Assembly: GCA_019217005.1 (NCBI GenBank)
Contig: JAHBNG010000021.1
Location: forward strand, 93,282 to 157,281
Length of the DNA stretch: 64,000 nt
From: Chloroflexi bacterium TSY
Lineage (GTDB): Bacteria; Chloroflexota; Anaerolineae; Caldilineales; Caldilineaceae
Direction of reading: 5' to 3'
How positions within the stretch are numbered: the first letter of the stretch is position 1; each line of letters begins with the position of its first letter. Of this stretch, positions 1-64,000 are shown piece after piece. The notes under the pieces were generated by a model. It did no database searches. It was not told the origin of the DNA and was given only the letters and a program-made list of their open reading frames with translations. Both the position numbers and the translations under genes were made by a program.

Positions 1-540
1 CCGCAACTCGTCCATGCGTATATTGAGATTACGCCATTTGATCTGATCAAGTATGAAGTTGATAAGACAACCGGTTATTTGCGTGTGGACCGTCCGCAAC
101 GTTCATCCTCCCAGCCACCTGCTCTCTACGGCTTTATTCCGCGCACATTCTGTGGACGACGCACAATGGCTTTGTCGCCCAATTCCATTCGCGGTGATGG
201 CGACCCCTTGGACATTTGTGTTGTCAGTGAGCGCCCCATTAATCGTGCGGAGGTGATTTTGACGGCGCGGGTTGTTGGTGGTTTGCAGATGGTAGACGGT
301 GGTGAGGCCGACGACAAGATCATTGCCGTTTTAGAAAACGATAATGTTTGGGGTAACGCCCAGGATTTGACTGATCTGCCTGAGATATTGGTCGAGCGAT
401 TGCGCCATTATTTCGGGACATATAAATTGGTGCCTGGAGAAGAGTCCAATATCTCGATTGATCGGGTTTATGATTGTGCCCATGCAGTAAAAGTCGTTGA
501 AGCATCATTGGCTGACTACGATGAGGAGTATGGTCAATAG
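1..540 (+). CDS. ppa: Inorganic pyrophosphatase, family I (5' end outside window)
   Basis: Soluble cytoplasmic enzyme that hydrolyses pyrophosphate to phosphate and drives biosynthetic reactions. The reading frame is open from base 1 and already carries the family I motif [15 protein letters not shown] near the left edge, so the start codon lies upstream of the window; the TTG at 79 is internal. The metal-binding signature DGDPLDICV follows at bases 199-225. About 179 residues are visible against a usual 170-200, so only a short N-terminal piece is missing. The stop (TAG at 538-540) lies 3 bases before the likely TTG start of the next gene, suggesting translational coupling. Confidence 0.93.
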
Positions 541-543
541 AAA

Positions 544-1653
544 TTGGACGCATTATTTTTCTATTTAATTTGGCTTGCCTCGTTTTACGCAGGCTGCATC
601 CTGATCTGGTTTGTTCTTTACTGTTGGCAGGGTGATAAAATTTGGTGGCTGGCGTTGCTCAATCCCGTTGCATCGCTTTTCTTCTGGCCCATGTATCCTC
701 TCTGGATCCTGGCAATCTGGTGGCAATCTTCGGAACTGCTTATGTCATTGCTCGCTCCAACGGCCATTTTTCTCTGGTTATATGGTTCTTATTTTTTGCC
801 GTTTCGTCGTTTAAATGGAGTGTTGTTTTCAAAAGACGAACCAAGAAATCAAGAAAACCAAGACAGACAGTTGACCCTCATGACTTTCAATATTTGGTGG
901 GAAAGTCGATCGCAAGAAACGGCGAGAGTCCCACTTCAGCTTCATGCAAAATCAAATTTCCCTTCACCAGATATTGTGGCACTACAAGAATTAATGCCAG
1001 AGATGTCCAAGATGATGCAGGAGGAACTTGCAGATCGATATCCATATCATTTAACAAGTGCCAATCAACATACAAATAGCGCATTCGATGAAGATCCGTA
1101 TCGACTTGGTATCTTTAGCCGCTATCCACTAACTGCCTTGGATGCTAGCCATCTTGCTGACCCAGATTTCCGTATCCAGATTGTACGCGTGCAGGGATTC
1201 GTTGAACCATTTTTGCTCTACAACATTCATCCCCGTGCGACCAATATTTTCAAATATCGAGCGTCGCTTTCACAGCGCCAACAAGACGTCCTCAACGATT
1301 TTGACCAACGTTACAATGCCATCAGGCGGATGCTGAGCGACATTCGGCAACGCGAAGAACCAGTCGTCGTCACAGGGGACTTCAATAGTACAAGCTTAAG
1401 CGATGTCTATCGGCTCATCTCCACCCAATTGCTCGACACACATCGTGTAGCGGGATGGGGAACCGGCTTTACCTTTCCCGCTCATGCTGCCGATCTGGGG
1501 AACGTTCCATTCTTTCGTCGCATTATGCGCTTGGACATGATTTTCTGCACCTATCCCTGGACCATTATCTCATCGCGTGTTGGCAACGCACACGGCGAGT
1601 CGGATCATCACCCTGTGGTTGCTGAGATTCAGTTAGGCCAACCCAACTCTTGA
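544..1653 (+). CDS. Endonuclease/exonuclease/phosphatase-fold membrane protein
   Basis: The N-terminal 90 residues contain two to three hydrophobic segments rich in Trp and Leu. They are followed by a complete EEP (exonuclease III/DNase I/sphingomyelinase-type) domain: MTFNIWWES, IVALQELMPE (catalytic Glu), the VVTGDFNST metal/phosphate motif and a terminal SDHHPVVAEI with the catalytic His. The architecture fits an anchored, outward-facing phosphodiesterase or nuclease; the substrate cannot be read from sequence. The start is uncertain. TTG at 544 sits just after the pyrophosphatase stop with GAGGAG about 16 bases upstream; ATG at 691 would remove the membrane segments and is less likely. 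Confidence 0.8.
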   Translation: MDALFFYLIWLASFYAGCILIWFVLYCWQGDKIWWLALLNPVASLFFWPMYPLWILAIWWQSSELLMSLLAPTAIFLWLYGSYFLPFRRLNGVLFSKDEPRNQENQDRQLTLMTFNIWWESRSQETARVPLQLHAKSNFPSPDIVALQELMPEMSKMMQEELADRYPYHLTSANQHTNSAFDEDPYRLGIFSRYPLTALDASHLADPDFRIQIVRVQGFVEPFLLYNIHPRATNIFKYRASLSQRQQDVLNDFDQRYNAIRRMLSDIRQREEPVVVTGDFNSTSLSDVYRLISTQLLDTHRVAGWGTGFTFPAHAADLGNVPFFRRIMRLDMIFCTYPWTIISSRVGNAHGESDHHPVVAEIQLGQPNS

Positions 1654-1757
1654 TAGAGGCTGTTCAGCAGAACAAACAGCTTGTTTGTTTGGCACCATAA
1701 GCAAATCGACAGCACCATCTGACCCATGACTGACGCTCACCCATCTGCTTTCCAATG

Positions 1758-1789
1758 AAAAAACAGGATAGATCTTTTGATCTATCCTG
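1758..1789 (-). terminator. Intrinsic terminator of ssrA
   Basis: An 11-bp perfect stem (1764-1774 with 1779-1789, loop of four) is followed on the minus strand by six T residues (A run at 1758-1763). It lies 9 bases past the mature 3' end of tmRNA, as expected for a Rho-independent terminator. Confidence 0.9.
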
Positions 1790-1798
1790 CCTTTCTAG

Positions 1799-2210
1799 TG
1801 GAGATGGCGGGAATCGAACCCGCGTCCGCAACATTTGCCCAGGGACATCTACAAGCTTAGTCGCTACTTTGTTGTTTCGCCGAGCGGCCCCCTAGCGACC
1901 GGGTTCCAGTGCATCGACTAGCCAATCATCTTAGGTAGCCATATTGGCGTCAAACTACCGCAGCCAACCAGTATATGTCGGCAACCGCCTCAGCCTGGTG
2001 GCTCCACTGAGACGGGCCGTGACTCTATTTTAAGAGTCAGAGCCTTCTAGTTCTTAAGCAGCCATTGCCATGGGGGCATTGGTGCTGAACATGTTGAAGG
2101 ACTTGCCACTTGAGTTGGCATTTAAAGGTTTTTTGCGCCATTTTAACGTAGCTAACGCACTACGGCTTGCAATCCAAGAGCTTCCTGCCCCGTCGAAACC
2201 TTTCATCCCC
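1799..2210 (-). ncRNA. ssrA: tmRNA (transfer-messenger RNA)
   Basis: Rescues stalled ribosomes with SmpB and adds a degradation tag. On the minus strand it begins GGGGATGAAAGGTTTCGACG, the near-universal tmRNA 5' end, and finishes with a tRNA-like T arm (GGTTCGATTCCCGCC) and CATCTCC, which pairs with the first seven bases; the next base (complement of 1799) is the discriminator. CCA is not encoded. The tag reading frame ends APMAMAA then TAA (stop at 2054-2056). In this frame a GCT at 2150-2152, preceded by GTTA, is the likeliest resume codon and would give an unusually long tag of about 32 residues. The tag ends in AMAA instead of the common ALAA. Confidence 0.96.
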
Positions 2211-2228
2211 TTGTTAAGTTACATGAGA

Positions 2229-2257
2229 AGTATATCACAACTATTACGGTTTGTAAA
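2229..2257 (-). promoter_or_regulatory. Housekeeping-type promoter of ssrA
   Basis: On the minus strand TTTACA (2252-2257) and TATACT (2229-2234) are separated by exactly 17 bases. TATACT ends 18 bases before the mature tmRNA 5' end, leaving a short leader for processing. Confidence 0.85.
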
Positions 2258-2264
2258 CCGTAAT
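2243..2264. promoter_or_regulatory. 10-bp palindrome overlapping the ssrA -35 box
   Basis: ATTACGGTTT and AAACCGTAAT form a perfect inverted repeat with a 2-base centre, and one arm contains the -35 hexamer. A run of seven T follows on the plus strand, so it could also act as a plus-strand terminator, although a 2-base loop would have to open the TTT/AAA pairs. Operator or terminator cannot be decided from sequence. Confidence 0.5.
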
Positions 2265-2419
2265 TTTTTTGTTGGGTGCAATTTCCTTTGGAGGCGAGTG
2301 TTCAAGACAGCATTTTTGCCAAACATGTCATGCAGCTTAGCAACGTCCATCACGGGGTGAAATTGCTTCGACGCGGAAATTGAGACAGACCGACCATTTC
2401 GTTCGAGAAAGGCCAAGAA

Positions 2420-4093
2420 TTACCATCCCAATGCACAACCGTCCTTCCGCGGATCACTTCCACCAATCAAAACGCCCGTGTCTGAGCGACGCTGGATGAT
2501 TTGACCTCCACCAAATGCACCCCGTCCGAATCCACTGGCCGGCGCCAACCGATGGCCCCGTTTTGTCAACTCCGCCATCGTCTCAAAGGACCAGCCTTCT
2601 TCAATATGCACAAGACCACCTGGCTCTTCGGCTCCAACACCCATCTGCCCCGCATCGATGCGCCAGCGAGGCACGTCCAATGCCTGCTGCGGTGCCATGC
2701 CCAGATCAACCATATTGACCAACATCTGAAAATGACCCTGCGGCTGCATATATCCACCCATCACGCCGAAACTAGCGTGTAGTTCGCCCTCTTGGATTGT
2801 CATGGCTGGAATAATTGTGTGATAAGGGCGCTTGTTCGGTTCTAGTGCATTGGGATGGTCTAGATCGAGTAAGAAACGCTGCGCTCGATTCTGCAAACTG
2901 ACGCCCGTACCAGGAACGACCAGTCCCGTACCCGTGCCCATAAAGAGACTGTTGATAAAACTGCACGCATTCCCTTCTCCATCAGCTACACTTAGATAAA
3001 CAGTATCACCACCACCAAGTGGATCTCCATACGGTACCTGTTGCGCCGCCTGCCCTGCGTCAACCCGCTGTCGCCGTCGATTTGCGTATTCGCTACTTAC
3101 CAATTCTTCCAATGGAATCGAGCGCAGCAGTGGGTCACAGACCCACTGCTGCGCATCAGCAAAGCCCAATCGCATACACTCGATCATCACATGCAATCTG
3201 TCCACCTCGCTCATCGCCGCCAAATCGTACCCTGTCGCTAAATTTGCCGCCAAGACAGTCGCCAATCCATGCCCATTGGGTGGTAGCTCATAAAGCGTTA
3301 CCCCACGATAATGAGCCGTGATGGGGTCGTCCCAAGTGCTTGTGTGGGCTGCCATATCTTCCGATGTTAACCAACCCCCATAGCGCTGTACATGCTCGCT
3401 GATTTTACCAGCAAACTCACCATCGTAAATGTATGATATTCCGTCCGCTGCAATTCCACGCATCGTCGTACCCAAAGTTGGGATTCGCATGATCTCGCCA
3501 GGCTTGGGTGCACGACCATCAATCAAGAGCTCATGTCCACTTGGCTGTTCTGGTCCATTGTCCAGATCTCCGCTTTGCCAATTAGGGTCTCGGCGCAATT
3601 TTGCCTCCTGCGAGCGCCAACCAGTAGCAATTAATTCACTCACTGGATATCCATTTTCGGCTGTCCAGATTGCCGGTTGTAACACATCAGCTAGTGTCAT
3701 CCTTCCATGTCTCTCCAGCAAATCGCTCCAACCTGCGACAGTTCCGGGTACACTGACTGTGTGACCAGTCCAGGTTGGCATACTCCTGTAGCCAAGCTGA
3801 CGAAGTTCCTCAATTGAGGAACCAGCGGCAGCCCGTCCCGAACCATTTAAAGCTGTAACCTGTTTGGTCTTGGCATCCCAATATAACGCAAAACAATCAC
3901 CACCAATGCCCGTGCTAATTGGCTCCACTACATTCAACATGGCTGCCGTTGCGATCGCTGCATCCGCGGCGTTGCCGCCTGCCTTCAAGATATCCAGACC
4001 GGCATTGGCTGCAAGTGGTTGGCTCGTGGCAACCATGCCACGGGTTCCGAGAACATTACTACGTCGAGAACGAAATACTCCATCAATTTTCAT
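2420..4093 (-). CDS. ggt: Gamma-glutamyltransferase family protein
   Basis: N-terminal-nucleophile hydrolase of 557 residues that transfers or hydrolyses gamma-glutamyl groups, as of glutathione. The family start (GMVATSQPLAANAGLDILKAGGNAADAAIA) lies near residue 20 and GIGGDCFALYWD near residue 63. The autoprocessing site is GGGDTVYLSVADGEG, whose Thr becomes the nucleophile of the small subunit; SLFMGTGTG and GVMGGYMQPQGH follow. No signal peptide is visible at this start, so it may be a cytoplasmic YwrD-like member instead of the secreted type. The length is typical. The start at 4093 keeps the conserved N-terminus with 17 residues to spare. Confidence 0.92.
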   Translation of the reverse strand: MKIDGVFRSRRSNVLGTRGMVATSQPLAANAGLDILKAGGNAADAAIATAAMLNVVEPISTGIGGDCFALYWDAKTKQVTALNGSGRAAAGSSIEELRQLGYRSMPTWTGHTVSVPGTVAGWSDLLERHGRMTLADVLQPAIWTAENGYPVSELIATGWRSQEAKLRRDPNWQSGDLDNGPEQPSGHELLIDGRAPKPGEIMRIPTLGTTMRGIAADGISYIYDGEFAGKISEHVQRYGGWLTSEDMAAHTSTWDDPITAHYRGVTLYELPPNGHGLATVLAANLATGYDLAAMSEVDRLHVMIECMRLGFADAQQWVCDPLLRSIPLEELVSSEYANRRRQRVDAGQAAQQVPYGDPLGGGDTVYLSVADGEGNACSFINSLFMGTGTGLVVPGTGVSLQNRAQRFLLDLDHPNALEPNKRPYHTIIPAMTIQEGELHASFGVMGGYMQPQGHFQMLVNMVDLGMAPQQALDVPRWRIDAGQMGVGAEEPGGLVHIEEGWSFETMAELTKRGHRLAPASGFGRGAFGGGQIIQRRSDTGVLIGGSDPRKDGCALGW

Positions 4094-4193
4094 GATTGCA
4101 TCCTTGTGTATGAAAGGGTGAAGAAGAAGAGGCGAAGGCTAAGAAATAGGCTAAGGAAGAAGAGCTGTCGCATCTTCTCTTCTTCCTCAGTCT

Positions 4194-5431
4194 TAGTGTT
4201 TTGTCAGATAAGTTATGATACAGGTTGGTCATCAGAATTGGTATCCAAAACAGGATAGAAACGCTGGAACTTCTGGCGAGCGAGAGCGGGGGTAAATTGC
4301 CATTGAATGGTAGCGGATTGTTCATTGCGCTCGTTGACAAGAGCAAGGACAACAGTCTCAAGAAGCTCTTTGGAATCAATGCGGCGATCAAGAACTTGGC
4401 GAGTGATAACCGAGAGTTCAATTTCAACCATATTAAGCCAACTCCCGTTGACGGGGGTATAAACCATCTGAAAGTGCTGAGCCAGAGCGAAAGCTTCCTC
4501 AGGCGAAAAGATGGTGTAGAAGGAACTGGGTGAATGAATGTTGAGATTATCCTGAACAATCTGTAATGAATCGGCATCAGGATTGTGTTTCGTTTTGAGA
4601 TCATGCATGAAGCGAGCATACTCTTGGCCTCTGCGCCGTTCGGTAATCTGAACAACCCGCTGTCCAGTGTGTGGCTGGTAAGCAATCAAGATGTAACAGA
4701 TGCCCTTGCGTTCATAGTGATGATCATAGCGCCATTTCTTGCCTGGTTTCATCTCAATCGGCACGATTGTATCGCCCAAGAGCTGACAAGGTTTTTCATC
4801 GTAACACCCACCAGAGAGGATTCTTGGGGTCATAGGGCTGTGCATAGAGGTCCAAGATTTGTTCCATGTGCCACAAGTATGTAGGTGTTAACTTTCCGAT
4901 ACACCACTGCACCTTCAAATGGGGTTTCAGTTCGTTTTTTTCAGAATTTCACTCACGGTTTCATGCGAAATGTCTTCCACAAACTTTAACTCAACCGCTG
5001 TGGTTGCTAGCAGCCTTAAAGTCCATCGGCTTCGCCCATCTGGTCCTTTCGTACACGCTAGTGCCGTGATTTTGGCTCTGGCTTCGTTACTAATCTCGAC
5101 TGGTCGTCCGCTTCTTGGCCTCTCTTCTAGGGCTTTGGTTAGCCCTTCCGTCACATATCTTTTGCGGATTCGCACCACCGTTGCTCGCGTCACTCCCACT
5201 CGTTCCATGATTTCTCTGTCTGTTTTTCCTCCATCTGACAAGAGCAGAATATGTGCCCTTCTTATCTTTCTTACGTTCTCTTTTCCTTTTGCCGTTATTC
5301 GCCTTAATTCATTTCTGTCTTTATCACTTAGTTTAACTTTATATACTTGCTTCATTTCTCTCTGCCTCCTCGTTTTTTTAGTCACTTTCTGGCAGAGTTT
5401 ACCGTATTATAACTTATCTGACAAAACACTA
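4194..5431 (-). mobile_element. IS630-family insertion sequence (degenerate)
   Basis: About 1.24 kb bounded by inverted repeats: TAGTGTTTTGTCAGATAAG from 4194 on the left, and the reverse complement at 5409-5431 on the right. Both ends abut TA, the target dinucleotide duplicated by the IS630/Tc1-mariner superfamily. It contains the split transposase described at 4213-5385. It lies between the ggt start and the gene at 5615 and breaks no recognisable gene. Confidence 0.85.
4213..5385 (-). pseudogene. IS630-type transposase, frame-disrupted
   Basis: The N-terminal part (5385 down to 4927, 152 aa) is a helix-turn-helix region containing VTRATVVRIRKRY and ERPRSGRP. The C-terminal part (4845 down to 4213) carries the DDE catalytic region with YDEKPCQLLGD, VQDNLNIHS and GSWLNMVEIE. 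Between them the true frame (NELKPHLK ... LDLYAQPYDPKNPLW) is reached by a -1 shift on an A7 run at 4934-4940. That shift could be programmed, as in some IS630 members. An apparent 4-base TGGG duplication near 4817-4825 then moves the catalytic Asp into a different frame, so this copy is probably inactive. Confidence 0.8.
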
Positions 5432-5436
5432 GTGCT

Positions 5437-5507
5437 TATCCGAAAAGTTCTGTGACGGTGCATTTTTACTCGAGAAGCTAGCTGGACTCACAACCACTTT
5501 TCGGATA
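5437..5507. repeat. Short inverted-repeat element
   Basis: TATCCGAAAAGT (5437-5448) recurs inverted as ACTTTTCGGATA (5496-5507), 12 bp exact, around about 47 bases of unique sequence. It adjoins the IS630 right end. It could be a tiny MITE or the ends of a lost element; no T run supports a terminator. Confidence 0.5.
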
Positions 5508-5614
5508 GGTTCTTAGCCTCAGCCTTGATCTAAGCATAGCCAAAGAGGACGAGAATGTAAAGAATTACTCTATATTTTGGATTCTCAAACTCTCTGCGGT
5601 AGACTACCTTTATT

Positions 5615-6367
5615 ATGATGTTTCTGATCGAACTTGTCGCAACATATGCTCCTTGGATTTATGCCGTCTGTGGTCTTGTTGCGTTATATCAAATGTCTAG
5701 AACCTGGCAAGTGCGTGCTGAGCGAAGACAAGCTCTTTTCTCACTCGAGCGAGACCGCGCTTCGCGGGATTTATACAACATTTTTTTTATTGCAATGAGT
5801 CTTTTGGTCGTAATGGGTATTACCTATTTTCTTAGCACCACATTGGCGACAGCGGTTGAAGCCCAAATTGTTGATGACTCTGAAACGAATCAAATATTGC
5901 CACAAGAATTGGCGACTCCGTCACCGACTCCGTTGCCGGATACGCCAACACCCACAATAACACCAACTCCACTACCGACGCGCGCACCGGTTCAAGTTGT
6001 GGAAGAATCTATGCCGCCAACTGCAACGCCGCAACCGGTGGTCTCCAATGCTGCCAGCTGTCCAGATCCCCGCGTCGCTGTTACAAGTCCTGGTCAGGGT
6101 GCGATTGTAACGGGTGTGATTAATGTGATGGGGCGAGCTGTTCATGAAAACTTCCAATATTATAAAATAGAGTATTCACCGGGAGCTGATGCTACCGAGG
6201 GATTCATCTATCTGGCTGGCGGGAATTCCCCAATTGATAACGGCTCTCTTGGTGTCCTTGATTCCAATCTATTAGCAAATGGCGTCTGGACATTGCGCGT
6301 GATCGTGGTCGACCAAACTGGTAACTTTCCGCCACCCTGTAACGCAACGATCACGGTTCAGAACTAA
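5615..6367 (+). CDS. Membrane-anchored protein with Thr/Pro-rich linker
   Basis: 250 residues. Two transmembrane helices (about 5-25 and 54-76) are followed by a linker built from TPTPT-like units (about 98-140) and a C-terminal extracytoplasmic domain of about 100 residues with two Cys (SCPDPRV and PPPCNATI) that could form a disulfide. The domain resembles a beta-sandwich (VTSPGQGAIVTGVINVMGRA, then WTLRVIVVDQTGNFPPP), a pattern seen in Chloroflexota surface proteins. The stop is 4 bases before the next ATG, so it is co-transcribed with the large protein at 6372. Function unknown. Confidence 0.8.
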   Translation: MMFLIELVATYAPWIYAVCGLVALYQMSRTWQVRAERRQALFSLERDRASRDLYNIFFIAMSLLVVMGITYFLSTTLATAVEAQIVDDSETNQILPQELATPSPTPLPDTPTPTITPTPLPTRAPVQVVEESMPPTATPQPVVSNAASCPDPRVAVTSPGQGAIVTGVINVMGRAVHENFQYYKIEYSPGADATEGFIYLAGGNSPIDNGSLGVLDSNLLANGVWTLRVIVVDQTGNFPPPCNATITVQN

Positions 6368-6371
6368 CATT

Positions 6372-9300
6372 ATGGATCAGATTGATCAGTTGCTTAAGAA
6401 TCCAAAGCGGACCGATTTCTTACTCTTAGCAGCAATTCCTGTGCTCATCGTACTCATCCTCTTTACCATATTTCGCATTGGTGTTTCCAGAGGACGTTTA
6501 ATGGCTGAGCGCGGATTTCAGACACAGCTAGCAGATTCGGCTTTTCAGGCACCGACAGCAGTTCTGGAGACACCGCCCTTGGCCGTTGTCGCGGTTGGCC
6601 CCACAGAAGAGCCCACACCAACTCACACACCTACTTTCACTCATACTCCAACCCAAACAACAACGCCCGAATCAGTGTTGGACTGGGCCGAACGCTTTCG
6701 AAAACGTGCGACTGACGGACTCAATGCACTATCGACGATGGAATTCAGCCCGACACGGGCGAAAACACTCGTGCGTCGCATTGCGCAAGATCAGTCCATG
6801 ATCTTTTTACCCGTGAGCTATTACGAATTTGAGTCGACTTCCTGGGCCATCCTCGCCATCCCGAGGACACAAGAAGATCAACCACTGCCCATTCTCTTTT
6901 GGCGCGAGGCAAACGATCGTCACCAAATTCGCAGTCAGCTGCTGCTTTCGATACTTTCGCCACTTGAACAATCGCTACAAGTTCCACTGGCGCAAACGAC
7001 CGTTCGACAACGAGGAGCCTATCCACACTTACAGCTTGGTCTGCGACAGGGGATTCTGCGGAGCGATGTTCAGGGTCGCCGACAAATTTTATTGATCGAA
7101 CAGCCCCATGCACACCCGATCCTCTCCGTTTATGTACTTGCTCAGCTACAGCCAGCAAGTGACTTTGGTGCTGTTTGGTGGAGTCTGAGCGATCCTATTT
7201 GGGCCATACCGAATCAAAATAGTCGCTATGAATTACGTGAAACTGAAGCAACAATACTGCCAAACATTGTCGTGACATCTCCGCTACAGGCAAGCAGCCA
7301 ACTGCTCAACGACCTTGCCATGTCGACCCTCTTCATTGAGCAAGCGCCCTTTGCTCAGCAACTTGTCGTGACGCATTGGCACCCGAGATTATCTCTAAAT
7401 CTCAGCCACACGTCAGGTGCTCAGATTTCTGGATATCGCCTGGCACAAAGCGAGCCACTACAAACACCTTTAACCGTTTTGACGCGCATCCTGAGTTTGC
7501 TCCAGCAGGGAGATGTAACTGGCGCAGGAAACTATACAACGCGGTTGGATCTGCTGCAGCAAGCCTTCGATCTGGAATTGAGTAAACCAGCCACATGGTT
7601 TGGGTTCTATTTGGATGAAAATGATCGGGCGCTCTTCAACGGTCAGGTAACCAATCGGCTGCGATTTTTTGATAACGCCAATCGTAGTCGAACCTTTAAT
7701 GCTGTCTTTGAACAAAATGAGATAGGGGAATATCAGCTTGTTGCATTGCAAACGCTCTTGACAACGTACAACCGGGATGACTTGATTACCCCGGCACCAC
7801 CAACAGCCACGCCGCTGGTTCTGCCAACAGTTACACCAACAGCTACACCACTCCCAACATCAACACCATCTCCAGAACCAACCATTGCCGTGGCGAACGT
7901 AGCGTCGCTTCTAACGGCAACGGTTTCTGTTCGACCAGACGTGATTGACGCATCTCGTTCCGTCACTCGAACGGTAAGCGAAATAGCACCCGATCTTTCC
8001 CTAACCTTAACGGCCATCTTTGCTGAGCTGGAGCGCGTGAATACGTCAACATTGACGCCGACTGCGACAAGCACGCCCACCTTTAGTGCGACACCTACCT
8101 TGACCAGTACGCCCACGGCGACGAGCACGCCGACAGAAACAAATACACCAACGGAGACGGATACCCCGATTCCAACAGATACCCCATCACCGACTGCAAC
8201 AAACACCCCATTTGGTCGACCTGCCGTTGTGCCACCGATTCCAGCGGAACAACCTGGGTTGGTAACAGGTAGTGTTGCCTCATCTCTCTCCAATTTGCGT
8301 GGCGGTCCAGCGACTGATTATGTGCGGGTTGCCCTGTTGGATCTGGGTGATCTCGTTGAGTATTTTGGGATCACAGAGGCTGGAGATTGGCTACTCCTGC
8401 GCGTGCGGGATCCGGAAAGCCCTACCGATGGAACTGTTGGTTGGATTGCAAGCACACTTGTTTATTGGGATAGTGATCTGAGTGTCTTGCCCCTTTATCG
8501 CGCCGACGGATCGCCCGTCATTCCTTTTACACCATCTGCAACGCAACCTCCAACTGCAACGCCATTGCCCGGGACGCCCACGGTAACGCCCACGCCGACG
8601 CCAATAGACACCCCACCTATTCGTGATTCCTTATCTGTCATCATGCCTCCACGACGTTCGGCCCCACTACCGGCTCTTGATAATCTGCTCTTGATTGTGG
8701 CCGAGGACCAGACCGGAGATACAACAAGCGATTCGATACGTGTTCAGACAACTGATGGGGAATTCTTGAACTTGAATGCACGAAATGCCCTTATTCAGAT
8801 CTGGAGTGGACTATTTGGCGACCCAGATGGAGGATGGGTCCCAGCGTCATTGGATTTGCTGTGGCCTGGTACAACGCTCTATGTCTCTGTTCCATCAGAT
8901 AGTGAAACAATAAATCGTGGCACAAATCAAGACTTGTCTATCCAACTTGACGCCAATTTGGTGCGCATTGCAGCCGCACCAGAATATGAACGAACAAAGC
9001 TTTTGTATTTCCCTAGTTTGGCGGCGGAAGCAAAAGCCGAAACCGCTATGGCTCTTTTGGGTAGTCGCACCCAACCAGGCGTCTATCTTCTTTCAACGTC
9101 TGGAACGATTCAACAAATTCTGATCGATGAACAAGAAGTTGACTGGGTGAGCGGAAATGACAATGCTGGATTGCTCTTTCGCCAAGCTGAATCATCAACG
9201 GCGCTGAACCGGTTCAGTTGGGTCCGTACAGATGGGACGGGTCTTGAAATTACGGCGCAGCCCTTCCACACGATCAGCAGTGTCACTGGTGATGCGCTGG

Positions 9301-10298
9301 GTGGCATCTGGTGGGTTGAGATCCCCTTGGGGAATTTTGACCAATGGCAGCTCTGGCACTACGATCCGGTTCTCGCGGTCATTGAGCAACATATGCAGGC
9401 GTCGGGCGAGCTCTTCCAACGCGCGAATCTGGTAACGAGCTCTGATGCAACTGATGCGCTTGCTCCAATTTTGGTTTCCGCTAAGCGGCTCGAGGATCGA
9501 ACAGACGATGGTATAGACGAACAAATAATCTCGTTGTTTCTCGATACTTTGGATCGATCTCGCCAAATCTCTCATTCAGGATTTTATCATCTTGTACTCA
9601 ATTTAGGTCAGTGGGGTGTTCGTCAGGAAAAAGCCAACACGCGTGTGGAAGAGATCCGGCAGATTTTGCCTCGCAACACATATCGAGGTCCGCTGAAAAT
9701 GACCTCAGATGGTCAACGACTTGCTTTTTTTGTCTATGATTCCTCACTACCAAGCCTAAGATCTGGATTTATCACACCACCGAATCGCCTGAAATTTTTA
9801 TCTCTAGAGTCGGATAGACTTCACACAATCGGTCGGGATGTCGATATCGGTCTACATGCAATATCGCTCTACCATGCAGAGGAATTCGAATTTCTGGCCC
9901 CCAATTTATCTTGGCGTGGCAATGAGCGATTGGTTTTTACGCGGAGTCGTTTTGCAGAGGAGGAAACCTTTGGCTTGGATCAATATGCATTGGTCGAAGT
10001 CGGGATCCCGCCAACCCAACAACTGGAAGACAAAGAGCAAGTAGATCCAGACAGAAGCGGTCAAGAAGCAATCCATGCTGAGGGATCACGTACATATCTC
10101 CTTCCTGATGAACAGGAAGTTCTCGATTTAACGGCTTGTCGTGACGGCAACCACTCTTTGCTCCTCATCCAACATCCAGATGGTACACAAGAATTGGCGC
10201 GTTGGACAGGTGATGGGCGTCCTCGACCGCTCGTTGGTCTCCCCGTTCCGCTGAACCGTACATTTGTTTGTTGGCAGGCAGCAGTTCCATCTTTGTAA
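6372..10298 (+). CDS. Very large anchored surface protein with SH3-like domain and Thr/Pro linkers
   Basis: 1308 residues. One N-terminal transmembrane helix (about 17-38) is followed by a long extracytoplasmic region. At least three linkers of TPT/TAT repeats (about 77-100, 470-505 and 560-625) separate globular parts, and a fourth lies near 715-755. Around 645-705 a bacterial SH3-like segment is visible (SNLRGGPATDYVRVALLDLGDLVEYFG ... GWIASTLVY), suggesting cell-wall or polymer binding. The C-terminal 540 residues have repeated short strands that could be a beta-propeller, but no repeat signature is certain. It overlaps no promoter and follows the upstream gene by 4 bases. Confidence 0.82.
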   Translation: MDQIDQLLKNPKRTDFLLLAAIPVLIVLILFTIFRIGVSRGRLMAERGFQTQLADSAFQAPTAVLETPPLAVVAVGPTEEPTPTHTPTFTHTPTQTTTPESVLDWAERFRKRATDGLNALSTMEFSPTRAKTLVRRIAQDQSMIFLPVSYYEFESTSWAILAIPRTQEDQPLPILFWREANDRHQIRSQLLLSILSPLEQSLQVPLAQTTVRQRGAYPHLQLGLRQGILRSDVQGRRQILLIEQPHAHPILSVYVLAQLQPASDFGAVWWSLSDPIWAIPNQNSRYELRETEATILPNIVVTSPLQASSQLLNDLAMSTLFIEQAPFAQQLVVTHWHPRLSLNLSHTSGAQISGYRLAQSEPLQTPLTVLTRILSLLQQGDVTGAGNYTTRLDLLQQAFDLELSKPATWFGFYLDENDRALFNGQVTNRLRFFDNANRSRTFNAVFEQNEIGEYQLVALQTLLTTYNRDDLITPAPPTATPLVLPTVTPTATPLPTSTPSPEPTIAVANVASLLTATVSVRPDVIDASRSVTRTVSEIAPDLSLTLTAIFAELERVNTSTLTPTATSTPTFSATPTLTSTPTATSTPTETNTPTETDTPIPTDTPSPTATNTPFGRPAVVPPIPAEQPGLVTGSVASSLSNLRGGPATDYVRVALLDLGDLVEYFGITEAGDWLLLRVRDPESPTDGTVGWIASTLVYWDSDLSVLPLYRADGSPVIPFTPSATQPPTATPLPGTPTVTPTPTPIDTPPIRDSLSVIMPPRRSAPLPALDNLLLIVAEDQTGDTTSDSIRVQTTDGEFLNLNARNALIQIWSGLFGDPDGGWVPASLDLLWPGTTLYVSVPSDSETINRGTNQDLSIQLDANLVRIAAAPEYERTKLLYFPSLAAEAKAETAMALLGSRTQPGVYLLSTSGTIQQILIDEQEVDWVSGNDNAGLLFRQAESSTALNRFSWVRTDGTGLEITAQPFHTISSVTGDALGGIWWVEIPLGNFDQWQLWHYDPVLAVIEQHMQASGELFQRANLVTSSDATDALAPILVSAKRLEDRTDDGIDEQIISLFLDTLDRSRQISHSGFYHLVLNLGQWGVRQEKANTRVEEIRQILPRNTYRGPLKMTSDGQRLAFFVYDSSLPSLRSGFITPPNRLKFLSLESDRLHTIGRDVDIGLHAISLYHAEEFEFLAPNLSWRGNERLVFTRSRFAEEETFGLDQYALVEVGIPPTQQLEDKEQVDPDRSGQEAIHAEGSRTYLLPDEQEVLDLTACRDGNHSLLLIQHPDGTQELARWTGDGRPRPLVGLPVPLNRTFVCWQAAVPSL

Positions 10299-10359
10299 AA
10301 TGGCAGTCCTCAATATCAAACTCGATTCACAATGAAATCCGGAATGTCATTGAGAGCAG

Positions 10360-10621
10360 AGACTCAGTAGATCCAAGATGTGGCTCATATCCGCGGAGGG
10401 AGCATTCTCTAATGCGGCGGTACTCGACTCGATCCGGCGTTAGAGATTACACGCAGTAGGATTTCTCAGAGGTAGAGCGTTCAAATGGCGAAAAAAGACG
10501 CAGTAGAGAATCTCGGACCATTTGGCACGCTCGAGTCTGTTTTGACTGAGAAATGCAGGATTATGTCTACTGCGTGTAATAGAGAACGCCTCCTCCACGG
10601 AAAATTGGATCTACTGAGTCT
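10360..10621. mobile_element. MITE with CAGTAGATCC ends (composite, copy 1)
   Basis: A 17-bp perfect terminal inverted repeat, AGACTCAGTAGATCCAA (10360-10376), recurs as its complement at 10605-10621. Inside, a second inverted pair TTACACGCAGTAG / CTACTGCGTGTAA (near 10446 and 10568) suggests an older related element nested within. There is no transposase frame. The right end overlaps the next MITE by five bases, giving two elements end to end. Confidence 0.7.
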
Positions 10622-10841
10622 CAGTAGATCCAAATTTGGCGTTTTTGGCGATTTTCAGTCGAGATTGCAGGGATTTTGGAGTCATTTATTCAGATTTCGG
10701 TTACAGAAAACAACCTATTTCATATCTGAAAATCGCCCAAATCTAACGCAAAAACTAGATATCGACCGGCAAATTTGTATTTATGTCAACTGTTTAGCCA
10801 GAATTCTCTCTCAAAACCTGAAATTTGGATCTACTGAGACT
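10617..10841. mobile_element. MITE-1 (CAGTAGATCC family), copy at 10.6 kb
   Basis: A 225-bp element with a 21-bp perfect terminal inverted repeat, AGTCTCAGTAGATCCAAATTT. The internal sequence (CGATTTTCAGTCGAGATTGC ... CGACCGGCAAATTTG) is repeated almost exactly at 27127-27345 (opposite orientation) and 59781-60159 (also opposite). It carries no coding capacity; the ORF across it is fortuitous. Confidence 0.88.
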
Positions 10842-10905
10842 AGAGATTAGAGATTTTCCACGCTGGCAGCCACTCTCTAATCTCAAAACTCCACACACTA
10901 TCCTG

Positions 10906-11715
10906 ATGTTTCAATTAAACCTTCCACAATGGCCAGATGAGTGGTTACACTTTGCACGCTGGCAAGACTCTCTATTTGCAGCAGGTAGCGCCATCCTGAT
11001 CCTGCTGATGATTGTTTGGTGGCAACAACAGACCCATTATTGGTTCCGCATTATCGTGAGCATCTTGTTGGCTTCCATTCTTCTCTGCATCGGTAGCTAC
11101 TATATATTTGTTGTGCCCCCTAATTCAGTCGGTTGTTCGGAAATATGTGTTGGTTGGCGGGGGTATCCGCATCCTGTTGCTCTCTTTGACATTGATCATA
11201 GGAGCAAGGTCTATCCGATTGATTTTGGGCTTAACTTGTTGATCATCTGGTTCATCTTTCTGGGAATGAGTGTTATGTGGCGTATAGCAGGCATTGCAAT
11301 CCAATGGTCAAGCCGTTCATTTCGTACACAATTAGCCTTTATTTTTTCCCTTTGTATTATTCCCTGGGCCATTATGCCGCGTATTCTTGAACCACCTCAA
11401 CCGCTGGCACAAGGTGAAGCACAGCGGATTGCCAATAACGCCCAGCGCGCGGCTGAGTTCACCTATAATGTGACGGGGTTCTGGATTCATAGGTTGGCGC
11501 TGGAAGATATCCAACAGAGCGTTCCAGACAATTCCGCTGAAACAATATTCGATACAGATAACCCTGCCCATCAAGTCTGCCTGCGTGGATACACATACTT
11601 TTATGTTCCCTGGCGACGTTACCGCATCGTTCTGGATGCAACGGGCGTCACAGCGCTCGATTTGACAGAAGTTGGATTAGATGGGTCATGTTGGGAAAAG
11701 GAGACTCTGGAGTAG
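10906..11715 (+). CDS. Hypothetical membrane protein
   Basis: About 269 residues from the ATG at 10906 (MFQLNLPQW). The frame is open further upstream, but that part runs into the MITE, so ATG 10906 is preferred. Four hydrophobic helices are visible (SAILILLMIVWW, IIVSILLASILLCIGSYYIF, LLIIWFIFLGMSVMW, LAFIFSLCIIPWAI), followed by a polar C-terminal domain of about 100 residues with Cys pairs (VCLRG, GSCWE). No family is recognised. Any native promoter may have been displaced by the MITE that ends 64 bases upstream. Confidence 0.68.
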   Translation: MFQLNLPQWPDEWLHFARWQDSLFAAGSAILILLMIVWWQQQTHYWFRIIVSILLASILLCIGSYYIFVVPPNSVGCSEICVGWRGYPHPVALFDIDHRSKVYPIDFGLNLLIIWFIFLGMSVMWRIAGIAIQWSSRSFRTQLAFIFSLCIIPWAIMPRILEPPQPLAQGEAQRIANNAQRAAEFTYNVTGFWIHRLALEDIQQSVPDNSAETIFDTDNPAHQVCLRGYTYFYVPWRRYRIVLDATGVTALDLTEVGLDGSCWEKETLE

Positions 11716-11767
11716 GAAAACTTATCGGACACCTCATATAACCCGTCTAAGGCTTTTCCAACAATTA

Positions 11768-11848
11768 AAATCCCTAATTTGATCTGGAAAAGCGCAAGCC
11801 ATTCCAGAGAAATCGACTTGGCAAATTAGGGATTTATTTCTCTGGAAT
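11768..11848 (+). other. Interleaved inverted repeats (possible RNA pseudoknot or switch)
   Basis: Two perfect inverted repeats alternate in the order a-b-a'-b'. The 14-bp pair is 11768-11781 with 11822-11835, and the 13-bp pair is 11801-11813 with 11836-11848. In addition TCTGGAA at 11783-11789 can pair with 11802-11808, competing with the 13-bp stem. A further imperfect stem lies at about 11855-11896. The block lies in the 900-base gap between the membrane protein and the first sigma gene. Confidence 0.5.
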
Positions 11849-12013
11849 AGCCTAAGAGCAAACGAGTGTAGTACAGCATTCGCTCGTCTTGCTCTGGGCT
11901 CCTATTTAAGATCCCACAATTCCTTTCGCCCAAATCCCGCATCCAGCATAAAATAATTAGACAGCGGTATCTAAAGTGAAATGCGTCCGAATTTATCCTC
12001 AATTTGAAATCGG

Positions 12014-12060
12014 TGAAAAAAATGTGTAAAGTTTGAGCAGATACGGGAATTAGTATACTG
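12014..12060 (+). promoter_or_regulatory. Shared bipartite sigma-gene upstream element, copy 1
   Basis: An A7 tract is followed by TGTGTAAAG (12023-12031) and CGGGAATTAGTA (12044-12055), with 21 bases between the two box starts. The same arrangement precedes the two other sigma paralogs. Here the coding start is 584 bases downstream, across a hairpin and a tandem repeat. TATACT at 12054-12059 overlaps and could be a housekeeping -10. Confidence 0.65.
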
Positions 12061-12065
12061 GAGCC

Positions 12066-12144
12066 GTTGACATTTGACAGCTCTCCTCAGAGCAATCATC
12101 GTGCAGAACGGCCAACACTCTGAGAGCGCACGCTAAATGTCAAC
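12066..12144 (+). other. Large inverted repeat just after the sigma-gene upstream element
   Basis: GTTGACATTT (12066-12075) pairs with AAATGTCAAC (12135-12144), and GCTCTC (12080-12085) with GAGAGC (12122-12127), forming a long hairpin right where a transcript from the upstream element would begin. It may be a leader structure or the ends of a small inserted element. From here to 12440 I see no convincing gene. Confidence 0.45.
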
Positions 12145-12440
12145 AGAACCTAATAAAGAAGCCACTTAAACTTCTTACATTCATTCCAAAATTGTTCAGA
12201 CTAAAAGTCGTTATGAATGTACGAAGGTAAGCATTCAGCTAGTCAGCCATCAGCTCGGCACGTCCCTGTATTGTTCTATGACATCGGCACCTCTAGAAAT
12301 CGGCTCCATCGCGACCACCTGCAGGCGCTGCTTCAGGAGAGTCACAGGCCAAATGAGGGGCGCGAACAAACCGAACAGCTCAGGTGTCGATCTCATAAAA
12401 CAGTACACTTCCCTGTCGAGACAAGCTGCTTAAAGGTGTC

Positions 12441-12591
12441 AAGCTGATAGCTGAAATGCCGATAAGCTGATAGCTAAAATGCTGATAAGCTGATAAGCTG
12501 ATAGCTAAAATGCTGATAAGCTGATAAGCTGATAGCTAAAATGCTGATAAGCTGATAAGCTGATAGCTAAAATGCTGATAAGCTGATAATT
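12441..12591. repeat. 31-bp tandem repeat built from an 8-bp unit
   Basis: Three exact 31-base units (12481-12511, 12512-12542, 12543-12573) of the form GCTGATAA GCTGATAA GCTGATAG CTAAAAT are flanked by partial, diverged units from 12441 and up to 12591. The array ends 47 bases before the sigma gene start. There are no spacers, so it is not a CRISPR array. Confidence 0.9.
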
Positions 12592-12638
12592 GAATAAAAG
12601 CTTATTGCCGTGACTGCTGCAAAAAACGAGAGGCGCAC

Positions 12639-13793
12639 ATGAATGCTATTCATACTGAACACGTAAACACATTTGAAAGCTTGGTGGCCAACGAACGAAC
12701 CAATCTACTGCGCTTTTGTACCCACTTGACCGGTTCTGTGCAAGCGGCCGAAGATCTAACCCAAGAGACATTGCTAACTGCTTGGCGTCGGCGAGATATA
12801 GTGACGGATGTAGATGGCCTACCTCATTGGCTCAAGGCCATTGCACGCAATGTCTGTCGCCACTGGCATCGCAGTCGAATGCGGCAGAGCAAACATCTCT
12901 TTACATCGGATCAGCACGATAGCCAAGGTCCAGATAGAGAATTCGACATGGTCGATGACTTTGATCTAGACGCAGAGCTGGAGCATTGTGAACTGGTTAC
13001 GTTATTGGATCGGGCGATGGCTCAACTACCGCCCGAAACGCGTAGTTTGCTCGTTCAGCACTACATCGAAGAACGCCCACATGCTGAAATCGCCACACAA
13101 AGTGGATTGAGTACGAGTGCCGTAGGTGTGCGGCTGCACCGTGGCAAGCAAGCGCTGCGGCAAGCGTTGGTCACCGATTTCCGGGATGATGCAATCTCCT
13201 ATGGTCTCGTGCGTGCTCGTGACGCGGATTGGGTCGAGACACGCATGTGGTGCTTCCGATGTGGTCAGCACCAACTCCAAGCGCGCTTTACTCCTGCTGA
13301 AAACCGTCTCTGTTTGCGTTGCCCAGGCTGTTGCGACATTCATGATGAAGATAGCAGGCTGAGCGATTCACACATTGATGGACTTCAGAAAATCAAAGCA
13401 TTTAAGCCTGCATTTTCACGGGTATTAGACTTTGTTCATACCATTTATTTCGAACAGGCAGAGGCAGGCCGTACCACTTGCCCCCAATGTGGACACTCCA
13501 CTCCACTTCGCTATGGTCCACTGCCGGAGAGGTTTGGCTCCCATGATGCCGTCTATGTGTTGTGTGATCGGTGTGAGGATGGAACCTTGGATTCCTGGCA
13601 CTATCTCGCACTCTCTCTGCCACAAGTACGCCAATTCTGGCGCAAGCACCCACGAATGGCCGAATTGCCCGATCGGCAAGTAGAAATTGCCAATAGCCCT
13701 GCTGTACTCACTGGTTTTGAAAGCGTGACTGACGGAACTAAGATCGAAGTTGCGTTCTCCACAAACACATTTGAAGTGATTGATATTAATTAA
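12639..13793 (+). CDS. ECF-type RNA polymerase sigma factor with C-terminal zinc ribbons (paralog 1)
   Basis: 384 residues. Sigma region 2 is at about 17-80 (NLLRFCTHLTG, AEDLTQETLLTAWRRRD) and region 4 at about 120-175 (LPPETRSLLVQHYIEE, then the helix-turn-helix GLSTSAVGVRLHRGKQAL). An acidic linker, DDFDLDAELE, joins them. The C-terminal 180 residues are not part of a normal ECF factor: they hold four Cys pairs (C205/C208, C225/C228, C281/C284, C309/C312), which read as two zinc ribbons, followed by a short alpha/beta tail. ECF factors recruit RNA polymerase to dedicated promoters; the extension may sense a signal in place of an anti-sigma factor (inference). Two close paralogs lie downstream. 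Confidence 0.88.
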   Translation: MNAIHTEHVNTFESLVANERTNLLRFCTHLTGSVQAAEDLTQETLLTAWRRRDIVTDVDGLPHWLKAIARNVCRHWHRSRMRQSKHLFTSDQHDSQGPDREFDMVDDFDLDAELEHCELVTLLDRAMAQLPPETRSLLVQHYIEERPHAEIATQSGLSTSAVGVRLHRGKQALRQALVTDFRDDAISYGLVRARDADWVETRMWCFRCGQHQLQARFTPAENRLCLRCPGCCDIHDEDSRLSDSHIDGLQKIKAFKPAFSRVLDFVHTIYFEQAEAGRTTCPQCGHSTPLRYGPLPERFGSHDAVYVLCDRCEDGTLDSWHYLALSLPQVRQFWRKHPRMAELPDRQVEIANSPAVLTGFESVTDGTKIEVAFSTNTFEVIDIN

Positions 13794-13890
13794 CCAGTAG
13801 GATCACCCCATAGTATACAACGAATCGCCAGCACTTCCGCGCCATGCCGGGTGTTACTCGTTACGCGCCCACGAATTCAGACCATTCAAA

Positions 13891-14009
13891 AAATTAGACA
13901 TGATAGGGATTGAAAAATAGGACACGGATTTTCAGGATGAACACGGATTATCCCAGAGTCAATCCATGAAATCTGTGTTTATCCGTGTCCCATCTTCTGA
14001 ATCTAATTT
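13891..14009. repeat. Intergenic palindromic repeat (ACACGGAT type)
   Basis: Outer arms AAATTAGA (13891-13898) and TCTAATTT (14002-14009) enclose GGACACGGAT (13920-13929) and ATCCGTGTCC (13981-13990), plus further copies of ACACGGAT inside. This imperfect long palindrome is probably a REP-like or MITE-like intergenic element. The region from 13794 to 14081 contains nothing else recognisable except the hairpin at 14014. Confidence 0.65.
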
Positions 14010-14013
14010 CTTG

Positions 14014-14037
14014 GGCTCACCCCAACCTGGGTGAGCC
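14014..14037 (+). other. 9-bp GC-rich hairpin before the HEAT-repeat gene
   Basis: GGCTCACCC (14014-14022) pairs with GGGTGAGCC (14029-14037) around a 6-base loop. No T run follows. The GTG at 14031 that could extend the downstream gene lies inside this stem, which argues for the later ATG start. Confidence 0.6.
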
Positions 14038-14081
14038 AGAACCAAAATGCAATCCATTCACTGCAAATGGGAGATCATCTT

Positions 14082-16127
14082 ATGACAAATTTACAGACAC
14101 CAGATACACAACAGATTGCAACACTGAAACAGTCTCTGAACGCATCTGATCAATCGATCCGTTTAAATGCTGCCCTGGATTTAGCGAAATTGGGGGATGC
14201 CGACAGCATTCCCGCCTTGATCGAAGGCTTCCAGGCTGACAACCTGGTCACTCGCCTCTTTCACGCCGGGGAGGCTTTAACAGAATTGGGGGATGTTGCC
14301 GTTCCCGCGCTGACTGCTGCACTGGATGCCGACCATGAAACAGTACGCGTGGATGCGGCCTATACGCTCTGGAAAATCGACTCTACACGGATAAATGAAC
14401 TCTTGCCCGTGGCTATCGAGACCTTGCGCAGTTGGGATCCCACTTTGACGATGGATGAGCAAATGCGTACACCACTGCTCGACGCAGCTATCCTGATTGG
14501 AGAAATGGGGGTCAATGCCAGTGAGGCGATTCCCGTTCTCACCACAATGTTACAGACACCCATACGGTGCGATGACCCGCAAGCCTGGGTTGGCGATCCA
14601 CGGCCATTCCTCGCTCTGCTGATGACCCAGGTTGCAGATTCGTCTGATCAGGTGGTTGATGCACTCATCGAAGCCCTGGTCGCTCCAGACGCTTCACTGC
14701 GCTGGGGTGCAGCCCGTGCCTTGGGGGAGCTGGGATTCGCTACCACACAGGCCGTTCCCGCGCTCACATCTCGGCTGACTGATGAGCAGGAGGTTGAGGC
14801 CGTCCGTGTGGAAGCGGCTTACTCGTTGGCAGTGATGGGCGATCCTGTGGAGGAAACGCTCCCCGCGCTCATACAGGCAGTCGGGAGTCAGGATTGGTGG
14901 GTACGCGCCTTTGTCGCCCGCATTCTTGGCGAAATGGGGTCACCACTCGAGCATGTGGAGGATGCTGAAGAGACAGACTGGCTCGACCGCGCCTTTTATG
15001 CACAGCGTACTGTCCGTCGAGTTGCACAACCAGAAATGCATATTGTGCCCGTCTTAGCGAGAGCGATGGCCGATCGTGACTACAATGTGCGTCGGAATGC
15101 TGTCTATGCACTCTCTCTGATTGGTGCGCGTGCAACGGAGGCCATTCCCCTGCTGATGAAGGCAATGCGCAGTCGTGACGTTGGTCCACTTGCCGCAGAG
15201 GCAATTGCCCAAGTGGGAGAAGCATCTCTGCCGGCATTGTTGCAAGCACTGGATGAAGGGGATGATCTAACCCGTCGTCGTGCCGCCTATGCCCTGCACC
15301 TGATTGACACCCCCGATGCGCAGGATGCGGTCAACCTGGCGCGTAAGAGAGGGGTCGAGCCCCTTCAACCGGCCTACCATCACTTTTATCTGCCGTGTGT
15401 TGTCTCTTTTGATGCCGCCAAAGAGGGCGCATTTGAAGCCCTCTATGCGGAGACTATCGCGCGTGGGCCAGGGAGCGAAGTCGTGTACACGCTGCCCTAT
15501 CCCAAGCATGAGTTTTTGCACTATTTGGTTGCATACAAAGGATTGCTGATGCACGGCAGCGGCGTGCCTGATTTGGAGGTACTGCGCCCCTTGCGTGAAT
15601 CGACTGATGCCAGCGAACAGGGCAACGTGAGTGGCATATATGCGGACAAGGGCTATATGCGCCCCATCTACTTTGCTGTGGTTCACCGCGATCGCTGCTT
15701 TGGGCTACACAGTGGTCTCTTTAATCTGGATGAAGATGGTACAGTTGTCTTTGATCAAGATCAGGGTCTGGCTCGCCGCTACTATAAACTTACGATTGGC
15801 ATCACGGGTCTGCGTCGAAATCCTTGGCGCGACGGCGCGGTCTATGCACTTTCGCCTGACACATTCGAGTATTGGGATAGTAAGTATTGGAGTGAGTGGA
15901 CCAGCCGTACGCCCGTACAACCGGTTCTGCGCTTGGCGGTTACACCAGACGATCTACCTTTAAAAGATGATCTGTGGGGTACTGACTTTCGTATGATCGC
16001 CTATGGAACGTGGGTCGAACCAAAAGAAGATGCCTTTCCATTCCTCAAGGATGTACGCGCCACGCCCTTTCATCCTTCTGGACAACCACCGTGGGTGCGC
16101 CAGATGGAAGGGCAATCCAATTCTTGA
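14082..16127 (+). CDS. HEAT-repeat protein with a conserved-looking C-terminal domain
   Basis: 681 residues from ATG 14082, preceded by GGGAGA at 8 bases. From about 15 to 430 there are roughly ten HEAT/PBS-lyase-type helical repeats (typical units: AVPALTAALDADHETVRVDAAYTLWKI; ALRWGAARALGELG). Residues of about 440-681 form a separate domain: LLMHGSGVPDLEVLRP, GIYADKGYMRPIYFAVVHRD, FGLHSGLFN and GAVYALSPDTFEYWD. The order of HGS and Y-A-x-x motifs recalls the ADP-ribosyltransferase-like 'HGS' folds, but this is a weak resemblance. HEAT solenoids usually bind proteins. It sits between two zinc-ribbon sigma genes on the same strand and could be under their control. Confidence 0.78.
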   Translation: MTNLQTPDTQQIATLKQSLNASDQSIRLNAALDLAKLGDADSIPALIEGFQADNLVTRLFHAGEALTELGDVAVPALTAALDADHETVRVDAAYTLWKIDSTRINELLPVAIETLRSWDPTLTMDEQMRTPLLDAAILIGEMGVNASEAIPVLTTMLQTPIRCDDPQAWVGDPRPFLALLMTQVADSSDQVVDALIEALVAPDASLRWGAARALGELGFATTQAVPALTSRLTDEQEVEAVRVEAAYSLAVMGDPVEETLPALIQAVGSQDWWVRAFVARILGEMGSPLEHVEDAEETDWLDRAFYAQRTVRRVAQPEMHIVPVLARAMADRDYNVRRNAVYALSLIGARATEAIPLLMKAMRSRDVGPLAAEAIAQVGEASLPALLQALDEGDDLTRRRAAYALHLIDTPDAQDAVNLARKRGVEPLQPAYHHFYLPCVVSFDAAKEGAFEALYAETIARGPGSEVVYTLPYPKHEFLHYLVAYKGLLMHGSGVPDLEVLRPLRESTDASEQGNVSGIYADKGYMRPIYFAVVHRDRCFGLHSGLFNLDEDGTVVFDQDQGLARRYYKLTIGITGLRRNPWRDGAVYALSPDTFEYWDSKYWSEWTSRTPVQPVLRLAVTPDDLPLKDDLWGTDFRMIAYGTWVEPKEDAFPFLKDVRATPFHPSGQPPWVRQMEGQSNS

Positions 16128-16208
16128 ACGATCCACAGATGGACGGGATTGACTGGATTTTCCTCTTTCTAATCCTGTTTATCCTGTCAATCTGTGGATC
16201 GTTATTTT
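16127..16208 (+). terminator. Long palindrome with T run after the HEAT-repeat gene
   Basis: AACGATCCACAGAT (16127-16140) pairs exactly with ATCTGTGGATCGTT (16190-16203), then ATTTTT follows. The loop contains GGATT/AATCC-rich sequence of the widespread intergenic 'AATCCTGTTTATCCTGTC' type. It may be a repeat that has been co-opted as a terminator. Confidence 0.6.
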
Positions 16209-16344
16209 TCTGGAATCGCCTATATGTCCAAGTTTTTGAATTCCGACACCGCTCTCTATGTCTTAAAGCCTCAGGTAAGATGCGTTGCCAATGACGTTTG
16301 GATCCTCCTCGGAAGATTCCTCATCCGTCGTATTGTGAAACCCA

Positions 16345-16390
16345 AGAAAAAAATGTGTAAAGTTTTGGCAGTAGCGGACATTAGTAAAAT
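16345..16390 (+). promoter_or_regulatory. Shared bipartite sigma-gene upstream element, copy 2
   Basis: An A7 tract, TGTGTAAAG (16354-16362) and CGGACATTAGTA (16375-16386) have a 21-base offset between box starts, identical to copies 1 and 3. The coding start lies 51 bases after the second box, a normal promoter distance. Confidence 0.75.
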
Positions 16391-16436
16391 AGTGTATGCT
16401 ATTGAGCGGTATTCTTATGGGAAAAAAGGATTCGCA

Positions 16437-17282
16437 ATGGAAGCCACAAACACCGAATTTCTAACCTCATTTGAGACAGTGGTTGCCAACGAACGGACAA
16501 ACCTCCTGCGCTTCTGCACTCACCTCACTGGCTCCTCGCAAGCGGCAGAGGATTTGACTCAGGAGACGCTGTTAACGGCCTGGCGGCGACGCAATACGAC
16601 GACCAACCTTGATGGCTTATCTCATTGGCTCAAAGCAATTGCGCGCAACGTCTGTCGCAACTGGCAAAGGAGCCAAGCGCGTCAGTACAAACATTTGTCG
16701 CTCGTTGAGCCACATGCTACTCAAAAGCCACATGCCGAGTTCGAGCTGGCAGACGATTTCGATCTGGACATTGAACTCGAGCGGAGTGAGCTTGCAACGC
16801 TGTTGGATCGGGCAATGGATTTGCTGCCAGAACAAACGCGTGGATTGTTGGTTCAACACTATATCGAAGAACTCCCCCAAGCCGAATTGGCTGCGCGGGC
16901 TGGTTTAAGTACCGGCGCAGTCGGTGTGCTTCTCCATCGTGGAAAGCTGGCACTTCGCAAAGCATTGATCAACGACTTTCGGGAGGATGCTGTGGCGCAT
17001 GGTTTGGTCATGCCCAGCGACGTTGAGTGGGTCGAAACACGGATCTGGTGCATGCGTTGTGGTCAACACAGGCTACAGGGACATTTCGATCATGCCAAAA
17101 ATTTCCTGCATTTGCGTTGCTCAAGCTGTTGTGAGCGCTCCGTTTATGCCGGTACAATTACCTATACCCATAGTACTGAACTACAAGGCGTCAAGGCATT
17201 TAAACCAGCATTATCACGCTTGTTGAGTTGGGATTACATGTATGGTTTTGGGGGTGGTTCAAAATTAGGTTTACACTTTTGA
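16437..17282 (+). pseudogene. ECF-type sigma factor paralog 2, 3' end cut off by a MITE
   Basis: Starts at ATG 16437 (MEATNTEFLTSFETVVANERTN), close to paralog 1 throughout: region 2 with AEDLTQETLLTAWRRRN, acidic linker DDFDLDIELE, region 4 with AELAARAGLSTGAVGVLLHRGK. The first zinc ribbon (CMRCGQHRLQGHF ... LRCSSCC) is present. After LSRLLSWDYMYGF the frame enters the MITE at about 17251 and stops at 17282, so about 110 residues including the second Cys quartet are missing. The sigma core is intact and the protein could still be made. The frame is open upstream to 16194, but the shared element marks that part as non-coding. Confidence 0.85.
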
Positions 17283-17405
17283 TATATAGACAAAAATCTA
17301 TATGAGACCGTTTTCTCTCTGAGAACCGGCGAAATCAGAGAATATAAACGTTCTTTCTGTTTCTAAAAGTGTAAACCTATCTATCCAGCTAAAATGAACC
17401 ACCCC
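17252..17405. mobile_element. MITE-2 (GGGGTGGTTC ends), copy 1
   Basis: About 154 bp beginning GGGGTGGTTCAAAATTAGG and ending AAAATGAACCACCCC, with internal TTTACACTTTTGATATATAG and AAAAGTGTAAACCTA. It is nearly identical to copies at 19825 and 59902. Unlike the other copies its flanks (TGGTTTTG on the left, CGACAGAG on the right) do not match, so it has no target duplication. It joins a truncated sigma gene to a truncated transposase. Confidence 0.9.
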
Positions 17406-18180
17406 CGACAGAGCCGTTGTAACAGGGTTTGCCTTCCGGGATGAAAGAGACTTCTACTTGTAATCGCAAAGCCAGTCGAATGACTCGGCTCAGTGAGCGG
17501 GCAGCGGTGCCCCAACCAGTAAATTCTTTGCCATTATCGAACTGAACGATGGCTGGGATGCCGAGCTTCATCCAGGCATGAACCAAGAATTCAAGAACCG
17601 TATCAGAGGTACGGTTGGTGACGAACTCGATATAGACAGCCTGATCAAAGATGTCCCGACAGACCAGAAAGTAGTAGCGAGTCTTATCATCTTTGAGATA
17701 GCGAGGTCCAACAAAGTCAATCTGATGCACCTGATTGCTATCCTGCGCCTGCGGTCCCGGATATTCGGTCCGTGCAATTCGAGGAGCAAGCTGCAAGGGT
17801 GGACAGGATAATCCAGCCTGATTGACAATCCGCTCAATTGTCCGTGCTGATGGTAGAGGCGTGTATCCCAAGTTTTCTAGTTCTGCTCGGATTTGCTCGG
17901 CGCCCACCAATCCGTATCGCGTCTCGGCTGTCGCTCGTTTGGTTAAGCGTTTCCGAATACTGATTATCGCTCGCTCAATATGGGGCGGTGTTCGATTCGT
18001 CACTTGCCGAGGAGCACGCGTCAAATCGTACAATCCTGCAGGTCCTACATCCATGTATCGACGCCACCACTTATGGAACCAACTCTCTGAACGATTTAAT
18101 GTTTGGCAGATCGCTTCAATATTTTCTCCGGCCAGACGCAATCGGATCGCTGCTTGTCTTGCCGATAACTCATCGTGCAT
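17389..18180 (-). pseudogene. IS481-like integrase-core transposase, C-terminus lost
   Basis: 263-aa frame starting at ATG 18180 behind AAAGGAG. An N-terminal helix-turn-helix (ARQAAIRLRLAGENIEAICQTLNRS) is followed by an rve-type catalytic core: first Asp in VHQIDFVGPR and second Asp in IVQFDNGKEFTGWG. The protein stops inside the MITE just after PCYNGSV, before the catalytic Glu that normally follows, so the enzyme cannot be active. Confidence 0.85.
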
Positions 18181-18283
18181 TTTGTTCTCCTTTCGCTTGC
18201 TGGCGGTTTCAGGAAAACACTATACGCGACCTTACCAAATTTCTGATGCTTACTATCCTTTTTATGACGCGTCTTTCCGACAC

Positions 18284-18368
18284 AAACCTCCACGATGTTC
18301 TGTCGGTCTCTTGCGCTTTTTACTACACGTTTCGCTGTCGGTTAAAACCTCCACGATGTTCTGTCGGT
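18284..18368. repeat. 24-bp direct repeat upstream of the truncated transposase
   Basis: AAACCTCCACGATGTTCTGTCGGT-type sequence occurs at 18284-18307 and again at 18345-18368, with a 61-base period. It lies about 100 bases upstream of the transposase start and may mark its IS end or binding sites. A small palindrome (TAACGTCA ... TGACGTTA) follows near 18383-18410. Confidence 0.75.
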
Positions 18369-18501
18369 TAGCACCTATTAGTAACGTCAGACAGACAGAT
18401 TCTGATGACGTTATTGTATCCCACTCACTGATGTAAATCAACCCTCTTTGTAGGTCACCCTATCAGGACGACGAGCATTCACATCATCCTGATTATAGTT
18501 A

Positions 18502-19806
18502 GGCTAAACCAAAAAAATAAATAATTATACGCGAACGAGAGAATGGAGAGGGGGAATAAGGACAAACCATTTTTCTAAACCAGGTAAACGTTGGAAGCGT
18601 TGTTCCAAACGGTCCATCTCTTTCTGAGTGAGTTTGACGCCGGTCTCATAAAGAGTGGAATTCAGGTGAACGAAGGGTTGTAGTTGGTTAAAGCGAAAAG
18701 AACGGGCAAAATTGAGAACGGTCTCAAGAGAATCGAGAAGAGAACCGTTCCAGTGTTTTTCAAGATGGCCCCAAACCCGTTCGATGGGGTTGTATTTACT
18801 GTGATAAGGAGGGTAGCAGGCGAGCTGAATAGAGAGACGATAGTGCTCAACAAACTGAGTGAGACGATACATAAACTGAGTCCGACGGGTATGATTTTCG
18901 GGACCATTGTCCTGATTGATCACGAGGGTCTTGACGTGAGGAAAGTGTTCACGTACGCTTTCCCAAAAATCAATCAGGCAGTCGACAATACAGTCACTCG
19001 TCACTTTCGACTGAGTCAAGTAAAGAAAGAGTTCCTTGGTTGAAGGGAGGTAAATGCCAAAAGGAGTGACTTTCTCGGTCTTCTTATCTTGAAAGTCATG
19101 ATCGAGCGCTTTGACAACCACTCGACTTATCCCTTCTCTCGAGAAACGGTCAAGTAAAATCGTCGCTTTGGCATCCCAAGAGAGGCGCAGAACCGTCTCG
19201 TCTGCATCCGCTTCTTGATTGATCTGATGAATTCTATCAAAGATCGCATCGGTCTCTGGGATCTTTTTCACTGGTTGACTTTTTTTGACCCGGTTTGAGC
19301 CATAGCCTAACTCATTGAGCTTCAAGCGGATGGCCTCTTCGCCAGGCAATTCCTCATCTGTGTATCCTTTCTGCTCGATGAGCTGGGTACGCATTTCGGC
19401 GGCGGTTAGTCGAGTGTACAATTGGGGGGTTCGAAAGGTGGGATCGGTCTGGCTGAATTGATCGGCGATTTCAACCATATCGGCCAGTAAAGTGGGGATA
19501 TGGTCTTCGGCTTTTTTGCGACCACGTCGGTGGCTTTGGTCGACATAACAGAAGCCGCCTTCTAGTTCTTCCAGGGCTTTGGCTATCGTCGCCCGATTCC
19601 AGCCCAACTCTCGTTCTGCTTTCGTCGGACTCCCTTCGCATATCGTTTTGACCGTTTGGGCCATGAAGTGCCTTCTTTCGTATCCACTTAACATGGCCTT
19701 CGTCTCTTTCAAGACTTCAACCATTTCTGGCGAGATTGTCATTTTTGCTCCTTTTGGAGAGCTAGTTTAACACCTTCTCGCGTATATTTTATTTTTTGGA
19801 TTGGCC
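18502..19806 (-). mobile_element. ISAzo13-like insertion sequence
   Basis: About 1.3 kb with imperfect inverted ends: GGCTAAACCAAAAAAATAAA at 18502, and GGCCAATCCAAAAAATAAA on the complement ending at 19806, each followed inwards by ATACGCGA. It encloses one intact transposase. No convincing target duplication was found. The right end is directly followed by the TTTAA target duplication of the adjoining IS-A. Confidence 0.8.
18525..19742 (-). CDS. ISAzo13-family transposase (intact)
   Basis: 405 residues, the only intact transposase frame in the window. An N-terminal helix-turn-helix region (TKAERELGWNRATIAKALEELEGG) is followed by a basic segment HRRGRKKAEDHIP and a DDE core: Asp in RLSWDAKATILLD, Asp in VINQDNGPENHTRR and Glu in KYNPIERVWGHLEKHW. 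These motifs are characteristic of ISAzo13 transposases. It fills the element almost end to end. Confidence 0.9.
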   Translation of the reverse strand: MTISPEMVEVLKETKAMLSGYERRHFMAQTVKTICEGSPTKAERELGWNRATIAKALEELEGGFCYVDQSHRRGRKKAEDHIPTLLADMVEIADQFSQTDPTFRTPQLYTRLTAAEMRTQLIEQKGYTDEELPGEEAIRLKLNELGYGSNRVKKSQPVKKIPETDAIFDRIHQINQEADADETVLRLSWDAKATILLDRFSREGISRVVVKALDHDFQDKKTEKVTPFGIYLPSTKELFLYLTQSKVTSDCIVDCLIDFWESVREHFPHVKTLVINQDNGPENHTRRTQFMYRLTQFVEHYRLSIQLACYPPYHSKYNPIERVWGHLEKHWNGSLLDSLETVLNFARSFRFNQLQPFVHLNSTLYETGVKLTQKEMDRLEQRFQRLPGLEKWFVLIPPLHSLVRV

Positions 19807-19824
19807 TTTAACTTTACTTTCTGG

Positions 19825-19979
19825 GGGGTGGTTCAAAATTAGGTTTACACTTTTGATATATAGACAAAAATCTATATGAGACCGTTTTCTCTCTGAGAAC
19901 CGGCGAAATCAGAGAATATAAACGTTCTTTCTGTTTCTAAAAGTGTAAACCTATCTATCCAGCTAAAATGAACCACCCC
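19825..19979. mobile_element. MITE-2, copy 2 (inside the IS-A end)
   Basis: Same sequence as copy 1, flanked by an exact 8-bp duplication CTTTCTGG (19817-19824 and 19980-19987). The site is within the terminal repeat of IS-A copy a. Confidence 0.93.
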
Positions 19980-20073
19980 CTTTCTGGTAAAAGAAAAGAG
20001 ATGAGGTGAGAAATGTGACAAAAAGCGGTTAGCAGTTCATCCTAAAGGTAGAGAACCCAAAAAGGAGGAAGGA

Positions 20074-21362
20074 ATGCTAACCGCGCCAGAAATAACTATA
20101 GCAGTACTGATGAATGTATTGCAAGTAACGCCGATGGGAACAAACGTAAATGTAATGCGTCTGATGTGGGCAATGCTGAATGGGTCGTTTCTGAAAAGTC
20201 GAGGAGCAATCCATAGCGCATTGAAAGAAAGCGGGTTTGAAGATGAGGAGCTCCGGCGAAGCTGGTGGAGCTTTCGATATGGATCATGGGATATCACAAG
20301 TCTGCTGGGGTCGTGGCAAGAAGAAGTGGAAAGGGAATGGGAGGCAAAAAAGTTAGAAGGGTACCGAGTGAAAAGCATAGATATCACAGGGTTCTGGCGA
20401 CCGAAGCTGCAAGGGAAAGTGAACCGACTCTATAACTCAACGGCTCGTCGGCATTGCCCGCTCATCTTTGGAGTGATGATAAGCTCGGGGGAGATAGGCG
20501 GGAAGCGAGTGCCACTGCTCAAGGCAATCATGAGATGCACGGTTGGAACAAAGGAAAGTGAGTTTCGGAAAAAGCTGCTGACAGAGACGAAGAAATCACT
20601 GGAGTCAGACGAAGTGGCGGTGGTCGATGCCGGGTTTACAATCAGAGAAATGCTAGAAAGCGGCATCGACCGATTTGTCCTGCGGGAAGCCATTAACTGC
20701 ACAGTGCGCCGCAATGAGTTCCCCAAACGCAAAGAAAAAAGGCAGACCACCTGAATATGGTGATATTGTGCGTCCGCTCTCTCGCAGCTATAAGGGAAAG
20801 CGACTCGAGGCTACAACTCCGGACTCGTCTGGTCGCTTTCTCTATAGTGGTCGCCTGATTTGCTATCAAGCATGGCACAATCTCGTCCCCAGAACAACCA
20901 AGGTGGATACAGCCAACCGTACCTACTCGATTTACGTCATTCAGGATCCGGCCTACAACACACCTTTGGTTTTGGCGACCGTTATGACTTTGCAGCCTGA
21001 AACCATTTATCTTGTCTACCTGGAACGCTGGCCTGTTGAACCTCCCCCCCTTGGCTTCCAAGCAGATGATTGGCTTACATCGTCAATTTGTTCATGCCGA
21101 TGAGGCTTGTTTCCGCTTACCTGAACTGGGGCTGCTGGCTGGCAATCTTCTTTCCCATTTAGCCGCTTCTCTTCCTCCCATACCGACTGGCTACTGGGAT
21201 CGAGAGCCTCAATCCACTCCCGGCAGGCTGCGCCGTGTTCTCTCGAGTGCTCTTTTTCCAACTCCTGACCAACTCGACCCTGACTTTCGGAAAAAGGCCT
21301 CGGTTTCACACCATTTCCCTAAAGGCGTTCTCGCTCATCGCCGCCTCAATGCCGCTGCTTAA
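20074..21362 (+). pseudogene. IS-A transposase, copy a (frameshifted)
   Basis: Begins MLTAPEITIAVLMN behind AAGGAGGAAGG. The reconstructed protein of about 430 residues has the IS4-superfamily core: first Asp in SIDITGFWRPKLQG, second Asp in VAVVDAGFTIREM, and YLERWPVEPPPLASK, which fits the Y-(2)-R-(3)-E-(6)-K signature exactly. The frame breaks at an A6 run (about 20732-20737, before GRPPEYGDIVRP) and again at a C7 run (about 21044-21050; six C in copies b and d). It is the least damaged of the four copies in the middle region. Confidence 0.88.
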
Positions 21363-21594
21363 ACTAGCCGAGCACTATTTTTACATTTTATCCCGTTTTT
21401 TCAGGGTGGATTCTTTTTTCCGCCCCTTTCGGTTTGCCCTTTGTCACTCAAGCCTTTACCAGAAAGTAAAGTTTAACAAAATAAACGGATGGAGCCGCGG
21501 CCCGTCCTTATGCCACTTGTCAAGTAAAACTCGGTAATGATAAAATCTCGTAGATTAGCCAGATTGCGGTTGGAAAATACCGATCACAAATTCG

Positions 21595-21640
21595 TTGAAA
21601 AAAACGCGTCAACTCTTGCGACGAGCGGACATTACTAAGT
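21595..21640 (+). promoter_or_regulatory. Shared bipartite sigma-gene upstream element, copy 3
   Basis: An A7 tract, CGCGTCAAC (21605-21613) and CGGACATTACTA (21626-21637) again have a 21-base offset. The coding start is 43 bases beyond the second box. The first box is the most diverged of the three, matching the more diverged protein. Confidence 0.75.
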
Positions 21641-21679
21641 AGAGGAATGTTTTCAAGTTGCACAGGAGAACCGATTCAG

Positions 21680-22852
21680 ATGAATAGACAGCAGACTGAC
21701 CAAGAGATCAAAACTGTCATCTTATCCGCAATCTCATCCGAGGGTGAACGCAATCGACTCGTGCGACTCTGTGCACGGTTAACGGGGGATCCATCTGTCG
21801 CCGAGGATTTGACCCAAGAGACTTTGATCACTGCATGGCGCCATTGCGAGCAAGTTACGAATCCTGCCGGCATCTCCGCATGGTTGGCAACGATTGCGCA
21901 CAACCACTGTCGCAATTGGATCCGCAGCCGGAGTCGTCAGCAAAAATACATCGTTGCGGGTGCCGATCTTGATTCATCTGCTGCCATCAACACCATTGAA
22001 GCCTGTGAAGATTTCGATCTGGATGTAGAGTTGGAACGCGAAGAGATCGTCGCTCTTTTGGATCGGGCTATCGTTCACTTGCCAAAAGAGACCCAAACCC
22101 TGTTGGTCGACCACTATATCGAAGAGATTCCTCAATTAGAACTTGCAGCGCAGTTGGGCATTCAGTCCAGCGCAATTGCGAGCCGCCTGAATCGGGGCAA
22201 AACGGCACTACGTCGTCTGCTGGTCACTGAGTTTAGCGACGATGCCCTGGCCCTTGGACTGATCTCATCTGACAACGTGGGTTGGCAGAGCACCCGCATA
22301 TGGTGTACCAATTGTGGTCAGAAGAAGATGCGCGGCAAATTTGCGAGTGAAGGTGATGGACAGTTGATTTTGCAATGCGATTGTGGCGCAAATTTCGGAG
22401 TAAGTGGCCCTTCTGGACTTCTCGAGGGTGTTCGTGGTTTTCGTCCTGCCCTGAATCGATCAAGGCAATGGCGGCACACTTTTTTCCAGGCTGGTTTGCG
22501 CACGGGTGAAGTTGATTGTCCATGTTGTACAAAGACGGTCAAGCTGCATTTGAATGTCCACACCCCCGTCCCTGCCTTTTTTGGGCCGCGCCCCGCGGAC
22601 GAACAGTGCGTTTGGGCTCATTGTACGGCTTGCGGTTGGCATCATCACAGCGATCTGGGGGGTCTATCCGGTGCTTATCCGGAATGGCTCCATTTTTGGC
22701 GACAACATCCCCGCATGAATTCACTTCCCATCCAACAAATCGAATATCAGGGCGCGCCTGCGTCATTGGTAAGCGTTAGATCACATAATGATGACGCCCA
22801 ACTTGATTTGATTTTCCACGCAAAGACGTTTGTACGTCTTAATTCCTCGTAG
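21680..22852 (+). CDS. ECF-type sigma factor with C-terminal zinc ribbons (paralog 3)
   Basis: 390 residues from ATG 21680, preceded by AGGAGA at 10 bases; the earlier ATG at 21647 has no such site. Region 2: RLVRLCARLTGDPSVAEDLTQETLITAWRH. Acidic linker: EDFDLDVELE. Region 4: LPKETQTLLVDHYIEEIPQLELAAQLGIQSSAIASRLNRGKTAL. The C-terminal extension repeats the paralog 1 layout: CTNCGQKKMRGKF with LQCDCGANFG, then CPCCTKTVKLH with HCTACGW, and a tail LHFWRQHPRMNSLPIQQIEYQGAPA. It is complete. It is followed after 322 bases by a small ORF and an ABC exporter pair on the same strand. Confidence 0.88.
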   Translation: MNRQQTDQEIKTVILSAISSEGERNRLVRLCARLTGDPSVAEDLTQETLITAWRHCEQVTNPAGISAWLATIAHNHCRNWIRSRSRQQKYIVAGADLDSSAAINTIEACEDFDLDVELEREEIVALLDRAIVHLPKETQTLLVDHYIEEIPQLELAAQLGIQSSAIASRLNRGKTALRRLLVTEFSDDALALGLISSDNVGWQSTRIWCTNCGQKKMRGKFASEGDGQLILQCDCGANFGVSGPSGLLEGVRGFRPALNRSRQWRHTFFQAGLRTGEVDCPCCTKTVKLHLNVHTPVPAFFGPRPADEQCVWAHCTACGWHHHSDLGGLSGAYPEWLHFWRQHPRMNSLPIQQIEYQGAPASLVSVRSHNDDAQLDLIFHAKTFVRLNSS

Positions 22853-23174
22853 ATTTCCTGTTGAGTTCTCAGGCAACTCAAAAAAATAATGCTCATTTGC
22901 GCTTGGTTATAGCTACGTAACATCCACGCTGCAAAATTGGGTTAGTTAGTCTTGTAATTTAGCAAACAGAAAATCAGTAGAATCCTAGAAGATACAATCT
23001 TCTATCGTTCACTCATTTACCTTCTTATACTCAATTTTTTCTGATTTATTTTTGTACACAGAACAAAATCAAGCTCTCAAGGTATTTCATGTTCCATCCG
23101 TGGCTGATTTTTGAATCAGCATCATAGATAAACCTATCTAAGCAACCACAGGAAACATAAGGAGAAACTCAACT
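22853..23174. other. Intergenic region between sigma paralog 3 and the exporter group
   Basis: No gene is seen. Small palindromes occur: TTGAGTT/AACTCAA near 22861-22881, without a T run on the plus strand, and GCTGATT/AATCAGC near 23103-23120. The sigma-gene bipartite element is not repeated here, so a direct target promoter for the exporter group is not evident. Confidence 0.5.
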
Positions 23175-23390
23175 ATGAACATTCACTCATCAATTGATGC
23201 CAAGCAAGAATACGCAGACCATTATGCACGGATACATAAAGAATACGATGACGCGCAGTTTACATGGGAGCAGATAACTCTGTGTACCCAGGAAGCCGTT
23301 CATTGGTTCAATGTGCAGGTGATTAATAGGGTGAAACGACATCTCCTGCAAGAACAGGAAGTGATCAAAACCGAAGTGCGGCTATCTTGA
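23175..23390 (+). CDS. Small 71-aa protein preceding the ABC exporter pair
   Basis: ATG at 23175 with AAGGAGAAACTCAACT immediately upstream, a strong ribosome site. The sequence is hydrophilic, rich in His, Gln and Glu, probably helical (KEYDDAQFTWEQITLCTQEAVHWFNVQVINRVKRHLLQEQ), with no signal peptide or double-Gly leader. The stop is 40 bases before the exporter gene. It is not recognised. It could be a substrate, a chaperone or a regulator of the exporter; none is shown by the sequence. Confidence 0.7.
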   Translation: MNIHSSIDAKQEYADHYARIHKEYDDAQFTWEQITLCTQEAVHWFNVQVINRVKRHLLQEQEVIKTEVRLS

Positions 23391-23430
23391 AATCAAGGTT
23401 CATCTGAGAAAAAGGAGATGATGATCGAAC

Positions 23431-25197
23431 ATGAATCAATCTTTCACTGTACAACCTCTTGACTATCGACATCTGTTTACCAAATACATGGGCCCCCTTC
23501 GGTGGCAGGTGATGGGATTGGCTGTTGTGTTATGCATTGGCATCGGACTTGACCTGCTTGGTCCGCACATCATGCGCAATTTTATCGATGGCGCGCAAAG
23601 CAATGTCGGAACGATTGCGCTTCTCCAGCTTGCATCGATTTTTCTCGGTGCGACGCTGCTCAATCAGCTCATGTCTATCATCGAAGCCTATTTGACAACC
23701 GACGTGAGCTTCAAGGCGACAAATCGCCTACGATCTGATCTCACGCAGCACAGTTTGTCTCTGGACCTCAACTTTCATCACGCACATACACCGGGAGAGC
23801 TAATCGAACGCGTGGACGGCGATGTCGTCTTCTTGAGCAATTTCTTTTCGCGTTTTGTCTTGCAAATCATCAGCAGCGTCTTGCTCCTGGCCGGCATTCT
23901 CGTCATGCTCTTTCGTGTGAATGGTCAAATTGGGGCAGCCATCACAATCTATGTCGTGCTTGTCTTTGCTTTGTTTTCGCGGCTATTACAGGTGAGTGTG
24001 CCCTATTGGGGGCAGATTCGAGATGCTTTTGGTCGCTTTTCGGGGTTCTTGGAAGAACGGCTCTCGGGCACAGAAGATCTGCGTGCCAACGGTGCCATCC
24101 CATATACCATGCGACGCTTTTATGAACATGGTCGAGAGCTCTTCTTCGGTTTTATGAAGGCATTTATGATTGTCTCGTCTATTTCGAGTTCCAATCTCGT
24201 TTTCTTTGCCGTAGGCACCGTACTTTCTCTCGGTATGGGGATATATTTCTACAGCCAAGGGCAAATCACTCTCGGCACAGTCTTTCTGATTTTTAGCTAC
24301 ACGGAGCTGTTGAGTCGCCCCATCGAACAGATATTGGATCAGGTGGGCGATTTGCAGCAGGCGGGCGGCAGCATTGTCCGCATTCAAAAATTGCTGAGTA
24401 TACCGGCGACAATCGTGGATGGACCTGGCGCTGAATTGCCCCATCAAGCGCCAAAAATCGAGTTCGACGAGGTTTCATTTACCTATAGCGAGGAGCGTGG
24501 AGCAGCAAATGTCTTGACGAACATCTCCTTTATGATTGAACCGGGAGCGACTCTGGGGATACTTGGTCGTACTGGGAGTGGAAAGACCACCATCGCAAGG
24601 TTGTTGGCTCGCCTCTGGGAGCCAACAGCGGGCGAAATCCGCTTGGGAGGCATTCCTGTGCAACAGGCAACGTTGGCCGAGTTAGGCGATTACCTTTCGT
24701 TTGTGACCCAAGACGTGCATCTCTTTCATGCCTCTCTTCGTCACAATCTGACCCTCTTTAATCCTACGATCTCTGATCAACGGATCTTGCAGGCACTTGA
24801 TGAACTGGGGCTACGATCATGGTACAACTCGCTGCCCGCAGGTTTAGACACGGTTCTTACTGCGGGTGATGATGGTCTCTCGGCAGGTGAATCCCAGTTG
24901 CTGGCTGTCACGCGTGTCTTTTTGAAAGATCCCAAAGTGGTCATTCTGGACGAGCCTACATCTCGACTGGACCCAATGACAGAACAGCGACTTGGACGGG
25001 CCATTGCGCATCTAGTGGCCGGCCGTACGGGCATCATCATTGCGCATCGCCTCACCACCGTTCAGGTGGCCGGCGACATTCTCATTTTAGAGGATGGTCG
25101 CATCGTGGAACAAGGGAATCGCGATGAATTGATGCACAATCCAAATTCCAGATTTGCCCAACTATACCGCACAAGCCAGGAAGGAGCCGTCGCATGA
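23431..25197 (+). CDS. ABC exporter, subunit 1 (fused permease-ATPase)
   Basis: 588 residues: six membrane helices (about 20-300), then a nucleotide-binding domain with Walker A GRTGSGKTT (about 380), Q-loop SFVTQD, signature LSAGES, Walker B VVILDEPTS with the catalytic Glu, and H-loop IIAHRL. The signature deviates from LSGGQ, while subunit 2 keeps LSGGQ but has a weakened Walker B. This complementary pattern is typical of heterodimeric exporters with one degenerate ATP site. GAAAAAGGAG precedes the ATG. It overlaps subunit 2 by 4 bases (ATGA). The substrate is unknown. Confidence 0.92.
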   Translation: MNQSFTVQPLDYRHLFTKYMGPLRWQVMGLAVVLCIGIGLDLLGPHIMRNFIDGAQSNVGTIALLQLASIFLGATLLNQLMSIIEAYLTTDVSFKATNRLRSDLTQHSLSLDLNFHHAHTPGELIERVDGDVVFLSNFFSRFVLQIISSVLLLAGILVMLFRVNGQIGAAITIYVVLVFALFSRLLQVSVPYWGQIRDAFGRFSGFLEERLSGTEDLRANGAIPYTMRRFYEHGRELFFGFMKAFMIVSSISSSNLVFFAVGTVLSLGMGIYFYSQGQITLGTVFLIFSYTELLSRPIEQILDQVGDLQQAGGSIVRIQKLLSIPATIVDGPGAELPHQAPKIEFDEVSFTYSEERGAANVLTNISFMIEPGATLGILGRTGSGKTTIARLLARLWEPTAGEIRLGGIPVQQATLAELGDYLSFVTQDVHLFHASLRHNLTLFNPTISDQRILQALDELGLRSWYNSLPAGLDTVLTAGDDGLSAGESQLLAVTRVFLKDPKVVILDEPTSRLDPMTEQRLGRAIAHLVAGRTGIIIAHRLTTVQVAGDILILEDGRIVEQGNRDELMHNPNSRFAQLYRTSQEGAVA

Positions 25198-26987
25198 CAC
25201 AGACAAATTATCTACCCTATATATGGCAACTTGCGCTGTACAGGTTTCCGATCTATATCGCAATGGTTGCGGCTATCTTGATCAACATATTCTTGCCTTT
25301 GGTGCCAGGTCTGTTGATTCGCACCATCTTTGATCGTTTAACCAACAGTGCACCTTTGATGATGGATGCCTATGGACTGCTGGCTCTCCTTCTCGGCGTC
25401 GGGGTCGTTCGATATATCGCAGCGATCATCGAGATCGCACTGCAAAATGGGTATGATATTCTGGTCAGACTTCTTATGCAAAAGAACCTGTTCCAACGAT
25501 TCCTCGCCTATCCGGGGGCTGCATTGCCAGCTTCTACTGGTGAAGCGCTCAGCCGTTTGAATTACGATGTGCAAGCATTTGCTGGTTTCGTAAGCTGGAT
25601 CGCGTATCCGGTTGGCCAGGCATTGATGGTGATCGTCGCTCTCTATATTCTCACAAGCATCAGTCTGCTCGTGACAGCCGTCGCATTTCTGCCCATCTTG
25701 GTCGTATTGGTCTTGATCAACTTAACTGCACAACGGATTCGAGAATTTCGCCAAGCCAACCAAGAAGCGACCGGTGAGGTTATGGGGTTTCTTGGGGAAA
25801 TCTTTGCGGCAGTACAAGCAGTAAAAGCTGGTCACGCAGGAACGGATGTCGTCGCGCATCTGGATATTCTCAGTGACAGAAGGCGTCAGGCAGCGTTGAA
25901 GGATACACTCTTTTCTCAGTTGCTTGCAACAATGTCAGCAAATGCTGCCAGTTTGGGCACGGCGGCGGTCCTCTTTACATCCGCCCAATTGCTGCAAAAT
26001 GGCCAATTTACCGTGGGCGACTTTGCGCTGTTTGTCTCTTACTTAGGATTGCTTGCGGAAACGATTTTCAATGCGGGTCGATTCTTGACGCGTTACTATC
26101 AAGTGGGAATTTCCTTTGAGCGTTTATGCGAGTTGCTTGGTGACGATTCACCATCAATTTTGACGAAACCTGGCCCTCTCTATTTACGAGGCAAAATTCC
26201 ACCCACACCAACTGTATCTTGCTCAGATGTCGCTGAACTTGCTGAAATCGATGTTTCCGGCCTGGGTTATGAATTTCCGTCCAACAATGGGAAATCCAAA
26301 TTCAAACTCAATGATATCAGCTTTCATTTGAAGCGCGGTGAGTTTGTCGTGATTACCGGGCGCATTGGATCGGGCAAGACAACACTTTTGCGTGCGTTTT
26401 TAGGGCTGCTGCCAAAGAGTATTGGTGAGATTTATTGGAACGAACAGCCGGTCCATGATGCTGCGGAATTTTTTGTTCCGCCAATCTGCGCATATACGCC
26501 GCAGGCTCCAAGGCTCTTTAGCGAAAGCGTCTATGACAATATCCTAATGGGCCTGCCAACGCACGAAGTAGATCCGTCCGCTGCTATCCGTGCTGCTGTC
26601 ATGGAGCAGGATATCCGCCAGCTTGAGAATGGCTTAGATACTGTTATCGGACCCCGCGGCGTCAAGCTCTCTGGCGGGCAGATGCAGCGTACTGCTGCGG
26701 CTCGCATGTTTGTTCGTTCACCACAGCTCATGGTCTTTGATGATTTGTCAAGTGCATTGGATGTGCGGACGGAGCAGGTTTTATGGGAACGCCTACAGTC
26801 GATGCGGAAGGCAGCCGAACAAGAGCCGCCAACCTGTTTAGTTGTTTCTCATCGCCAAGCGGCTTTATGCCATGCAGATCGAATCATTGTCCTAAAAGAG
26901 GGACGAATCGAAGCGACTGGAACCCTTGATGAGTTGCTAGCAAGTTGTGAGGAGGTGCAGGAGTTATGGCGTGGTAAATTGACATGA
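25194..26987 (+). CDS. ABC exporter, subunit 2 (fused permease-ATPase)
   Basis: 597 residues with the same type I exporter layout. Walker A GRIGSGKTT lies near residue 388, followed by TPQAPRLFSESVYDNI, the canonical signature LSGGQMQR, and Walker B LMVFDDLSSALD, where Asp replaces the catalytic Glu; the H-loop is VVSHRQ. The Asp marks this ATPase as the degenerate half. The start overlaps the stop of subunit 1 (ATGA), ensuring equal translation. The pair follows the zinc-ribbon sigma factor and the 71-aa gene on the same strand, so it may belong to that regulon. Confidence 0.92.
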   Translation: MTQTNYLPYIWQLALYRFPIYIAMVAAILINIFLPLVPGLLIRTIFDRLTNSAPLMMDAYGLLALLLGVGVVRYIAAIIEIALQNGYDILVRLLMQKNLFQRFLAYPGAALPASTGEALSRLNYDVQAFAGFVSWIAYPVGQALMVIVALYILTSISLLVTAVAFLPILVVLVLINLTAQRIREFRQANQEATGEVMGFLGEIFAAVQAVKAGHAGTDVVAHLDILSDRRRQAALKDTLFSQLLATMSANAASLGTAAVLFTSAQLLQNGQFTVGDFALFVSYLGLLAETIFNAGRFLTRYYQVGISFERLCELLGDDSPSILTKPGPLYLRGKIPPTPTVSCSDVAELAEIDVSGLGYEFPSNNGKSKFKLNDISFHLKRGEFVVITGRIGSGKTTLLRAFLGLLPKSIGEIYWNEQPVHDAAEFFVPPICAYTPQAPRLFSESVYDNILMGLPTHEVDPSAAIRAAVMEQDIRQLENGLDTVIGPRGVKLSGGQMQRTAAARMFVRSPQLMVFDDLSSALDVRTEQVLWERLQSMRKAAEQEPPTCLVVSHRQAALCHADRIIVLKEGRIEATGTLDELLASCEEVQELWRGKLT

Positions 26988-27126
26988 GTGAAAGATTATC
27001 GATTCATTCAGGCAAGCAGGACAACGGATTTAGATAGGAACGGATGGTCATTGGGGCGACGCAATTGGTTTTATGTATTCTTCATGGGCAATTTCGGTCA
27101 AGTGCAACCAATCTCAATCTGCTATA

Positions 27127-27345
27127 CTCAGTAGATCCAAATTTCAGGTTTTGAGAGAGAATTCTGGCTAAACAGTTGACATAAATACAAATTTGCCGGT
27201 CGATATCTAGTTTTTGCGTTAGATTTGGGCGATTTTCAGATATGAAATAGGTTGTTTTCTGTAACCGAAATCTGAATAAATGACTCCAAAATCCCTGCAA
27301 TCTCGACTGAAAATCGCCAAAAACGCCAAATTTGGATCTACTGAG
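27127..27345. mobile_element. MITE-1 (CAGTAGATCC family), copy at 27.1 kb
   Basis: 219 bp, inverted relative to the copy at 10617 and nearly identical to it, with ends CTCAGTAGATCCAAATTT and complement. It ends 9 bases before the ATG of the AraC-DinB gene, so it replaces that gene's native upstream region. Confidence 0.9.
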
Positions 27346-27354
27346 ACTAACAGT

Positions 27355-28287
27355 ATGACAACGAACGAGATCAACCGACTGACCGATGTTGTGGGACATG
27401 ACCTGGATCAGTCAACGGATGGGGCGACGTTGGCAGAGCAGACGAACTATAGTCGCTTCTACTTTCAGCGTCGTTTTCGTCAAATGACCGGTGAAACGCC
27501 CGGTGCCTGTCGCCGTCGGCTGCGGTTGGAGCGTGCTGGCTACCAATTGTGCCACAGCACATTGACCGTGACAGAGATCGCCTTCGATGCTGGGTTTGAA
27601 TCGCTGGAAGGCTTTTCGCGTGCTTTCCGTAAGGGTTACGGTTCATCTCCCAGTCAATTCCGGCGTGCCCAACCCCTCAGTTGGTATCTCGCAACCCCCA
27701 ACGATATTCACTATGATCCTGTGGTCGGCGGAGCACTTCGTCTCGCAAATCAACAACATTTAGGAGGCAGCATGGATTTAATTGATCGTTTACTCGGACA
27801 TGACCAGTGGGCCACCCAATTAATTTTAGAAGAGGCCGCCAAGCTAACGGATGAACAGTTGGATGCACCGCTTGCCAAACCCGACCATCCACTTCATTTT
27901 GAGAAGCCCGATATGACGTTACGCGAATTGTTAGACTCCATTGTCTTTACCAAGGAGATTTGGGTGGCTGCTGTACAAGGGCAGCCCGGTCCCACAGATC
28001 CAGACAAGTCGCCTGCTGGTCTGTTGCAACGGATGCAGTCATCCTACAGCGAATTCGTCGAAATAGCCCGGCGCGTACGCGATGAGGATTTATGGACAAC
28101 GGAATTTGTGGACATGATCTGCGAACCGCCTGAAACCTTTTTGTATGGTGGCATGATCAGCCATGTGATCAATTTATCGTGCCACCGACGATACGTGGCC
28201 GTTGAGGCGCTTGGCTCTTTTGGGCATAAGATTCCTGCCGATGGGGATCCGATTCATTGGGAATCGTTACAGCTGACCAGATCGTAG
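27355..28287 (+). CDS. AraC-type DNA-binding domain fused to a DinB-like domain
   Basis: 310 residues from ATG 27355. The longer frame starting within the MITE is not credible. Residues of about 15-105 form a double helix-turn-helix of the AraC family (YSRFYFQRRFRQMTGETPGACRRRLRLERAGYQL, then TVTEIAFDAGFESLEGFSRAFRKGYGSSPSQFRR). Residues of about 140-310 look like a DinB/YfiT four-helix domain (MDLIDRLLGHDQWATQLILEEAAKLTDEQLD; later GGMISHVINLSCHRRYVAVEAL), with His residues placed for metal. No ribosome site is seen in the 9 bases left by the MITE, so expression may be altered. Confidence 0.85.
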   Translation: MTTNEINRLTDVVGHDLDQSTDGATLAEQTNYSRFYFQRRFRQMTGETPGACRRRLRLERAGYQLCHSTLTVTEIAFDAGFESLEGFSRAFRKGYGSSPSQFRRAQPLSWYLATPNDIHYDPVVGGALRLANQQHLGGSMDLIDRLLGHDQWATQLILEEAAKLTDEQLDAPLAKPDHPLHFEKPDMTLRELLDSIVFTKEIWVAAVQGQPGPTDPDKSPAGLLQRMQSSYSEFVEIARRVRDEDLWTTEFVDMICEPPETFLYGGMISHVINLSCHRRYVAVEALGSFGHKIPADGDPIHWESLQLTRS

Positions 28288-28359
28288 GGGAAAGTTCGAT
28301 GTCAATCCAGAATAGTTGCTGGCGACCGTTCTGACTTCAAGAGAAGGACAATAAAAATA

Positions 28360-28827
28360 GATGAAGGATTAGAGATCATTACCCAGCTATGGCAAGGGAA
28401 TTCTTTCTCCCATCAAGGCAGACATTATCAGGTGGACACCGCTTCTCTTCAGTTCAATGTACCATCTCCCGTACAGCAACCCCGTATCCCGATTTGGGTC
28501 GTTGGAGCATGGCCCCGACCCAAGTCGATGCGGCGGGGACTCAAATGTGATGGCGTCATCCCAATGGTGAAGCCCAAAGGAGAGAAGGGTCGTGAGATCA
28601 CCCCTCGTGATGTTCGTGAGATGAAGGCTTGGATTGAGGAACACAACAAATCACCTTTGGATATCGTCATTGAAGGAGAAACACCAGGGAACGATCCGAA
28701 CAAGGCTCAAGCTACTGTCCAAACATGGGCCGAGGCAGGTGCAACGTGGTGGATCGAGTCAATCTGGGGAAATCCATCGAGACAAGAAGCACGGCTCCGG
28801 CAAGGACCGCCGTCGCATCTAGAATAA
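28360..28827 (+). pseudogene. Luciferase-like (LLM class) flavin oxidoreductase, C-terminal fragment
   Basis: The frame encodes DEGLEIITQLWQGNSFSHQG, RHYQVDTA, QQPRIPIWVVGAWPRPKSMRR and EAGATWWIESIWG, the C-terminal half of an F420/FMN-dependent LLM enzyme. The N-terminal 150 or so residues with the substrate pocket are absent. No sensible start exists. It follows the AraC-DinB gene by 70 bases. From 28828 to 28963 there is only AGAGATTGAGAGA-type simple repeat. Confidence 0.82.
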
Positions 28828-28963
28828 TCGTTTGGGAATGAGCCGTGAATAAATTGTGCATCCAGAGATTGAGAGACTAGAGATTGAGAGATTCGGCTCG
28901 TGCAATCTCTAATCCTATCAATCTCTAATCTCAAATTTACTTTCTAGAATGGTCTAAGAGACT

Positions 28964-30301
28964 TCATGCGTCAGCCAGCAACTCATCCACTTTTGGCTTA
29001 ACCGCCGCAGCCGCTTCCTCCACTGTGCGCTGTCCCAACCAGACAAGCTCAAACTCATCACGCAGAGCAGTGTTGATTTGCGCCCGATTCTTGTGTTGCC
29101 AAACGGGAACGCCGAACTCATCGATGCGTTCCAAATAGAATTCGATAAAGGTATCGGGCACATTTTCGACCTCGTCTAGCACCATTTTGGCAGTTGACTT
29201 GCGGGGATTGATGATGCCTGTGCTCGCCCAGACTCGCTGCGCCGGTTCACTGGCATTGTAGAGCAGCCATTCCCAAGCTGCGTCGGGATTGGGGCTTTCA
29301 ATCGGAATCGAGAAGGCCGAACCACCTACGTTGAGCGTGTGGGCACCGTTTTGACCACCCATCAGGTAAGGGCTAATCTCCCAAACGAAGGAGCCATCGA
29401 ATTGCTCGATCACGCCAGGAAAGGAGGAGATCAATGCTGAACTGCCGGACACAAAGAGGTTGCCCACCCCTTCGATCAGATCCGCCGATGGATGAATGTT
29501 GTGAACCTGGACCGCATCCTGATACCATTGAAGGAACTGGATCGCACCCTCCTCGGTAACGGTGCATTCAGTGTCATCTGCGTTGAAGATATCTGCTCCC
29601 CAGGCCACAGCTTGGGGGCGAATCTCGTTGATCCAGTTGTCGATCATATTGCTCATACCCCAAACCGTCACTTCCCAGCGGCTGAAATCTGCGGCATCAG
29701 GATGATTGCCCGCTCGATCGGTGGTCAACGCCAAGCCGGATGCCAGCAGATCATCATATGTTGACCCTTCGCCAGGGCCAGTTAGGCCAGCCTCCTCATA
29801 GAGATTGCGGTTCCACCAGATACCCTGGACACCGACGTCCCAGTTGGTACCATAATGACCACCCTCGTGTGCAAAGAGTATCCAAACTGATTCAAACCAA
29901 TCATCTGGAAAATCTGCCGTGGCCTCAATCCGTGGTGTGAGATCAGAGATCACGCCGAGTTCAGCGTGGGGACGCACCCAGGCCGTGTGGGTCCAAGCAA
30001 CGTCCGGTGAGGAACCTGACGCGTAGAGTGTATTGAGTTTGGTCCAATAGTCAGCCCAGCCAAGCGTCTGTCCCTCAACCGTGATCCCGCTGTCGTTGGC
30101 TTCACCAAACATTTCCGCCAGAGTCTCCATCTGCTCACCCCGTCCCCAGGTCATAGATAAAATGGTGACTGGCTCAACATCTGTCCCCTCACCCCCTGAC
30201 CCGGCAGGTGCGGTCACCCCAGTACAGGCACTCACGAGTAGAGCCGCGCCTGTAAATCCGGTCATGCGTAAAAACTCTCTTCGACTCATTGATGTGGACA
30301 T
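28964..30301 (-). CDS. Sugar ABC transporter substrate-binding lipoprotein (system 2)
   Basis: 445 residues from ATG 30301, with AAAGG 8 bases upstream; the longer frame to 30361 lacks one. The N-terminus MSTSMSRREFLRMTGFTGAALLVSACTG combines a twin-arginine motif with a lipobox (LVSAC), so it is probably Tat-exported and lipid-anchored. The mature part is a family 1 extracellular binding protein (ILSMTWGRGEQMETLAEMFGE; DVAWTHTAWVRPHAELG). It is the last gene of permease-permease-binding protein set 2 (32259 to 28964). The ligand is probably an oligosaccharide; exact sugar unknown. Confidence 0.9.
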   Translation of the reverse strand: MSTSMSRREFLRMTGFTGAALLVSACTGVTAPAGSGGEGTDVEPVTILSMTWGRGEQMETLAEMFGEANDSGITVEGQTLGWADYWTKLNTLYASGSSPDVAWTHTAWVRPHAELGVISDLTPRIEATADFPDDWFESVWILFAHEGGHYGTNWDVGVQGIWWNRNLYEEAGLTGPGEGSTYDDLLASGLALTTDRAGNHPDAADFSRWEVTVWGMSNMIDNWINEIRPQAVAWGADIFNADDTECTVTEEGAIQFLQWYQDAVQVHNIHPSADLIEGVGNLFVSGSSALISSFPGVIEQFDGSFVWEISPYLMGGQNGAHTLNVGGSAFSIPIESPNPDAAWEWLLYNASEPAQRVWASTGIINPRKSTAKMVLDEVENVPDTFIEFYLERIDEFGVPVWQHKNRAQINTALRDEFELVWLGQRTVEEAAAAVKPKVDELLADA

Positions 30302-30437
30302 AAGGTCTGCCTTTCTAATATTTTCAAGTAAACCTTTAAGAATTTTGGACTCAGATAGCACAGATAAACTCAGATTTTTAAACTAAATCTTTCTGAGGAA
30401 TCCTGGAAATCTGAGTACAAATAAAAAGCCGCTACTC

Positions 30438-31316
30438 TCACTTGAAGACACCGCTGGTAATCCCTTCAACAATCTGCCGTTGAAAAACAAGTGTGATGAT
30501 AAAAACAGGAATCGTGGCCAGGATTGCGACAGCAGACATGTTGCCCCACTGCAAATGAAATTCATTCGATGCGCCGATCACTTGGGCTTCTGATAGAGCC
30601 ATGGTGATGACCTTTGTGCCGGCTCCACGGGCAAAGATCAACGGAGTAAAAAATTCATTCCATCCAACAATAAAGTTGATCAGAAACATGGTCGCCAAGC
30701 CAGGTCGAATCACTGGCAAAACAATATGCCAGAGCAGCGGGAAAAAGCTTGCCCCGTCTACTTTGGCGGCATCTTCGATCTCCACAGGCACTTGACGCAA
30801 GAATGAGACCAAGACCCAAGTCGTAATCGGCAGCAGCGCGCTGCCATAAAGAATCAGGAGCCCAATCAGCGTATCCATCAGCTTCAATTGTTGATACATC
30901 TGAAAGAGCGGAATCACCGTCGCTGTCCCCGGCAACATGCTGGAGGCAAGCAACCCCACCATCACAAGATTGGCACCGCGAAATTGTAGCCGGGCGACAG
31001 CATAGGCCGCGAGCAAGCTCACAGTCAAGGCCAGCACAGTTGAAACGGTCGCCAGGAACGTTGTATTCAGCATATAGCGAGCGATCGGCAGGGCAGCGAA
31101 AATGTTGCGAAAGCGATCAACGGCCAGACTTTGGGGCGTATAAGTCAACGGTTTGGTAAAGAGCTTATCACCCGGTGCAAACGCAGTCAGAAAGATATAA
31201 TAGATGGGGAGCAGAACGATGACCAGAAACAAGAGGAGTGCACCGTAAAACAAGATCGTCCGCAATGTACGATTCATTCGATAACTGTTGGGGGAACGGT
31301 GTGTAACCTGCTGCAT
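30438..31316 (-). CDS. Carbohydrate ABC transporter permease, MalG type (system 2)
   Basis: 292 residues, six predicted helices. The EAA loop that docks the ATPase is EIEDAAKVDGASFFPLLWHIVLPVIRPG near residue 190. It lies between the MalF-type partner (31336) and the binding protein (28964) on the same strand, with about 20 bases to the former. The start at 31316 (MQQVTHRSPN) is accepted; the internal MNRTLRT is an alternative. Confidence 0.92.
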   Translation of the reverse strand: MQQVTHRSPNSYRMNRTLRTILFYGALLLFLVIVLLPIYYIFLTAFAPGDKLFTKPLTYTPQSLAVDRFRNIFAALPIARYMLNTTFLATVSTVLALTVSLLAAYAVARLQFRGANLVMVGLLASSMLPGTATVIPLFQMYQQLKLMDTLIGLLILYGSALLPITTWVLVSFLRQVPVEIEDAAKVDGASFFPLLWHIVLPVIRPGLATMFLINFIVGWNEFFTPLIFARGAGTKVITMALSEAQVIGASNEFHLQWGNMSAVAILATIPVFIITLVFQRQIVEGITSGVFK

Positions 31317-31335
31317 AGTATTGTTTATCTTCTAT

Positions 31336-32259
31336 CTATAATCGATTCCATGCCCGCCGCAAGAAGCCGTATCCCAGCACACCCACAATCAGCACGATAA
31401 AGAACAACAACATGGCAATGGCGGATGCATAGCCAAAATTCAGCACGCGGAAGCCTTGCAGATAGACCAGGTAGGAGAGGAGGGATGTCGCCGTGCCGGG
31501 GCCACCACTGGTCAGAGCATAGACAATTTCAAACGACAACACCCGAAAGATCGCTGTGAAAATGATCATTGAAATGATCAACGGCATCAACAGAGGCAAG
31601 GTAATGTACCAATAGGAACGCAACCCATCGGAACCATCAATTTTGGCCGCCTCATACAACTCAAGCGGAATTCCCTGTAAACCACTCAGAAAGATCACTG
31701 CCAAAAAGGCAGTATTCTTCCAGACATCAGTCAAAGTCACCGCAAAGCGTGCGCTTGTAATGTTCACTAGCCAAAGAGGCCGCTCCCCCGAAATGCGCCA
31801 GACAATATCATTAATCAACCCAAAGTCTTGATGGAAGATCCAGCGGGCGGCTGTCGCAATGACAATCGGTGCCATGGCCCACGGCAGCAGATTGGCCGCG
31901 CGCGTCAAGTTGCGTAGTCGAAAACGCTGATTGAGAAGCTCTGCAATGCCCAACCCCAATATCACTTGCAGCGTCACCGACGTAATCGCAAAAAAAAGCG
32001 TAAAGGCCAACGTATCGCTCACGTTGGAATCCTGCGTCAGGGCCACGTAATTGTCCAGCCCGATAAAGTCAAATGTACGTCGCACCGGATTCTGGTCGAA
32101 GAAGCTGAGATAAAAGGTGAGCAAAAATGGGTAGACCGACGTAGAGAGACGCCAGATCACAACCGGCGCCACAAGAGCATACGCCAGCAGCAAACGACGC
32201 GTTGTCAGGCTTCTCTCACTGCTGTGAGGTGCAATCTGGGCTGTTGACGAAGTGGTCAA
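31336..32259 (-). CDS. Carbohydrate ABC transporter permease, MalF type (system 2)
   Basis: 307 residues starting at a TTG (32259) supported by GGAGG seven bases upstream. Six membrane helices; the EAA loop is ELYEAAKIDGSDGLRSYWYITLPLLMP. It pairs with the MalG-type gene that follows. No ATPase gene is found nearby, so a shared MsmK/UgpC-like ATPase encoded elsewhere must energise it (known for this class). Confidence 0.91.
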   Translation of the reverse strand: MTTSSTAQIAPHSSERSLTTRRLLLAYALVAPVVIWRLSTSVYPFLLTFYLSFFDQNPVRRTFDFIGLDNYVALTQDSNVSDTLAFTLFFAITSVTLQVILGLGIAELLNQRFRLRNLTRAANLLPWAMAPIVIATAARWIFHQDFGLINDIVWRISGERPLWLVNITSARFAVTLTDVWKNTAFLAVIFLSGLQGIPLELYEAAKIDGSDGLRSYWYITLPLLMPLIISMIIFTAIFRVLSFEIVYALTSGGPGTATSLLSYLVYLQGFRVLNFGYASAIAMLLFFIVLIVGVLGYGFLRRAWNRL

Positions 32260-32363
32260 TCTCTATCCTCCATATACGTCTCGATCCATTTCTCATTCAT
32301 CTTGTCACGTTCAGCGACTTCTTGCCCATTGTGCAAGAAATTGGTTGATCAGATACTAAGATT

Positions 32364-32449
32364 CAGTAGACCGCAATCGTGTCATTCCGCTCACGTAGTT
32401 GGTGCTTCGCACCAACGAAGCGAAGAATCTAACGATTGTGGTCTACTGA
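32364..32449. mobile_element. Mini-MITE with CAGTAGACCGCAATCGT ends, copy A
   Basis: 86 bp with terminal inverted repeat CAGTAGACCGCAATCGT / ACGATTGTGGTCTACTG and inner GTCATTCCG and AGCGAAGAATC, the widespread 'GTCATTCC ... GAATC' palindrome type. A shorter relative is at 52646-52707. The outer bases resemble the ends of MITE-1. Confidence 0.75.
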
Positions 32450-32460
32450 GATTCAATATA

Positions 32461-33789
32461 TTATCCCAAATCTCGCTCCAGTATCGGATTGATCTTGCTC
32501 ATCGCACTTTCAATCGCTTCATCTAAGGAGATCTGATCGGTCAGATAGGCGTGGATGTTCTCCTCTGCTGCATCATAGATCTCTTGGATACTGGGCGTAA
32601 CGGGACGTGCCTTCACCAGATCGCCTGCCTCTGCCAAAGCCAACAGGAAGGGCGACGACGGGGCCAGATCCTGCACCTCTGGGTCGGACCAGAGCGAGAC
32701 ACGGGCGGGCACGCGGCCACGGAAAATCTGCTGCTTCATCACATCGGGACGGGCCGTGAATTCTACCCATTGTTCGGCCAGATCCTGCTTGGGAGAACCA
32801 GATGGAATGGCCCAACCCCAACAGCCGGTAATGGTCTGGGCGTTGTCCGGACCCATGGGTGGCAGGAATGCAGAGACTTGGTTGTCCCAAAATTCCTCAT
32901 TGGTCCGCATGGCACCAAAGAAACCATCCCAACACCACCACATGGCATATTTGTTGTCGAGCCATCCCTGGAAGACGGCACCGTAATCATCTTGGGGAAC
33001 GGACGGCGACGCCACGCCATGCTCGGCAAAGAGTGCCTTATAGAACGAGAGTGCCTCTCGTGCCCCATCATTATCCAGATCGTTGATCGCTCCGCCGGCC
33101 TGATTGGTCCAATGTTGGATGTCGTTGCCAAAAGCGCCACCCTTGAGCCCAGACAATGCGATACCAAAGCGCTCTTCTTCTTCATTGGTCAATGCTCGGG
33201 CTGCCTCAAGCAATTCGTTCCAGTCGGTCGGTGGCTCTATTCCGGCTTCCTCAAAGTAATCGGTGCGGTAGAAAAAGATCTCCGTATCATTGCCCCAAGG
33301 CAGACGGTAAAGAACGCCGTCCCACGAAGAGACATCAGTGAGAAGCGTCTGAGGCCAGTCACTTAAATCAATATTATGCTTCTCCATCACCGGATCGAGG
33401 GGCGACAACCAACCAGCTGCGCCATAAATTGCAGCCTGAAAATCATCACAATGGAACGTATCCGTATTCGTATCGCCAGACGCAAAGCGCGTCGTCATCA
33501 TCTGCTGCCATTCAATATAGACCGCTGGAGCAACCTCATAGTTAACAGTGTTGCTTGTCTCTTCCTCAAACTGATCAATCACCCCCTGGAAGAAATCGTT
33601 CGAATCTGCCCAATAGACCAGATTGACCTCCCCTCCTTCTGCCATTACGGCTTCTCCCCCGTCTGTCGTGGCCGGTGCCGCTGTGGGGGCCACACAGGCA
33701 CCAACGGCAACTGCAGACAGCCCAGCACCCGCAATCGCCAAAAACGAACGACGCGATAATCTATGACCAACTTGCTGCTTTCGAACCAT
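32461..33789 (-). CDS. Sugar ABC transporter substrate-binding lipoprotein (system 1)
   Basis: 442 residues with ATG 33789 five bases after AAAGGAGG. Signal: LSRRSFLAIAGAGLSAVAVGACVAP, a twin-arginine plus lipobox (VGAC) leader. The mature domain is an extracellular solute-binding protein family 1 member (LVYWADSNDFFQGVIDQFEEETSNT; GVLYRLPWGNDTEIFFYRTDYFEEAGIEPP). It is the last gene of permease-permease-binding protein set 1 (35870 to 32461), with its own likely promoter just upstream. Confidence 0.92.
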   Translation of the reverse strand: MVRKQQVGHRLSRRSFLAIAGAGLSAVAVGACVAPTAAPATTDGGEAVMAEGGEVNLVYWADSNDFFQGVIDQFEEETSNTVNYEVAPAVYIEWQQMMTTRFASGDTNTDTFHCDDFQAAIYGAAGWLSPLDPVMEKHNIDLSDWPQTLLTDVSSWDGVLYRLPWGNDTEIFFYRTDYFEEAGIEPPTDWNELLEAARALTNEEEERFGIALSGLKGGAFGNDIQHWTNQAGGAINDLDNDGAREALSFYKALFAEHGVASPSVPQDDYGAVFQGWLDNKYAMWWCWDGFFGAMRTNEEFWDNQVSAFLPPMGPDNAQTITGCWGWAIPSGSPKQDLAEQWVEFTARPDVMKQQIFRGRVPARVSLWSDPEVQDLAPSSPFLLALAEAGDLVKARPVTPSIQEIYDAAEENIHAYLTDQISLDEAIESAMSKINPILERDLG

Positions 33790-33807
33790 TATATCCTCCT
33801 TTGGTAT

Positions 33808-33835
33808 AGTATAATATAAGAAATTCTTGCAACAA
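33808..33835 (-). promoter_or_regulatory. Possible promoter of the system 1 binding protein
   Basis: On the minus strand TTGTTG (33830-33835), a 16-base spacer and TATACT (33808-33813) lie just upstream of the ribosome site, implying a leader of fewer than 20 bases. The remainder of the gap to 34057 is AT-rich and contains TCATCCYGTCATC-type short repeats but no gene. Confidence 0.45.
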
Positions 33836-34057
33836 ACCTAGCGCGAAATCTCTGGGTAATTATGAATTATGAAGAGTAATTGAGAATTTTAATGAGTGCC
33901 ATTAAAATATTTGTGGTTGCATTCACATATGTGCGCATGAAACTATCGCATCAGTAACGCTTCACAATGTTGCCCGTTCACAATGCGCTGTCGATTAAAG
34001 TATGCTGTTTAACTTATTCGTTTCATCATCCTGTTATCCAGTCGTCTTGTCATCCCG

Positions 34058-34915
34058 TCATCCCTTCACGCCCGTAAACACAACTCCCTGAATAAAATAT
34101 CGCTGTCCAAAATAAAAGATCACCAACACGGGCATCATGCTCACCGTCGCCGCCGCCATCATCAACTCCCATTCTGTGTGATATTGATCTTGAAAGAGAC
34201 GTAGCCCCAAGGCCAACGTATACTTCTTCTGATCAAAAATGTAGATCAGCGGCACCAGAAAGCTCTGCCAGCGATTCTGTATGATAAAGATCACAACGGT
34301 CATCAACGCCGGTTTGGAGAGCGGCAAGATGATCCGCCAAAAGACGCCCAACTTGCTACAGCCATCGATAATCGCCGCATCATCCAGCTCTGGCGAAATG
34401 GTCATAAAGTATTGGCGCAACAAAAAAATATTAAAGGCACTTCCGCCAAAAAAAGCTGGCACAATGAGAGGCAGATAGGTATCGAGCCAATCCAGCGCGC
34501 GGAAGAGAATGAACTGAGGAATCATGATGACCTGAAATGGGAGCATCAACGTCGCCAAGACCAGCACAAACATCCAATCCCGTCCCCGCCAGCGCAGTCT
34601 GGCAAATGCGTAGGCCGCCAGCGCACCGGATAGCGTTGCTCCGATGACGGCCATGACAGTGATATAGGTCGTATTCACAATAAAGCGACCAAATGGCAAA
34701 ATGGTCATCGAATTGGGATAGTTGGCCCACACGATCGGGTTCGGGATCCACTCGGTCGGAATCTTAAAGACCGCGGCTGGTGTTTTCAAGGAAGTCGAGA
34801 CCATCCAGAGAAATGGCATCATGACGGCCATCATCCCGACGATTAAGAGGAGATAGACAACCGACATCTTCAATGCGTGGCTACGACGCTGGCTCCCGCG
34901 AATCGATCCGACCAT
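34058..34915 (-). CDS. Carbohydrate ABC transporter permease, MalG type (system 1)
   Basis: About 285 residues from ATG 34915 (a TTG precedes it). Six helices; the EAA loop reads ELDDAAIIDGCSKLGVFWRIILPLSKPA. The start is within 10 bases of the stop of the upstream MalF-type gene, so the two are translated together. Confidence 0.92.
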   Translation of the reverse strand: MVGSIRGSQRRSHALKMSVVYLLLIVGMMAVMMPFLWMVSTSLKTPAAVFKIPTEWIPNPIVWANYPNSMTILPFGRFIVNTTYITVMAVIGATLSGALAAYAFARLRWRGRDWMFVLVLATLMLPFQVIMIPQFILFRALDWLDTYLPLIVPAFFGGSAFNIFLLRQYFMTISPELDDAAIIDGCSKLGVFWRIILPLSKPALMTVVIFIIQNRWQSFLVPLIYIFDQKKYTLALGLRLFQDQYHTEWELMMAAATVSMMPVLVIFYFGQRYFIQGVVFTGVKG

Positions 34916-34919
34916 CAAC

Positions 34920-35870
34920 CTACCCCCTCCTCACTTCACCTTCATAGTAAACCCACGCCGCAGAGGAGCGGATCACCAACAGGGTCAACACCAGAATATA
35001 GACAAAGAGCGCCCATGCCAACGCCGATGCATAGCCCATCTGGAAAAATTCAAAGCCATTGCGATAGAGGTAGAGCATCACAAAGAGGCTGGCGTTGGCG
35101 GGACCCCCATTGGTCATGATAAAGGGGCCCGCAAACTCCTGCAGCGCCCGAATCACCCCCATGATCAGCTGAAAGAAGAGAACCGGCGAGATCATGGGAA
35201 TGGTGATGTTCCAGAACTTGACCCAGTCGCCCGCACCATCAACCTCAGCCGCTTCATATAGCTCGCTTGGGACCCCCTGTAATCCTGCCAAATAGATGAT
35301 CAACCCCGAGCCAATCCCCCACAGGCTCATCATCACAAAGGACATCAGCACCGTATTCGGATCGGTCAGCCAGTAGGGACCTTCGATGCCAATCAGGCCC
35401 AGAACGCGGTTGAGCAGGCCAAAATCGCCATTGAAGATCAGTAGCCAGACCATGGCTACCGCCACACCACTAACAGTTGCTGGCAAATAGTAGACGGTGC
35501 GGATAAAAGAGAGCCCTTTGACCTTCTGGTTCAATAGCAGTGCGATAAAGACACCAATCGCAATCTGCAGCGGGACCGACGTCACCGCAAAGATAGTGGT
35601 CACCTTAAACGCCTGCAGAACCAATGGATCATCAAGAAGCATCTCAGCATAATTTCCCAGACCAATAAACTGGGGCGGCGTAAACATGCGCCATTCGGTA
35701 AAGGAAAGACCCAGCGAAACCAACATCGGCCCCAACTGAAACGCCACAAACCCGATCACCCATGGCGCAATCAACAGCCAAGCCAACCGTTCCTCACTCG
35801 TTAGACCGAGCCAGTCTCGTTTTTTGGGTACTTTGCTTATGGGGACAGCCTGCTCTTGAATCGCGGCCAT
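34920..35870 (-). CDS. Carbohydrate ABC transporter permease, MalF type (system 1)
   Basis: 316 residues from ATG 35870; an in-frame TTG at 35882 is the alternative. A cytoplasmic N-terminus is followed by six helices and the EAA loop ELYEAAEVDGAGDWVKFWNITIPMISP. First gene of system 1. Upstream (35871-36137) there is no gene, only TCATC-rich simple sequence. Confidence 0.91.
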   Translation of the reverse strand: MAAIQEQAVPISKVPKKRDWLGLTSEERLAWLLIAPWVIGFVAFQLGPMLVSLGLSFTEWRMFTPPQFIGLGNYAEMLLDDPLVLQAFKVTTIFAVTSVPLQIAIGVFIALLLNQKVKGLSFIRTVYYLPATVSGVAVAMVWLLIFNGDFGLLNRVLGLIGIEGPYWLTDPNTVLMSFVMMSLWGIGSGLIIYLAGLQGVPSELYEAAEVDGAGDWVKFWNITIPMISPVLFFQLIMGVIRALQEFAGPFIMTNGGPANASLFVMLYLYRNGFEFFQMGYASALAWALFVYILVLTLLVIRSSAAWVYYEGEVRRG

Positions 35871-36137
35871 ATGGTTTGTCAATCAGAGTCTGGGATTGGG
35901 AATACGTTGATAAACGAATGGAGGGGGAGCCGTTTTCGTTTTACTAACTTTAACGGCTAGCTGTATATCTGTCAAGGGGCATGCAGTCAGAATGATCATC
36001 TCATTCATCCCCTCATCTCAATCATCTTATTCTTCTTGTCCTTTTGGTTCTGGTCTGTCCGAGTTAAGTTTTACTCGATCGTTATCCAACCAGCATCCAT
36101 TTACACACTTTGTGGTGCAGCCTCGAAATAATTGGCG

Positions 36138-36926
36138 TCAGTATACATAGGTCATGACTTCCTTCCACCAAGACTCGCCGGGTTGCATCGGCAGACTGTT
36201 GTGGCCTGCCTGGTCGAATACCCAGAGTTTTTTGCTGCTAGTGATGGCTTCGTATAGCCTTTGGCTGTGCCGCGTTGGAATGACTTCATCCTGTCCAGCC
36301 AAGACTACGGCGACGCGCCCAGGATACGCATGAAGATTCTTCACATTATCAAATTTGTCCATAACCAACCAACGCGCGGGTAAGAACCAGTAGATGGTTT
36401 GCGCCAGGTTCGGCAACGAATCCCAGGGTGTCACCAAGATTACGGCTGCAACCGGTCTCTGCGTATCAGCTGCAATGGCAGTCACGACGCCACAGCCCAG
36501 CGATTCGCCCCAAAGATAGATGGGGTAACCAAATTCTTGGTGGGCGAGTTCGACGATCTCTTTGGCATCGGCGATCAACGACGCTTCACTGGGCCAACCG
36601 TTGCGCCCACCATAACCTGGGTATTCAGCGAGCAGCACCCGGTATCCCAGCGGCGTTAACGCCTGCACGTAATAACTGCGGTCAACCGCCCTGCCCGCGT
36701 TCCCATGAAAGACAATGACCGTTCCCTTGGGATCGTTCTGGTGCCCAGCGCTGATCAAGCCGCGGTAGTCGCTGTCCGATGCTGGCCAGAATGCCAGGCC
36801 AGCCGCCTGAACAGACATGTCAGATGGACGCGTCGTATCGGGGAGATAGAGAAGTCGACGCTGCATGAAGAAGATCACCGCGGTTAACAGAACATAAACG
36901 AGAAGGGCATAGAGAACGATCTTCAT
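36138..36926 (-). CDS. Membrane-anchored alpha/beta hydrolase
   Basis: 262 residues. One N-terminal helix (IVLYALLVYVLLTAVIFFMQRRLLYLP) resembles the BEM46/YfhR-like group. Oxyanion region: VIVFHGNAGRAVDRSYY. Nucleophile: LWGESLGCG with Ser. Acid: VLAGQDEVIP. Catalytic His: QAGHNSLP. All parts of a serine hydrolase triad are present. The substrate is unknown. It stands alone between two gaps. Confidence 0.88.
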   Translation of the reverse strand: MKIVLYALLVYVLLTAVIFFMQRRLLYLPDTTRPSDMSVQAAGLAFWPASDSDYRGLISAGHQNDPKGTVIVFHGNAGRAVDRSYYVQALTPLGYRVLLAEYPGYGGRNGWPSEASLIADAKEIVELAHQEFGYPIYLWGESLGCGVVTAIAADTQRPVAAVILVTPWDSLPNLAQTIYWFLPARWLVMDKFDNVKNLHAYPGRVAVVLAGQDEVIPTRHSQRLYEAITSSKKLWVFDQAGHNSLPMQPGESWWKEVMTYVY

Positions 36927-37564
36927 GAGTCAGGCATTCTCCTAAATGTGTATAAGCTGATATGGTCTTTCTCGACTATAGCTCGCTGTGCATATTTATC
37001 GTATCGTTCATCACGTTTGACACAGCATTCAAGATCGTTTATCATCTGTCCTCAATCCAGCCATTGGGTCCCGCTTGGGCAATGGTTGATGAGGGACCGC
37101 TAGACCCCTGAAGCCGGTCTTCCACACGCATCGTGTTCGTCAGCGGCCACCTCATCAAACCGTTTGGCCAGATCAGTCAATTGAAGAATTCGCCGCCGCC
37201 GAGTGCTGAACCCACTCGACGGTCGGCTCACCACCCGAACTGTACAGACCAGTCTGGGTGGCTGTGTGTCATCTTACAAGCTCCTTACGAGTCTGTCAAA
37301 AGATTTTGCGGCCACCTCGATTGTGGATTGCCCTGCCCAAAAAGCAGCGGGGCGTTCCCAGGTTGGGGTGGTCGTCAACAAGGGGCGTAGTGCGTGTTGC
37401 GTAGTGCGTGGTACGAGTTGAGAATCTGGCTGTGCTGGATGTGGACTGTGGATACACACGTCGCTCATCCAGGTGGCTTCTTGCAGCACAACCTGATCCT
37501 CTGCTGGTATCACGCAACATGCAATACGCAACACGCCTCCCTCTTTCTCAAAAGGAGCAATTTG
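36927..37564. other. Gene-poor interval with inverted GCGTGTTGCGTA repeats
   Basis: No convincing gene. From about 37385 to 37548 GCGTAGTGCGTGTTGCGTA-like heptamer repeats appear, and their complement ACGCAATACGCAACACGC-like lies about 125 bases further on, forming a MITE-sized inverted repeat. On the minus strand AAGGAG precedes an ATG at about 37274, but the frame stops after 14 codons; it may be a decayed small gene. Confidence 0.45.
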
Positions 37565-37804
37565 ATGGATGTAGACGAACGCTTTACCGCTAAAACTTTG
37601 GAGGAACTGGAACTTAGGTGGGAGCGTGAGGAGATCACGCTTGAGCAGCTCAACGGCCGCATGTTGATCTGGATTGGGCACTTGCATCGGCTGTTGGTGG
37701 CTTCTCAACGTGAACAAGAGAGCATAGCCCGTACCCTGGCTGACTTGGATGCCCGCATTGTCGGATTGGAGGGGTCTACGCGAGAAAGTGGGAGAACAGG
37801 ATGA
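37565..37804 (+). CDS. Small helical protein of unknown function
   Basis: 79 residues (MDVDERFTAKTLEELELRWEREE ...). ATG 37565 follows AGGAG by seven bases. Charged heptad-like sequence (LEQLNGRMLIWIGHLHRLLVASQREQESIARTLADLDARI) suggests a coiled coil. It is the only plus-strand gene between 28.8 and 56.9 kb. No family is recognised. Confidence 0.6.
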   Translation: MDVDERFTAKTLEELELRWEREEITLEQLNGRMLIWIGHLHRLLVASQREQESIARTLADLDARIVGLEGSTRESGRTG

Positions 37805-37823
37805 AACCATGTTCATGGCAAGA

Positions 37824-37880
37824 CCGATCGTCCACCTTCGTGGACGGTATCCGACTTCGTCCACGAAGGTGGACGATCGG
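37824..37880. terminator. 22-bp perfect hairpin between convergent genes
   Basis: 37824-37845 (begins CCGATCGTCCACC) is the exact complement of 37859-37880, around a 13-base loop. It lies between the plus-strand 79-aa gene and the end of the minus-strand amidohydrolase, so it could block transcription from both sides. There is no flanking T run. Confidence 0.6.
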
Positions 37881-37903
37881 CTGACAAGCCCCATTTTGCG
37901 CCT

Positions 37904-39175
37904 TCAGTCGCTTTCTTTGGTACATTTTGTTGTGTCGTACCCACCAAGCGAATTGATGATCACGCTTGCCATGGCCTTGGTGCCGATCGTGATTGCCTCT
38001 TCGTCAATGTCGAAATTGGCGGTAAAGGGGAGTGATACAACGCCTTTTTCGGGATTCGATGCACCCAAAAAGTGCATGACGCTAGGGACGCGTTCGGCGA
38101 ATAAGGCAAACCCGGCTCCACCATGGGGAAAGGACGCGCGTTGAATGAGCACGTTCTCTTGACCAACGACAGCTTCAAGGGCTGGAATAACGGCCTGGGT
38201 TAACTGGGAGTCGGAACGCAAATTGGGAAGGCGAGGGTTCAGAAACTTGAGGTCAATCTGTACATCATCGGTGGTAAACTCCGCCAGGGTTTGTCGAATC
38301 TGATCGCGAGCCTGTGCGAAGGCGTCCTCGTCAGATGCTTTGACACGGCCGCGAATGGTGCATTGCTCTGGGTTCATACCGCTTTCGGGCGGGTCGGAAC
38401 GCACGTTGATAAAGCTTTGCAGCGGGCCATTTTCCATCATTAGCCAGTCAAAGATGGTTTGTGGATCGACGCCGCCAAAGGGCGGCAGTGTGCTGAGCTT
38501 TTTGAGGGCCTGCCTGACTGTGTCGGCGACCGAGGTCAGATCATGTTTTGCCTGCACCGTGATGTCAAACCGTTCTCTGCCTGGCAATCCAACGCCGGGG
38601 CCAACCATGAATTGGCCAACGGGAAGCGGTGCCGCAGAGAGGGCGAAGATGGCTTGAGGGGTCGGTTCATCCAAAACGCCAGCATCCAGCATGGCATATG
38701 CTCCATCGCGCGGCATCTCCGCTGGCTGAAAAATGAAGCGCACAGTCCCCGGTAGTTGGTCTCGAACGGCGGAAAGCGCGGTTGCCAGACCCAAGGCCAC
38801 TGCCATGTAGACATCGTGTCCGCCCACGTGACGTACGCTTGCAATCTGTTCTTGATGTTCACCCTCCTCTGTCTGTCGTGCTAATTGAGGCACGAGGGGG
38901 GCATCCATCGGTGTGTAGTAAGCGACAATCGGGCCCGGTTGCTCGCCGTGCAGCGTGCCAACAACGCCATGACCAGCGATGTTGGTTTGTCGCTCCAAGT
39001 CTAGATCGTTTAGACAATCGACGATGATCCTGGCTGTCTGCTGTTCTTGCCCGGCCAATTCGGGATGCATGTGTAGTTTTCGGCGCAGGGCAATCTGTTG
39101 CTCGCGTCGATTCTCGATTTCCATCAGGACTTTTGATAAGAGAGTAGAATCTGTGCGTTCTCTTTGCTCCGTCAT
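37904..39175 (-). CDS. M20-family amidohydrolase/peptidase-like protein with altered metal ligands
   Basis: 423 residues of the M20D aminoacylase/IAA-amidohydrolase layout: IALRRKLHMHPELAGQEQQTA, AGHGVVGTLHG, FIFQPAEMPRDGAYAML, and a lid/dimerisation domain in the middle (FDITVQAKHDLTSVADTV). The usual CGHDxHxA metal motif is GGHDVYMA here, the usual ADMDALP is YYTPMDAPLV, and PAEE is PAEM. At least three dinuclear-zinc ligands or partners are therefore changed, and the protein may be inactive or differently metallated. Its start is 9 bases past the stop of the hydrolase at 39185. Confidence 0.82.
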   Translation of the reverse strand: MTEQRERTDSTLLSKVLMEIENRREQQIALRRKLHMHPELAGQEQQTARIIVDCLNDLDLERQTNIAGHGVVGTLHGEQPGPIVAYYTPMDAPLVPQLARQTEEGEHQEQIASVRHVGGHDVYMAVALGLATALSAVRDQLPGTVRFIFQPAEMPRDGAYAMLDAGVLDEPTPQAIFALSAAPLPVGQFMVGPGVGLPGRERFDITVQAKHDLTSVADTVRQALKKLSTLPPFGGVDPQTIFDWLMMENGPLQSFINVRSDPPESGMNPEQCTIRGRVKASDEDAFAQARDQIRQTLAEFTTDDVQIDLKFLNPRLPNLRSDSQLTQAVIPALEAVVGQENVLIQRASFPHGGAGFALFAERVPSVMHFLGASNPEKGVVSLPFTANFDIDEEAITIGTKAMASVIINSLGGYDTTKCTKESD

Positions 39176-39184
39176 GTTTTATCT

Positions 39185-40237
39185 CTACAGTTTATCTTCA
39201 TCCGAACACTCGCCGAGCTGTTGGTTGACAAACGCCAAAACCGTATCTAAATGCTCTCCGACATGTGCATAAGTCTCAAGTCGCCCAAACGGGTCGTCGA
39301 TCCACCACATCTGCTTTGGGCCGGGAGTGGCTTCATAGAGGCTTTGGACCTCATCCCATGTGCCCCAGGAGTCGGAGCGGGACTGAATATACAACACCGG
39401 AAGATGAATCTCCTGCCCATATTTGAGCAATCCCGTTGCCAGTGGGTAGCCACCTCGCCATTGACAAAACATGTCCACGAATGGAACCAACACCAAGCCA
39501 AGAGGTCCGATTCTCTTGCGAATATAACCCCGCAGCAGTACGCCAATCGAAGCAGGCTGGATGGCTACAAGAAAACGCAGCCGCTTGACGTTGGGAGGTT
39601 GGATATCGATAATTCCTGAACCTCCTTCGCTATCTCCACTGAACACCCGGATAACGTCAGTGCCACCCTTCTCTCGTCCCACTGCTGCAAGGGCTGCCGT
39701 GGCCCCTAGACCAAACCCGATGACCCCGACTATCGGTATCGTGGGGTCATCCGCAGCAAGCCGGCGGAATACGTAATCGACTGCCCCCATTACATCCTGA
39801 TCTTCAGTTAATCCGCCAGCGCACAGACCAGCTTGGCTCTCACCATGAGAGCGAAAATCGATCATAAAAACTGTATATCCGGCTTTGTGGAAGGTTTCTG
39901 CTATTTTCAATAGGTCAACATCTATCGAAAAAAGGGGCGGCCAGGCTTGGTGCTTTGTACAGAGTCCTTGTCGGTTGCCGAACATGGGGTGTAGGACGAT
40001 CACAACTGGCTCCTGTCCATTCACGCGTGCAACAGTCTCAGCTGGGATCCACCAACCTTTCAACATCAGCCCATCCTGGCTGAAGAAGAACAGATCCTCG
40101 TATGCCAGATCGTAATCTGCAGGTGTACAGATGATGGGTTGACGCTTGGCGTATAGGAGTAGGTTCGCAATCCAGTAGCTCGTTCCTAGTAGTGCCAGGA
40201 ACGACAGGGCGAGAAAAACTGATGCAAGAAGAAACAT
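39185..40237 (-). CDS. Membrane-anchored alpha/beta hydrolase lacking the usual nucleophile Ser
   Basis: 350 residues with an N-terminal helix (MFLLASVFLALSFLALLGTSYW). Alpha/beta hydrolase features: VVIVLHPMFGNRQG, YTVFMIDFRSHGES and VLYIQSRSDSWGTWDE. At the nucleophile elbow, where GxSxG is expected, the sequence is GFGLGATAAL, with Gly in place of Ser. It may be a non-catalytic member or use another chemistry. It precedes the M20-like gene by 9 bases, so they probably form an operon. Confidence 0.8.
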   Translation of the reverse strand: MFLLASVFLALSFLALLGTSYWIANLLLYAKRQPIICTPADYDLAYEDLFFFSQDGLMLKGWWIPAETVARVNGQEPVVIVLHPMFGNRQGLCTKHQAWPPLFSIDVDLLKIAETFHKAGYTVFMIDFRSHGESQAGLCAGGLTEDQDVMGAVDYVFRRLAADDPTIPIVGVIGFGLGATAALAAVGREKGGTDVIRVFSGDSEGGSGIIDIQPPNVKRLRFLVAIQPASIGVLLRGYIRKRIGPLGLVLVPFVDMFCQWRGGYPLATGLLKYGQEIHLPVLYIQSRSDSWGTWDEVQSLYEATPGPKQMWWIDDPFGRLETYAHVGEHLDTVLAFVNQQLGECSDEDKL

Positions 40238-40372
40238 GGCGAAAATAATATTGTGAATCGAGAATCATCCGCTGTGGACGTCTGATGGGTATTTCCATAA
40301 CTAGTACAAAATTTGATATATCTTAGATGGATATAACATAAATCGATATATTATCATGGAGGGATCAAGATG

Positions 40373-41665
40373 TCAAGAGCAAATTCTGAGCGAAAGCAGA
40401 CCATCTGCCAGCGATCCACGCCAGCAAATAAAGTGATGCCCGCCCCAATATTCAGAGTAGATGAGCGGATACCCTTTCGCTTGCAACACGTTGCGCATGT
40501 GTCGATTCACATTCAGGTTGCTTAAGGGGGTATCATCATGGTATGGGACGAGCAGACCAGCTTCCAAGTAAATGGAACTCGGGCGCCGTTCGGTTGTCGC
40601 AATGTGGCGTGCCAGCCATTCTTGTGGCTCAGGGTCGTCCTGGGGACTCCACCAGAAGGCACCATCTTGGGATATGACGTGACCAAAGATTTCTGGGTGA
40701 GACAATGCTGTGTAGAGCGCACCTTCTCCTCCCGCGCTGACCCCACCAACGATGGTTTGTTCCGGATCATCAGTGACACTGTAGTGCGTACGAATCCAGG
40801 GAATCAGTTCATCTGCAATAAACTGCGTAAAGGGTGGATAACAGTGGAGTTCCTTGGACCGCGTTTTTGGATCAGCCTTGTCCAGAAAAACAGCCACAAA
40901 GGGAGGCAATTTCTCTGCGTGAAACAAATTGTCCAAAATAGTGGGTGTGGGAATAAGGTGAATGTAGAACCAGCCGTCAAAGAGAAGAAGCAGAGCATAG
41001 CGCTTTTGGGACGCCACGTCGTTCGTTTTTTCATATCCAGGCGGTGTATAGACCCAAATGCGGCGTTCGTTGGATAAGATATCGCTCTGAAAGCGATGAC
41101 AATCGAGTTGTCCAGAGGGAGCACTTGCATCTTTGTGGATCCAGGGCTGTGGTGGAGCGTCGGGTAATTCAACCACGGATTCGGTGAAGCCAGGCGAGTC
41201 AAATGCTTCGTCGGCAGGTTCCACAAATTGGTGTGGATTGAAGGGATCGGTTTGCCTGGTTGTCCGTCGGGCAACCCAATCTTCTGATTGACGGAAGGGC
41301 ATGGGGATGTCACTAGGCCAAAATCGATACGTGAAACGAGCATCCTTGCGCACCCGATAGGTCTTGAAAAAGAGATCCGCTTCGTTGAGACGCGTCATCT
41401 CACCCGCGTCGAGGATCCACTCGCCATCTCGATATTGGAAAGGATTCAATGCGCCCATGACGATTACATACTTGGTGTTGCCATCGTCGCGCCAGACAAA
41501 TGTGACGAGACAATATTCATCATCACCTTCGAGCATTTCGACGATTGGCGTCCCTTCTTGCTCGAGAGCCAGCCAGAAATCATCCAACGCACTTGGAACG
41601 CCATCTTCAAGTGCCTGTTGCAATTGAGCAATGCGTGGGCTTAAGTGTTCTTGAACAGATTCCAT
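40373..41665 (-). CDS. Enterochelin-esterase-like (putative esterase) protein
   Basis: 430 residues from ATG 41665, behind AGAGGAG; the frame upstream of it runs into IS-A and is not native. The N-terminal half resembles the Fes-type accessory domain (FWLALEQEGTPIVEMLEGDDEYCLVTFVWRDD). The C-terminal half is a putative esterase: LLLFDGWFYIHLIPTPTILDNL, HYSVTDDPEQTIVGGVSAGGEGALYTA with the nucleophile Ser, and GGHHFICWRGSL with the His. It hydrolyses ester bonds, possibly in a siderophore. IS-A copy b is inserted 27 bases upstream of the start and has replaced its promoter. Confidence 0.87.
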   Translation of the reverse strand: MESVQEHLSPRIAQLQQALEDGVPSALDDFWLALEQEGTPIVEMLEGDDEYCLVTFVWRDDGNTKYVIVMGALNPFQYRDGEWILDAGEMTRLNEADLFFKTYRVRKDARFTYRFWPSDIPMPFRQSEDWVARRTTRQTDPFNPHQFVEPADEAFDSPGFTESVVELPDAPPQPWIHKDASAPSGQLDCHRFQSDILSNERRIWVYTPPGYEKTNDVASQKRYALLLLFDGWFYIHLIPTPTILDNLFHAEKLPPFVAVFLDKADPKTRSKELHCYPPFTQFIADELIPWIRTHYSVTDDPEQTIVGGVSAGGEGALYTALSHPEIFGHVISQDGAFWWSPQDDPEPQEWLARHIATTERRPSSIYLEAGLLVPYHDDTPLSNLNVNRHMRNVLQAKGYPLIYSEYWGGHHFICWRGSLADGLLSLRICS

Positions 41666-41691
41666 CGGTTTTCTCCTCTTATACAATTTTA

Positions 41692-43192
41692 CTTTACTTT
41701 CTGGTAAAGGCTTGAGTGACAAAGGGCAAACCGAAAGGGGCGGAAAAAAGAATCCACCCTGAAAAAACGGGATAAAATGTAAAAATAGTGCTCGGCTAGT
41801 TTAAGCAGCGGCATTGAGGCGGCGATGAGCGAGAACGCCTTTAGGGAAATGGTGTGAAACCGAGGCCTTTTTCCGAAAGTCAGGGTCGAGTTGGTCGGGA
41901 GTTGGAAAAGAGCACTCGAGAGAACGCGGCGCAGCCTGCCGGGAGTGGCTTGAGGCTCTCGATCCCAGTAGCCAGTCGGTATGGGAGGAAGAGAAGCGGC
42001 TAAATGGGAAAGAAGATTGCCAGCCAGCAGCCCCAGTTCAGGTAAGCGGAAGCAAGCCTCATCGGCATGAACAAATTGACGATGTAAGCCAATCATCTGC
42101 TTGGAAGCCAAGGGGGGATGTTCAACAGGCCAGCGCTCCAGATAGAAAAGATAAATGGTTTCAGCTTGTAAAGCCATGACGGTCGCCAGAACCAAAGGTG
42201 TGTGATAAGCAGGATCCTGAAAGACGTAAATCGAATAGGTGCGGTTGGCTGTATCCACCTTGGTTGTCCTGGGGACGAGATTGTGCCATGCTTGATAGCG
42301 AATCAGGCGACCACTATAGACAAATTGACCAAACGAGTCTGGAGTTGTGGCCTCGAGTCGCTTTCCCTATAGCATCGAGAGAGCGGACGCACAATATCAC
42401 CATATTCGGGTGGTCTGCCTTTTCCTTACGTTCGGGTAACTCATTGCGGCGCGCTGTGCAGTTAATCGCTTCCCGAAGGACAAATCGGTCGACGTCGCTT
42501 TCTAGCATTTCTCTGATTGTAAACCCGGCATCGACCACCGCCACTTCGTCTGACTCCAGTGATTTCTTCGTCTCTTTCAGCAGCTTTTTCCGAAACTCAC
42601 TTTCCTTTGTGCCTACCTCGCATCTCATGATTGCCTTGAGCAGTGGCACTCGTTTCCCACCTATCTCCCCCGAGCTTATCATCACTCCAAAGATGAGCGC
42701 GGGCAATGCCCGACGAGCCGTTGAGTTATAGAGTCGGTTCACTTTCCCTTGCAGCTTCGGTCGCCAGAACCCTGTGATATCTATGCTTTTCACTCGGTAT
42801 CCTTCTAACTTTTTTGCCTCCCATTCCCCTTTCCACTCCACTTCTTCTTGCCACGATGAGAGCAGGCTTGCAATATCCCATGATCCATATCGAAAGCTCC
42901 ACCAGCTTCTTCGGATCTCCTCATCTTCAAACCCGCTTTCACTCAATCCACTATGGATTGCTCCTCGACTTTTCAGAAACGACCCATTCATCATCGCCCA
43001 CATCAGACGCATTACATTTACGTTTGTTCCCACCGGCGTTACTTGCAATACATTCATCAGTACTGCTATAGTTATTTCTGGCGCGGTTAGCATTCCTTCC
43101 TCCTTTTTGGGTTCTCTACCTTTAGGATGAAACGCTAACCGCTTTTTGTCACATTTCTCCCCTCATCTCTTTTCTTTTACCAGAAAGTAAAG
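41692..43192 (-). mobile_element. IS-A (IS4-superfamily) copy b
   Basis: 1.5 kb with ends CTTTACTTTCTGGTAAA and complement, flanked by TTTA on both sides. It is the most diverged of the four copies (many substitutions relative to a, c and d), so it probably represents an older insertion. It separates the esterase from the kinase-like genes. Confidence 0.88.
41811..43093 (-). pseudogene. IS-A transposase, copy b (frameshifted)
   Basis: The N-terminal 230 residues are in one frame (from MLTAPEITIAVLMN to NELPERKEK). Then a GGAAAAGG context takes the frame off GRPPEYGDIVRP. A further base is missing at TATAGGGAAAG, and the last 190 residues (VDTANRTYSIYVFQDPAYHTP ... PPLASKQMIG) are in a third frame. 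The Y-(2)-R-(3)-E-(6)-K motif is intact within that part. Confidence 0.85.
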
Positions 43193-43197
43193 TTTAT

Positions 43198-43572
43198 TTA
43201 ATCATCAGTGCCAGACAGAAGGCCTCTTTCACGAAGCAACCGCCTCAGTTGCGCAAGGGGGAATTTCGTGTCCTTCTGCTTGTTGTCACTCATATCTCCA
43301 AAGAAATTGGTCATTAAGGTAATAATGTGACGATATCTGAGAACACATGCGAGATAGGTATCGCTCAACTGAATAACACCGCTGCCATTGATTTCTTCGA
43401 TATTCTCAACCAAGACAGACCTTAGTTTGTAATATTGGTCGCCCTCAGCAGATACACCATACTGTTCCCTTAATTGGCGCTGTTTCTGTTCTGGCAGTGC
43501 TTCATACAGCTCATAAATAGGGCGACCTAGGCACATCAGAGTCTCTCCATAATCATTAGGCATCAGAAACAA
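43198..43572 (-). pseudogene. Orphan C-terminus of a second kinase-like protein
   Basis: About 120 residues (DYGETLMCLGRPIYELYEALPEQKQRQLREQYG ... FPLAQLRRLLRERGLLSG) aligning with the last 120 residues of the adjacent gene (DHGEILSCLGDMIYEMYEALPEQEQGQLKEKYG ... FPQIELRRLLNEIGF). The catalytic part is missing. It begins at the exact stop of the first gene (17-base overlap), as expected after a deletion between tandem paralogs. The frame itself is open and might be translated by coupling. Confidence 0.75.
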
Positions 43573-44653
43573 ACCCGATTTCGTTCAGTAGGCGCCGTAG
43601 CTCTATCTGGGGAAATTTTGCTGTTTTTTTGTTATCGCCTCGTGTACTTGAGTAGAAGTCGAACATCAAGATGTTAATGTCCCGATATCGGATGATACAA
43701 TCGAGAAACGTTTCGTTTAACTTGATGATGCCACCCGCATGAATCTCCTCAATGTTGTGAAGTAAGCCGGCGATCAAAGCGTGGACATTGTCCGGTAACC
43801 CGTATTTCTCCTTTAATTGACCCTGTTCCTGTTCTGGCAGTGCTTCATACATCTCATAGATCATGTCGCCCAAACAGGACAGAATTTCTCCGTGGTCGTA
43901 GTCCACATGCGCTTCAAAAAATCTCATTTCGTCTTCCCGCAGCGGGAAAGCCCTGTCAAGGACCAAGCCAAAGTCAGTCAGATAGACACGTTTTGCGTCG
44001 GTGAGTACATTGTAGAAGTGGGCGTCGAGGTGGATGATGCCCTTTTTCTTCAAAAAGTCGATTGTGACGCGCAGTTCGTCAAAAGCCCAGTCAACCTCTT
44101 CTGGGTGTTCGAGAAGCCAAGGTTGCAGCACATGCGGTATGTGCTCCAGAAATAAGACCAGCTCATAATTGGCATTGGCTCGATCAAGCATATAGCGCCC
44201 AATATTCTCATTGCCTCCCCAGTACTTGATATATCCCTGACGTTTTTTTTCGTCCACCTCTGCACGCTCACCACCGATCGGAATGATGCGGTAGTGATAC
44301 AACAGCGGAAAGGAGTCGATCTCTCCACTTAACACCCAGTTGGTTGTCTTGATGAGTGTAACGAGTTCGCGATAGACGCCCAAACCAACAGAGCCGAGTC
44401 CATAGTTATAATAGGTTGGTAAGTCATATAGATTGTTTGTTGAGAACATGTTCTCGTACTCGATGTCTGTCACGGGGATACGTTTCACAAAAACATTCGT
44501 ACCGTCAATTTCTAACGTCTGATGTCTACCCCAGCTTGTAATCGGTTCACTGTTATCAAGCACAGATGAGAGTTGTGCGTGATCCATTTGCGCGATTTGC
44601 GAGCTGAGATGGAAATATTTCTGCATTCGCTTTTGGTCAGGATTTTTGGTCAC
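43556..44653 (-). CDS. Protein-kinase-like phosphotransferase
   Basis: 365 residues. GTG start at 44653, six bases after AAAGGAG; the frame further upstream lies in a MITE. Kinase-fold landmarks: FVKRIPVTDIEYE (candidate ATP-binding Lys), catalytic loop IIHLDAHFYNVL (Asp with Asn five residues on, about 207) and the metal-binding LTDFGLVLD (about 226). There is no clear glycine loop. A C-terminal 120-residue helical domain follows. The target could be a protein or small molecule. The same C-terminal domain is repeated as a fragment downstream. Confidence 0.8.
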   Translation of the reverse strand: MTKNPDQKRMQKYFHLSSQIAQMDHAQLSSVLDNSEPITSWGRHQTLEIDGTNVFVKRIPVTDIEYENMFSTNNLYDLPTYYNYGLGSVGLGVYRELVTLIKTTNWVLSGEIDSFPLLYHYRIIPIGGERAEVDEKKRQGYIKYWGGNENIGRYMLDRANANYELVLFLEHIPHVLQPWLLEHPEEVDWAFDELRVTIDFLKKKGIIHLDAHFYNVLTDAKRVYLTDFGLVLDRAFPLREDEMRFFEAHVDYDHGEILSCLGDMIYEMYEALPEQEQGQLKEKYGLPDNVHALIAGLLHNIEEIHAGGIIKLNETFLDCIIRYRDINILMFDFYSSTRGDNKKTAKFPQIELRRLLNEIGFVSDA

Positions 44654-44707
44654 CGTGTTCTCCTTTGATATTCGCAATAATCTCACGCAATTCCGTATCC
44701 ACATCAG

Positions 44708-44862
44708 GGGGTGGTTCATTTTAGGCGGACAATTAGGTTTACATTTTTGCAAAGAGAAAAGATGTTTATATTTTCTAATTTGAGCCATGCTCAGGCAGAA
44801 AATGACCTCATATAGATTTTTGTCTATGTATCAAAAGTGTAAACCTAATTCTGAACCACCCC
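44708..44862. mobile_element. MITE-2, subtype II, copy 3
   Basis: 155 bp with the same GGGGTGGTTC/GAACCACCCC ends but a different middle (TTTTGCAAAGAGAAAAGATG; GAGCCATGCTCAGG). Flanked by an exact 8-bp duplication CACATCAG (44700-44707 and 44863-44870). A second subtype II copy is at 61177. It lies just upstream of the kinase-like gene. Confidence 0.93.
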
Positions 44863-44870
44863 CACATCAG

Positions 44871-45252
44871 CCACTCTAAACTGTGCATCGGGTGGGGCGC
44901 AGCGGCCAGTTCTCAAAGCGCCAAATTTTGCGTGGGCCGCCCCATCTCCGCTTCACAGACGGCCGAGAATTCATCCGCTGGCACCTTGCCCATCTTGTTA
45001 TGAAACATACCCATACGACAGCAACCCACATCCATGGTTACAGCGTTACAAGTGCCTCCGTGGTGAATCTGTTGGCTCAACCGGATCTCAGGGGGTAGAC
45101 CCGCTTTGGTTTCGATACGGCTCTGCCACTCAACCGGCGCTAGCCATTTTCGAGTTTGTCAACCCCTTGGATTCCTGAAGAGCCAATCTGTTCACATGCA
45201 TTCAACGAACCCTCATTAGAATTCTCAATTAAACTTTACAATTCACAATGCG
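44871..45252. other. Intergenic region with a coding-like minus-strand stretch
   Basis: From about 45160 down to 44937 the minus strand is open for about 75 codons with plausible composition (KWLAPVEWQSRIETKAGLPP; IHHGGTCNAVTMDVGCCRMG), but no start codon lies at its head. It may be a fragment of a lost gene. No homologue is recognised. The remaining sequence is AT-rich with AATTCTCAATT-like repeats. Confidence 0.35.
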
Positions 45253-47013
45253 TTATATCCTTAACTGCATATAATACAGATTCGCATAAGCACCACCTTG
45301 TATAATCAACTCCTCATGCGTTCCTTGTTCAGCAATTCCGTCATCGGTTAAGACAATGATTCGCTGGGCATTTCTGACCGTGGACAGACGGTGGGCGATG
45401 ACAAGCGTTGTGCGGTTGTCGGTTAACTTCTCCAATGAATCTTGAATGGCTCTTTCACTTTCGTTGTCCAGCGCGCTCGTTGCCTCATCAAAAATCAGAA
45501 CGGGAGGATCTTTTAAGAAAACGCGTGCAATACTCAACCGTTGCTTTTGTCCGCCGGAAAGCTTGACGCCTCGTTGACCAATGTCTGTCTCATACCCATC
45601 TGGTAACGCCATAATGAAATCATGCGCATTCGCCTTTTTGGCTGCCGCAATGATTTCCGTCTTTGTTGCATCCAGTTTGCCATAGCGGATGTTGTCTGCA
45701 ACTGTTCCCGCAAACAGATAGACATCTTGATGGACAATGCCGATGTTCTTGCGCAGAGAGCGTAGGCGAATCTCTCTGATATCCCGCTCATCGAGCAGTA
45801 CACTGCCCTTATTTACATCATAAAAGCGAGGAATCAGCGAACAGAGGGTGGTTTTCCCCACGCCGGAAGCCCCAACCAAGGCCACATATTCGCCAGCTTT
45901 GATATCCAGGGATGTGTTCCGCAAGACATAGTCCTTGCCCTTGTTATAGGTTTTATAGGTAAAGCTGACGTCTCTAAATGACACATTTCCCTCAACGTGC
46001 GTCAGTTCAACGGCATTGGCCGCGTCTGGGATATCCGGCTCCACGTCGAGCACGTCCATAAAGCGGTCAAAGCCGGTGATCCCTTCTTGATAAAGCCTGG
46101 CGAAATTGCCAAACCGCTTGATTGGTTCAATCAGGAGACCGATATAGAGTAAAAAGGTCACTAAATCGGCCAAATCCAATGTCGCATTCACAATCGCAAC
46201 GCCACCAAAGACAATGACGGCAATGGTCATCAGTTGTGTAAAACCGATTAACCCTTCATAAAAGATTGTCTCGCTGCGAATGCTCTCTCTTCTGCTTTCG
46301 ACCAGACGATTGTCTTCATGGGCAAACTTCTTTTTTTCGATTTCTTCGTTTGTAAATGAGTGGACAACCCGAATGCCTGCAAGCGTATCTTCCGCTTGTG
46401 TATTGATGTCGCCGATTCTCTCCCTGCTTTGCCGCAGCGCAACATTCATCTTCTTGTTAAAAAAGACCGCGTGAAGAGCCATCACCGGCAAGAAGAGAAA
46501 GACAATGATGGCCAGTTTCACATTGATCGTGAGCAAGATTATGAGCGCGCCGACAAAGTGTAGACATGAAATGACGATATCTTCAGGACCATGATGAAAC
46601 AATTCGCCAAGAGCAAACGTGTCATGGGTAATCCGCGTCATCAACTGTCCGGTTCTTTGTTCATCGTAAAAACCGAACGAAAGTTTTTGATAATGATCAA
46701 ACAACTCACCACGCATGTCGCGCTCCATCATTGCCCCCATCACATGCCCTTGGTAAGCGACAAACATATTGCAGAGCGTATGAACAATGACGAGGGCTAG
46801 CATGACTGCACCCATTGCATAGATCTGATTGAGCGTGGTGGGCGTGATGTCATCCAAGAGATTTTTGGTGACGTACCTTACGCACAACGGCAGGATCAGC
46901 GCAATGACCGACACAATCATCGCACCAGCCATATCAGCGAAAAACATCCCTAAATAAGGTTTGTAGTACGAGAAAAATTTCTTGCTTCGAGAATTCACAA
47001 ATGTTCCTTGCAC
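45253..47013 (-). CDS. ABC exporter (fused permease-ATPase), homodimer type
   Basis: 586 residues with six helices, then ATPase motifs all canonical: Walker A GASGVGKTT, Q-loop GIVHQD, signature LSGGQKQR, Walker B VLIFDEATSALD and H-loop VIAHRL. Full conservation suggests it works as a homodimer, in contrast to the pair at 23431-26987. GTG start at 47013. The family exports lipids, peptides or drugs; the substrate is unknown. It is followed by unrelated sequence and has no partner gene. Confidence 0.93.
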   Translation of the reverse strand: MQGTFVNSRSKKFFSYYKPYLGMFFADMAGAMIVSVIALILPLCVRYVTKNLLDDITPTTLNQIYAMGAVMLALVIVHTLCNMFVAYQGHVMGAMMERDMRGELFDHYQKLSFGFYDEQRTGQLMTRITHDTFALGELFHHGPEDIVISCLHFVGALIILLTINVKLAIIVFLFLPVMALHAVFFNKKMNVALRQSRERIGDINTQAEDTLAGIRVVHSFTNEEIEKKKFAHEDNRLVESRRESIRSETIFYEGLIGFTQLMTIAVIVFGGVAIVNATLDLADLVTFLLYIGLLIEPIKRFGNFARLYQEGITGFDRFMDVLDVEPDIPDAANAVELTHVEGNVSFRDVSFTYKTYNKGKDYVLRNTSLDIKAGEYVALVGASGVGKTTLCSLIPRFYDVNKGSVLLDERDIREIRLRSLRKNIGIVHQDVYLFAGTVADNIRYGKLDATKTEIIAAAKKANAHDFIMALPDGYETDIGQRGVKLSGGQKQRLSIARVFLKDPPVLIFDEATSALDNESERAIQDSLEKLTDNRTTLVIAHRLSTVRNAQRIIVLTDDGIAEQGTHEELIIQGGAYANLYYMQLRI

Positions 47014-47263
47014 ATTTGATCAGATCTTAAATTGTGGGTAGAGCTGCTTTTTCTCTGAGAAACCAAGTAGCTTATACATTTTGTGGTCGATCACCTCGTT
47101 TTCTGTATGCGATCAGTTAGGTTTTTATCAACCAATATCTTGCACAACGGGCAAGAAGTCGTTGAACGTGACACGATGTTTATCTCATTCATCTCATTCA
47201 TCCTATCATCTCATTCATCTTGCCCAAGTAGAGCCTCACTTAGCTGATTAACTGCGCTCCATC

Positions 47264-47815
47264 TTATGACGAGCGATGGAGTCGTTTCGCCATGAGGATG
47301 TCTCCCGGCAAGTTCGCGACAATCTGTTTTGATATCAGCCCCGTAATGTCAAAACCCTTCTTGAGATAAAAATTAGCTGACGCAACGGTTGGATTGGCAT
47401 AGAGATAGAGCGCTAAGATTTCCCGATCCTGTGCCTTCTTGACTGCCCGATCCATCAGCTCGGATCCAATGCCTTTTCGGCGAAAATCTCGGTCAATAAA
47501 GAGCGCTACAATTTCGGCAGATTGATCACTTCTCGCCGGACCAAGAATGACGAAACCCGTTAATCTGTCCTGATGAAATGCACCGATCATGCAACCACCT
47601 TGATCGAGAGCTGGTTTCCAAATGCGAATGCGCTTCTCTGTTCCGACTTTTCCCCAAGCAGGGTTGCGTTTGGGTGGATCCAGATGTCGCAGCTTCGCCA
47701 CAATGCCAAAGCCAGACCCATCTGGCTCGGCCACATACTCCGCTTCGATCACCTCTTCCCGATTGACCTCTCCAATACGGGAGATTTCGTCGACGGTCAT
47801 TTCTCGATAGTTCAT
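47264..47815 (-). CDS. GNAT-family N-acetyltransferase
   Basis: 183 residues behind a GGAGGGG site. Acetyl-CoA binding motif A: IVALFIDRDFRRKGIGSELMDRAVKKA. The following segment LALYLYANPTVASANFYLKKGFDITG is motif B. The substrate is unknown. First downstream gene after the exporter in a long minus-strand run of methyl- and acetyltransferases. Confidence 0.9.
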   Translation of the reverse strand: MNYREMTVDEISRIGEVNREEVIEAEYVAEPDGSGFGIVAKLRHLDPPKRNPAWGKVGTEKRIRIWKPALDQGGCMIGAFHQDRLTGFVILGPARSDQSAEIVALFIDRDFRRKGIGSELMDRAVKKAQDREILALYLYANPTVASANFYLKKGFDITGLISKQIVANLPGDILMAKRLHRSS

Positions 47816-47836
47816 ATAGTTTCCCCTCCCTTCAAC

Positions 47837-48610
47837 TCACCTGCTGGCCACAAACACAGCCAGTCCATGCCCCGATTCGTCACGTAACTCCCATGTGAGA
47901 TCGACTTGCGAGAAACCTGCTTCCCACAAAAGACACTCCTCAGTCTCTGGACTCAACGTGACGTCGTAATTCCATTCGGCCTTATCCCCTCCGGGCAGTG
48001 TCGAGATATATGCCCGATACCACCGCAGAACTTCCCGTTCCTTCTCCACACTTGTGGATTGATCCCCCTCAATGTACTTCCCATTCGGTTTGAGCACCGT
48101 CCGAACAGTCCGATACAGGTCGAGTTTTGTCTCTGGTGCCAGGTGATGAACCGTGAGTGTGGCGATCACGTAATCAAACCGTTGCTCACCCAGAGGCAAA
48201 CCAACGTACGACCGCTCGATCAGCTCGATCTGCGAAAATCTCTCACGGAACTTCCTACGCAGTTCGGCAAGCATCCCTGACGCCAAGTCGATGCCCGTCA
48301 CGCGGGCATTCGGCAGTTTGGCGAAGATTTCTTCCAATTCAAGTCCCGTGCCGCAGCCCAAGACGAGAACGCGCACTTCAGATTCTGTCCGCTCAATCTG
48401 TTCTGCGACAGCCCGATAGAGAGGATCTGCGTCGGTGCCAAAGACCGCGTCCCAGACCGAAGCTGTAGAGCTGAAGAAATCTCTCAGCTCCTCGATTCCG
48501 TGAAGCCACTCCGGCGCACCTTCAATTTTTGGTCCAGGAGCAGTGCGGATACTACGCAGAATTCTCTCAAGCTCCTGCTGCGCTTTGTCTTTTGGATTCT
48601 TCTTGTGCAT
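47837..48610 (-). CDS. SAM-dependent methyltransferase
   Basis: 257 residues of class I Rossmann type: VRVLVLGCGTGLELEEIFAKLP (SAM motif I), ARVTGIDLASGMLAELRRK, FDYVIATLTVHHLAPETK and VLKPNGKYIEGDQ. The C-terminal ELRDESGHGLAVFVASR is typical of the group. Its ATG follows the stop of the upstream methyltransferase by two bases, implying an operon. The substrate cannot be inferred. Confidence 0.9.
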   Translation of the reverse strand: MHKKNPKDKAQQELERILRSIRTAPGPKIEGAPEWLHGIEELRDFFSSTASVWDAVFGTDADPLYRAVAEQIERTESEVRVLVLGCGTGLELEEIFAKLPNARVTGIDLASGMLAELRRKFRERFSQIELIERSYVGLPLGEQRFDYVIATLTVHHLAPETKLDLYRTVRTVLKPNGKYIEGDQSTSVEKEREVLRWYRAYISTLPGGDKAEWNYDVTLSPETEECLLWEAGFSQVDLTWELRDESGHGLAVFVASR

Positions 48611-48612
48611 AT

Positions 48613-49056
48613 TTATTGGATCGGATTACCGATCATATTATTGGGTGAACCCAATCCATAAACAGCCAGCCATCCACTAGGCGATAGAAGATGAGAGAGG
48701 GAGAGCAGGAACTTTTGCTTATTCAACCAATGGAAACCGTTTCCAACAAAGGCCGCATCAATCGGACCAATATCTGATGGCAAGGATTCTGCACGGCCAA
48801 TCTTGAACTCCACATTTGGCAAGTTCCTCCTGGCAATCTCAATCATTGCTCGCGAAACATCAATCCCAATTACCCTTTTAGAGATTTGCATGAGTGGCTC
48901 TGAAGAATGTCCCGTTCCACAAGCCACATCTAACACAACTGAGAAGGGTTCACTCTGACCAATTTCCTTGACAAAGAGAGTAATAATCGCTCCATGAAGC
49001 TGCGGCCTGCCATTGTCATATCGGGTCGCAATTGATCGATTTTCAAAATGTCTCAT
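48613..49056 (-). CDS. Short SAM-dependent methyltransferase (probably C-terminally truncated)
   Basis: 147 residues from ATG 49056 (MRHFENRSIATRYDNGRPQLHG), preceded by GGGAAG; upstream ATGs at 49077-49080 are alternatives. Contains VVLDVACGTGHSSEPLMQISKRVIGIDVS and later AAFVGNGFHWLNKQKFLLSLSHLLSPSGWLAVYGLG. The protein then ends after NNMIGNPIQ, about 90 residues short of related methyltransferases, so only the Rossmann core remains. It may be a truncated gene. Confidence 0.72.
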   Translation of the reverse strand: MRHFENRSIATRYDNGRPQLHGAIITLFVKEIGQSEPFSVVLDVACGTGHSSEPLMQISKRVIGIDVSRAMIEIARRNLPNVEFKIGRAESLPSDIGPIDAAFVGNGFHWLNKQKFLLSLSHLLSPSGWLAVYGLGSPNNMIGNPIQ

Positions 49057-49194
49057 CGTGTTTTCTTCCCGCCACATCATGTAAACTTCGGACGTTCGTC
49101 TCTCGACAAGAAAGGAATGGACACACCCAAGGAATGAGAGTCCAAGAACCTTCATTAAACATTTAGCAATTCGACAATTCAGCAATTTAACAAT

Positions 49195-50052
49195 TTAACA
49201 ATTCGTTCGATCCTTTTGCGCAACAAGAACAAACATGTCTCCCTGCGCTGAATCTATATCGCCCATCAACGATGAAAACCGCCGAATGTTCGCAAATCCA
49301 ATTGACTCGAGAAGTTGTCGATAGTCCTCTTCCGTGTATGCCTGCAATGTTTCAGCATGTCTTGTGACCTCTGCCGTCGCAACGTCGATGATGTAGTGTC
49401 GTGTGATGGTCGATTGACTCTCGACATCCCAGAAATGCTCCTGTAACCAGAGATGTGCAGAATCCGAAAACAACCCTTCCCGTGCTGCACGCCACCTTGT
49501 TGGAGCATCAGCCTTTTCCCGGACACCATCAAACGTATGCGGTTCAAGCAGAATCAGTGCACCTTCTTTCAGAGCATTCCATGATTTGCGCAAGAGTTCT
49601 CGGGCTTCTTCTGCACGAAACACATTGAATTCGCCATTGATGAACATCACAAGATCGAAATCTTGACCGTACTTGGCTTGCCGAATATCCGCATGACGAT
49701 AGTCGATTGTCAGCTGATTAGTTTCAGCCTGTGACTGTGCATAGACAATGGAGGCTGGCGCAAAGTCGATGCCAACACAGTCATGCCCCAAGCGCGCCAG
49801 TCGTTTGGTATAGAGGCCCGGGCCACAGCCCAGATCCAGAATACGCGACAGCATTTGCGCAAGGAATGTGAAGTTGATCCAGTCAACATGTTTGTCAATC
49901 GTGGCGAATCGACGGCTGGCCGCATCGTGGGCTTGAGAGAGATGTTCATCCAGCATTCGTTTGCTAAACGCTGGGTCATTCCACGGGATTTTGTCTCCAT
50001 CCGCCCAAGGTTGGGGCGGCATTGTACGGTTAATAATATCTTGAAGAATCAT
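49195..50052 (-). CDS. SAM-dependent methyltransferase
   Basis: 285 residues from ATG 50052, five bases after AGGAG; the frame is open further up, but without a ribosome site. Motif I: ILDLGCGPGLYTKRLARLGHDCVGIDFAPASI. Then YRHADIRQAKYGQDFDLVMFINGEFNVF and a post-motif region GALILLEPHTFDGV. Between this and the next genes lie repeated AATTCAACAATTC-like octamers. Confidence 0.9.
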   Translation of the reverse strand: MILQDIINRTMPPQPWADGDKIPWNDPAFSKRMLDEHLSQAHDAASRRFATIDKHVDWINFTFLAQMLSRILDLGCGPGLYTKRLARLGHDCVGIDFAPASIVYAQSQAETNQLTIDYRHADIRQAKYGQDFDLVMFINGEFNVFRAEEARELLRKSWNALKEGALILLEPHTFDGVREKADAPTRWRAAREGLFSDSAHLWLQEHFWDVESQSTITRHYIIDVATAEVTRHAETLQAYTEEDYRQLLESIGFANIRRFSSLMGDIDSAQGDMFVLVAQKDRTNC

Positions 50053-50198
50053 TTTGTCTCCTGAATTCAATATAGAGTCGAAGGACACTCATTAATCATT
50101 CGGCAATTCAACAATTCTGCAATTCAACGATTCGTTCAGCGCTGATCACCAAAGCCTGGTAGAAGCGAACGCCAATCCCCACCGTCACCCAAAGGCAT

Positions 50199-50720
50199 TC
50201 ATTTGAATTGACACTCCATGTAAATATCCTCCATTGTCTCCTCATTGCCATCATCACTGAATACAGAGCGAGGTCGAAATCCCTGTGCAAGATAAAAACC
50301 GATAGCCGAATCAGTGGGAACGGCATAGACACCAATGGCTTTGGCACCTCTCTCTCTCGCACGTTCAAGAATTTGTTGAAACAGCATTTGTCCGATGCCA
50401 CCTCTACGATATTCCCGCGTGACATGAATCGACACGAGCAATGCCACACCATCCTCACGGGGATAACGAAGGCTTGTCATCCCAACAATTTGGCCGTCAA
50501 CAAAAGCGCCGTAGAGACAATCGATGCCGACGTAATCCCGCCAATCCTTCAAGTTTTCCTGCCAATGTTCAACTGACCAGTTTGGTCGGTCCCATGCTTT
50601 TTCCTCTGTTTCAAGCTCGTTCGAGCGAAATCGGTAGACTAGGTTGCCCGTTTCGGCGATGTCAATATCGCAAGCCAACCAAATCTCGTCTTTTGTCAGT
50701 TGTCGATAGTCAATCTTCAT
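50199..50720 (-). CDS. GNAT-family N-acetyltransferase
   Basis: 173 residues from ATG 50720, four bases after the stop of the upstream methyltransferase, so translationally coupled. Motif A: VALLVSIHVTREYRRGGIGQMLFQQILERARERG. Motif B: GVYAVPTDSAIGFYLAQGFRPRS. The longer open frame upstream overlaps the methyltransferase and is rejected. Confidence 0.9.
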   Translation of the reverse strand: MKIDYRQLTKDEIWLACDIDIAETGNLVYRFRSNELETEEKAWDRPNWSVEHWQENLKDWRDYVGIDCLYGAFVDGQIVGMTSLRYPREDGVALLVSIHVTREYRRGGIGQMLFQQILERARERGAKAIGVYAVPTDSAIGFYLAQGFRPRSVFSDDGNEETMEDIYMECQFK

Positions 50721-50724
50721 AGTG

Positions 50725-51582
50725 TCACCCCTGCACTGGATAGAAATGGACATGCTCTCTACGCCACGCAAAGACCCGCACATGTTCTTGGAACCGGATG
50801 CCCTTTGATGTCGTATTATATCTGGCATATAGTTCCAGTGCCGCGCGATCCCGTTCTCGTTCATAGGGCAACGGTCCACCCATACGCCAATCCCCAAGCT
50901 GCCAAGGCACATTGATCACCTGCGCTTCCAAATGGTCGACATCCCGAAAGTACCAGTCGAAGAAGTAGTTCTTGACGCTAATCGGAACAAAGTCCAATTC
51001 GGCCATCTGGTTCAACAAGATCTGGTCACTGTAGTCGTGGCCATAGGCGTAATAGGTGTGAGGTTTGCGCCCCATAATTTCGTGAAACTGATAGGCCGAA
51101 AAATACCCTCCAATCTCTTGGAAAAATAGTGCGTTTTCTTTCAGCTTGCGTGCCAGGGCTGCGTTGAGATTGGGGCCGCTCTCGGTGAACGCAATGTCGA
51201 ACGTATTGTCGGGAAGCTGGTTCACCTGGGCTTCGTCGACAATATTGCCGTGGATGAGCGTGACGTTGGAGAGGCCGGATGCGTCTACGCGTGTCCGTGC
51301 CGCTTCAAGCAACGCTGCATCCTCATCAATTCCCCAAGCTTCGACGACTTTGGGCGCAAACTTGCACAGTGTATGACCAGGACCACAGCCAACGTCCAAA
51401 ATCTTGCTCTCTGCTTGGACAGATTGAGCCAACAGTCGTTTGACTTCCCCGAGTGGGTCTTCTCCGTAATATTCAACTAGATAAGGCGATGCGTCGGTAT
51501 CGAAACCAACGTAATCACCATATCGTTCGCTAAGTTCAGCATCGAGTTCTTCGAGAGTTTTTTGTGTTGTATTGCCAGACAT
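50725..51582 (-). CDS. SAM-dependent methyltransferase
   Basis: 285 residues. Motif I: SKILDVGCGPGHTLCKFAPKVVEAWGIDEDAALLEAAR. Then NVTLIHGNIVDEAQVNQLPDNTFDIAFTESGPNLN and a C-terminal lobe with HEIMGRKPHTYYAYGHDYSDQILLNQMAELDF. It is co-transcribed with the acetyltransferase at 50199. The substrate is unknown. Confidence 0.9.
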   Translation of the reverse strand: MSGNTTQKTLEELDAELSERYGDYVGFDTDASPYLVEYYGEDPLGEVKRLLAQSVQAESKILDVGCGPGHTLCKFAPKVVEAWGIDEDAALLEAARTRVDASGLSNVTLIHGNIVDEAQVNQLPDNTFDIAFTESGPNLNAALARKLKENALFFQEIGGYFSAYQFHEIMGRKPHTYYAYGHDYSDQILLNQMAELDFVPISVKNYFFDWYFRDVDHLEAQVINVPWQLGDWRMGGPLPYERERDRAALELYARYNTTSKGIRFQEHVRVFAWRREHVHFYPVQG

Positions 51583-51612
51583 AGTTAAATCAATCCTATA
51601 AGATAGTAATTG

Positions 51613-52602
51613 TCAATCACTTTGTTCACAGTCTCTAACCCAATTTAGCAACCGACGTGAACAATCGAATCCGAAACGTTCATATAACCGCATCATTTCG
51701 TGTTGGATCAGCCCCGTATCGCCAACTGCCAAGGGATACTTGGCTCGTTGCATGGCGCGTAGCAAGTGTTCAAACAAAGTCGTGCCAACTCCGCGTTTGC
51801 GATACGGGGGAAGAATGCCAGGGATCCCAATCACGCCGTCTCGATAACACTCCATGAGACCGACAACGTCTCCATTCACTTCTGCAACCAAACGAATATC
51901 AGCGTTCTCATTAGATAACCACTCGACCAATTGCTGCTCTGATGGTTCCCCTTCATAGGCAAAGGAGGCACTCTCGCGAAAGATCCGCTGTATCGCACCC
52001 ATATCACCATCTTGCACTGTGCGAACGGTCAGCTCGTGATTCAACGGAAGGTTTGGTAATGGTTCGGTCAAATCAAGCTGGGCAAAGATTGAATCATATG
52101 TAAACGGCTCCCGATCAGAGTAGGGTGCAAACGTAAATCGCTCACGATTGACAAAACCTAGTTTGCTAAACAGGCGCGTGGCAGCGGGGTTAAAGCTGTA
52201 GCCGTATGCTGTGACCAATTGACCACCTTTGTCTGCAAAATCAGCCAGAATCGTCTGCAATAGCTTCGTTGCAATTCCCTGCTCCTGAAATTCAGGCACA
52301 ACCGCAATCCGACTTTGCCCCCAATCTTCATGCGTGACGCTGAAGTGTAGGATGGCAGTTTTGTCTACGTTTGACAAAGTTGTTTGCCGACAAGCAGCAT
52401 AGCCAATCACATCACCCGACAGCCGGATCGCCCAGATCGTTTGGAGCGGCTGTTGCAACCAATCCCGTACTTGCTCAACCCTGAGTGGTTGATAGCGATA
52501 ACAGGCAGGCAGTTGTGTCGCCCATTCGGAAAAAGCACTGTTGTGAATGCGGACAAGGGCTGTCTCTTCTCCAGCTTGCAGATGTGAAATGTGAAGGTTC
52601 AT
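51613..52602 (-). CDS. Tandem double GNAT acetyltransferase
   Basis: 329 residues with two GNAT domains. The first has IAVVPEFQEQGIATKLLQTILADFADKG and FNPAATRLFSKLGFVNRERF. The second has IGIPGILPPYRKRGVGTTLFEHLLRAMQRAKYP and MMRLYERFGFDCSRR. Double-GNAT proteins include mycothiol synthase and several antibiotic-modifying enzymes; this one is not assigned. The start MNLHISHLQAGEETALVRIHN is well placed. Confidence 0.9.
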   Translation of the reverse strand: MNLHISHLQAGEETALVRIHNSAFSEWATQLPACYRYQPLRVEQVRDWLQQPLQTIWAIRLSGDVIGYAACRQTTLSNVDKTAILHFSVTHEDWGQSRIAVVPEFQEQGIATKLLQTILADFADKGGQLVTAYGYSFNPAATRLFSKLGFVNRERFTFAPYSDREPFTYDSIFAQLDLTEPLPNLPLNHELTVRTVQDGDMGAIQRIFRESASFAYEGEPSEQQLVEWLSNENADIRLVAEVNGDVVGLMECYRDGVIGIPGILPPYRKRGVGTTLFEHLLRAMQRAKYPLAVGDTGLIQHEMMRLYERFGFDCSRRLLNWVRDCEQSD

Positions 52603-52645
52603 TTTCTTGCCCCTCCTTTACAGCATAATCACGGGCACAAGCAAT

Positions 52646-52707
52646 CAGTAGACCGCAATCGTTAGATTCTTCGCTCCACTCGGGAATGACACGATTGCTG
52701 TCTACTG
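52646..52707. mobile_element. Mini-MITE with CAGTAGACCGCAATCGT ends, copy B
   Basis: 62 bp. It is a shorter version of copy A (32364) in the opposite orientation: CAGTAGACCGCAATCGTTAG at one end and CACGATTGCTGTCTACTG at the other, with GCGAAGAATC/GTCATTCC inside on the complement. It sits between two minus-strand genes. Confidence 0.75.
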
Positions 52708-52730
52708 GCAATAGACGAGAGAATGGCGTC

Positions 52731-53429
52731 TCATGCTCTATCCTCATCCAGTTTGGCGCACGCTGCCTGCAGTTCCGTACATGTTGAACTATACCCCAGA
52801 TGATCCTCGATCAGCCGCGTCAACACCAGACGCACCCAACCTTTCTCTGGCAGCAAGTCGTCTAGCGTATCGCGAAATTCGTTCTCACCGGGCAGATGGG
52901 TGCCATCCCGCAGAAAAACGACACGATAATTGTGTTCAAATGCGCCAACTAATGTGTAGAATAGACACGATTTAAAGCTGAATCCCACACAAAGCAGATT
53001 TTTGATAGCGTTTGTGCGTAGGTAGAAGTCTAAGCTGGTGTGACGAAACCCATTCTGCCCATTCTTAATAATCACAGGGTCCTCATCATGCGGTGTCATA
53101 CCTCGATTCCAATGAGTGTACGGCTGAGGTCGCCAAGGCTTTCGCTTACGCTGCTGACCGCGCCGCGTGCCATGTAATTCCGTGCTCATCGCACCAGCAT
53201 CGCCATGACTTCCACCACAAACATAAACAACCTTCATTCCAACCTTGCGTACAGCGGTCAATGTCGGCGCAATGATCTCTTCCAGAACATGACCAACCCC
53301 ACTGTCGGAGTCATCATATTCACAGTCCACGAGCAGAAAGGCCGTTTCGGACAAATCCAAGCGCAGGGTCGTATAGGCTGGCACGTCTTCTGGCTCTCCT
53401 GTAAAGCGTGCATTTAGGTTTAGATGCAT
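52731..53429 (-). CDS. Isochorismatase-like cysteine hydrolase
   Basis: 232 residues from ATG 53429 behind GGGAGAG. Catalytic triad of the isochorismatase superfamily: Asp in AFLLVDCEYDDSD, Lys in VIIKNGQNGFRHTSLDFYLR, and Cys in LLCVGFSFKSCLFYTLVGAFEHNY. Members hydrolyse isochorismate, nicotinamide, carbamoyl compounds or ureido groups; the particular substrate is not evident. Confidence 0.88.
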   Translation of the reverse strand: MHLNLNARFTGEPEDVPAYTTLRLDLSETAFLLVDCEYDDSDSGVGHVLEEIIAPTLTAVRKVGMKVVYVCGGSHGDAGAMSTELHGTRRGQQRKRKPWRPQPYTHWNRGMTPHDEDPVIIKNGQNGFRHTSLDFYLRTNAIKNLLCVGFSFKSCLFYTLVGAFEHNYRVVFLRDGTHLPGENEFRDTLDDLLPEKGWVRLVLTRLIEDHLGYSSTCTELQAACAKLDEDRA

Positions 53430-53489
53430 TTGATTTCTCTCCCAAACCTTACAGTGAAATCTGATAGAAACGATAGTTTTCACTGACCG

Positions 53490-53555
53490 ATCTTCCCGGA
53501 AGGGGTCAGATATTGCAGGATAGACGGGCCGATCTGTGACCCCTTCCGGGAAGAT
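53490..53555. repeat. 19-bp inverted repeat (TCTTCCCGGAAGGGGTCA type)
   Basis: ATCTTCCCGGAAGGGGTCA (53490-53508) and its exact complement (53537-53555) enclose 28 bases. Each arm is itself near-palindromic around CCCGG. A second small palindrome (TCAGCATTTCAGC / GCTGAAATGCTGA) follows near 53634-53680. Together they fill the gap 53430-53736, which has no gene. They are probably REP-like elements. Confidence 0.7.
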
Positions 53556-53736
53556 TCAGAACTCGCGTTTTCAAACTGACTTCACTTTATAGATGTTCAG
53601 ATAATGCATTTCCACACGAAACAGTAGCTTGTCAGCATTTCAGCCGGTCAGCCAGAGAACTGACGAGCTGAAATGCTGAAATTCTATCAACGACAAGAAA
53701 ATCTTTTCCTGAATGACTATAGTAGAGCAGACAAAT

Positions 53737-55188
53737 TTATTTGGATTGGCGTAAGCGGTTCCCACATAAGCGCAACCCGTTGTTCGTCACTGCCTCTAAC
53801 GCATTCACCGTTCCACCCTTGGTCGGTTGAAAGATAAGTTCTGTGGCATCCTCCAGTGCAAAAAACGTTTCATCCGACTCTGGATAAAATGTCAATGCCT
53901 CATCGTTGGGATAACGAACCACCAAATGATCACCCCTTGCCTGTATTGTGTAGTCAATGGGACGCCCATCACGTATCTGCCATTGTCCGGTATATTCCGC
54001 AAAGCGATCAAGCGTCAGTGGATCCACATTGACTTGATAGGTTCCAGCACACGCTGTCAGTCGTGCTGTGTCAATTTTCACGCGCGTTTTGCCAATCGGC
54101 TGATGGTGAGGCCACTGATATACAGTTGCCAAGCTGCGCAACACTTCTTGAATCAACCACCAGCCGTTGTCCCCGTTTGTCAGGATGACAGCACCTTGAC
54201 CACGCAGAGGAAACGCATCCATTTGGCAGAGAAAGCCGGGTCCTTCTCCACCGTGCATAAAGCGCAAAGTATCCCCATCACCAATTAAAAATGGCCCTAA
54301 ACCATGTAAACCAATTTGAGGCGTCAGCACCGCCTGGGCCAGTGGCTGCTCAAGGATCTGCTGTCCTGTCCCGTTGTATGCGTTCATTACTGCCAGCGCA
54401 AAACGCGCGATGTCTGTTGGCGTCGACCACATCCCACCATCAGCGGCGCCAGGATAGCGCGTCCGGTTATCTGACGTCACGGAACCATCATCAGCATGGC
54501 CAGACGCAGCCCCATCGGGTTTGCCGATTGTACTGTGGTTCATACTTAACGGGTCGAATACAAGCTTTTGCATGACGCTGGCAAAAGATTCATCCATCGT
54601 CTCTTCGATGAGTTGTTGAACAACCCAATAACCCGCGCCGGAATAAGAATAGCGCGTGCCAGGCACAGTGAGAACCCGGACTGGCTTGGAATTTGAGGGT
54701 GGTTCCCCATTGAGCAACTGAAGCAGCGTTGGCATCGGCTCATCTGGTGTATAGCCGCAATAGTTGCCCGCATCCAGCCCCGACGTGTGACTCAGAAGGT
54801 GGCGTAGCGTCACCTTGGCAGATCGTGTCAATTCGCTCTCCGGCACACGCCACTGCTGGAGAGTTTGGTTGACGTCTCTGTCTAGGTCGAGCCGCCCCTG
54901 CTGCACTAACCGTAGCGCAGCCAAAGCCGCCACGGGCTTGGTGACCGACGCAGCAGCAAACGGCGTATTCGTTGTTACCGGGCTCCTGCTCTCTGCATTG
55001 AGTACACCATAGCCTTTGGCCCACGCAATGGCACCGTTGTCGATCACAGCGACACTGACGCCGGGTACATTGTGGTGAACCATGCGCTCCGATAGATTTG
55101 TTGGAGCGATAGATGCATTGTCTAGAAATACCGGTGACGCTCGCAATCCTTGTTCGACGGCATCAATTGTTTTTTCTAGTTCAGCCAT
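53737..55188 (-). CDS. Serine hydrolase of the beta-lactamase/penicillin-binding fold
   Basis: 483 residues. SxxK motif: PFAAASVTKPVAALAALRLVQQGRLDLD (active Ser). Second motif: TRYSYSGAGYWVVQQLIEE (Tyr-Ser-Gly, in place of Tyr-x-Asn). Third: MHGGEGPGF. This fits class C-related esterases and D-aminopeptidases more than true beta-lactamases. No signal peptide is seen, so a cytoplasmic esterase or peptidase is likely. About 110 residues at the C-terminus form an extra lipocalin-like domain (TYQVNVDPLTLDRFAEYTGQWQI). Confidence 0.88.
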   Translation of the reverse strand: MAELEKTIDAVEQGLRASPVFLDNASIAPTNLSERMVHHNVPGVSVAVIDNGAIAWAKGYGVLNAESRSPVTTNTPFAAASVTKPVAALAALRLVQQGRLDLDRDVNQTLQQWRVPESELTRSAKVTLRHLLSHTSGLDAGNYCGYTPDEPMPTLLQLLNGEPPSNSKPVRVLTVPGTRYSYSGAGYWVVQQLIEETMDESFASVMQKLVFDPLSMNHSTIGKPDGAASGHADDGSVTSDNRTRYPGAADGGMWSTPTDIARFALAVMNAYNGTGQQILEQPLAQAVLTPQIGLHGLGPFLIGDGDTLRFMHGGEGPGFLCQMDAFPLRGQGAVILTNGDNGWWLIQEVLRSLATVYQWPHHQPIGKTRVKIDTARLTACAGTYQVNVDPLTLDRFAEYTGQWQIRDGRPIDYTIQARGDHLVVRYPNDEALTFYPESDETFFALEDATELIFQPTKGGTVNALEAVTNNGLRLCGNRLRQSK

Positions 55189-55193
55189 TCGTT

Positions 55194-56041
55194 CTATTCC
55201 TCCTCAACTTTTTCGATCAAGAATTCTCTCACCGCTTGCCAGGCCAACCGGACAGCACCGTTGTCTTCCGAACTCGTCGCACGTCCCTTTTTCAAATTGG
55301 GCACACCAATACCATGACCAACGCCTGTTAGTCGTAAATGCCGACTTTGGTATGGATGCGCATGAGTTTTCAACCTCGTCATGACCATCTCAGCCATTTT
55401 CTCAGAAGGCCAAACCTCATCATCTGCTCCTGAAACTAAAAGAATCGGTCCAGCAATTTTCTCAACCGGAATTGTGGCTTGGGCAATGATGGTTTGATCC
55501 TGCCAACCATTGTTGTCGAAATAACCGCCTGCGAAGTAGGCAAATGGAACCGGCTGACCCCGATAGCACCACGATGATTTGGGTGTTGGTTTTGAAACCG
55601 GAAACCCGCGCCAGATCAGCGCGCTCGGTGCATAGGCAACGATGCCTGTAATTTCCGAGAACAACGTGCCAAGCAAGAGCGCCAACTCCGCACCCCGCGA
55701 GTAACCGAGCACGACGACTTCATCGCTATCTGAGCAGTGTTCAGATAGCAAGAGTTCGATTGCCTGAGCAAACGGATCCAAAGGGATTTCAACAAGCTGG
55801 TCCGGCAGATTAAACTTCTCTTCCCAATCGTAATACGAGACAGCCATCGAATGCCATGCACAGCCAGCGCAGTGCCCACCGCGTTTGACCAACCAAACGC
55901 ACCGTCGGAGCCGCCCAAGACAAGCACATTTGGCGCTTGCTTGACCAACGTTGGCGTAAATATTCGTCCGGCAAGAGTGCCGATTGAAATATCGCGATGT
56001 TCGATATGATTATCACGATTCGGAGTGTTGTCATCATTCAT
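55194..56041 (-). pseudogene. Acyl-CoA thioester hydrolase/BAAT-like gene with one frameshift
   Basis: The N-terminal part (MNDDNTPNRDNH ... APNVLVLGGSDGAFGWSNAVGTALAVHG) and C-terminal part (MAVSYYDWEEKFNLPDQLVEIPLD, then VVLGYSRGAELALLLGTLF with nucleophile Ser, then VSGADDEVWPS and GVGHGIGVPN) belong to one dienelactone/BAAT-type alpha/beta hydrolase but lie in different frames. The switch occurs near 55860-55870. A single-base indel explains it; it may be a real mutation or a sequence error. It follows the nucleoside phosphorylase by 30 bases. Confidence 0.8.
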
Positions 56042-56071
56042 ATAATTTTTCCTATAACCAGTGTACATGGA

Positions 56072-56839
56072 CTAAAGAGCTAAACAAGCTTCCGCTGCAA
56101 GTGCCACTAGCATTTCACGTACGGTCCAGTTACTCATCCAGTCTCGGTCTTCCCACAATTCAGGGTCGACGCTATCCCCACTGTAGAGAAGCTGTCCTAG
56201 TTCCACGCCGCGAAAGCGAGCGACAGCAAACATGGCCGCCGCTTCCATCTCAACGGCCAGGCAGCCTTCAGATTTTCGTAGCGCAGCCTTTCCCTTAGCC
56301 TCACGAAAGAAGCCATCAGTTGACCAGGTTTTGGTCAAGAGATACTCCACGTTGCGTTTTTTCAGTACGTCCTCAATGGCAGTCAACGCAGTCGATGTAG
56401 GTTCTACCTCACGGGCTGGTGGCAGATAATGGTATGATGTGCCTTCATCGCGAACGGCGGCAGTTGGCACCAGGATGTGGCCCATGGCGATTGTTGGATC
56501 CAGAACACCTGCACCCCCACAGGCGATAAACTTGCGTGCGCCAAATTCGATGGCTCCTTCCAGGAGGAATGCGGCCAATGAAGCGCCCACTCCTTGATGG
56601 AGGAGTGCAACGGTGCGACCATCAACTTCATAGTGATAGATTGGGTGTTCACCCATCTCTGTTCCGATGGTGGTGAAAGGTTTGATCAGAGCTTGTTCCA
56701 AAAAGTGCTCAAAGACATCCCCAAAGAAGCAGAGGACGCAATGTTCTGGCATCCCGGGTATGCTGTCCGTTTCCATGTCGTAGTCAATGATGCCTTGGGG
56801 ATCTGAATCGTATTCTAAAATTGGGTATTGTTGTTGCAT
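56072..56839 (-). CDS. Nucleoside phosphorylase (uridine/purine type)
   Basis: 255 residues of the NP-I fold: CVLCFFGDVFEHFLE, VALLHQGVGASLAAFLLEGAIEFGARKFIACGGAG, MGHILVPTAAVRDEGTSYHYLPP, and EGCLAVEMEAAAMFAVARFRG with the ribose-binding Met-Glu. It splits nucleosides with phosphate to base and ribose 1-phosphate in salvage. Preceded by a good GGAGGAA site. IS debris begins 15 bases upstream of the start, so its native promoter may be gone. Confidence 0.9.
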   Translation of the reverse strand: MQQQYPILEYDSDPQGIIDYDMETDSIPGMPEHCVLCFFGDVFEHFLEQALIKPFTTIGTEMGEHPIYHYEVDGRTVALLHQGVGASLAAFLLEGAIEFGARKFIACGGAGVLDPTIAMGHILVPTAAVRDEGTSYHYLPPAREVEPTSTALTAIEDVLKKRNVEYLLTKTWSTDGFFREAKGKAALRKSEGCLAVEMEAAAMFAVARFRGVELGQLLYSGDSVDPELWEDRDWMSNWTVREMLVALAAEACLAL

Positions 56840-56854
56840 GGCGATTCCTCCTTA

Positions 56855-56895
56855 GGCCAATCCAAAAAATAAAATATACGCGAGAAGGTGTTAAA
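56855..56895. mobile_element. Solo end of an ISAzo13-like element
   Basis: Forty bases starting GGCCAATCCAAAAAATAAAA and continuing ATATACGCGAGAAGGTGTTAAA match the complement of the right end of the ISAzo13-like element at 19768-19806. IS-A copy c is inserted immediately after. No transposase remains, so most of the element has been deleted. Confidence 0.85.
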
Positions 56896-58384
56896 CTTTA
56901 CTTTCTGGTAAAAGAAAAGAGATGAGGTGAGAAATGTGACAAAAAGCGGTTAGCAGTTCATCCTAAAGGTAGAGAACCCAAAAAGGAGGAAGGAATGCTA
57001 ACCGCGCCAGAAATAACTATAGCAGTATTGATGAATGTATTGCAAGTAACGCCGATGGGAACAAACGTAAATGTAATGCGTCTGATGTGGGCAATGCTGA
57101 ATGGGTCGTTTCTGAAAAGTCGAGGAGCAATCCATAGCGCATTGAAAGAAAGCGGGTTTGAAGATGAGGAGCTCCGGCGAAGCTGGTGGAGCTTTCGATA
57201 TGGATCATGGGATATCACAAGTCTGCTGGGGTCGTGGCAAGAAGAAGTGGAAAGGGGAATGGGAGGCAAAAAAGTTAGAAGGGTACCGAGTGAAAAGCAT
57301 AGATATCACAGGGTTCTGGCGACCGAAGCTGCAAGGGAAAGTGAACCGACTCTATAACTCAACGGCTCGTCGGGCATTGCCCGCTCATCTTTGGAGTGAT
57401 GATAAGCTCGGGGAGATAGGCGGGAAGCGAGTGCCACTGCTCAAGGCAATCATGAGATGCACGGTTGGAACAAAGGAAAGTGAGTTTCGGAAAAAGCTGC
57501 TGAAAGAACGAAGAAATCACTGGAGTCAGACGAAGTGGCGGTGGTCGATGCCGGGTTTACAATCAGAGAAATGCTAGAAAGCGGCATAGACCGATTTGTC
57601 CTGCGGGAAGATTAACTGCACAGTGCGCCGCAATGAGTTCCCAAACGCAAAGAAAAGGCAGACCACCTGAATATGGTGATATTGTGCGTCCGCTCTCGCA
57701 GCTATAAGGAAAGCGACTCGAGGCTACAACTCCGGACTCGTCTGGTCGCTTTCTCTATAGTGGTCGCCTGATTTGCTATCAAGCATGGCACAATCTCGTC
57801 CCCAGAACAACCAAGGTGGATACAGCCAACCGTACCTACTCGATTTACGTCATTCAGGATCCGGCCTACAACACACCTTTGGTTTTGGCGACCGTTATGA
57901 CTTTGCAGCCTGAAACCATTTATCTTGTCTACCTGGAACGCTGGCCTGTTGAACCTCCCCCCCTTGGCTTCCAAGCAGATGATTGGCTTACATCGTCAAT
58001 TTGTTCATGCCGATGAGGCTTGTTTCCGCTTACCTGAACTGGGGCTGCTGGCTGGCAATCTTCTTTCCCATTTAGCCGCTTCTCTTCCTCCCATACCGAC
58101 TGGCTACTGGGATCGAGAGCCTCAATCCACTCCCGGCAGGCTGCGCCGTGTTCTCTCGAGTGCTCTTTTTCCAACTCCTGACCAACTCGACCCTGACTTT
58201 CGGAAAAAGGCCTCGGTTTCACACCATTTCCCTAAAGGCGTTCTCGCTCATCGCCGCCTCAATGCCGCTGCTTAAACTAGCCGAGCACTATTTTTACATT
58301 TTATCCCGTTTTTTCAGGGTGGATTCTTTTTTCCGCCCCTTTCGGTTTGCCCTTTGTCACTCAAGCCTTTACCAGAAAGTAAAG
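56896..58384 (+). mobile_element. IS-A (IS4-superfamily) copy c
   Basis: 1489 bp with the standard ends. The left flank is the ISAzo13 relic (GTTAAA) and the right flank (TATAGT) is a truncated membrane-protein frame; they do not match, so there is no target duplication. This points to a rearrangement or deletion after insertion. Sequence is almost the same as copies a and d apart from small indels. Confidence 0.88.
56995..58275 (+). pseudogene. IS-A transposase, copy c (many small deletions)
   Basis: The most damaged copy. Compared with a and d it has an extra G near 57256, G4 for G5 near 57411, a GA lost near 57508, GC lost at GAAGATTAACTG (57608), C3 for C4 near 57640, CT lost near 57694, and C7 for C6 near 57957. 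At least five frame changes separate the helix region from the YLERWPVE motif. Confidence 0.88.
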
Positions 58385-58493
58385 TATAGTAAAGAATGAT
58401 GAAACCAATGATAATGCCAAAAATAAGCAGCCTTACCCACGACGGCCAAAGTTTGCTTTCGCCGTCGGTTAAGGGACGGACGGCATCGCTCAT
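58384..58493 (-). pseudogene. Small membrane protein cut off by IS-A copy c
   Basis: The frame from ATG 58493 reads MSDAVRPLTDGESKLWP, SWVRLLIFGIIIGFIILYYT, one clear membrane helix, and then enters the IS end. An upstream ATG (58554, MTNKKTEIQATLF) is in another frame. It may have been a short single-pass protein; its remainder is not in the window. Confidence 0.5.
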
Positions 58494-58623
58494 GCGAAAG
58501 TAGCGAAAACCAAACAAAGAGCGTCGCTTGGATTTCTGTTTTTTTGTTGGTCATAGTCGGTTTGATGATTGATTCTATGTTCGATATAGGCCTGAGCCGC
58601 TTACTCTGATCCAACTATATAGG

Positions 58624-59057
58624 TTAACTTCTGGAACGCTCGTTTGCCAACATTTTCAAGACATTGACATCAGCCTCCTGTCTCAAATCCGCACCACAAT
58701 AAGCCCTCCACGTCCACATAATCACCTCAACAATTACCCTGATGACGCCCCAAATCCACCCAAAAGGCGCCCAGAGAACTCCGGCTTCAACCACCGCGTC
58801 AACTCCAACGCCGTCTTCCCAATACCTCCCATCCCCTGAAGGGCTCTAATTGCCGCCGACTGCCTTCCTGTCAGCATCCTACTCAACTCCACCAAATGTT
58901 CCGTCCGCCCCACAAAATCCCGTGGCGGCTTCGGCGCAGCCGCCGCACTCGCTTGGAAAGGTGCAGCCCGGATGTTTATAATGCCAGCATTAAATACACT
59001 ACCACCCGTGTGAACATCACCGTCAATATTGGTCCGGCTTCCCTGTTGATTGCTCAT
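58624..59057 (-). pseudogene. 5' relic of a second NB-ARC (STAND) gene
   Basis: Begins MSNQQGSRTNIDGDVHTGG and continues SVFNAGIINI, a typical N-terminus of these ATPases, then PKPPRDFVGRTEHLVELSRML and the P-loop ALQGMGGIGKTALE. It then loses frame at FSGRLLGG. A later frame (WRAYCGADLRQEADVNVLKMLANER) is homologous to WGAFCGVDLSQEADVHVMSERV of the neighbouring gene and ends at a stop at 58624. Its ATG lies 20 bases after the stop of the upstream STAND gene. Confidence 0.78.
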
Positions 59058-59780
59058 ACTGCCCTACCTTTCACCCCTTAAAATAGACTCATCACTACAT
59101 CACTACCGATCTCGCGCAAATATTCGTTTGCTGCTTCGGGAGAGCCGAATAGTTGGACTAAGCGACCGCCAACTTGCTCCGTTTCGACCGCATCGAGTTG
59201 GTGAAATATGAGGAATGCTTTCGCTGTATAATTTGCCGCGTGCTTCGTCTCGCCTTTGGCCTGATATAAGAATCCAAGATTCCCGTAGCTATTCGCCATG
59301 CCGTAAAGATCTCCTGCCTGTTCAAACATTTGCAAAGATTGAGCGCAATAAGATATGGCTGTGTTCCATTCTCCTTTAGCTTCATAGAGGGTTCCTAGGT
59401 TATTATAGGTTTGAGCTGTCCCATGAATATCATTCAACTGTTGGTATGCCCCGAGAGATTGCCTATAGAATGACGCTGTCTTGTCATACTCCCCCTTGAC
59501 CTGGTAGGTATATCCTAATTTAATCCAAGTCTGAGCGATACCTGAGATGTCGTCTAAGCGTCTATAGATCAGGATAGATCGCTCGTAATATGCGACAGCT
59601 TGATCCCATTCACATTTATCCCGATAGATGTTGCCTATATTGGCATAGCTAACAGCCACACCATCGCTGTCCCCTACCAATTCAAAAGTCTGAACAGATT
59701 GCTCGTAATAGGAGATAGCTTTGTCCCACATCCCTTGACGCTTGTAGATATTGCCTATGGTACCTTGCATTTGAGCTATA

Positions 59781-60159
59781 CTCAGTAGATCCAAATTTCA
59801 GGTTTTGAGAGAGAATTCTGGCTAAACAGTTGACATAAATACAAATTTGCCGGTCGATATCTAGTTTTTGCGTTAGATTTGGGCGATTTTCAGATATGAA
59901 AGGGGTGGTTCAAAATTAGGTTTACACTTTTGATATATAGACAAAAATCTATATGAGACCGTTTTCTCTCTGAGAACCGGCGAAATCAGAGAATATAAAC
60001 GTTCTTTCTGTTTCTAAAAGTGTAAACCTATCTATCCAGCTAAAATGAACCACCCCATGAAATAGGTTGTTTTCTGTAACCGAAATCTGAATAAATGACT
60101 CCAAAATCCCTGCAATCTCGACTGAAAATAGCCAAAAACGCCAAATTTGGATCTACTGA
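59781..60159. mobile_element. MITE-1 copy in the STAND gene, itself interrupted
   Basis: Same 220-bp element as at 10617 and 27127, split by MITE-2 copy 4. Reading frame reconstruction of the host TPR gene shows that a TA is duplicated at the insertion point, which points to an IS630/Tc1-mariner-type transposase as the mobiliser. One end has lost a C (TACTGATAC for TACTGAGAC). Confidence 0.9.
59902..60056. mobile_element. MITE-2, copy 4 (inside MITE-1)
   Basis: Subtype I, nearly identical to copies 1 and 2. Comparison with intact MITE-1 shows ATGAAA duplicated on both sides (six bases; the other copies show eight). Confidence 0.93.
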
Positions 60160-61176
60160 TACTAGTGATATCTTTTGTATGCTCATATAACCCAATGGAT
60201 TGCTTATAACAAGAAATAGCGCTACGCCATTCTCCCTTACTCCTAAAGGCTGAAGCCATATTGTTGTAGATTGTGGCCAATTTGTAGACGTTCTCCACAT
60301 CTTTCAAACTCTGAAGAGATTTCATATAGTAGGAAATAGCTTTGTCCCACTCTCTTTTTTTGTGGTACGTGGTGCCCAGATTAGTCCAAGTTTGTGTCAT
60401 CCCATCGACGTCCGCCACATGTTCATAACACTCCAGCGCTTGCTCATAGCAGGAAAAAGCTTTAGTGTAGCTACCTTTGTTCCCGTAAGCATTACCTAAG
60501 TTGAAATAGTTTTGAGCCACGCCCCGACTGTCACCAAGTTGCTCCTGGATTTCGATTGCTTGTTTATAATATGTAATTGCTTCGTCATACTCCTCTTTGC
60601 TTTCATAAGCATTGCCTAGATTTCCCAATGTTTGAGCCGTGCCATAAATATCACCCAACAAACTATATGTCTCTGCTGCTTGCTTATGGTATGTAATAGC
60701 CACGTCATACTCCTCTTTGCTTTCATAAGCATTGCCTAGATTTCCCAATGTTTGAGCCGTGCCATGGATGTCGCCGATCTGATTCTGAAAATCTAGCGCC
60801 TGCTTATAGTATGCTATGGCTCTATCGGACTCCCCTTTGCTCTGGTAGGCCCCCCCTAAATTTATCCAAGTAGTCGCTAAATCGGTTATGTCCCCAACCT
60901 CTTCAAAAATGCTCAGTGCTCGATCATAATATGCGATTGCTATATCCCATTCTCTTTTGATCTGGTAAGCGTTCCCCAAGCCAACCCACGTCCGAGCCAT
61001 GCCGGAAGTATCATTCGTTTGTTTGTAGTTCTGCAACGCTTGTTCGCAGTAAAAGATTGCCTCAACATACGCTCCTTTTCTTATATAAACATTGGCCAAG
61101 TTAACCCATATTTGAGCCATACTATGTGGTTCATCCCGTTCTTCTACAATCTTCAACGAGTTTTTATACTTTATTT

Positions 61177-61331
61177 GGGGTGGTTCAGAATTAGGTTTAC
61201 ACTTTTGATACATAGATAAAAATCTATATGAGGTCATTTTCTGCCTGAGCATGGCTCAAAGTAGAAAATATAAACATCTTTTCTCTTTGCAAAAATGTAA
61301 ACCTAATTGTCCGCCTAAAATGAACCACCCC
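61177..61331. mobile_element. MITE-2, subtype II, copy 5 (inside the IS-A end)
   Basis: Inverted relative to copy 3, with the same subtype II middle. Exact 8-bp duplication CTTTATTT (61169-61176 and 61332-61339), which is the terminal octamer of IS-A copy d. Confidence 0.93.
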
Positions 61332-61440
61332 CTTTATTTTCTGGTAAAGGCTTGAGTGACAAAGGGCAAACCGAAAGGGGCGGAAAAAAGAATCCACCCT
61401 GAAAAAACGGGATAAAATGTAAAAATAGTGCTCGGCTAGT

Positions 61441-62726
61441 TTAAGCAGCGGCATTGAGGCGGCGATGAGCGAGAACGCCTTTAGGGAAATGGTGTGAAAC
61501 CGAGGCCTTTTTCCGAAAGTCAGGGTCGAGTTGGTCAGGAGTTGGAAAAAGAGCACTCGAGAGAACACGGCGCAGCCTGCCGGGAGTGGATTGAGGCTCT
61601 CGATCCCAGTAGCCAGTCGGTATGGGAGGAAGAGAAGCGGCTAAATGGGAAAGAAGATTGCCAGCCAGCAGCCCCAGTTCAGGTAAGCGGAAACAAGCCT
61701 CATCGGCATGAACAAATTGACGATGTAAGCCAATCATCTGCTTGGAAGCCAAGGGGGGAGGTTCAACAGGCCAGCGTTCCAGGTAGACAAGATAAATGGT
61801 TTCAGGCTGCAAAGTCATAACGGTCGCCAAAACCAAAGGTGTGTTGTAGGCCGGATCCTGAATGACGTAAATCGAGTAGGTACGGTTGGCTGTATCCACC
61901 TTGGTTGTTCTGGGGACGAGATTGTGCCATGCTTGATAGCAAATCAGGCGACCACTATAGAGAAAGCGACCAGACGAGTCCGGAGTTGTAGCCTCGAGTC
62001 GCTTTCCTTATAGCTGCGAGAGCGGACGCACAATATCACCATATTCAGGTGGTCTGCCTTTTCTTTGCGTTTGGGGAACTCATTGCGGCGCACTGTGCAG
62101 TTAATCGCTTCCCGCAGGACAAATCGGTCTATGCCGCTTTCTAGCATTTCTCTGATTGTAAACCCGGCATCGACCACCGCCACTTCGTCTGACTCCAGTG
62201 ATTTCTTCGTCTCTTTCAGCAGCTTTTTCCGAAACTCACTTTCCTTTGTTCCAACCGTGCATCTCATGATTGCCTTGAGCAGTGGCACTCGCTTCCCGCC
62301 TATCTCCCCCGAGCTTATCATCACTCCAAAGATGAGCGCGGGCAATGCCGACGAGCCGTTGAGTTATAGAGTCGGTTCACTTTCCCTTGCAGCTTCGGTC
62401 GCCAGAACCCTGTGATATCTATGCTTTTCACTCGGTACCCTTCTAACTTTTTTGCCTCCCATTCCCCTTTCCACTTCTTCTTGCCACGACCCCAGCAGAC
62501 TTGTGATATCCCATGATCCATATCGAAAGCTCCACCAGCTTCGCCGGAGCTCCTCATCTTCAAACCCGCTTTCTTTCAATGCGCTATGGATTGCTCCTCG
62601 ACTTTTCAGAAACGACCCATTCAGCATTGCCCACATCAGACGCATTACATTTACGTTTGTTCCCATCGGCGTTACTTGCAATACATTCATCAGTACTGCT
62701 ATAGTTATTTCTGGCGCGGTTAGCAT
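61441..62726 (-). pseudogene. IS-A transposase, copy d (frameshifted)
   Basis: The N-terminal section starts at 62726 (MLTAPEITIAVLMN) and breaks near 62462 and 62348. The middle (PALIFGVMISSGEIGGKRVPLLK ... RRNEFPKRKEK) is open, then the frame is lost at GAAAAGG and at TATAAGGAAAG. The last section (VDTANRTYSIYVIQDPAYNTP ... YLERWPVEPPPLASK) is open with six C in the run that is C7 in copies a and c. Confidence 0.87.
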
Positions 62727-64000
62727 TCCTTCCTCCTTTTTGGGTTCTCTACCTTTTGGATGAACTGCTAACCGCTTTTTGTCACATTTCTCACCTCATC
62801 TCTTTTCTTTTACCAGAAAGTAAAGTTTATAATAGCTTATAGCTTTGTCCCATCGACCCTGCTTATCTGCAATTATGCCGCGATTACTCCAAAGTATTGC
62901 GACTAGTTCCTCTACTTCTCCGACCTCTTGAATCGAAGCTTGAGCATTTTTCAACCGCTGGTCAATTTCAGACCAGTAACCACGAAGCGCAAGGGTGCTA
63001 ACCAAAAAAGAGGCTCGATGAACCAAAGTTGACCACTCTTTGGCCTTTTCCCATTGGTCGACTTCTTCGAGCGCTTCTATGGGGCTGACGCCGTCAATGG
63101 CTAGGGTTGCGTTTAGGTATTCGGCGGCCTGTTTGTGAATAGCGAGAACATCCTCGTTTTGTTGCAAAAGGCCATAAGCATATTGCCGCAGAAGAGGGTG
63201 GAGGATGTATTGGCCACTCTTTTCCGGATTGCGAGCCAGTAGAGCTGCTCTGGCGAGCTTTTCAAGTACCTTTTGGGTCGCCGTCGCCTCTACCTCCATC
63301 AAGGCAGCCATATGTCTCGTGTTCAACAATGCAGGTGAATAGACGCTAGTGTAGCGGAAGAAGCGCCGCTCATCATCCTCAAGCGCTTCATACGAAATCG
63401 CAAACGTAGCCACCAGCCCCGGTTGCTCATCCGGATTCAGCTCCTCCATCTCCATCGCCCGCTCTTGCACCTCTTCCACAAAGGAGCAAGCGGAAACTCC
63501 CACTCCCCAGCCTCTGTCGAAAGATAAGCTCCAGCCAACTCAATCGCCAGCGGCAGATATCCAAGCGCATCCAACAGCCCATCAACCAGTTCCGGCGGTG
63601 AGAGAATCGACTGATCAACAACCCAACTGCGCAGCAGATCTCGTGCATCGTCAATCGGTAACACATCCAGACGAATCGTCTTGGCTTTGAAGCGCGCCGC
63701 TAGCTCACGTCTACGCGTTGTCAGCAACAGAGGCGTCTTCGCCGGCAACGTTTGGAAGAGAAGCTGAGCAGCAGCCATCCAATCAGAGCGCAGATCGTCT
63801 AGCACAGCCAAAATAGAACCCTCATTTGCGCAGCGCTGGGCAAGGCCGGCGCGCACCCGCTCAGACATCACATGAACATCCGCTTCCTGACTCAAGTCAA
63901 CACCGCAAAAAGCCCCCCAACTACGCAAAATCGTCTCAACGCCTCCCTGATGCAAATTCAAGTCACCCCAAAACACACCCCCAGGAAAATCAGGCCTCAA

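Follow-up and report, generated by a model that had tools for sequence, protein, structure and literature searches.

Two-part promoter-like elements upstream of three paralogous ECF sigma genes share a motif with a family of sigma factors that carry cysteine-rich extensions and often adjoin transporter genes

The window, i.e. the whole 64-kb stretch of DNA analyzed here, harbors three paralogous sigma genes, all on the forward strand. Copy 1 (12639..13793, 384 aa) consists of Sigma70 r2 and r4_2 followed by a C-terminal extension with four CxxC pairs, which is predicted to be mostly beta in structure models. Copy 2 (16437..17282, 281 aa) is truncated: r2, r4 and the first CxxC..CxxC are present and the later half of the extension is gone, the profile match covers the model, which has about 385 positions, only as far as position 269, and the final residues are encoded by a 157-nt repeat starting at 17250. 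Copy 3 (21680..22852, 390 aa) is a remote paralog that shares 40% identity with copy 1. TIGR02937 exceeds its cut-off in all three copies, and regions 2 and 4 are present with regions 1 and 3 absent, the composition of ECF (group 4) sigma factors. The repeated DNA between copies 2 and 3 (17250..21480) is probably inserted mobile DNA; it comprises a 157-nt repeat that occurs at 17250 and again at 19824, transposase-type genes on the reverse strand (17389-18180, 18525-19742), and a repeated element of 1.5 kb (19980-21480). Copy 3 is followed, 578 bases downstream, by a forward-strand pair of genes for ABC exporter half-transporters (23431..26987; genes 23431-25197 and 25194-26987).

Each sigma gene is preceded by a forward-strand element consisting of an A7 tract, a -35-type box and a second box. 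The element of copy 1 (12016..12055) has its A7 tract at 12016-12022, the -35-type box at 12023-12031 (TGTGTAAAG) and the second box at 12044-12055 (CGGGAATTAGTA). For copy 2 (16347..16386) the respective positions are 16347-16353, 16354-16362 and 16375-16386 (second box CGGACATTAGTA), and for copy 3 (21598..21637) they are 21598-21604, 21605-21613 (CGCGTCAAC) and 21626-21637 (CGGACATTACTA). A preliminary description of this DNA had reported such tripartite arrangements with constant spacing, and all coordinates were re-found in the sequence: the starts of the two boxes are 21 bases apart in all three copies, and the start codon follows the last base of the second box by 51 bases in copy 2 (ATG at 16437) and by 43 bases in copy 3 (ATG at 21680). 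The distance for copy 1, not given before, is 584 bases (ATG at 12639); this long leader (12056..12638, forward strand) contains a hairpin of inverted repeats that falls within roughly 12060-12150, and its later part holds an array of 31-bp tandem repeats (12450-12589). The pair was also said to be absent elsewhere in the window, and a pattern scan of the 64 kb with up to 3 mismatches indeed returns these 3 places only (copy 1 with 3 mismatches; shuffles 0 of 100), a result that merely means 'not common sequence', as the pattern was derived from the three copies themselves. The enclosing 51-nt blocks (12005-12055, 16336-16386 and 21587-21637) constitute one repeat family, in which the other two copies are 78% and 61% identical to copy 1.

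Judged by their sequences, the sigma genes are old paralogs and not recent duplicates, because each of the three copies is closer to some proteins of other organisms. Copies 1 and 2 group together, and copy 3 belongs to a distant clade. Closer relatives with 50-64% protein identity exist. Searches of 400 genomes from the phylum (E ≤ 1e-60), 396 from a class (1e-50) and 56 from an order (1e-30) found no locus with more than 45% identity to copy 1; a search with gamma-glutamyltranspeptidase was used solely for choosing a nearer group of genomes. Sigma relatives were also sought on plasmids and viral contigs, and none were found there.

In total, 90 sigma genes were collected, including the 3 from the window. 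Three generic ECF genes (L079, L044 and L032) were excluded from the motif counts and two genes with short upstream regions (L119 and L121) from training; thinning by identity reduced 82 genes to 76. An unseeded two-block search in the 76 upstream regions of relatives, with the window excluded, returned an A-tract, TGYGTMAG, n17 and CGAYAT with a score of 707 bits, compared to 153-167 bits in 4 shuffled sets (120 starting points for the real set, 80 per shuffled set). By its own estimate, the model places the motif at 95% of the 76 genes, and gaps of 16-17 bases carry 95% of the gap weight. In a cluster-aware test, sites above 12 bits were detected in 47 of 76 sigma upstream regions, 4 of 76 reverse complements and 10 of 740 random 300-nt pieces of the relatives' loci, with relatives of more than 50% identity taken out and each retraining (4 rounds) starting from a model whose training had included the gene left out; 29 of the 76 relatives have no site above this level. 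For ECF sigma factors, a bipartite promoter before the own gene is frequent but not universal; with its 16-17 base spacer, the family displays this arrangement at the 47 genes above 12 bits. Within 0.97 Mb of loci, 40 distinct sites exceed 20 bits, of which 37 are located directly upstream of a family sigma gene and 2 precede the gene after a family sigma, most of the sigma genes concerned having belonged to the training set. Scored with the family model, from whose training the window was excluded, the regions upstream of copies 1, 2 and 3 reach 16.3, 17.0 and 12.8 bits, all above the 12 bits that 10 of the 740 random pieces exceed; box 1 supplies the major part of these scores (15.5, 15.5 and 11.5 bits).

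These observations lead us to the reading that the elements are autoregulatory promoters of ECF sigmas with a cysteine-rich extension, each forming a local self-amplifying efflux switch, to which we assign a probability of roughly 0.85. Autoregulation had already been suggested in the preliminary description and is supported by the position of 37 of the 40 strong sites. The occurrence of three copies inside 10 kb of a repeat-rich region might alternatively indicate a functionless remnant, copied together with the genes in recent duplications; such an origin is very improbable, given the age of the paralogs and the fact that many other genomes retain the same type of motif upstream of related genes.

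It was further proposed that matches to the pair across a genome would lie upstream of genes of this sigma family. A scan of 20 whole genomes of relatives bears this out for the best matches and not for the weaker ones: all 3 perfect matches and 6 of the 9 with one mismatch belong to sigma operons, and two-mismatch matches lie mostly elsewhere (7 of 39 at known sigma loci). The 51 matches, compared to 21 for a reversed control pattern, divide into 16 at known sigma loci and 35 elsewhere, the latter alone outnumbering those of the control, and the excess over the control stems mostly from a single genome (G019; 14 matches, 3 at sigma loci, control 2). Three of the 35 other contexts were viewed; two of these matches are within long reading frames and the third is 345 bases upstream of a possible regulator gene. 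One locus, L199, which is among the perfect and one-mismatch matches, was reached by the DNA motif alone and encodes a family sigma (270 bits by profile) that was neither in the training set nor among the protein matches. The motif offers a cheap DNA-only route to further family members, which has worked once. The interpretation of the boxes as the -35/-10 pair of an ECF sigma is supported by this locus, by the family-wide motif and by its position before sigma genes.

The two boxes of the window do not conform equally to the family motif. Box 1 matches it in all three copies, whereas box 2 is a poor match to the family -10, with 2.0, 2.5 and 1.2 bits at the best of any gap tried. The second element of the family begins 17 bases past TGYGTMAG; at this spacing, the -10 of the window would be AATTAG, CATTAG and CATTAC, respectively, within box 2. 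In copies 2 and 3, GGACAT is found 3 bases nearer than this candidate. Given how weakly box 2 agrees with the family -10, both registers are candidates. The poor match would also suit boxes that are not promoters themselves and instead serve as an operator, through which another regulator acts on a neighboring promoter that the housekeeping sigma recognizes. Sigma-70-type matches do overlap or adjoin the elements (12004-12032, 16365-16393 and 21517-21546), and the region contains 18 of them against a shuffle mean of 9.4; however, they vary among the copies in quality and position, two starting before the element and one lying wholly before it. Moreover, the family element consists of two blocks with a fixed 16-17 base gap, as expected for a sigma promoter, and accompanies a family of sigma genes, and no cluster of regulator genes approaching that family in size turned up among the neighbors. 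We consider the operator improbable. A covariation analysis of the family relates sigma2 distance to -10 distance (r 0.18, p 0.0025), but the corresponding relation of sigma4 distance to -35 distance is not significant (r 0.075, p 0.11) and sigma2 distance also follows the spacer (r 0.11, p 0.01), for which reasons the test is weak.

The family is linked to transporters. An MFS or ABC transporter gene is located downstream in 49 of 69 testable loci (41 MFS and 8 ABC; a further 2 encode a serine hydrolase), compared to 5 of 84 in the upstream control, where the exporter labels rest on reference proteins from the very same loci. Names for ten of the downstream proteins come from Pfam and for four from NCBIfam, the others being labeled by similarity, and four of the eight ABC matches are ATPase subunits without a membrane domain. 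The remaining 18 of the 69 loci lack such a transporter downstream, among them window copies 1 and 2. Clustering of the neighboring genes yields, after the sigma genes, clusters of MFS (24 loci), ABC (6) and a small protein (5). By analogy to these loci, the ABC pair at 23431..26987 is likely a target of the copy 3 sigma.

Within the preferred reading of autoregulatory promoters, the motif, a match to which precedes most of the relatives examined in the Chloroflexota, most likely serves as the start signal through which the sigma activates its own gene and, in most cases, the adjacent pump gene. Each element would be the promoter of its own sigma gene, read by RNA polymerase with that sigma or a close paralog. 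Region 4 would bind the A-tract and the TGYGTMAA box as the -35, and region 2 would melt the DNA at the second box as the -10. All 80 full-length members contain at least two CxxC motifs and 59 of them at least four; the C-terminal extension, with two CxxC..CxxC units in most members that are probably two zinc sites, is likely a sensor replacing an anti-sigma factor. Upon a signal, the sigma would transcribe its own gene together with the neighboring transporter gene, and positive feedback would make this a self-amplifying local switch for an exporter, namely an MFS protein in most relatives and the ABC pair behind copy 3.

The window paralogs might, in addition, be wired to each other. Although copies 2 and 3 have a protein distance of 0.55 (sigma part), their promoters show 13 differences in 43 positions, a likeness attained by only 3 of the 2166 pairs of relatives whose distance exceeds 0.5 (9 of 2166 for the boxes alone). 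In the relatives, distant paralogs of the same genome (84 pairs) have promoters no more similar than those of different genomes (2163 pairs; p 0.38 and 0.41; genome labels assigned from contig names), which makes the window unusual. This likeness hints at a cross-regulated trio, in which the window promoters share one specificity and a paralog activates the others and the ABC pair, as a property of the lineage and not of the family. We regard such a trio as possible but rather doubtful, as copy 3 enters into two pairs and the 13 differences belong to the more similar one (for copies 1 and 3 the count is 20, a likeness that 318 of the 2166 pairs attain), truncation of copy 2 leaves one partner possibly dead, and gene conversion or chance may also account for the likeness. 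Similarly tentative is a more comprehensive view of Chloroflexota-centered one-protein efflux switches, made up of an ECF sigma and a double zinc-ribbon-like sensor with family-type promoters of their own, whereby the window lineage is cross-wired with a changed -10. Its details, promoters of paralogs no more alike within than between genomes and a changed -10 in two deeply separated paralogs, are jointly a conjecture that we hold with the same reserve.

The kind of system is already known. As described in PMC3426412, ECF41 sigma factors carry a large C-terminal regulatory extension, recognize a -35 (TGTCACA) that is not of the usual AAC type with a spacer of 16 ± 1, and have their motif upstream of both the sigma gene and its adjacent target, all of which resembles the present family. 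The motif itself differs (TGYGTMAG-n17-CGAYAT in the family, TGTCACA-n16-CGTC in ECF41; PMC3426412), as do the neighbors, mostly transporters here and carboxymuconolactone decarboxylases, oxidoreductases or epimerases in ECF41. The ECF41 extension is SnoaL-like (PMC8999054). Pfam matched no such domain in the extension of the window and family, and a fold search gave no match at E ≤ 0.001, only weak partial ones. DUF7351 (PF24042), a domain without assigned function, matches the copy 1 extension weakly (25 bits, below the 31.2 cut-off) and 8 of 30 family members at E ≤ 0.01. PMC8999054 also describes CorE-like factors (former ECF44, now in ECF238), which have a cysteine-rich C-terminal extension and no anti-sigma factor, respond to copper, cadmium or zinc, and also need a CXC between sigma2 and sigma4 that is not conserved in the other ~85% of ECF238. 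The family shares the cysteine-rich C-terminal domain, but CXC is missing, by inspection, from residues 80-125 of window copies 1-3. ECF42, ECF56, ECF287 and ECF288 likewise possess a C-terminal extension as presumed sensor (PMC8999054): TPR in ECF42, a family that Pfam scans did not find in the present extension, SnoaL-like in ECF56, and also cysteine-rich in ECF287/288, the latter compared with our family by description alone. The same combination was not found in the open-licence literature searched, a scope outside of which the main 2021 ECF classification lies.

The three-copy pattern thereby becomes a testable, family-wide promoter model for ECF sigmas with a cysteine-rich extension that lie beside drug-type exporters. 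The family provides a system for asking how one protein joins sensing with promoter choice, and how paralogs keep insulated or get cross-wired.

The window holds three sigma genes (copies 1, 2 and 3; 12639..13793, 16437..17282 and 21680..22852, all on the plus strand), whose products consist of Sigma70 regions 2 and 4 of the ECF type plus a C-terminal extension. Each gene is preceded by an A7 tract, a -35-type first box and a second box, with box starts 21 bases apart. Re-read in the sequence, the three bipartite elements agree in position and layout with the preliminary description, as do the distances from second box to ATG (51 bases in copy 2, 43 bases in copy 3). The block alike among the copies is 51 nt long, and a pattern built from them matches only these three places (none in 100 shuffles), which bears out the earlier statement that the window contains no further pair. 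The ATG of copy 1 lies 584 bases from its second box, with a hairpin (z -3.25) and a 31-bp tandem array in between. At the edge of this array, near the copy 1 gene, a second site with family spacing (12431-12471, 15.4 bits) could be a closer promoter or a chance match. A good sigma-70-type match (21517-21546, TTGTCA-18-TAAAAT with TG) upstream of the ECF element of copy 3 is a possible basal promoter, as read from the sequence. A repeat of about 110 nt (10705-10815, 27150-27260 and 59804-59910; 97-100% alike) contains TTTTTGCGTTAGAT, which resembles the family -35 box.

A corresponding motif precedes related sigma genes. From a collection of 90 sigma genes, the three of the window and five others were removed, and the remaining 82 were thinned to 76. 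An unseeded two-block search of the 76 upstream regions yields an AAAA-TTGCGTAAG-like first box followed by CGACATA, with 85% of the gap weight at 17 and 10% at 16; the log-likelihood is 707 bits, and four shuffled sets reach 153, 157, 162 and 167. In a cluster-aware test, 12 bits are exceeded by 47 of the 76 upstream regions, 4 of their 76 reverse complements and 10 of 740 random pieces. The family model, trained with the window left out, assigns 16.3, 17.0 and 12.8 bits to the regions before copies 1, 2 and 3, and 21.5 and 27.6 bits to two further loci outside training (L190 and L183). Partly redundant loci totalling 0.97 Mb contain 40 distinct sites that score over 20 bits, of which 37 are located directly upstream of a family sigma gene. 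A further two (L176 at 5208 and L175 at 5336, both on the reversed strand) lie behind the sigma gene and ahead of the gene that comes after it, which is an MFS gene in L176 and similar to the serine hydrolase of locus L155 in L175; therefore targets can have a sigma promoter of their own. The remaining site (L188) falls within a long reading frame.

On the second boxes of the window the family -10 model scores no more than 2.0, 2.5 and 1.2 bits, and the gaps giving these maxima differ. At family spacing the -10 of copies 1, 2 and 3 would read AATTAG, CATTAG and CATTAC, and three bases closer GGGAAT, GGACAT and GGACAT. ATTA.TA is the same in all three copies, an identity that slightly favours the family spacing. 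Locus L020 carries a similar GGACATCTGTA with a gap two bases short.

The check proposed earlier, whether genome-wide hits of the pair lie upstream of genes of this sigma family, was run on 20 relatives' genomes with a fixed pattern (at most two mismatches), which gave 51 matches vs 21 for the reversed control. Close matches do lie at sigma loci (3 of 3 without a mismatch, 6 of 9 with one), but those with two mismatches mostly do not (7 of 39 at sigma loci). The 16 matches at sigma loci, assigned by reading coordinates and contexts, comprise 14 that precede a family sigma, one upstream of an MFS gene behind a sigma, and one in locus L203 upstream of a gene adjoining a sigma. The 35 matches elsewhere exceed the control's 21, mostly owing to one genome, G019 (14 matches vs 2 for the control, only 3 at sigma loci), and contexts were inspected for three; the G019 excess could reflect a wider regulon. 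Locus L199, reached by the motif alone, has its site upstream of a family sigma (270 bits) that is absent from the training set and from earlier protein matches.

Copy 1 has 415 similar proteins at E <= 0.001; all organism-named proteins among the matches listed (120 of 415) come from Chloroflexota, several from Caldilineaceae. Other labels on family loci are Rubrobacter (L002) and Proteobacteria (L009), both metagenome-assembled, and Thermomicrobiales (L004, L011 and L021). In a 112-row tree (quick method, SH-aLRT), copies 1 and 2 share a clade, and each is more closely related to proteins from elsewhere than to the other. Copy 3 belongs to a different clade, together with the related proteins P0106, P0122, P0123, P0125, P0126 and P0130. 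By this placement, the copies are old paralogs brought together in one place. A tmRNA gene (1796-2210, minus strand; Rfam RF00023, 148.5 bits) indicates that the window is probably bacterial chromosome. The window also contains four likely insertion sequences, copies of a 1.5-kb element (19980-21480, 41691-43187, 56901-58388 and 61332-62820) that match the first one at 94-99% identity, and five copies of a 157-nt repeat (17250, 19824, 44707, 59902 and 61177; 81-100% identity).

All 80 full-length family members have at least two CxxC motifs in the extension, and 59 have at least four; two CxxC..CxxC units are visible in an alignment of 28 extensions. In copy 3, the first unit has CxC instead of its second CxxC. 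Copy 2 is truncated by the 157-nt repeat beginning at 17250, inside which its reading frame stops; with only the first half of its extension left, it could be dead or unregulated. The extension modelled alone has a mean pLDDT of 90, and a fold search of the extension matched no solved structure at E <= 0.001.

Downstream of the sigma gene, 69 testable loci show MFS genes (41), ABC transporters (8), serine hydrolases (2) or none of these (18); on the upstream side the same gene types occur in 5 of 84 loci. The closest similarity of the three MFS proteins tested as examples is to efflux proteins of the H+ antiporter, Tap, Mef or EntS kinds, with scores below the curated cut-offs. In the window, an ABC half-exporter pair (23431-26987) begins 578 bases after copy 3; copy 1 is followed by a HEAT-repeat protein gene and copy 2 by transposon-type DNA. 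Sigma genes of L203 (1500, reversed strand), L164, L165, L170, L171 and L173 adjoin the gene of a small, possibly HIT-like protein. In L203 a separate motif site (19.8 bits) belongs to this gene, which is likely a second sigma target.

The preliminary description also suggested cross-regulation of the paralogs. For distant paralogs of the relatives, promoters are no more alike within than between genomes (84 vs 2163 pairs; p 0.38 and 0.41). Of 43 promoter positions, 13 distinguish copy 2 from copy 3, and 3 of 2166 comparable pairs are as close; 20 positions separate copy 1 from copy 3 (318 of 2166 pairs as close). These comparisons, drawn from sequence, keep cross-regulation in the window alive, a case weakened by the picking of the closer pair (copies 2 and 3). 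Protein-promoter covariation is weak: sigma2 vs -10 gives r 0.18 (p 0.0025), sigma4 vs -35 r 0.075 (p 0.11), and sigma2 vs spacer, the control, r 0.11 (p 0.01).

PMC8103513 reports predicted autoregulation for about 55% of ECFs, so autoregulation itself is ordinary. ECF41 is similar in its own promoter, adjacent target and C-terminal extension (PMC3426412), and CorE in its cysteine-rich extension (PMC8999054), but a defining feature tested for each is lacking here. In the open-licence papers searched, the 2021 ECF classification not being among them, no system turned up that combines a zinc-ribbon-like extension with linkage to an exporter. Most likely, the cysteine-rich extension would be a sensor built into the sigma factor, standing in for an anti-sigma factor, with a metal, thiol stress or a drug as possible signals; the sigma factor would then guide RNA polymerase to its own promoter, giving more sigma factor and more of the adjoining exporter.
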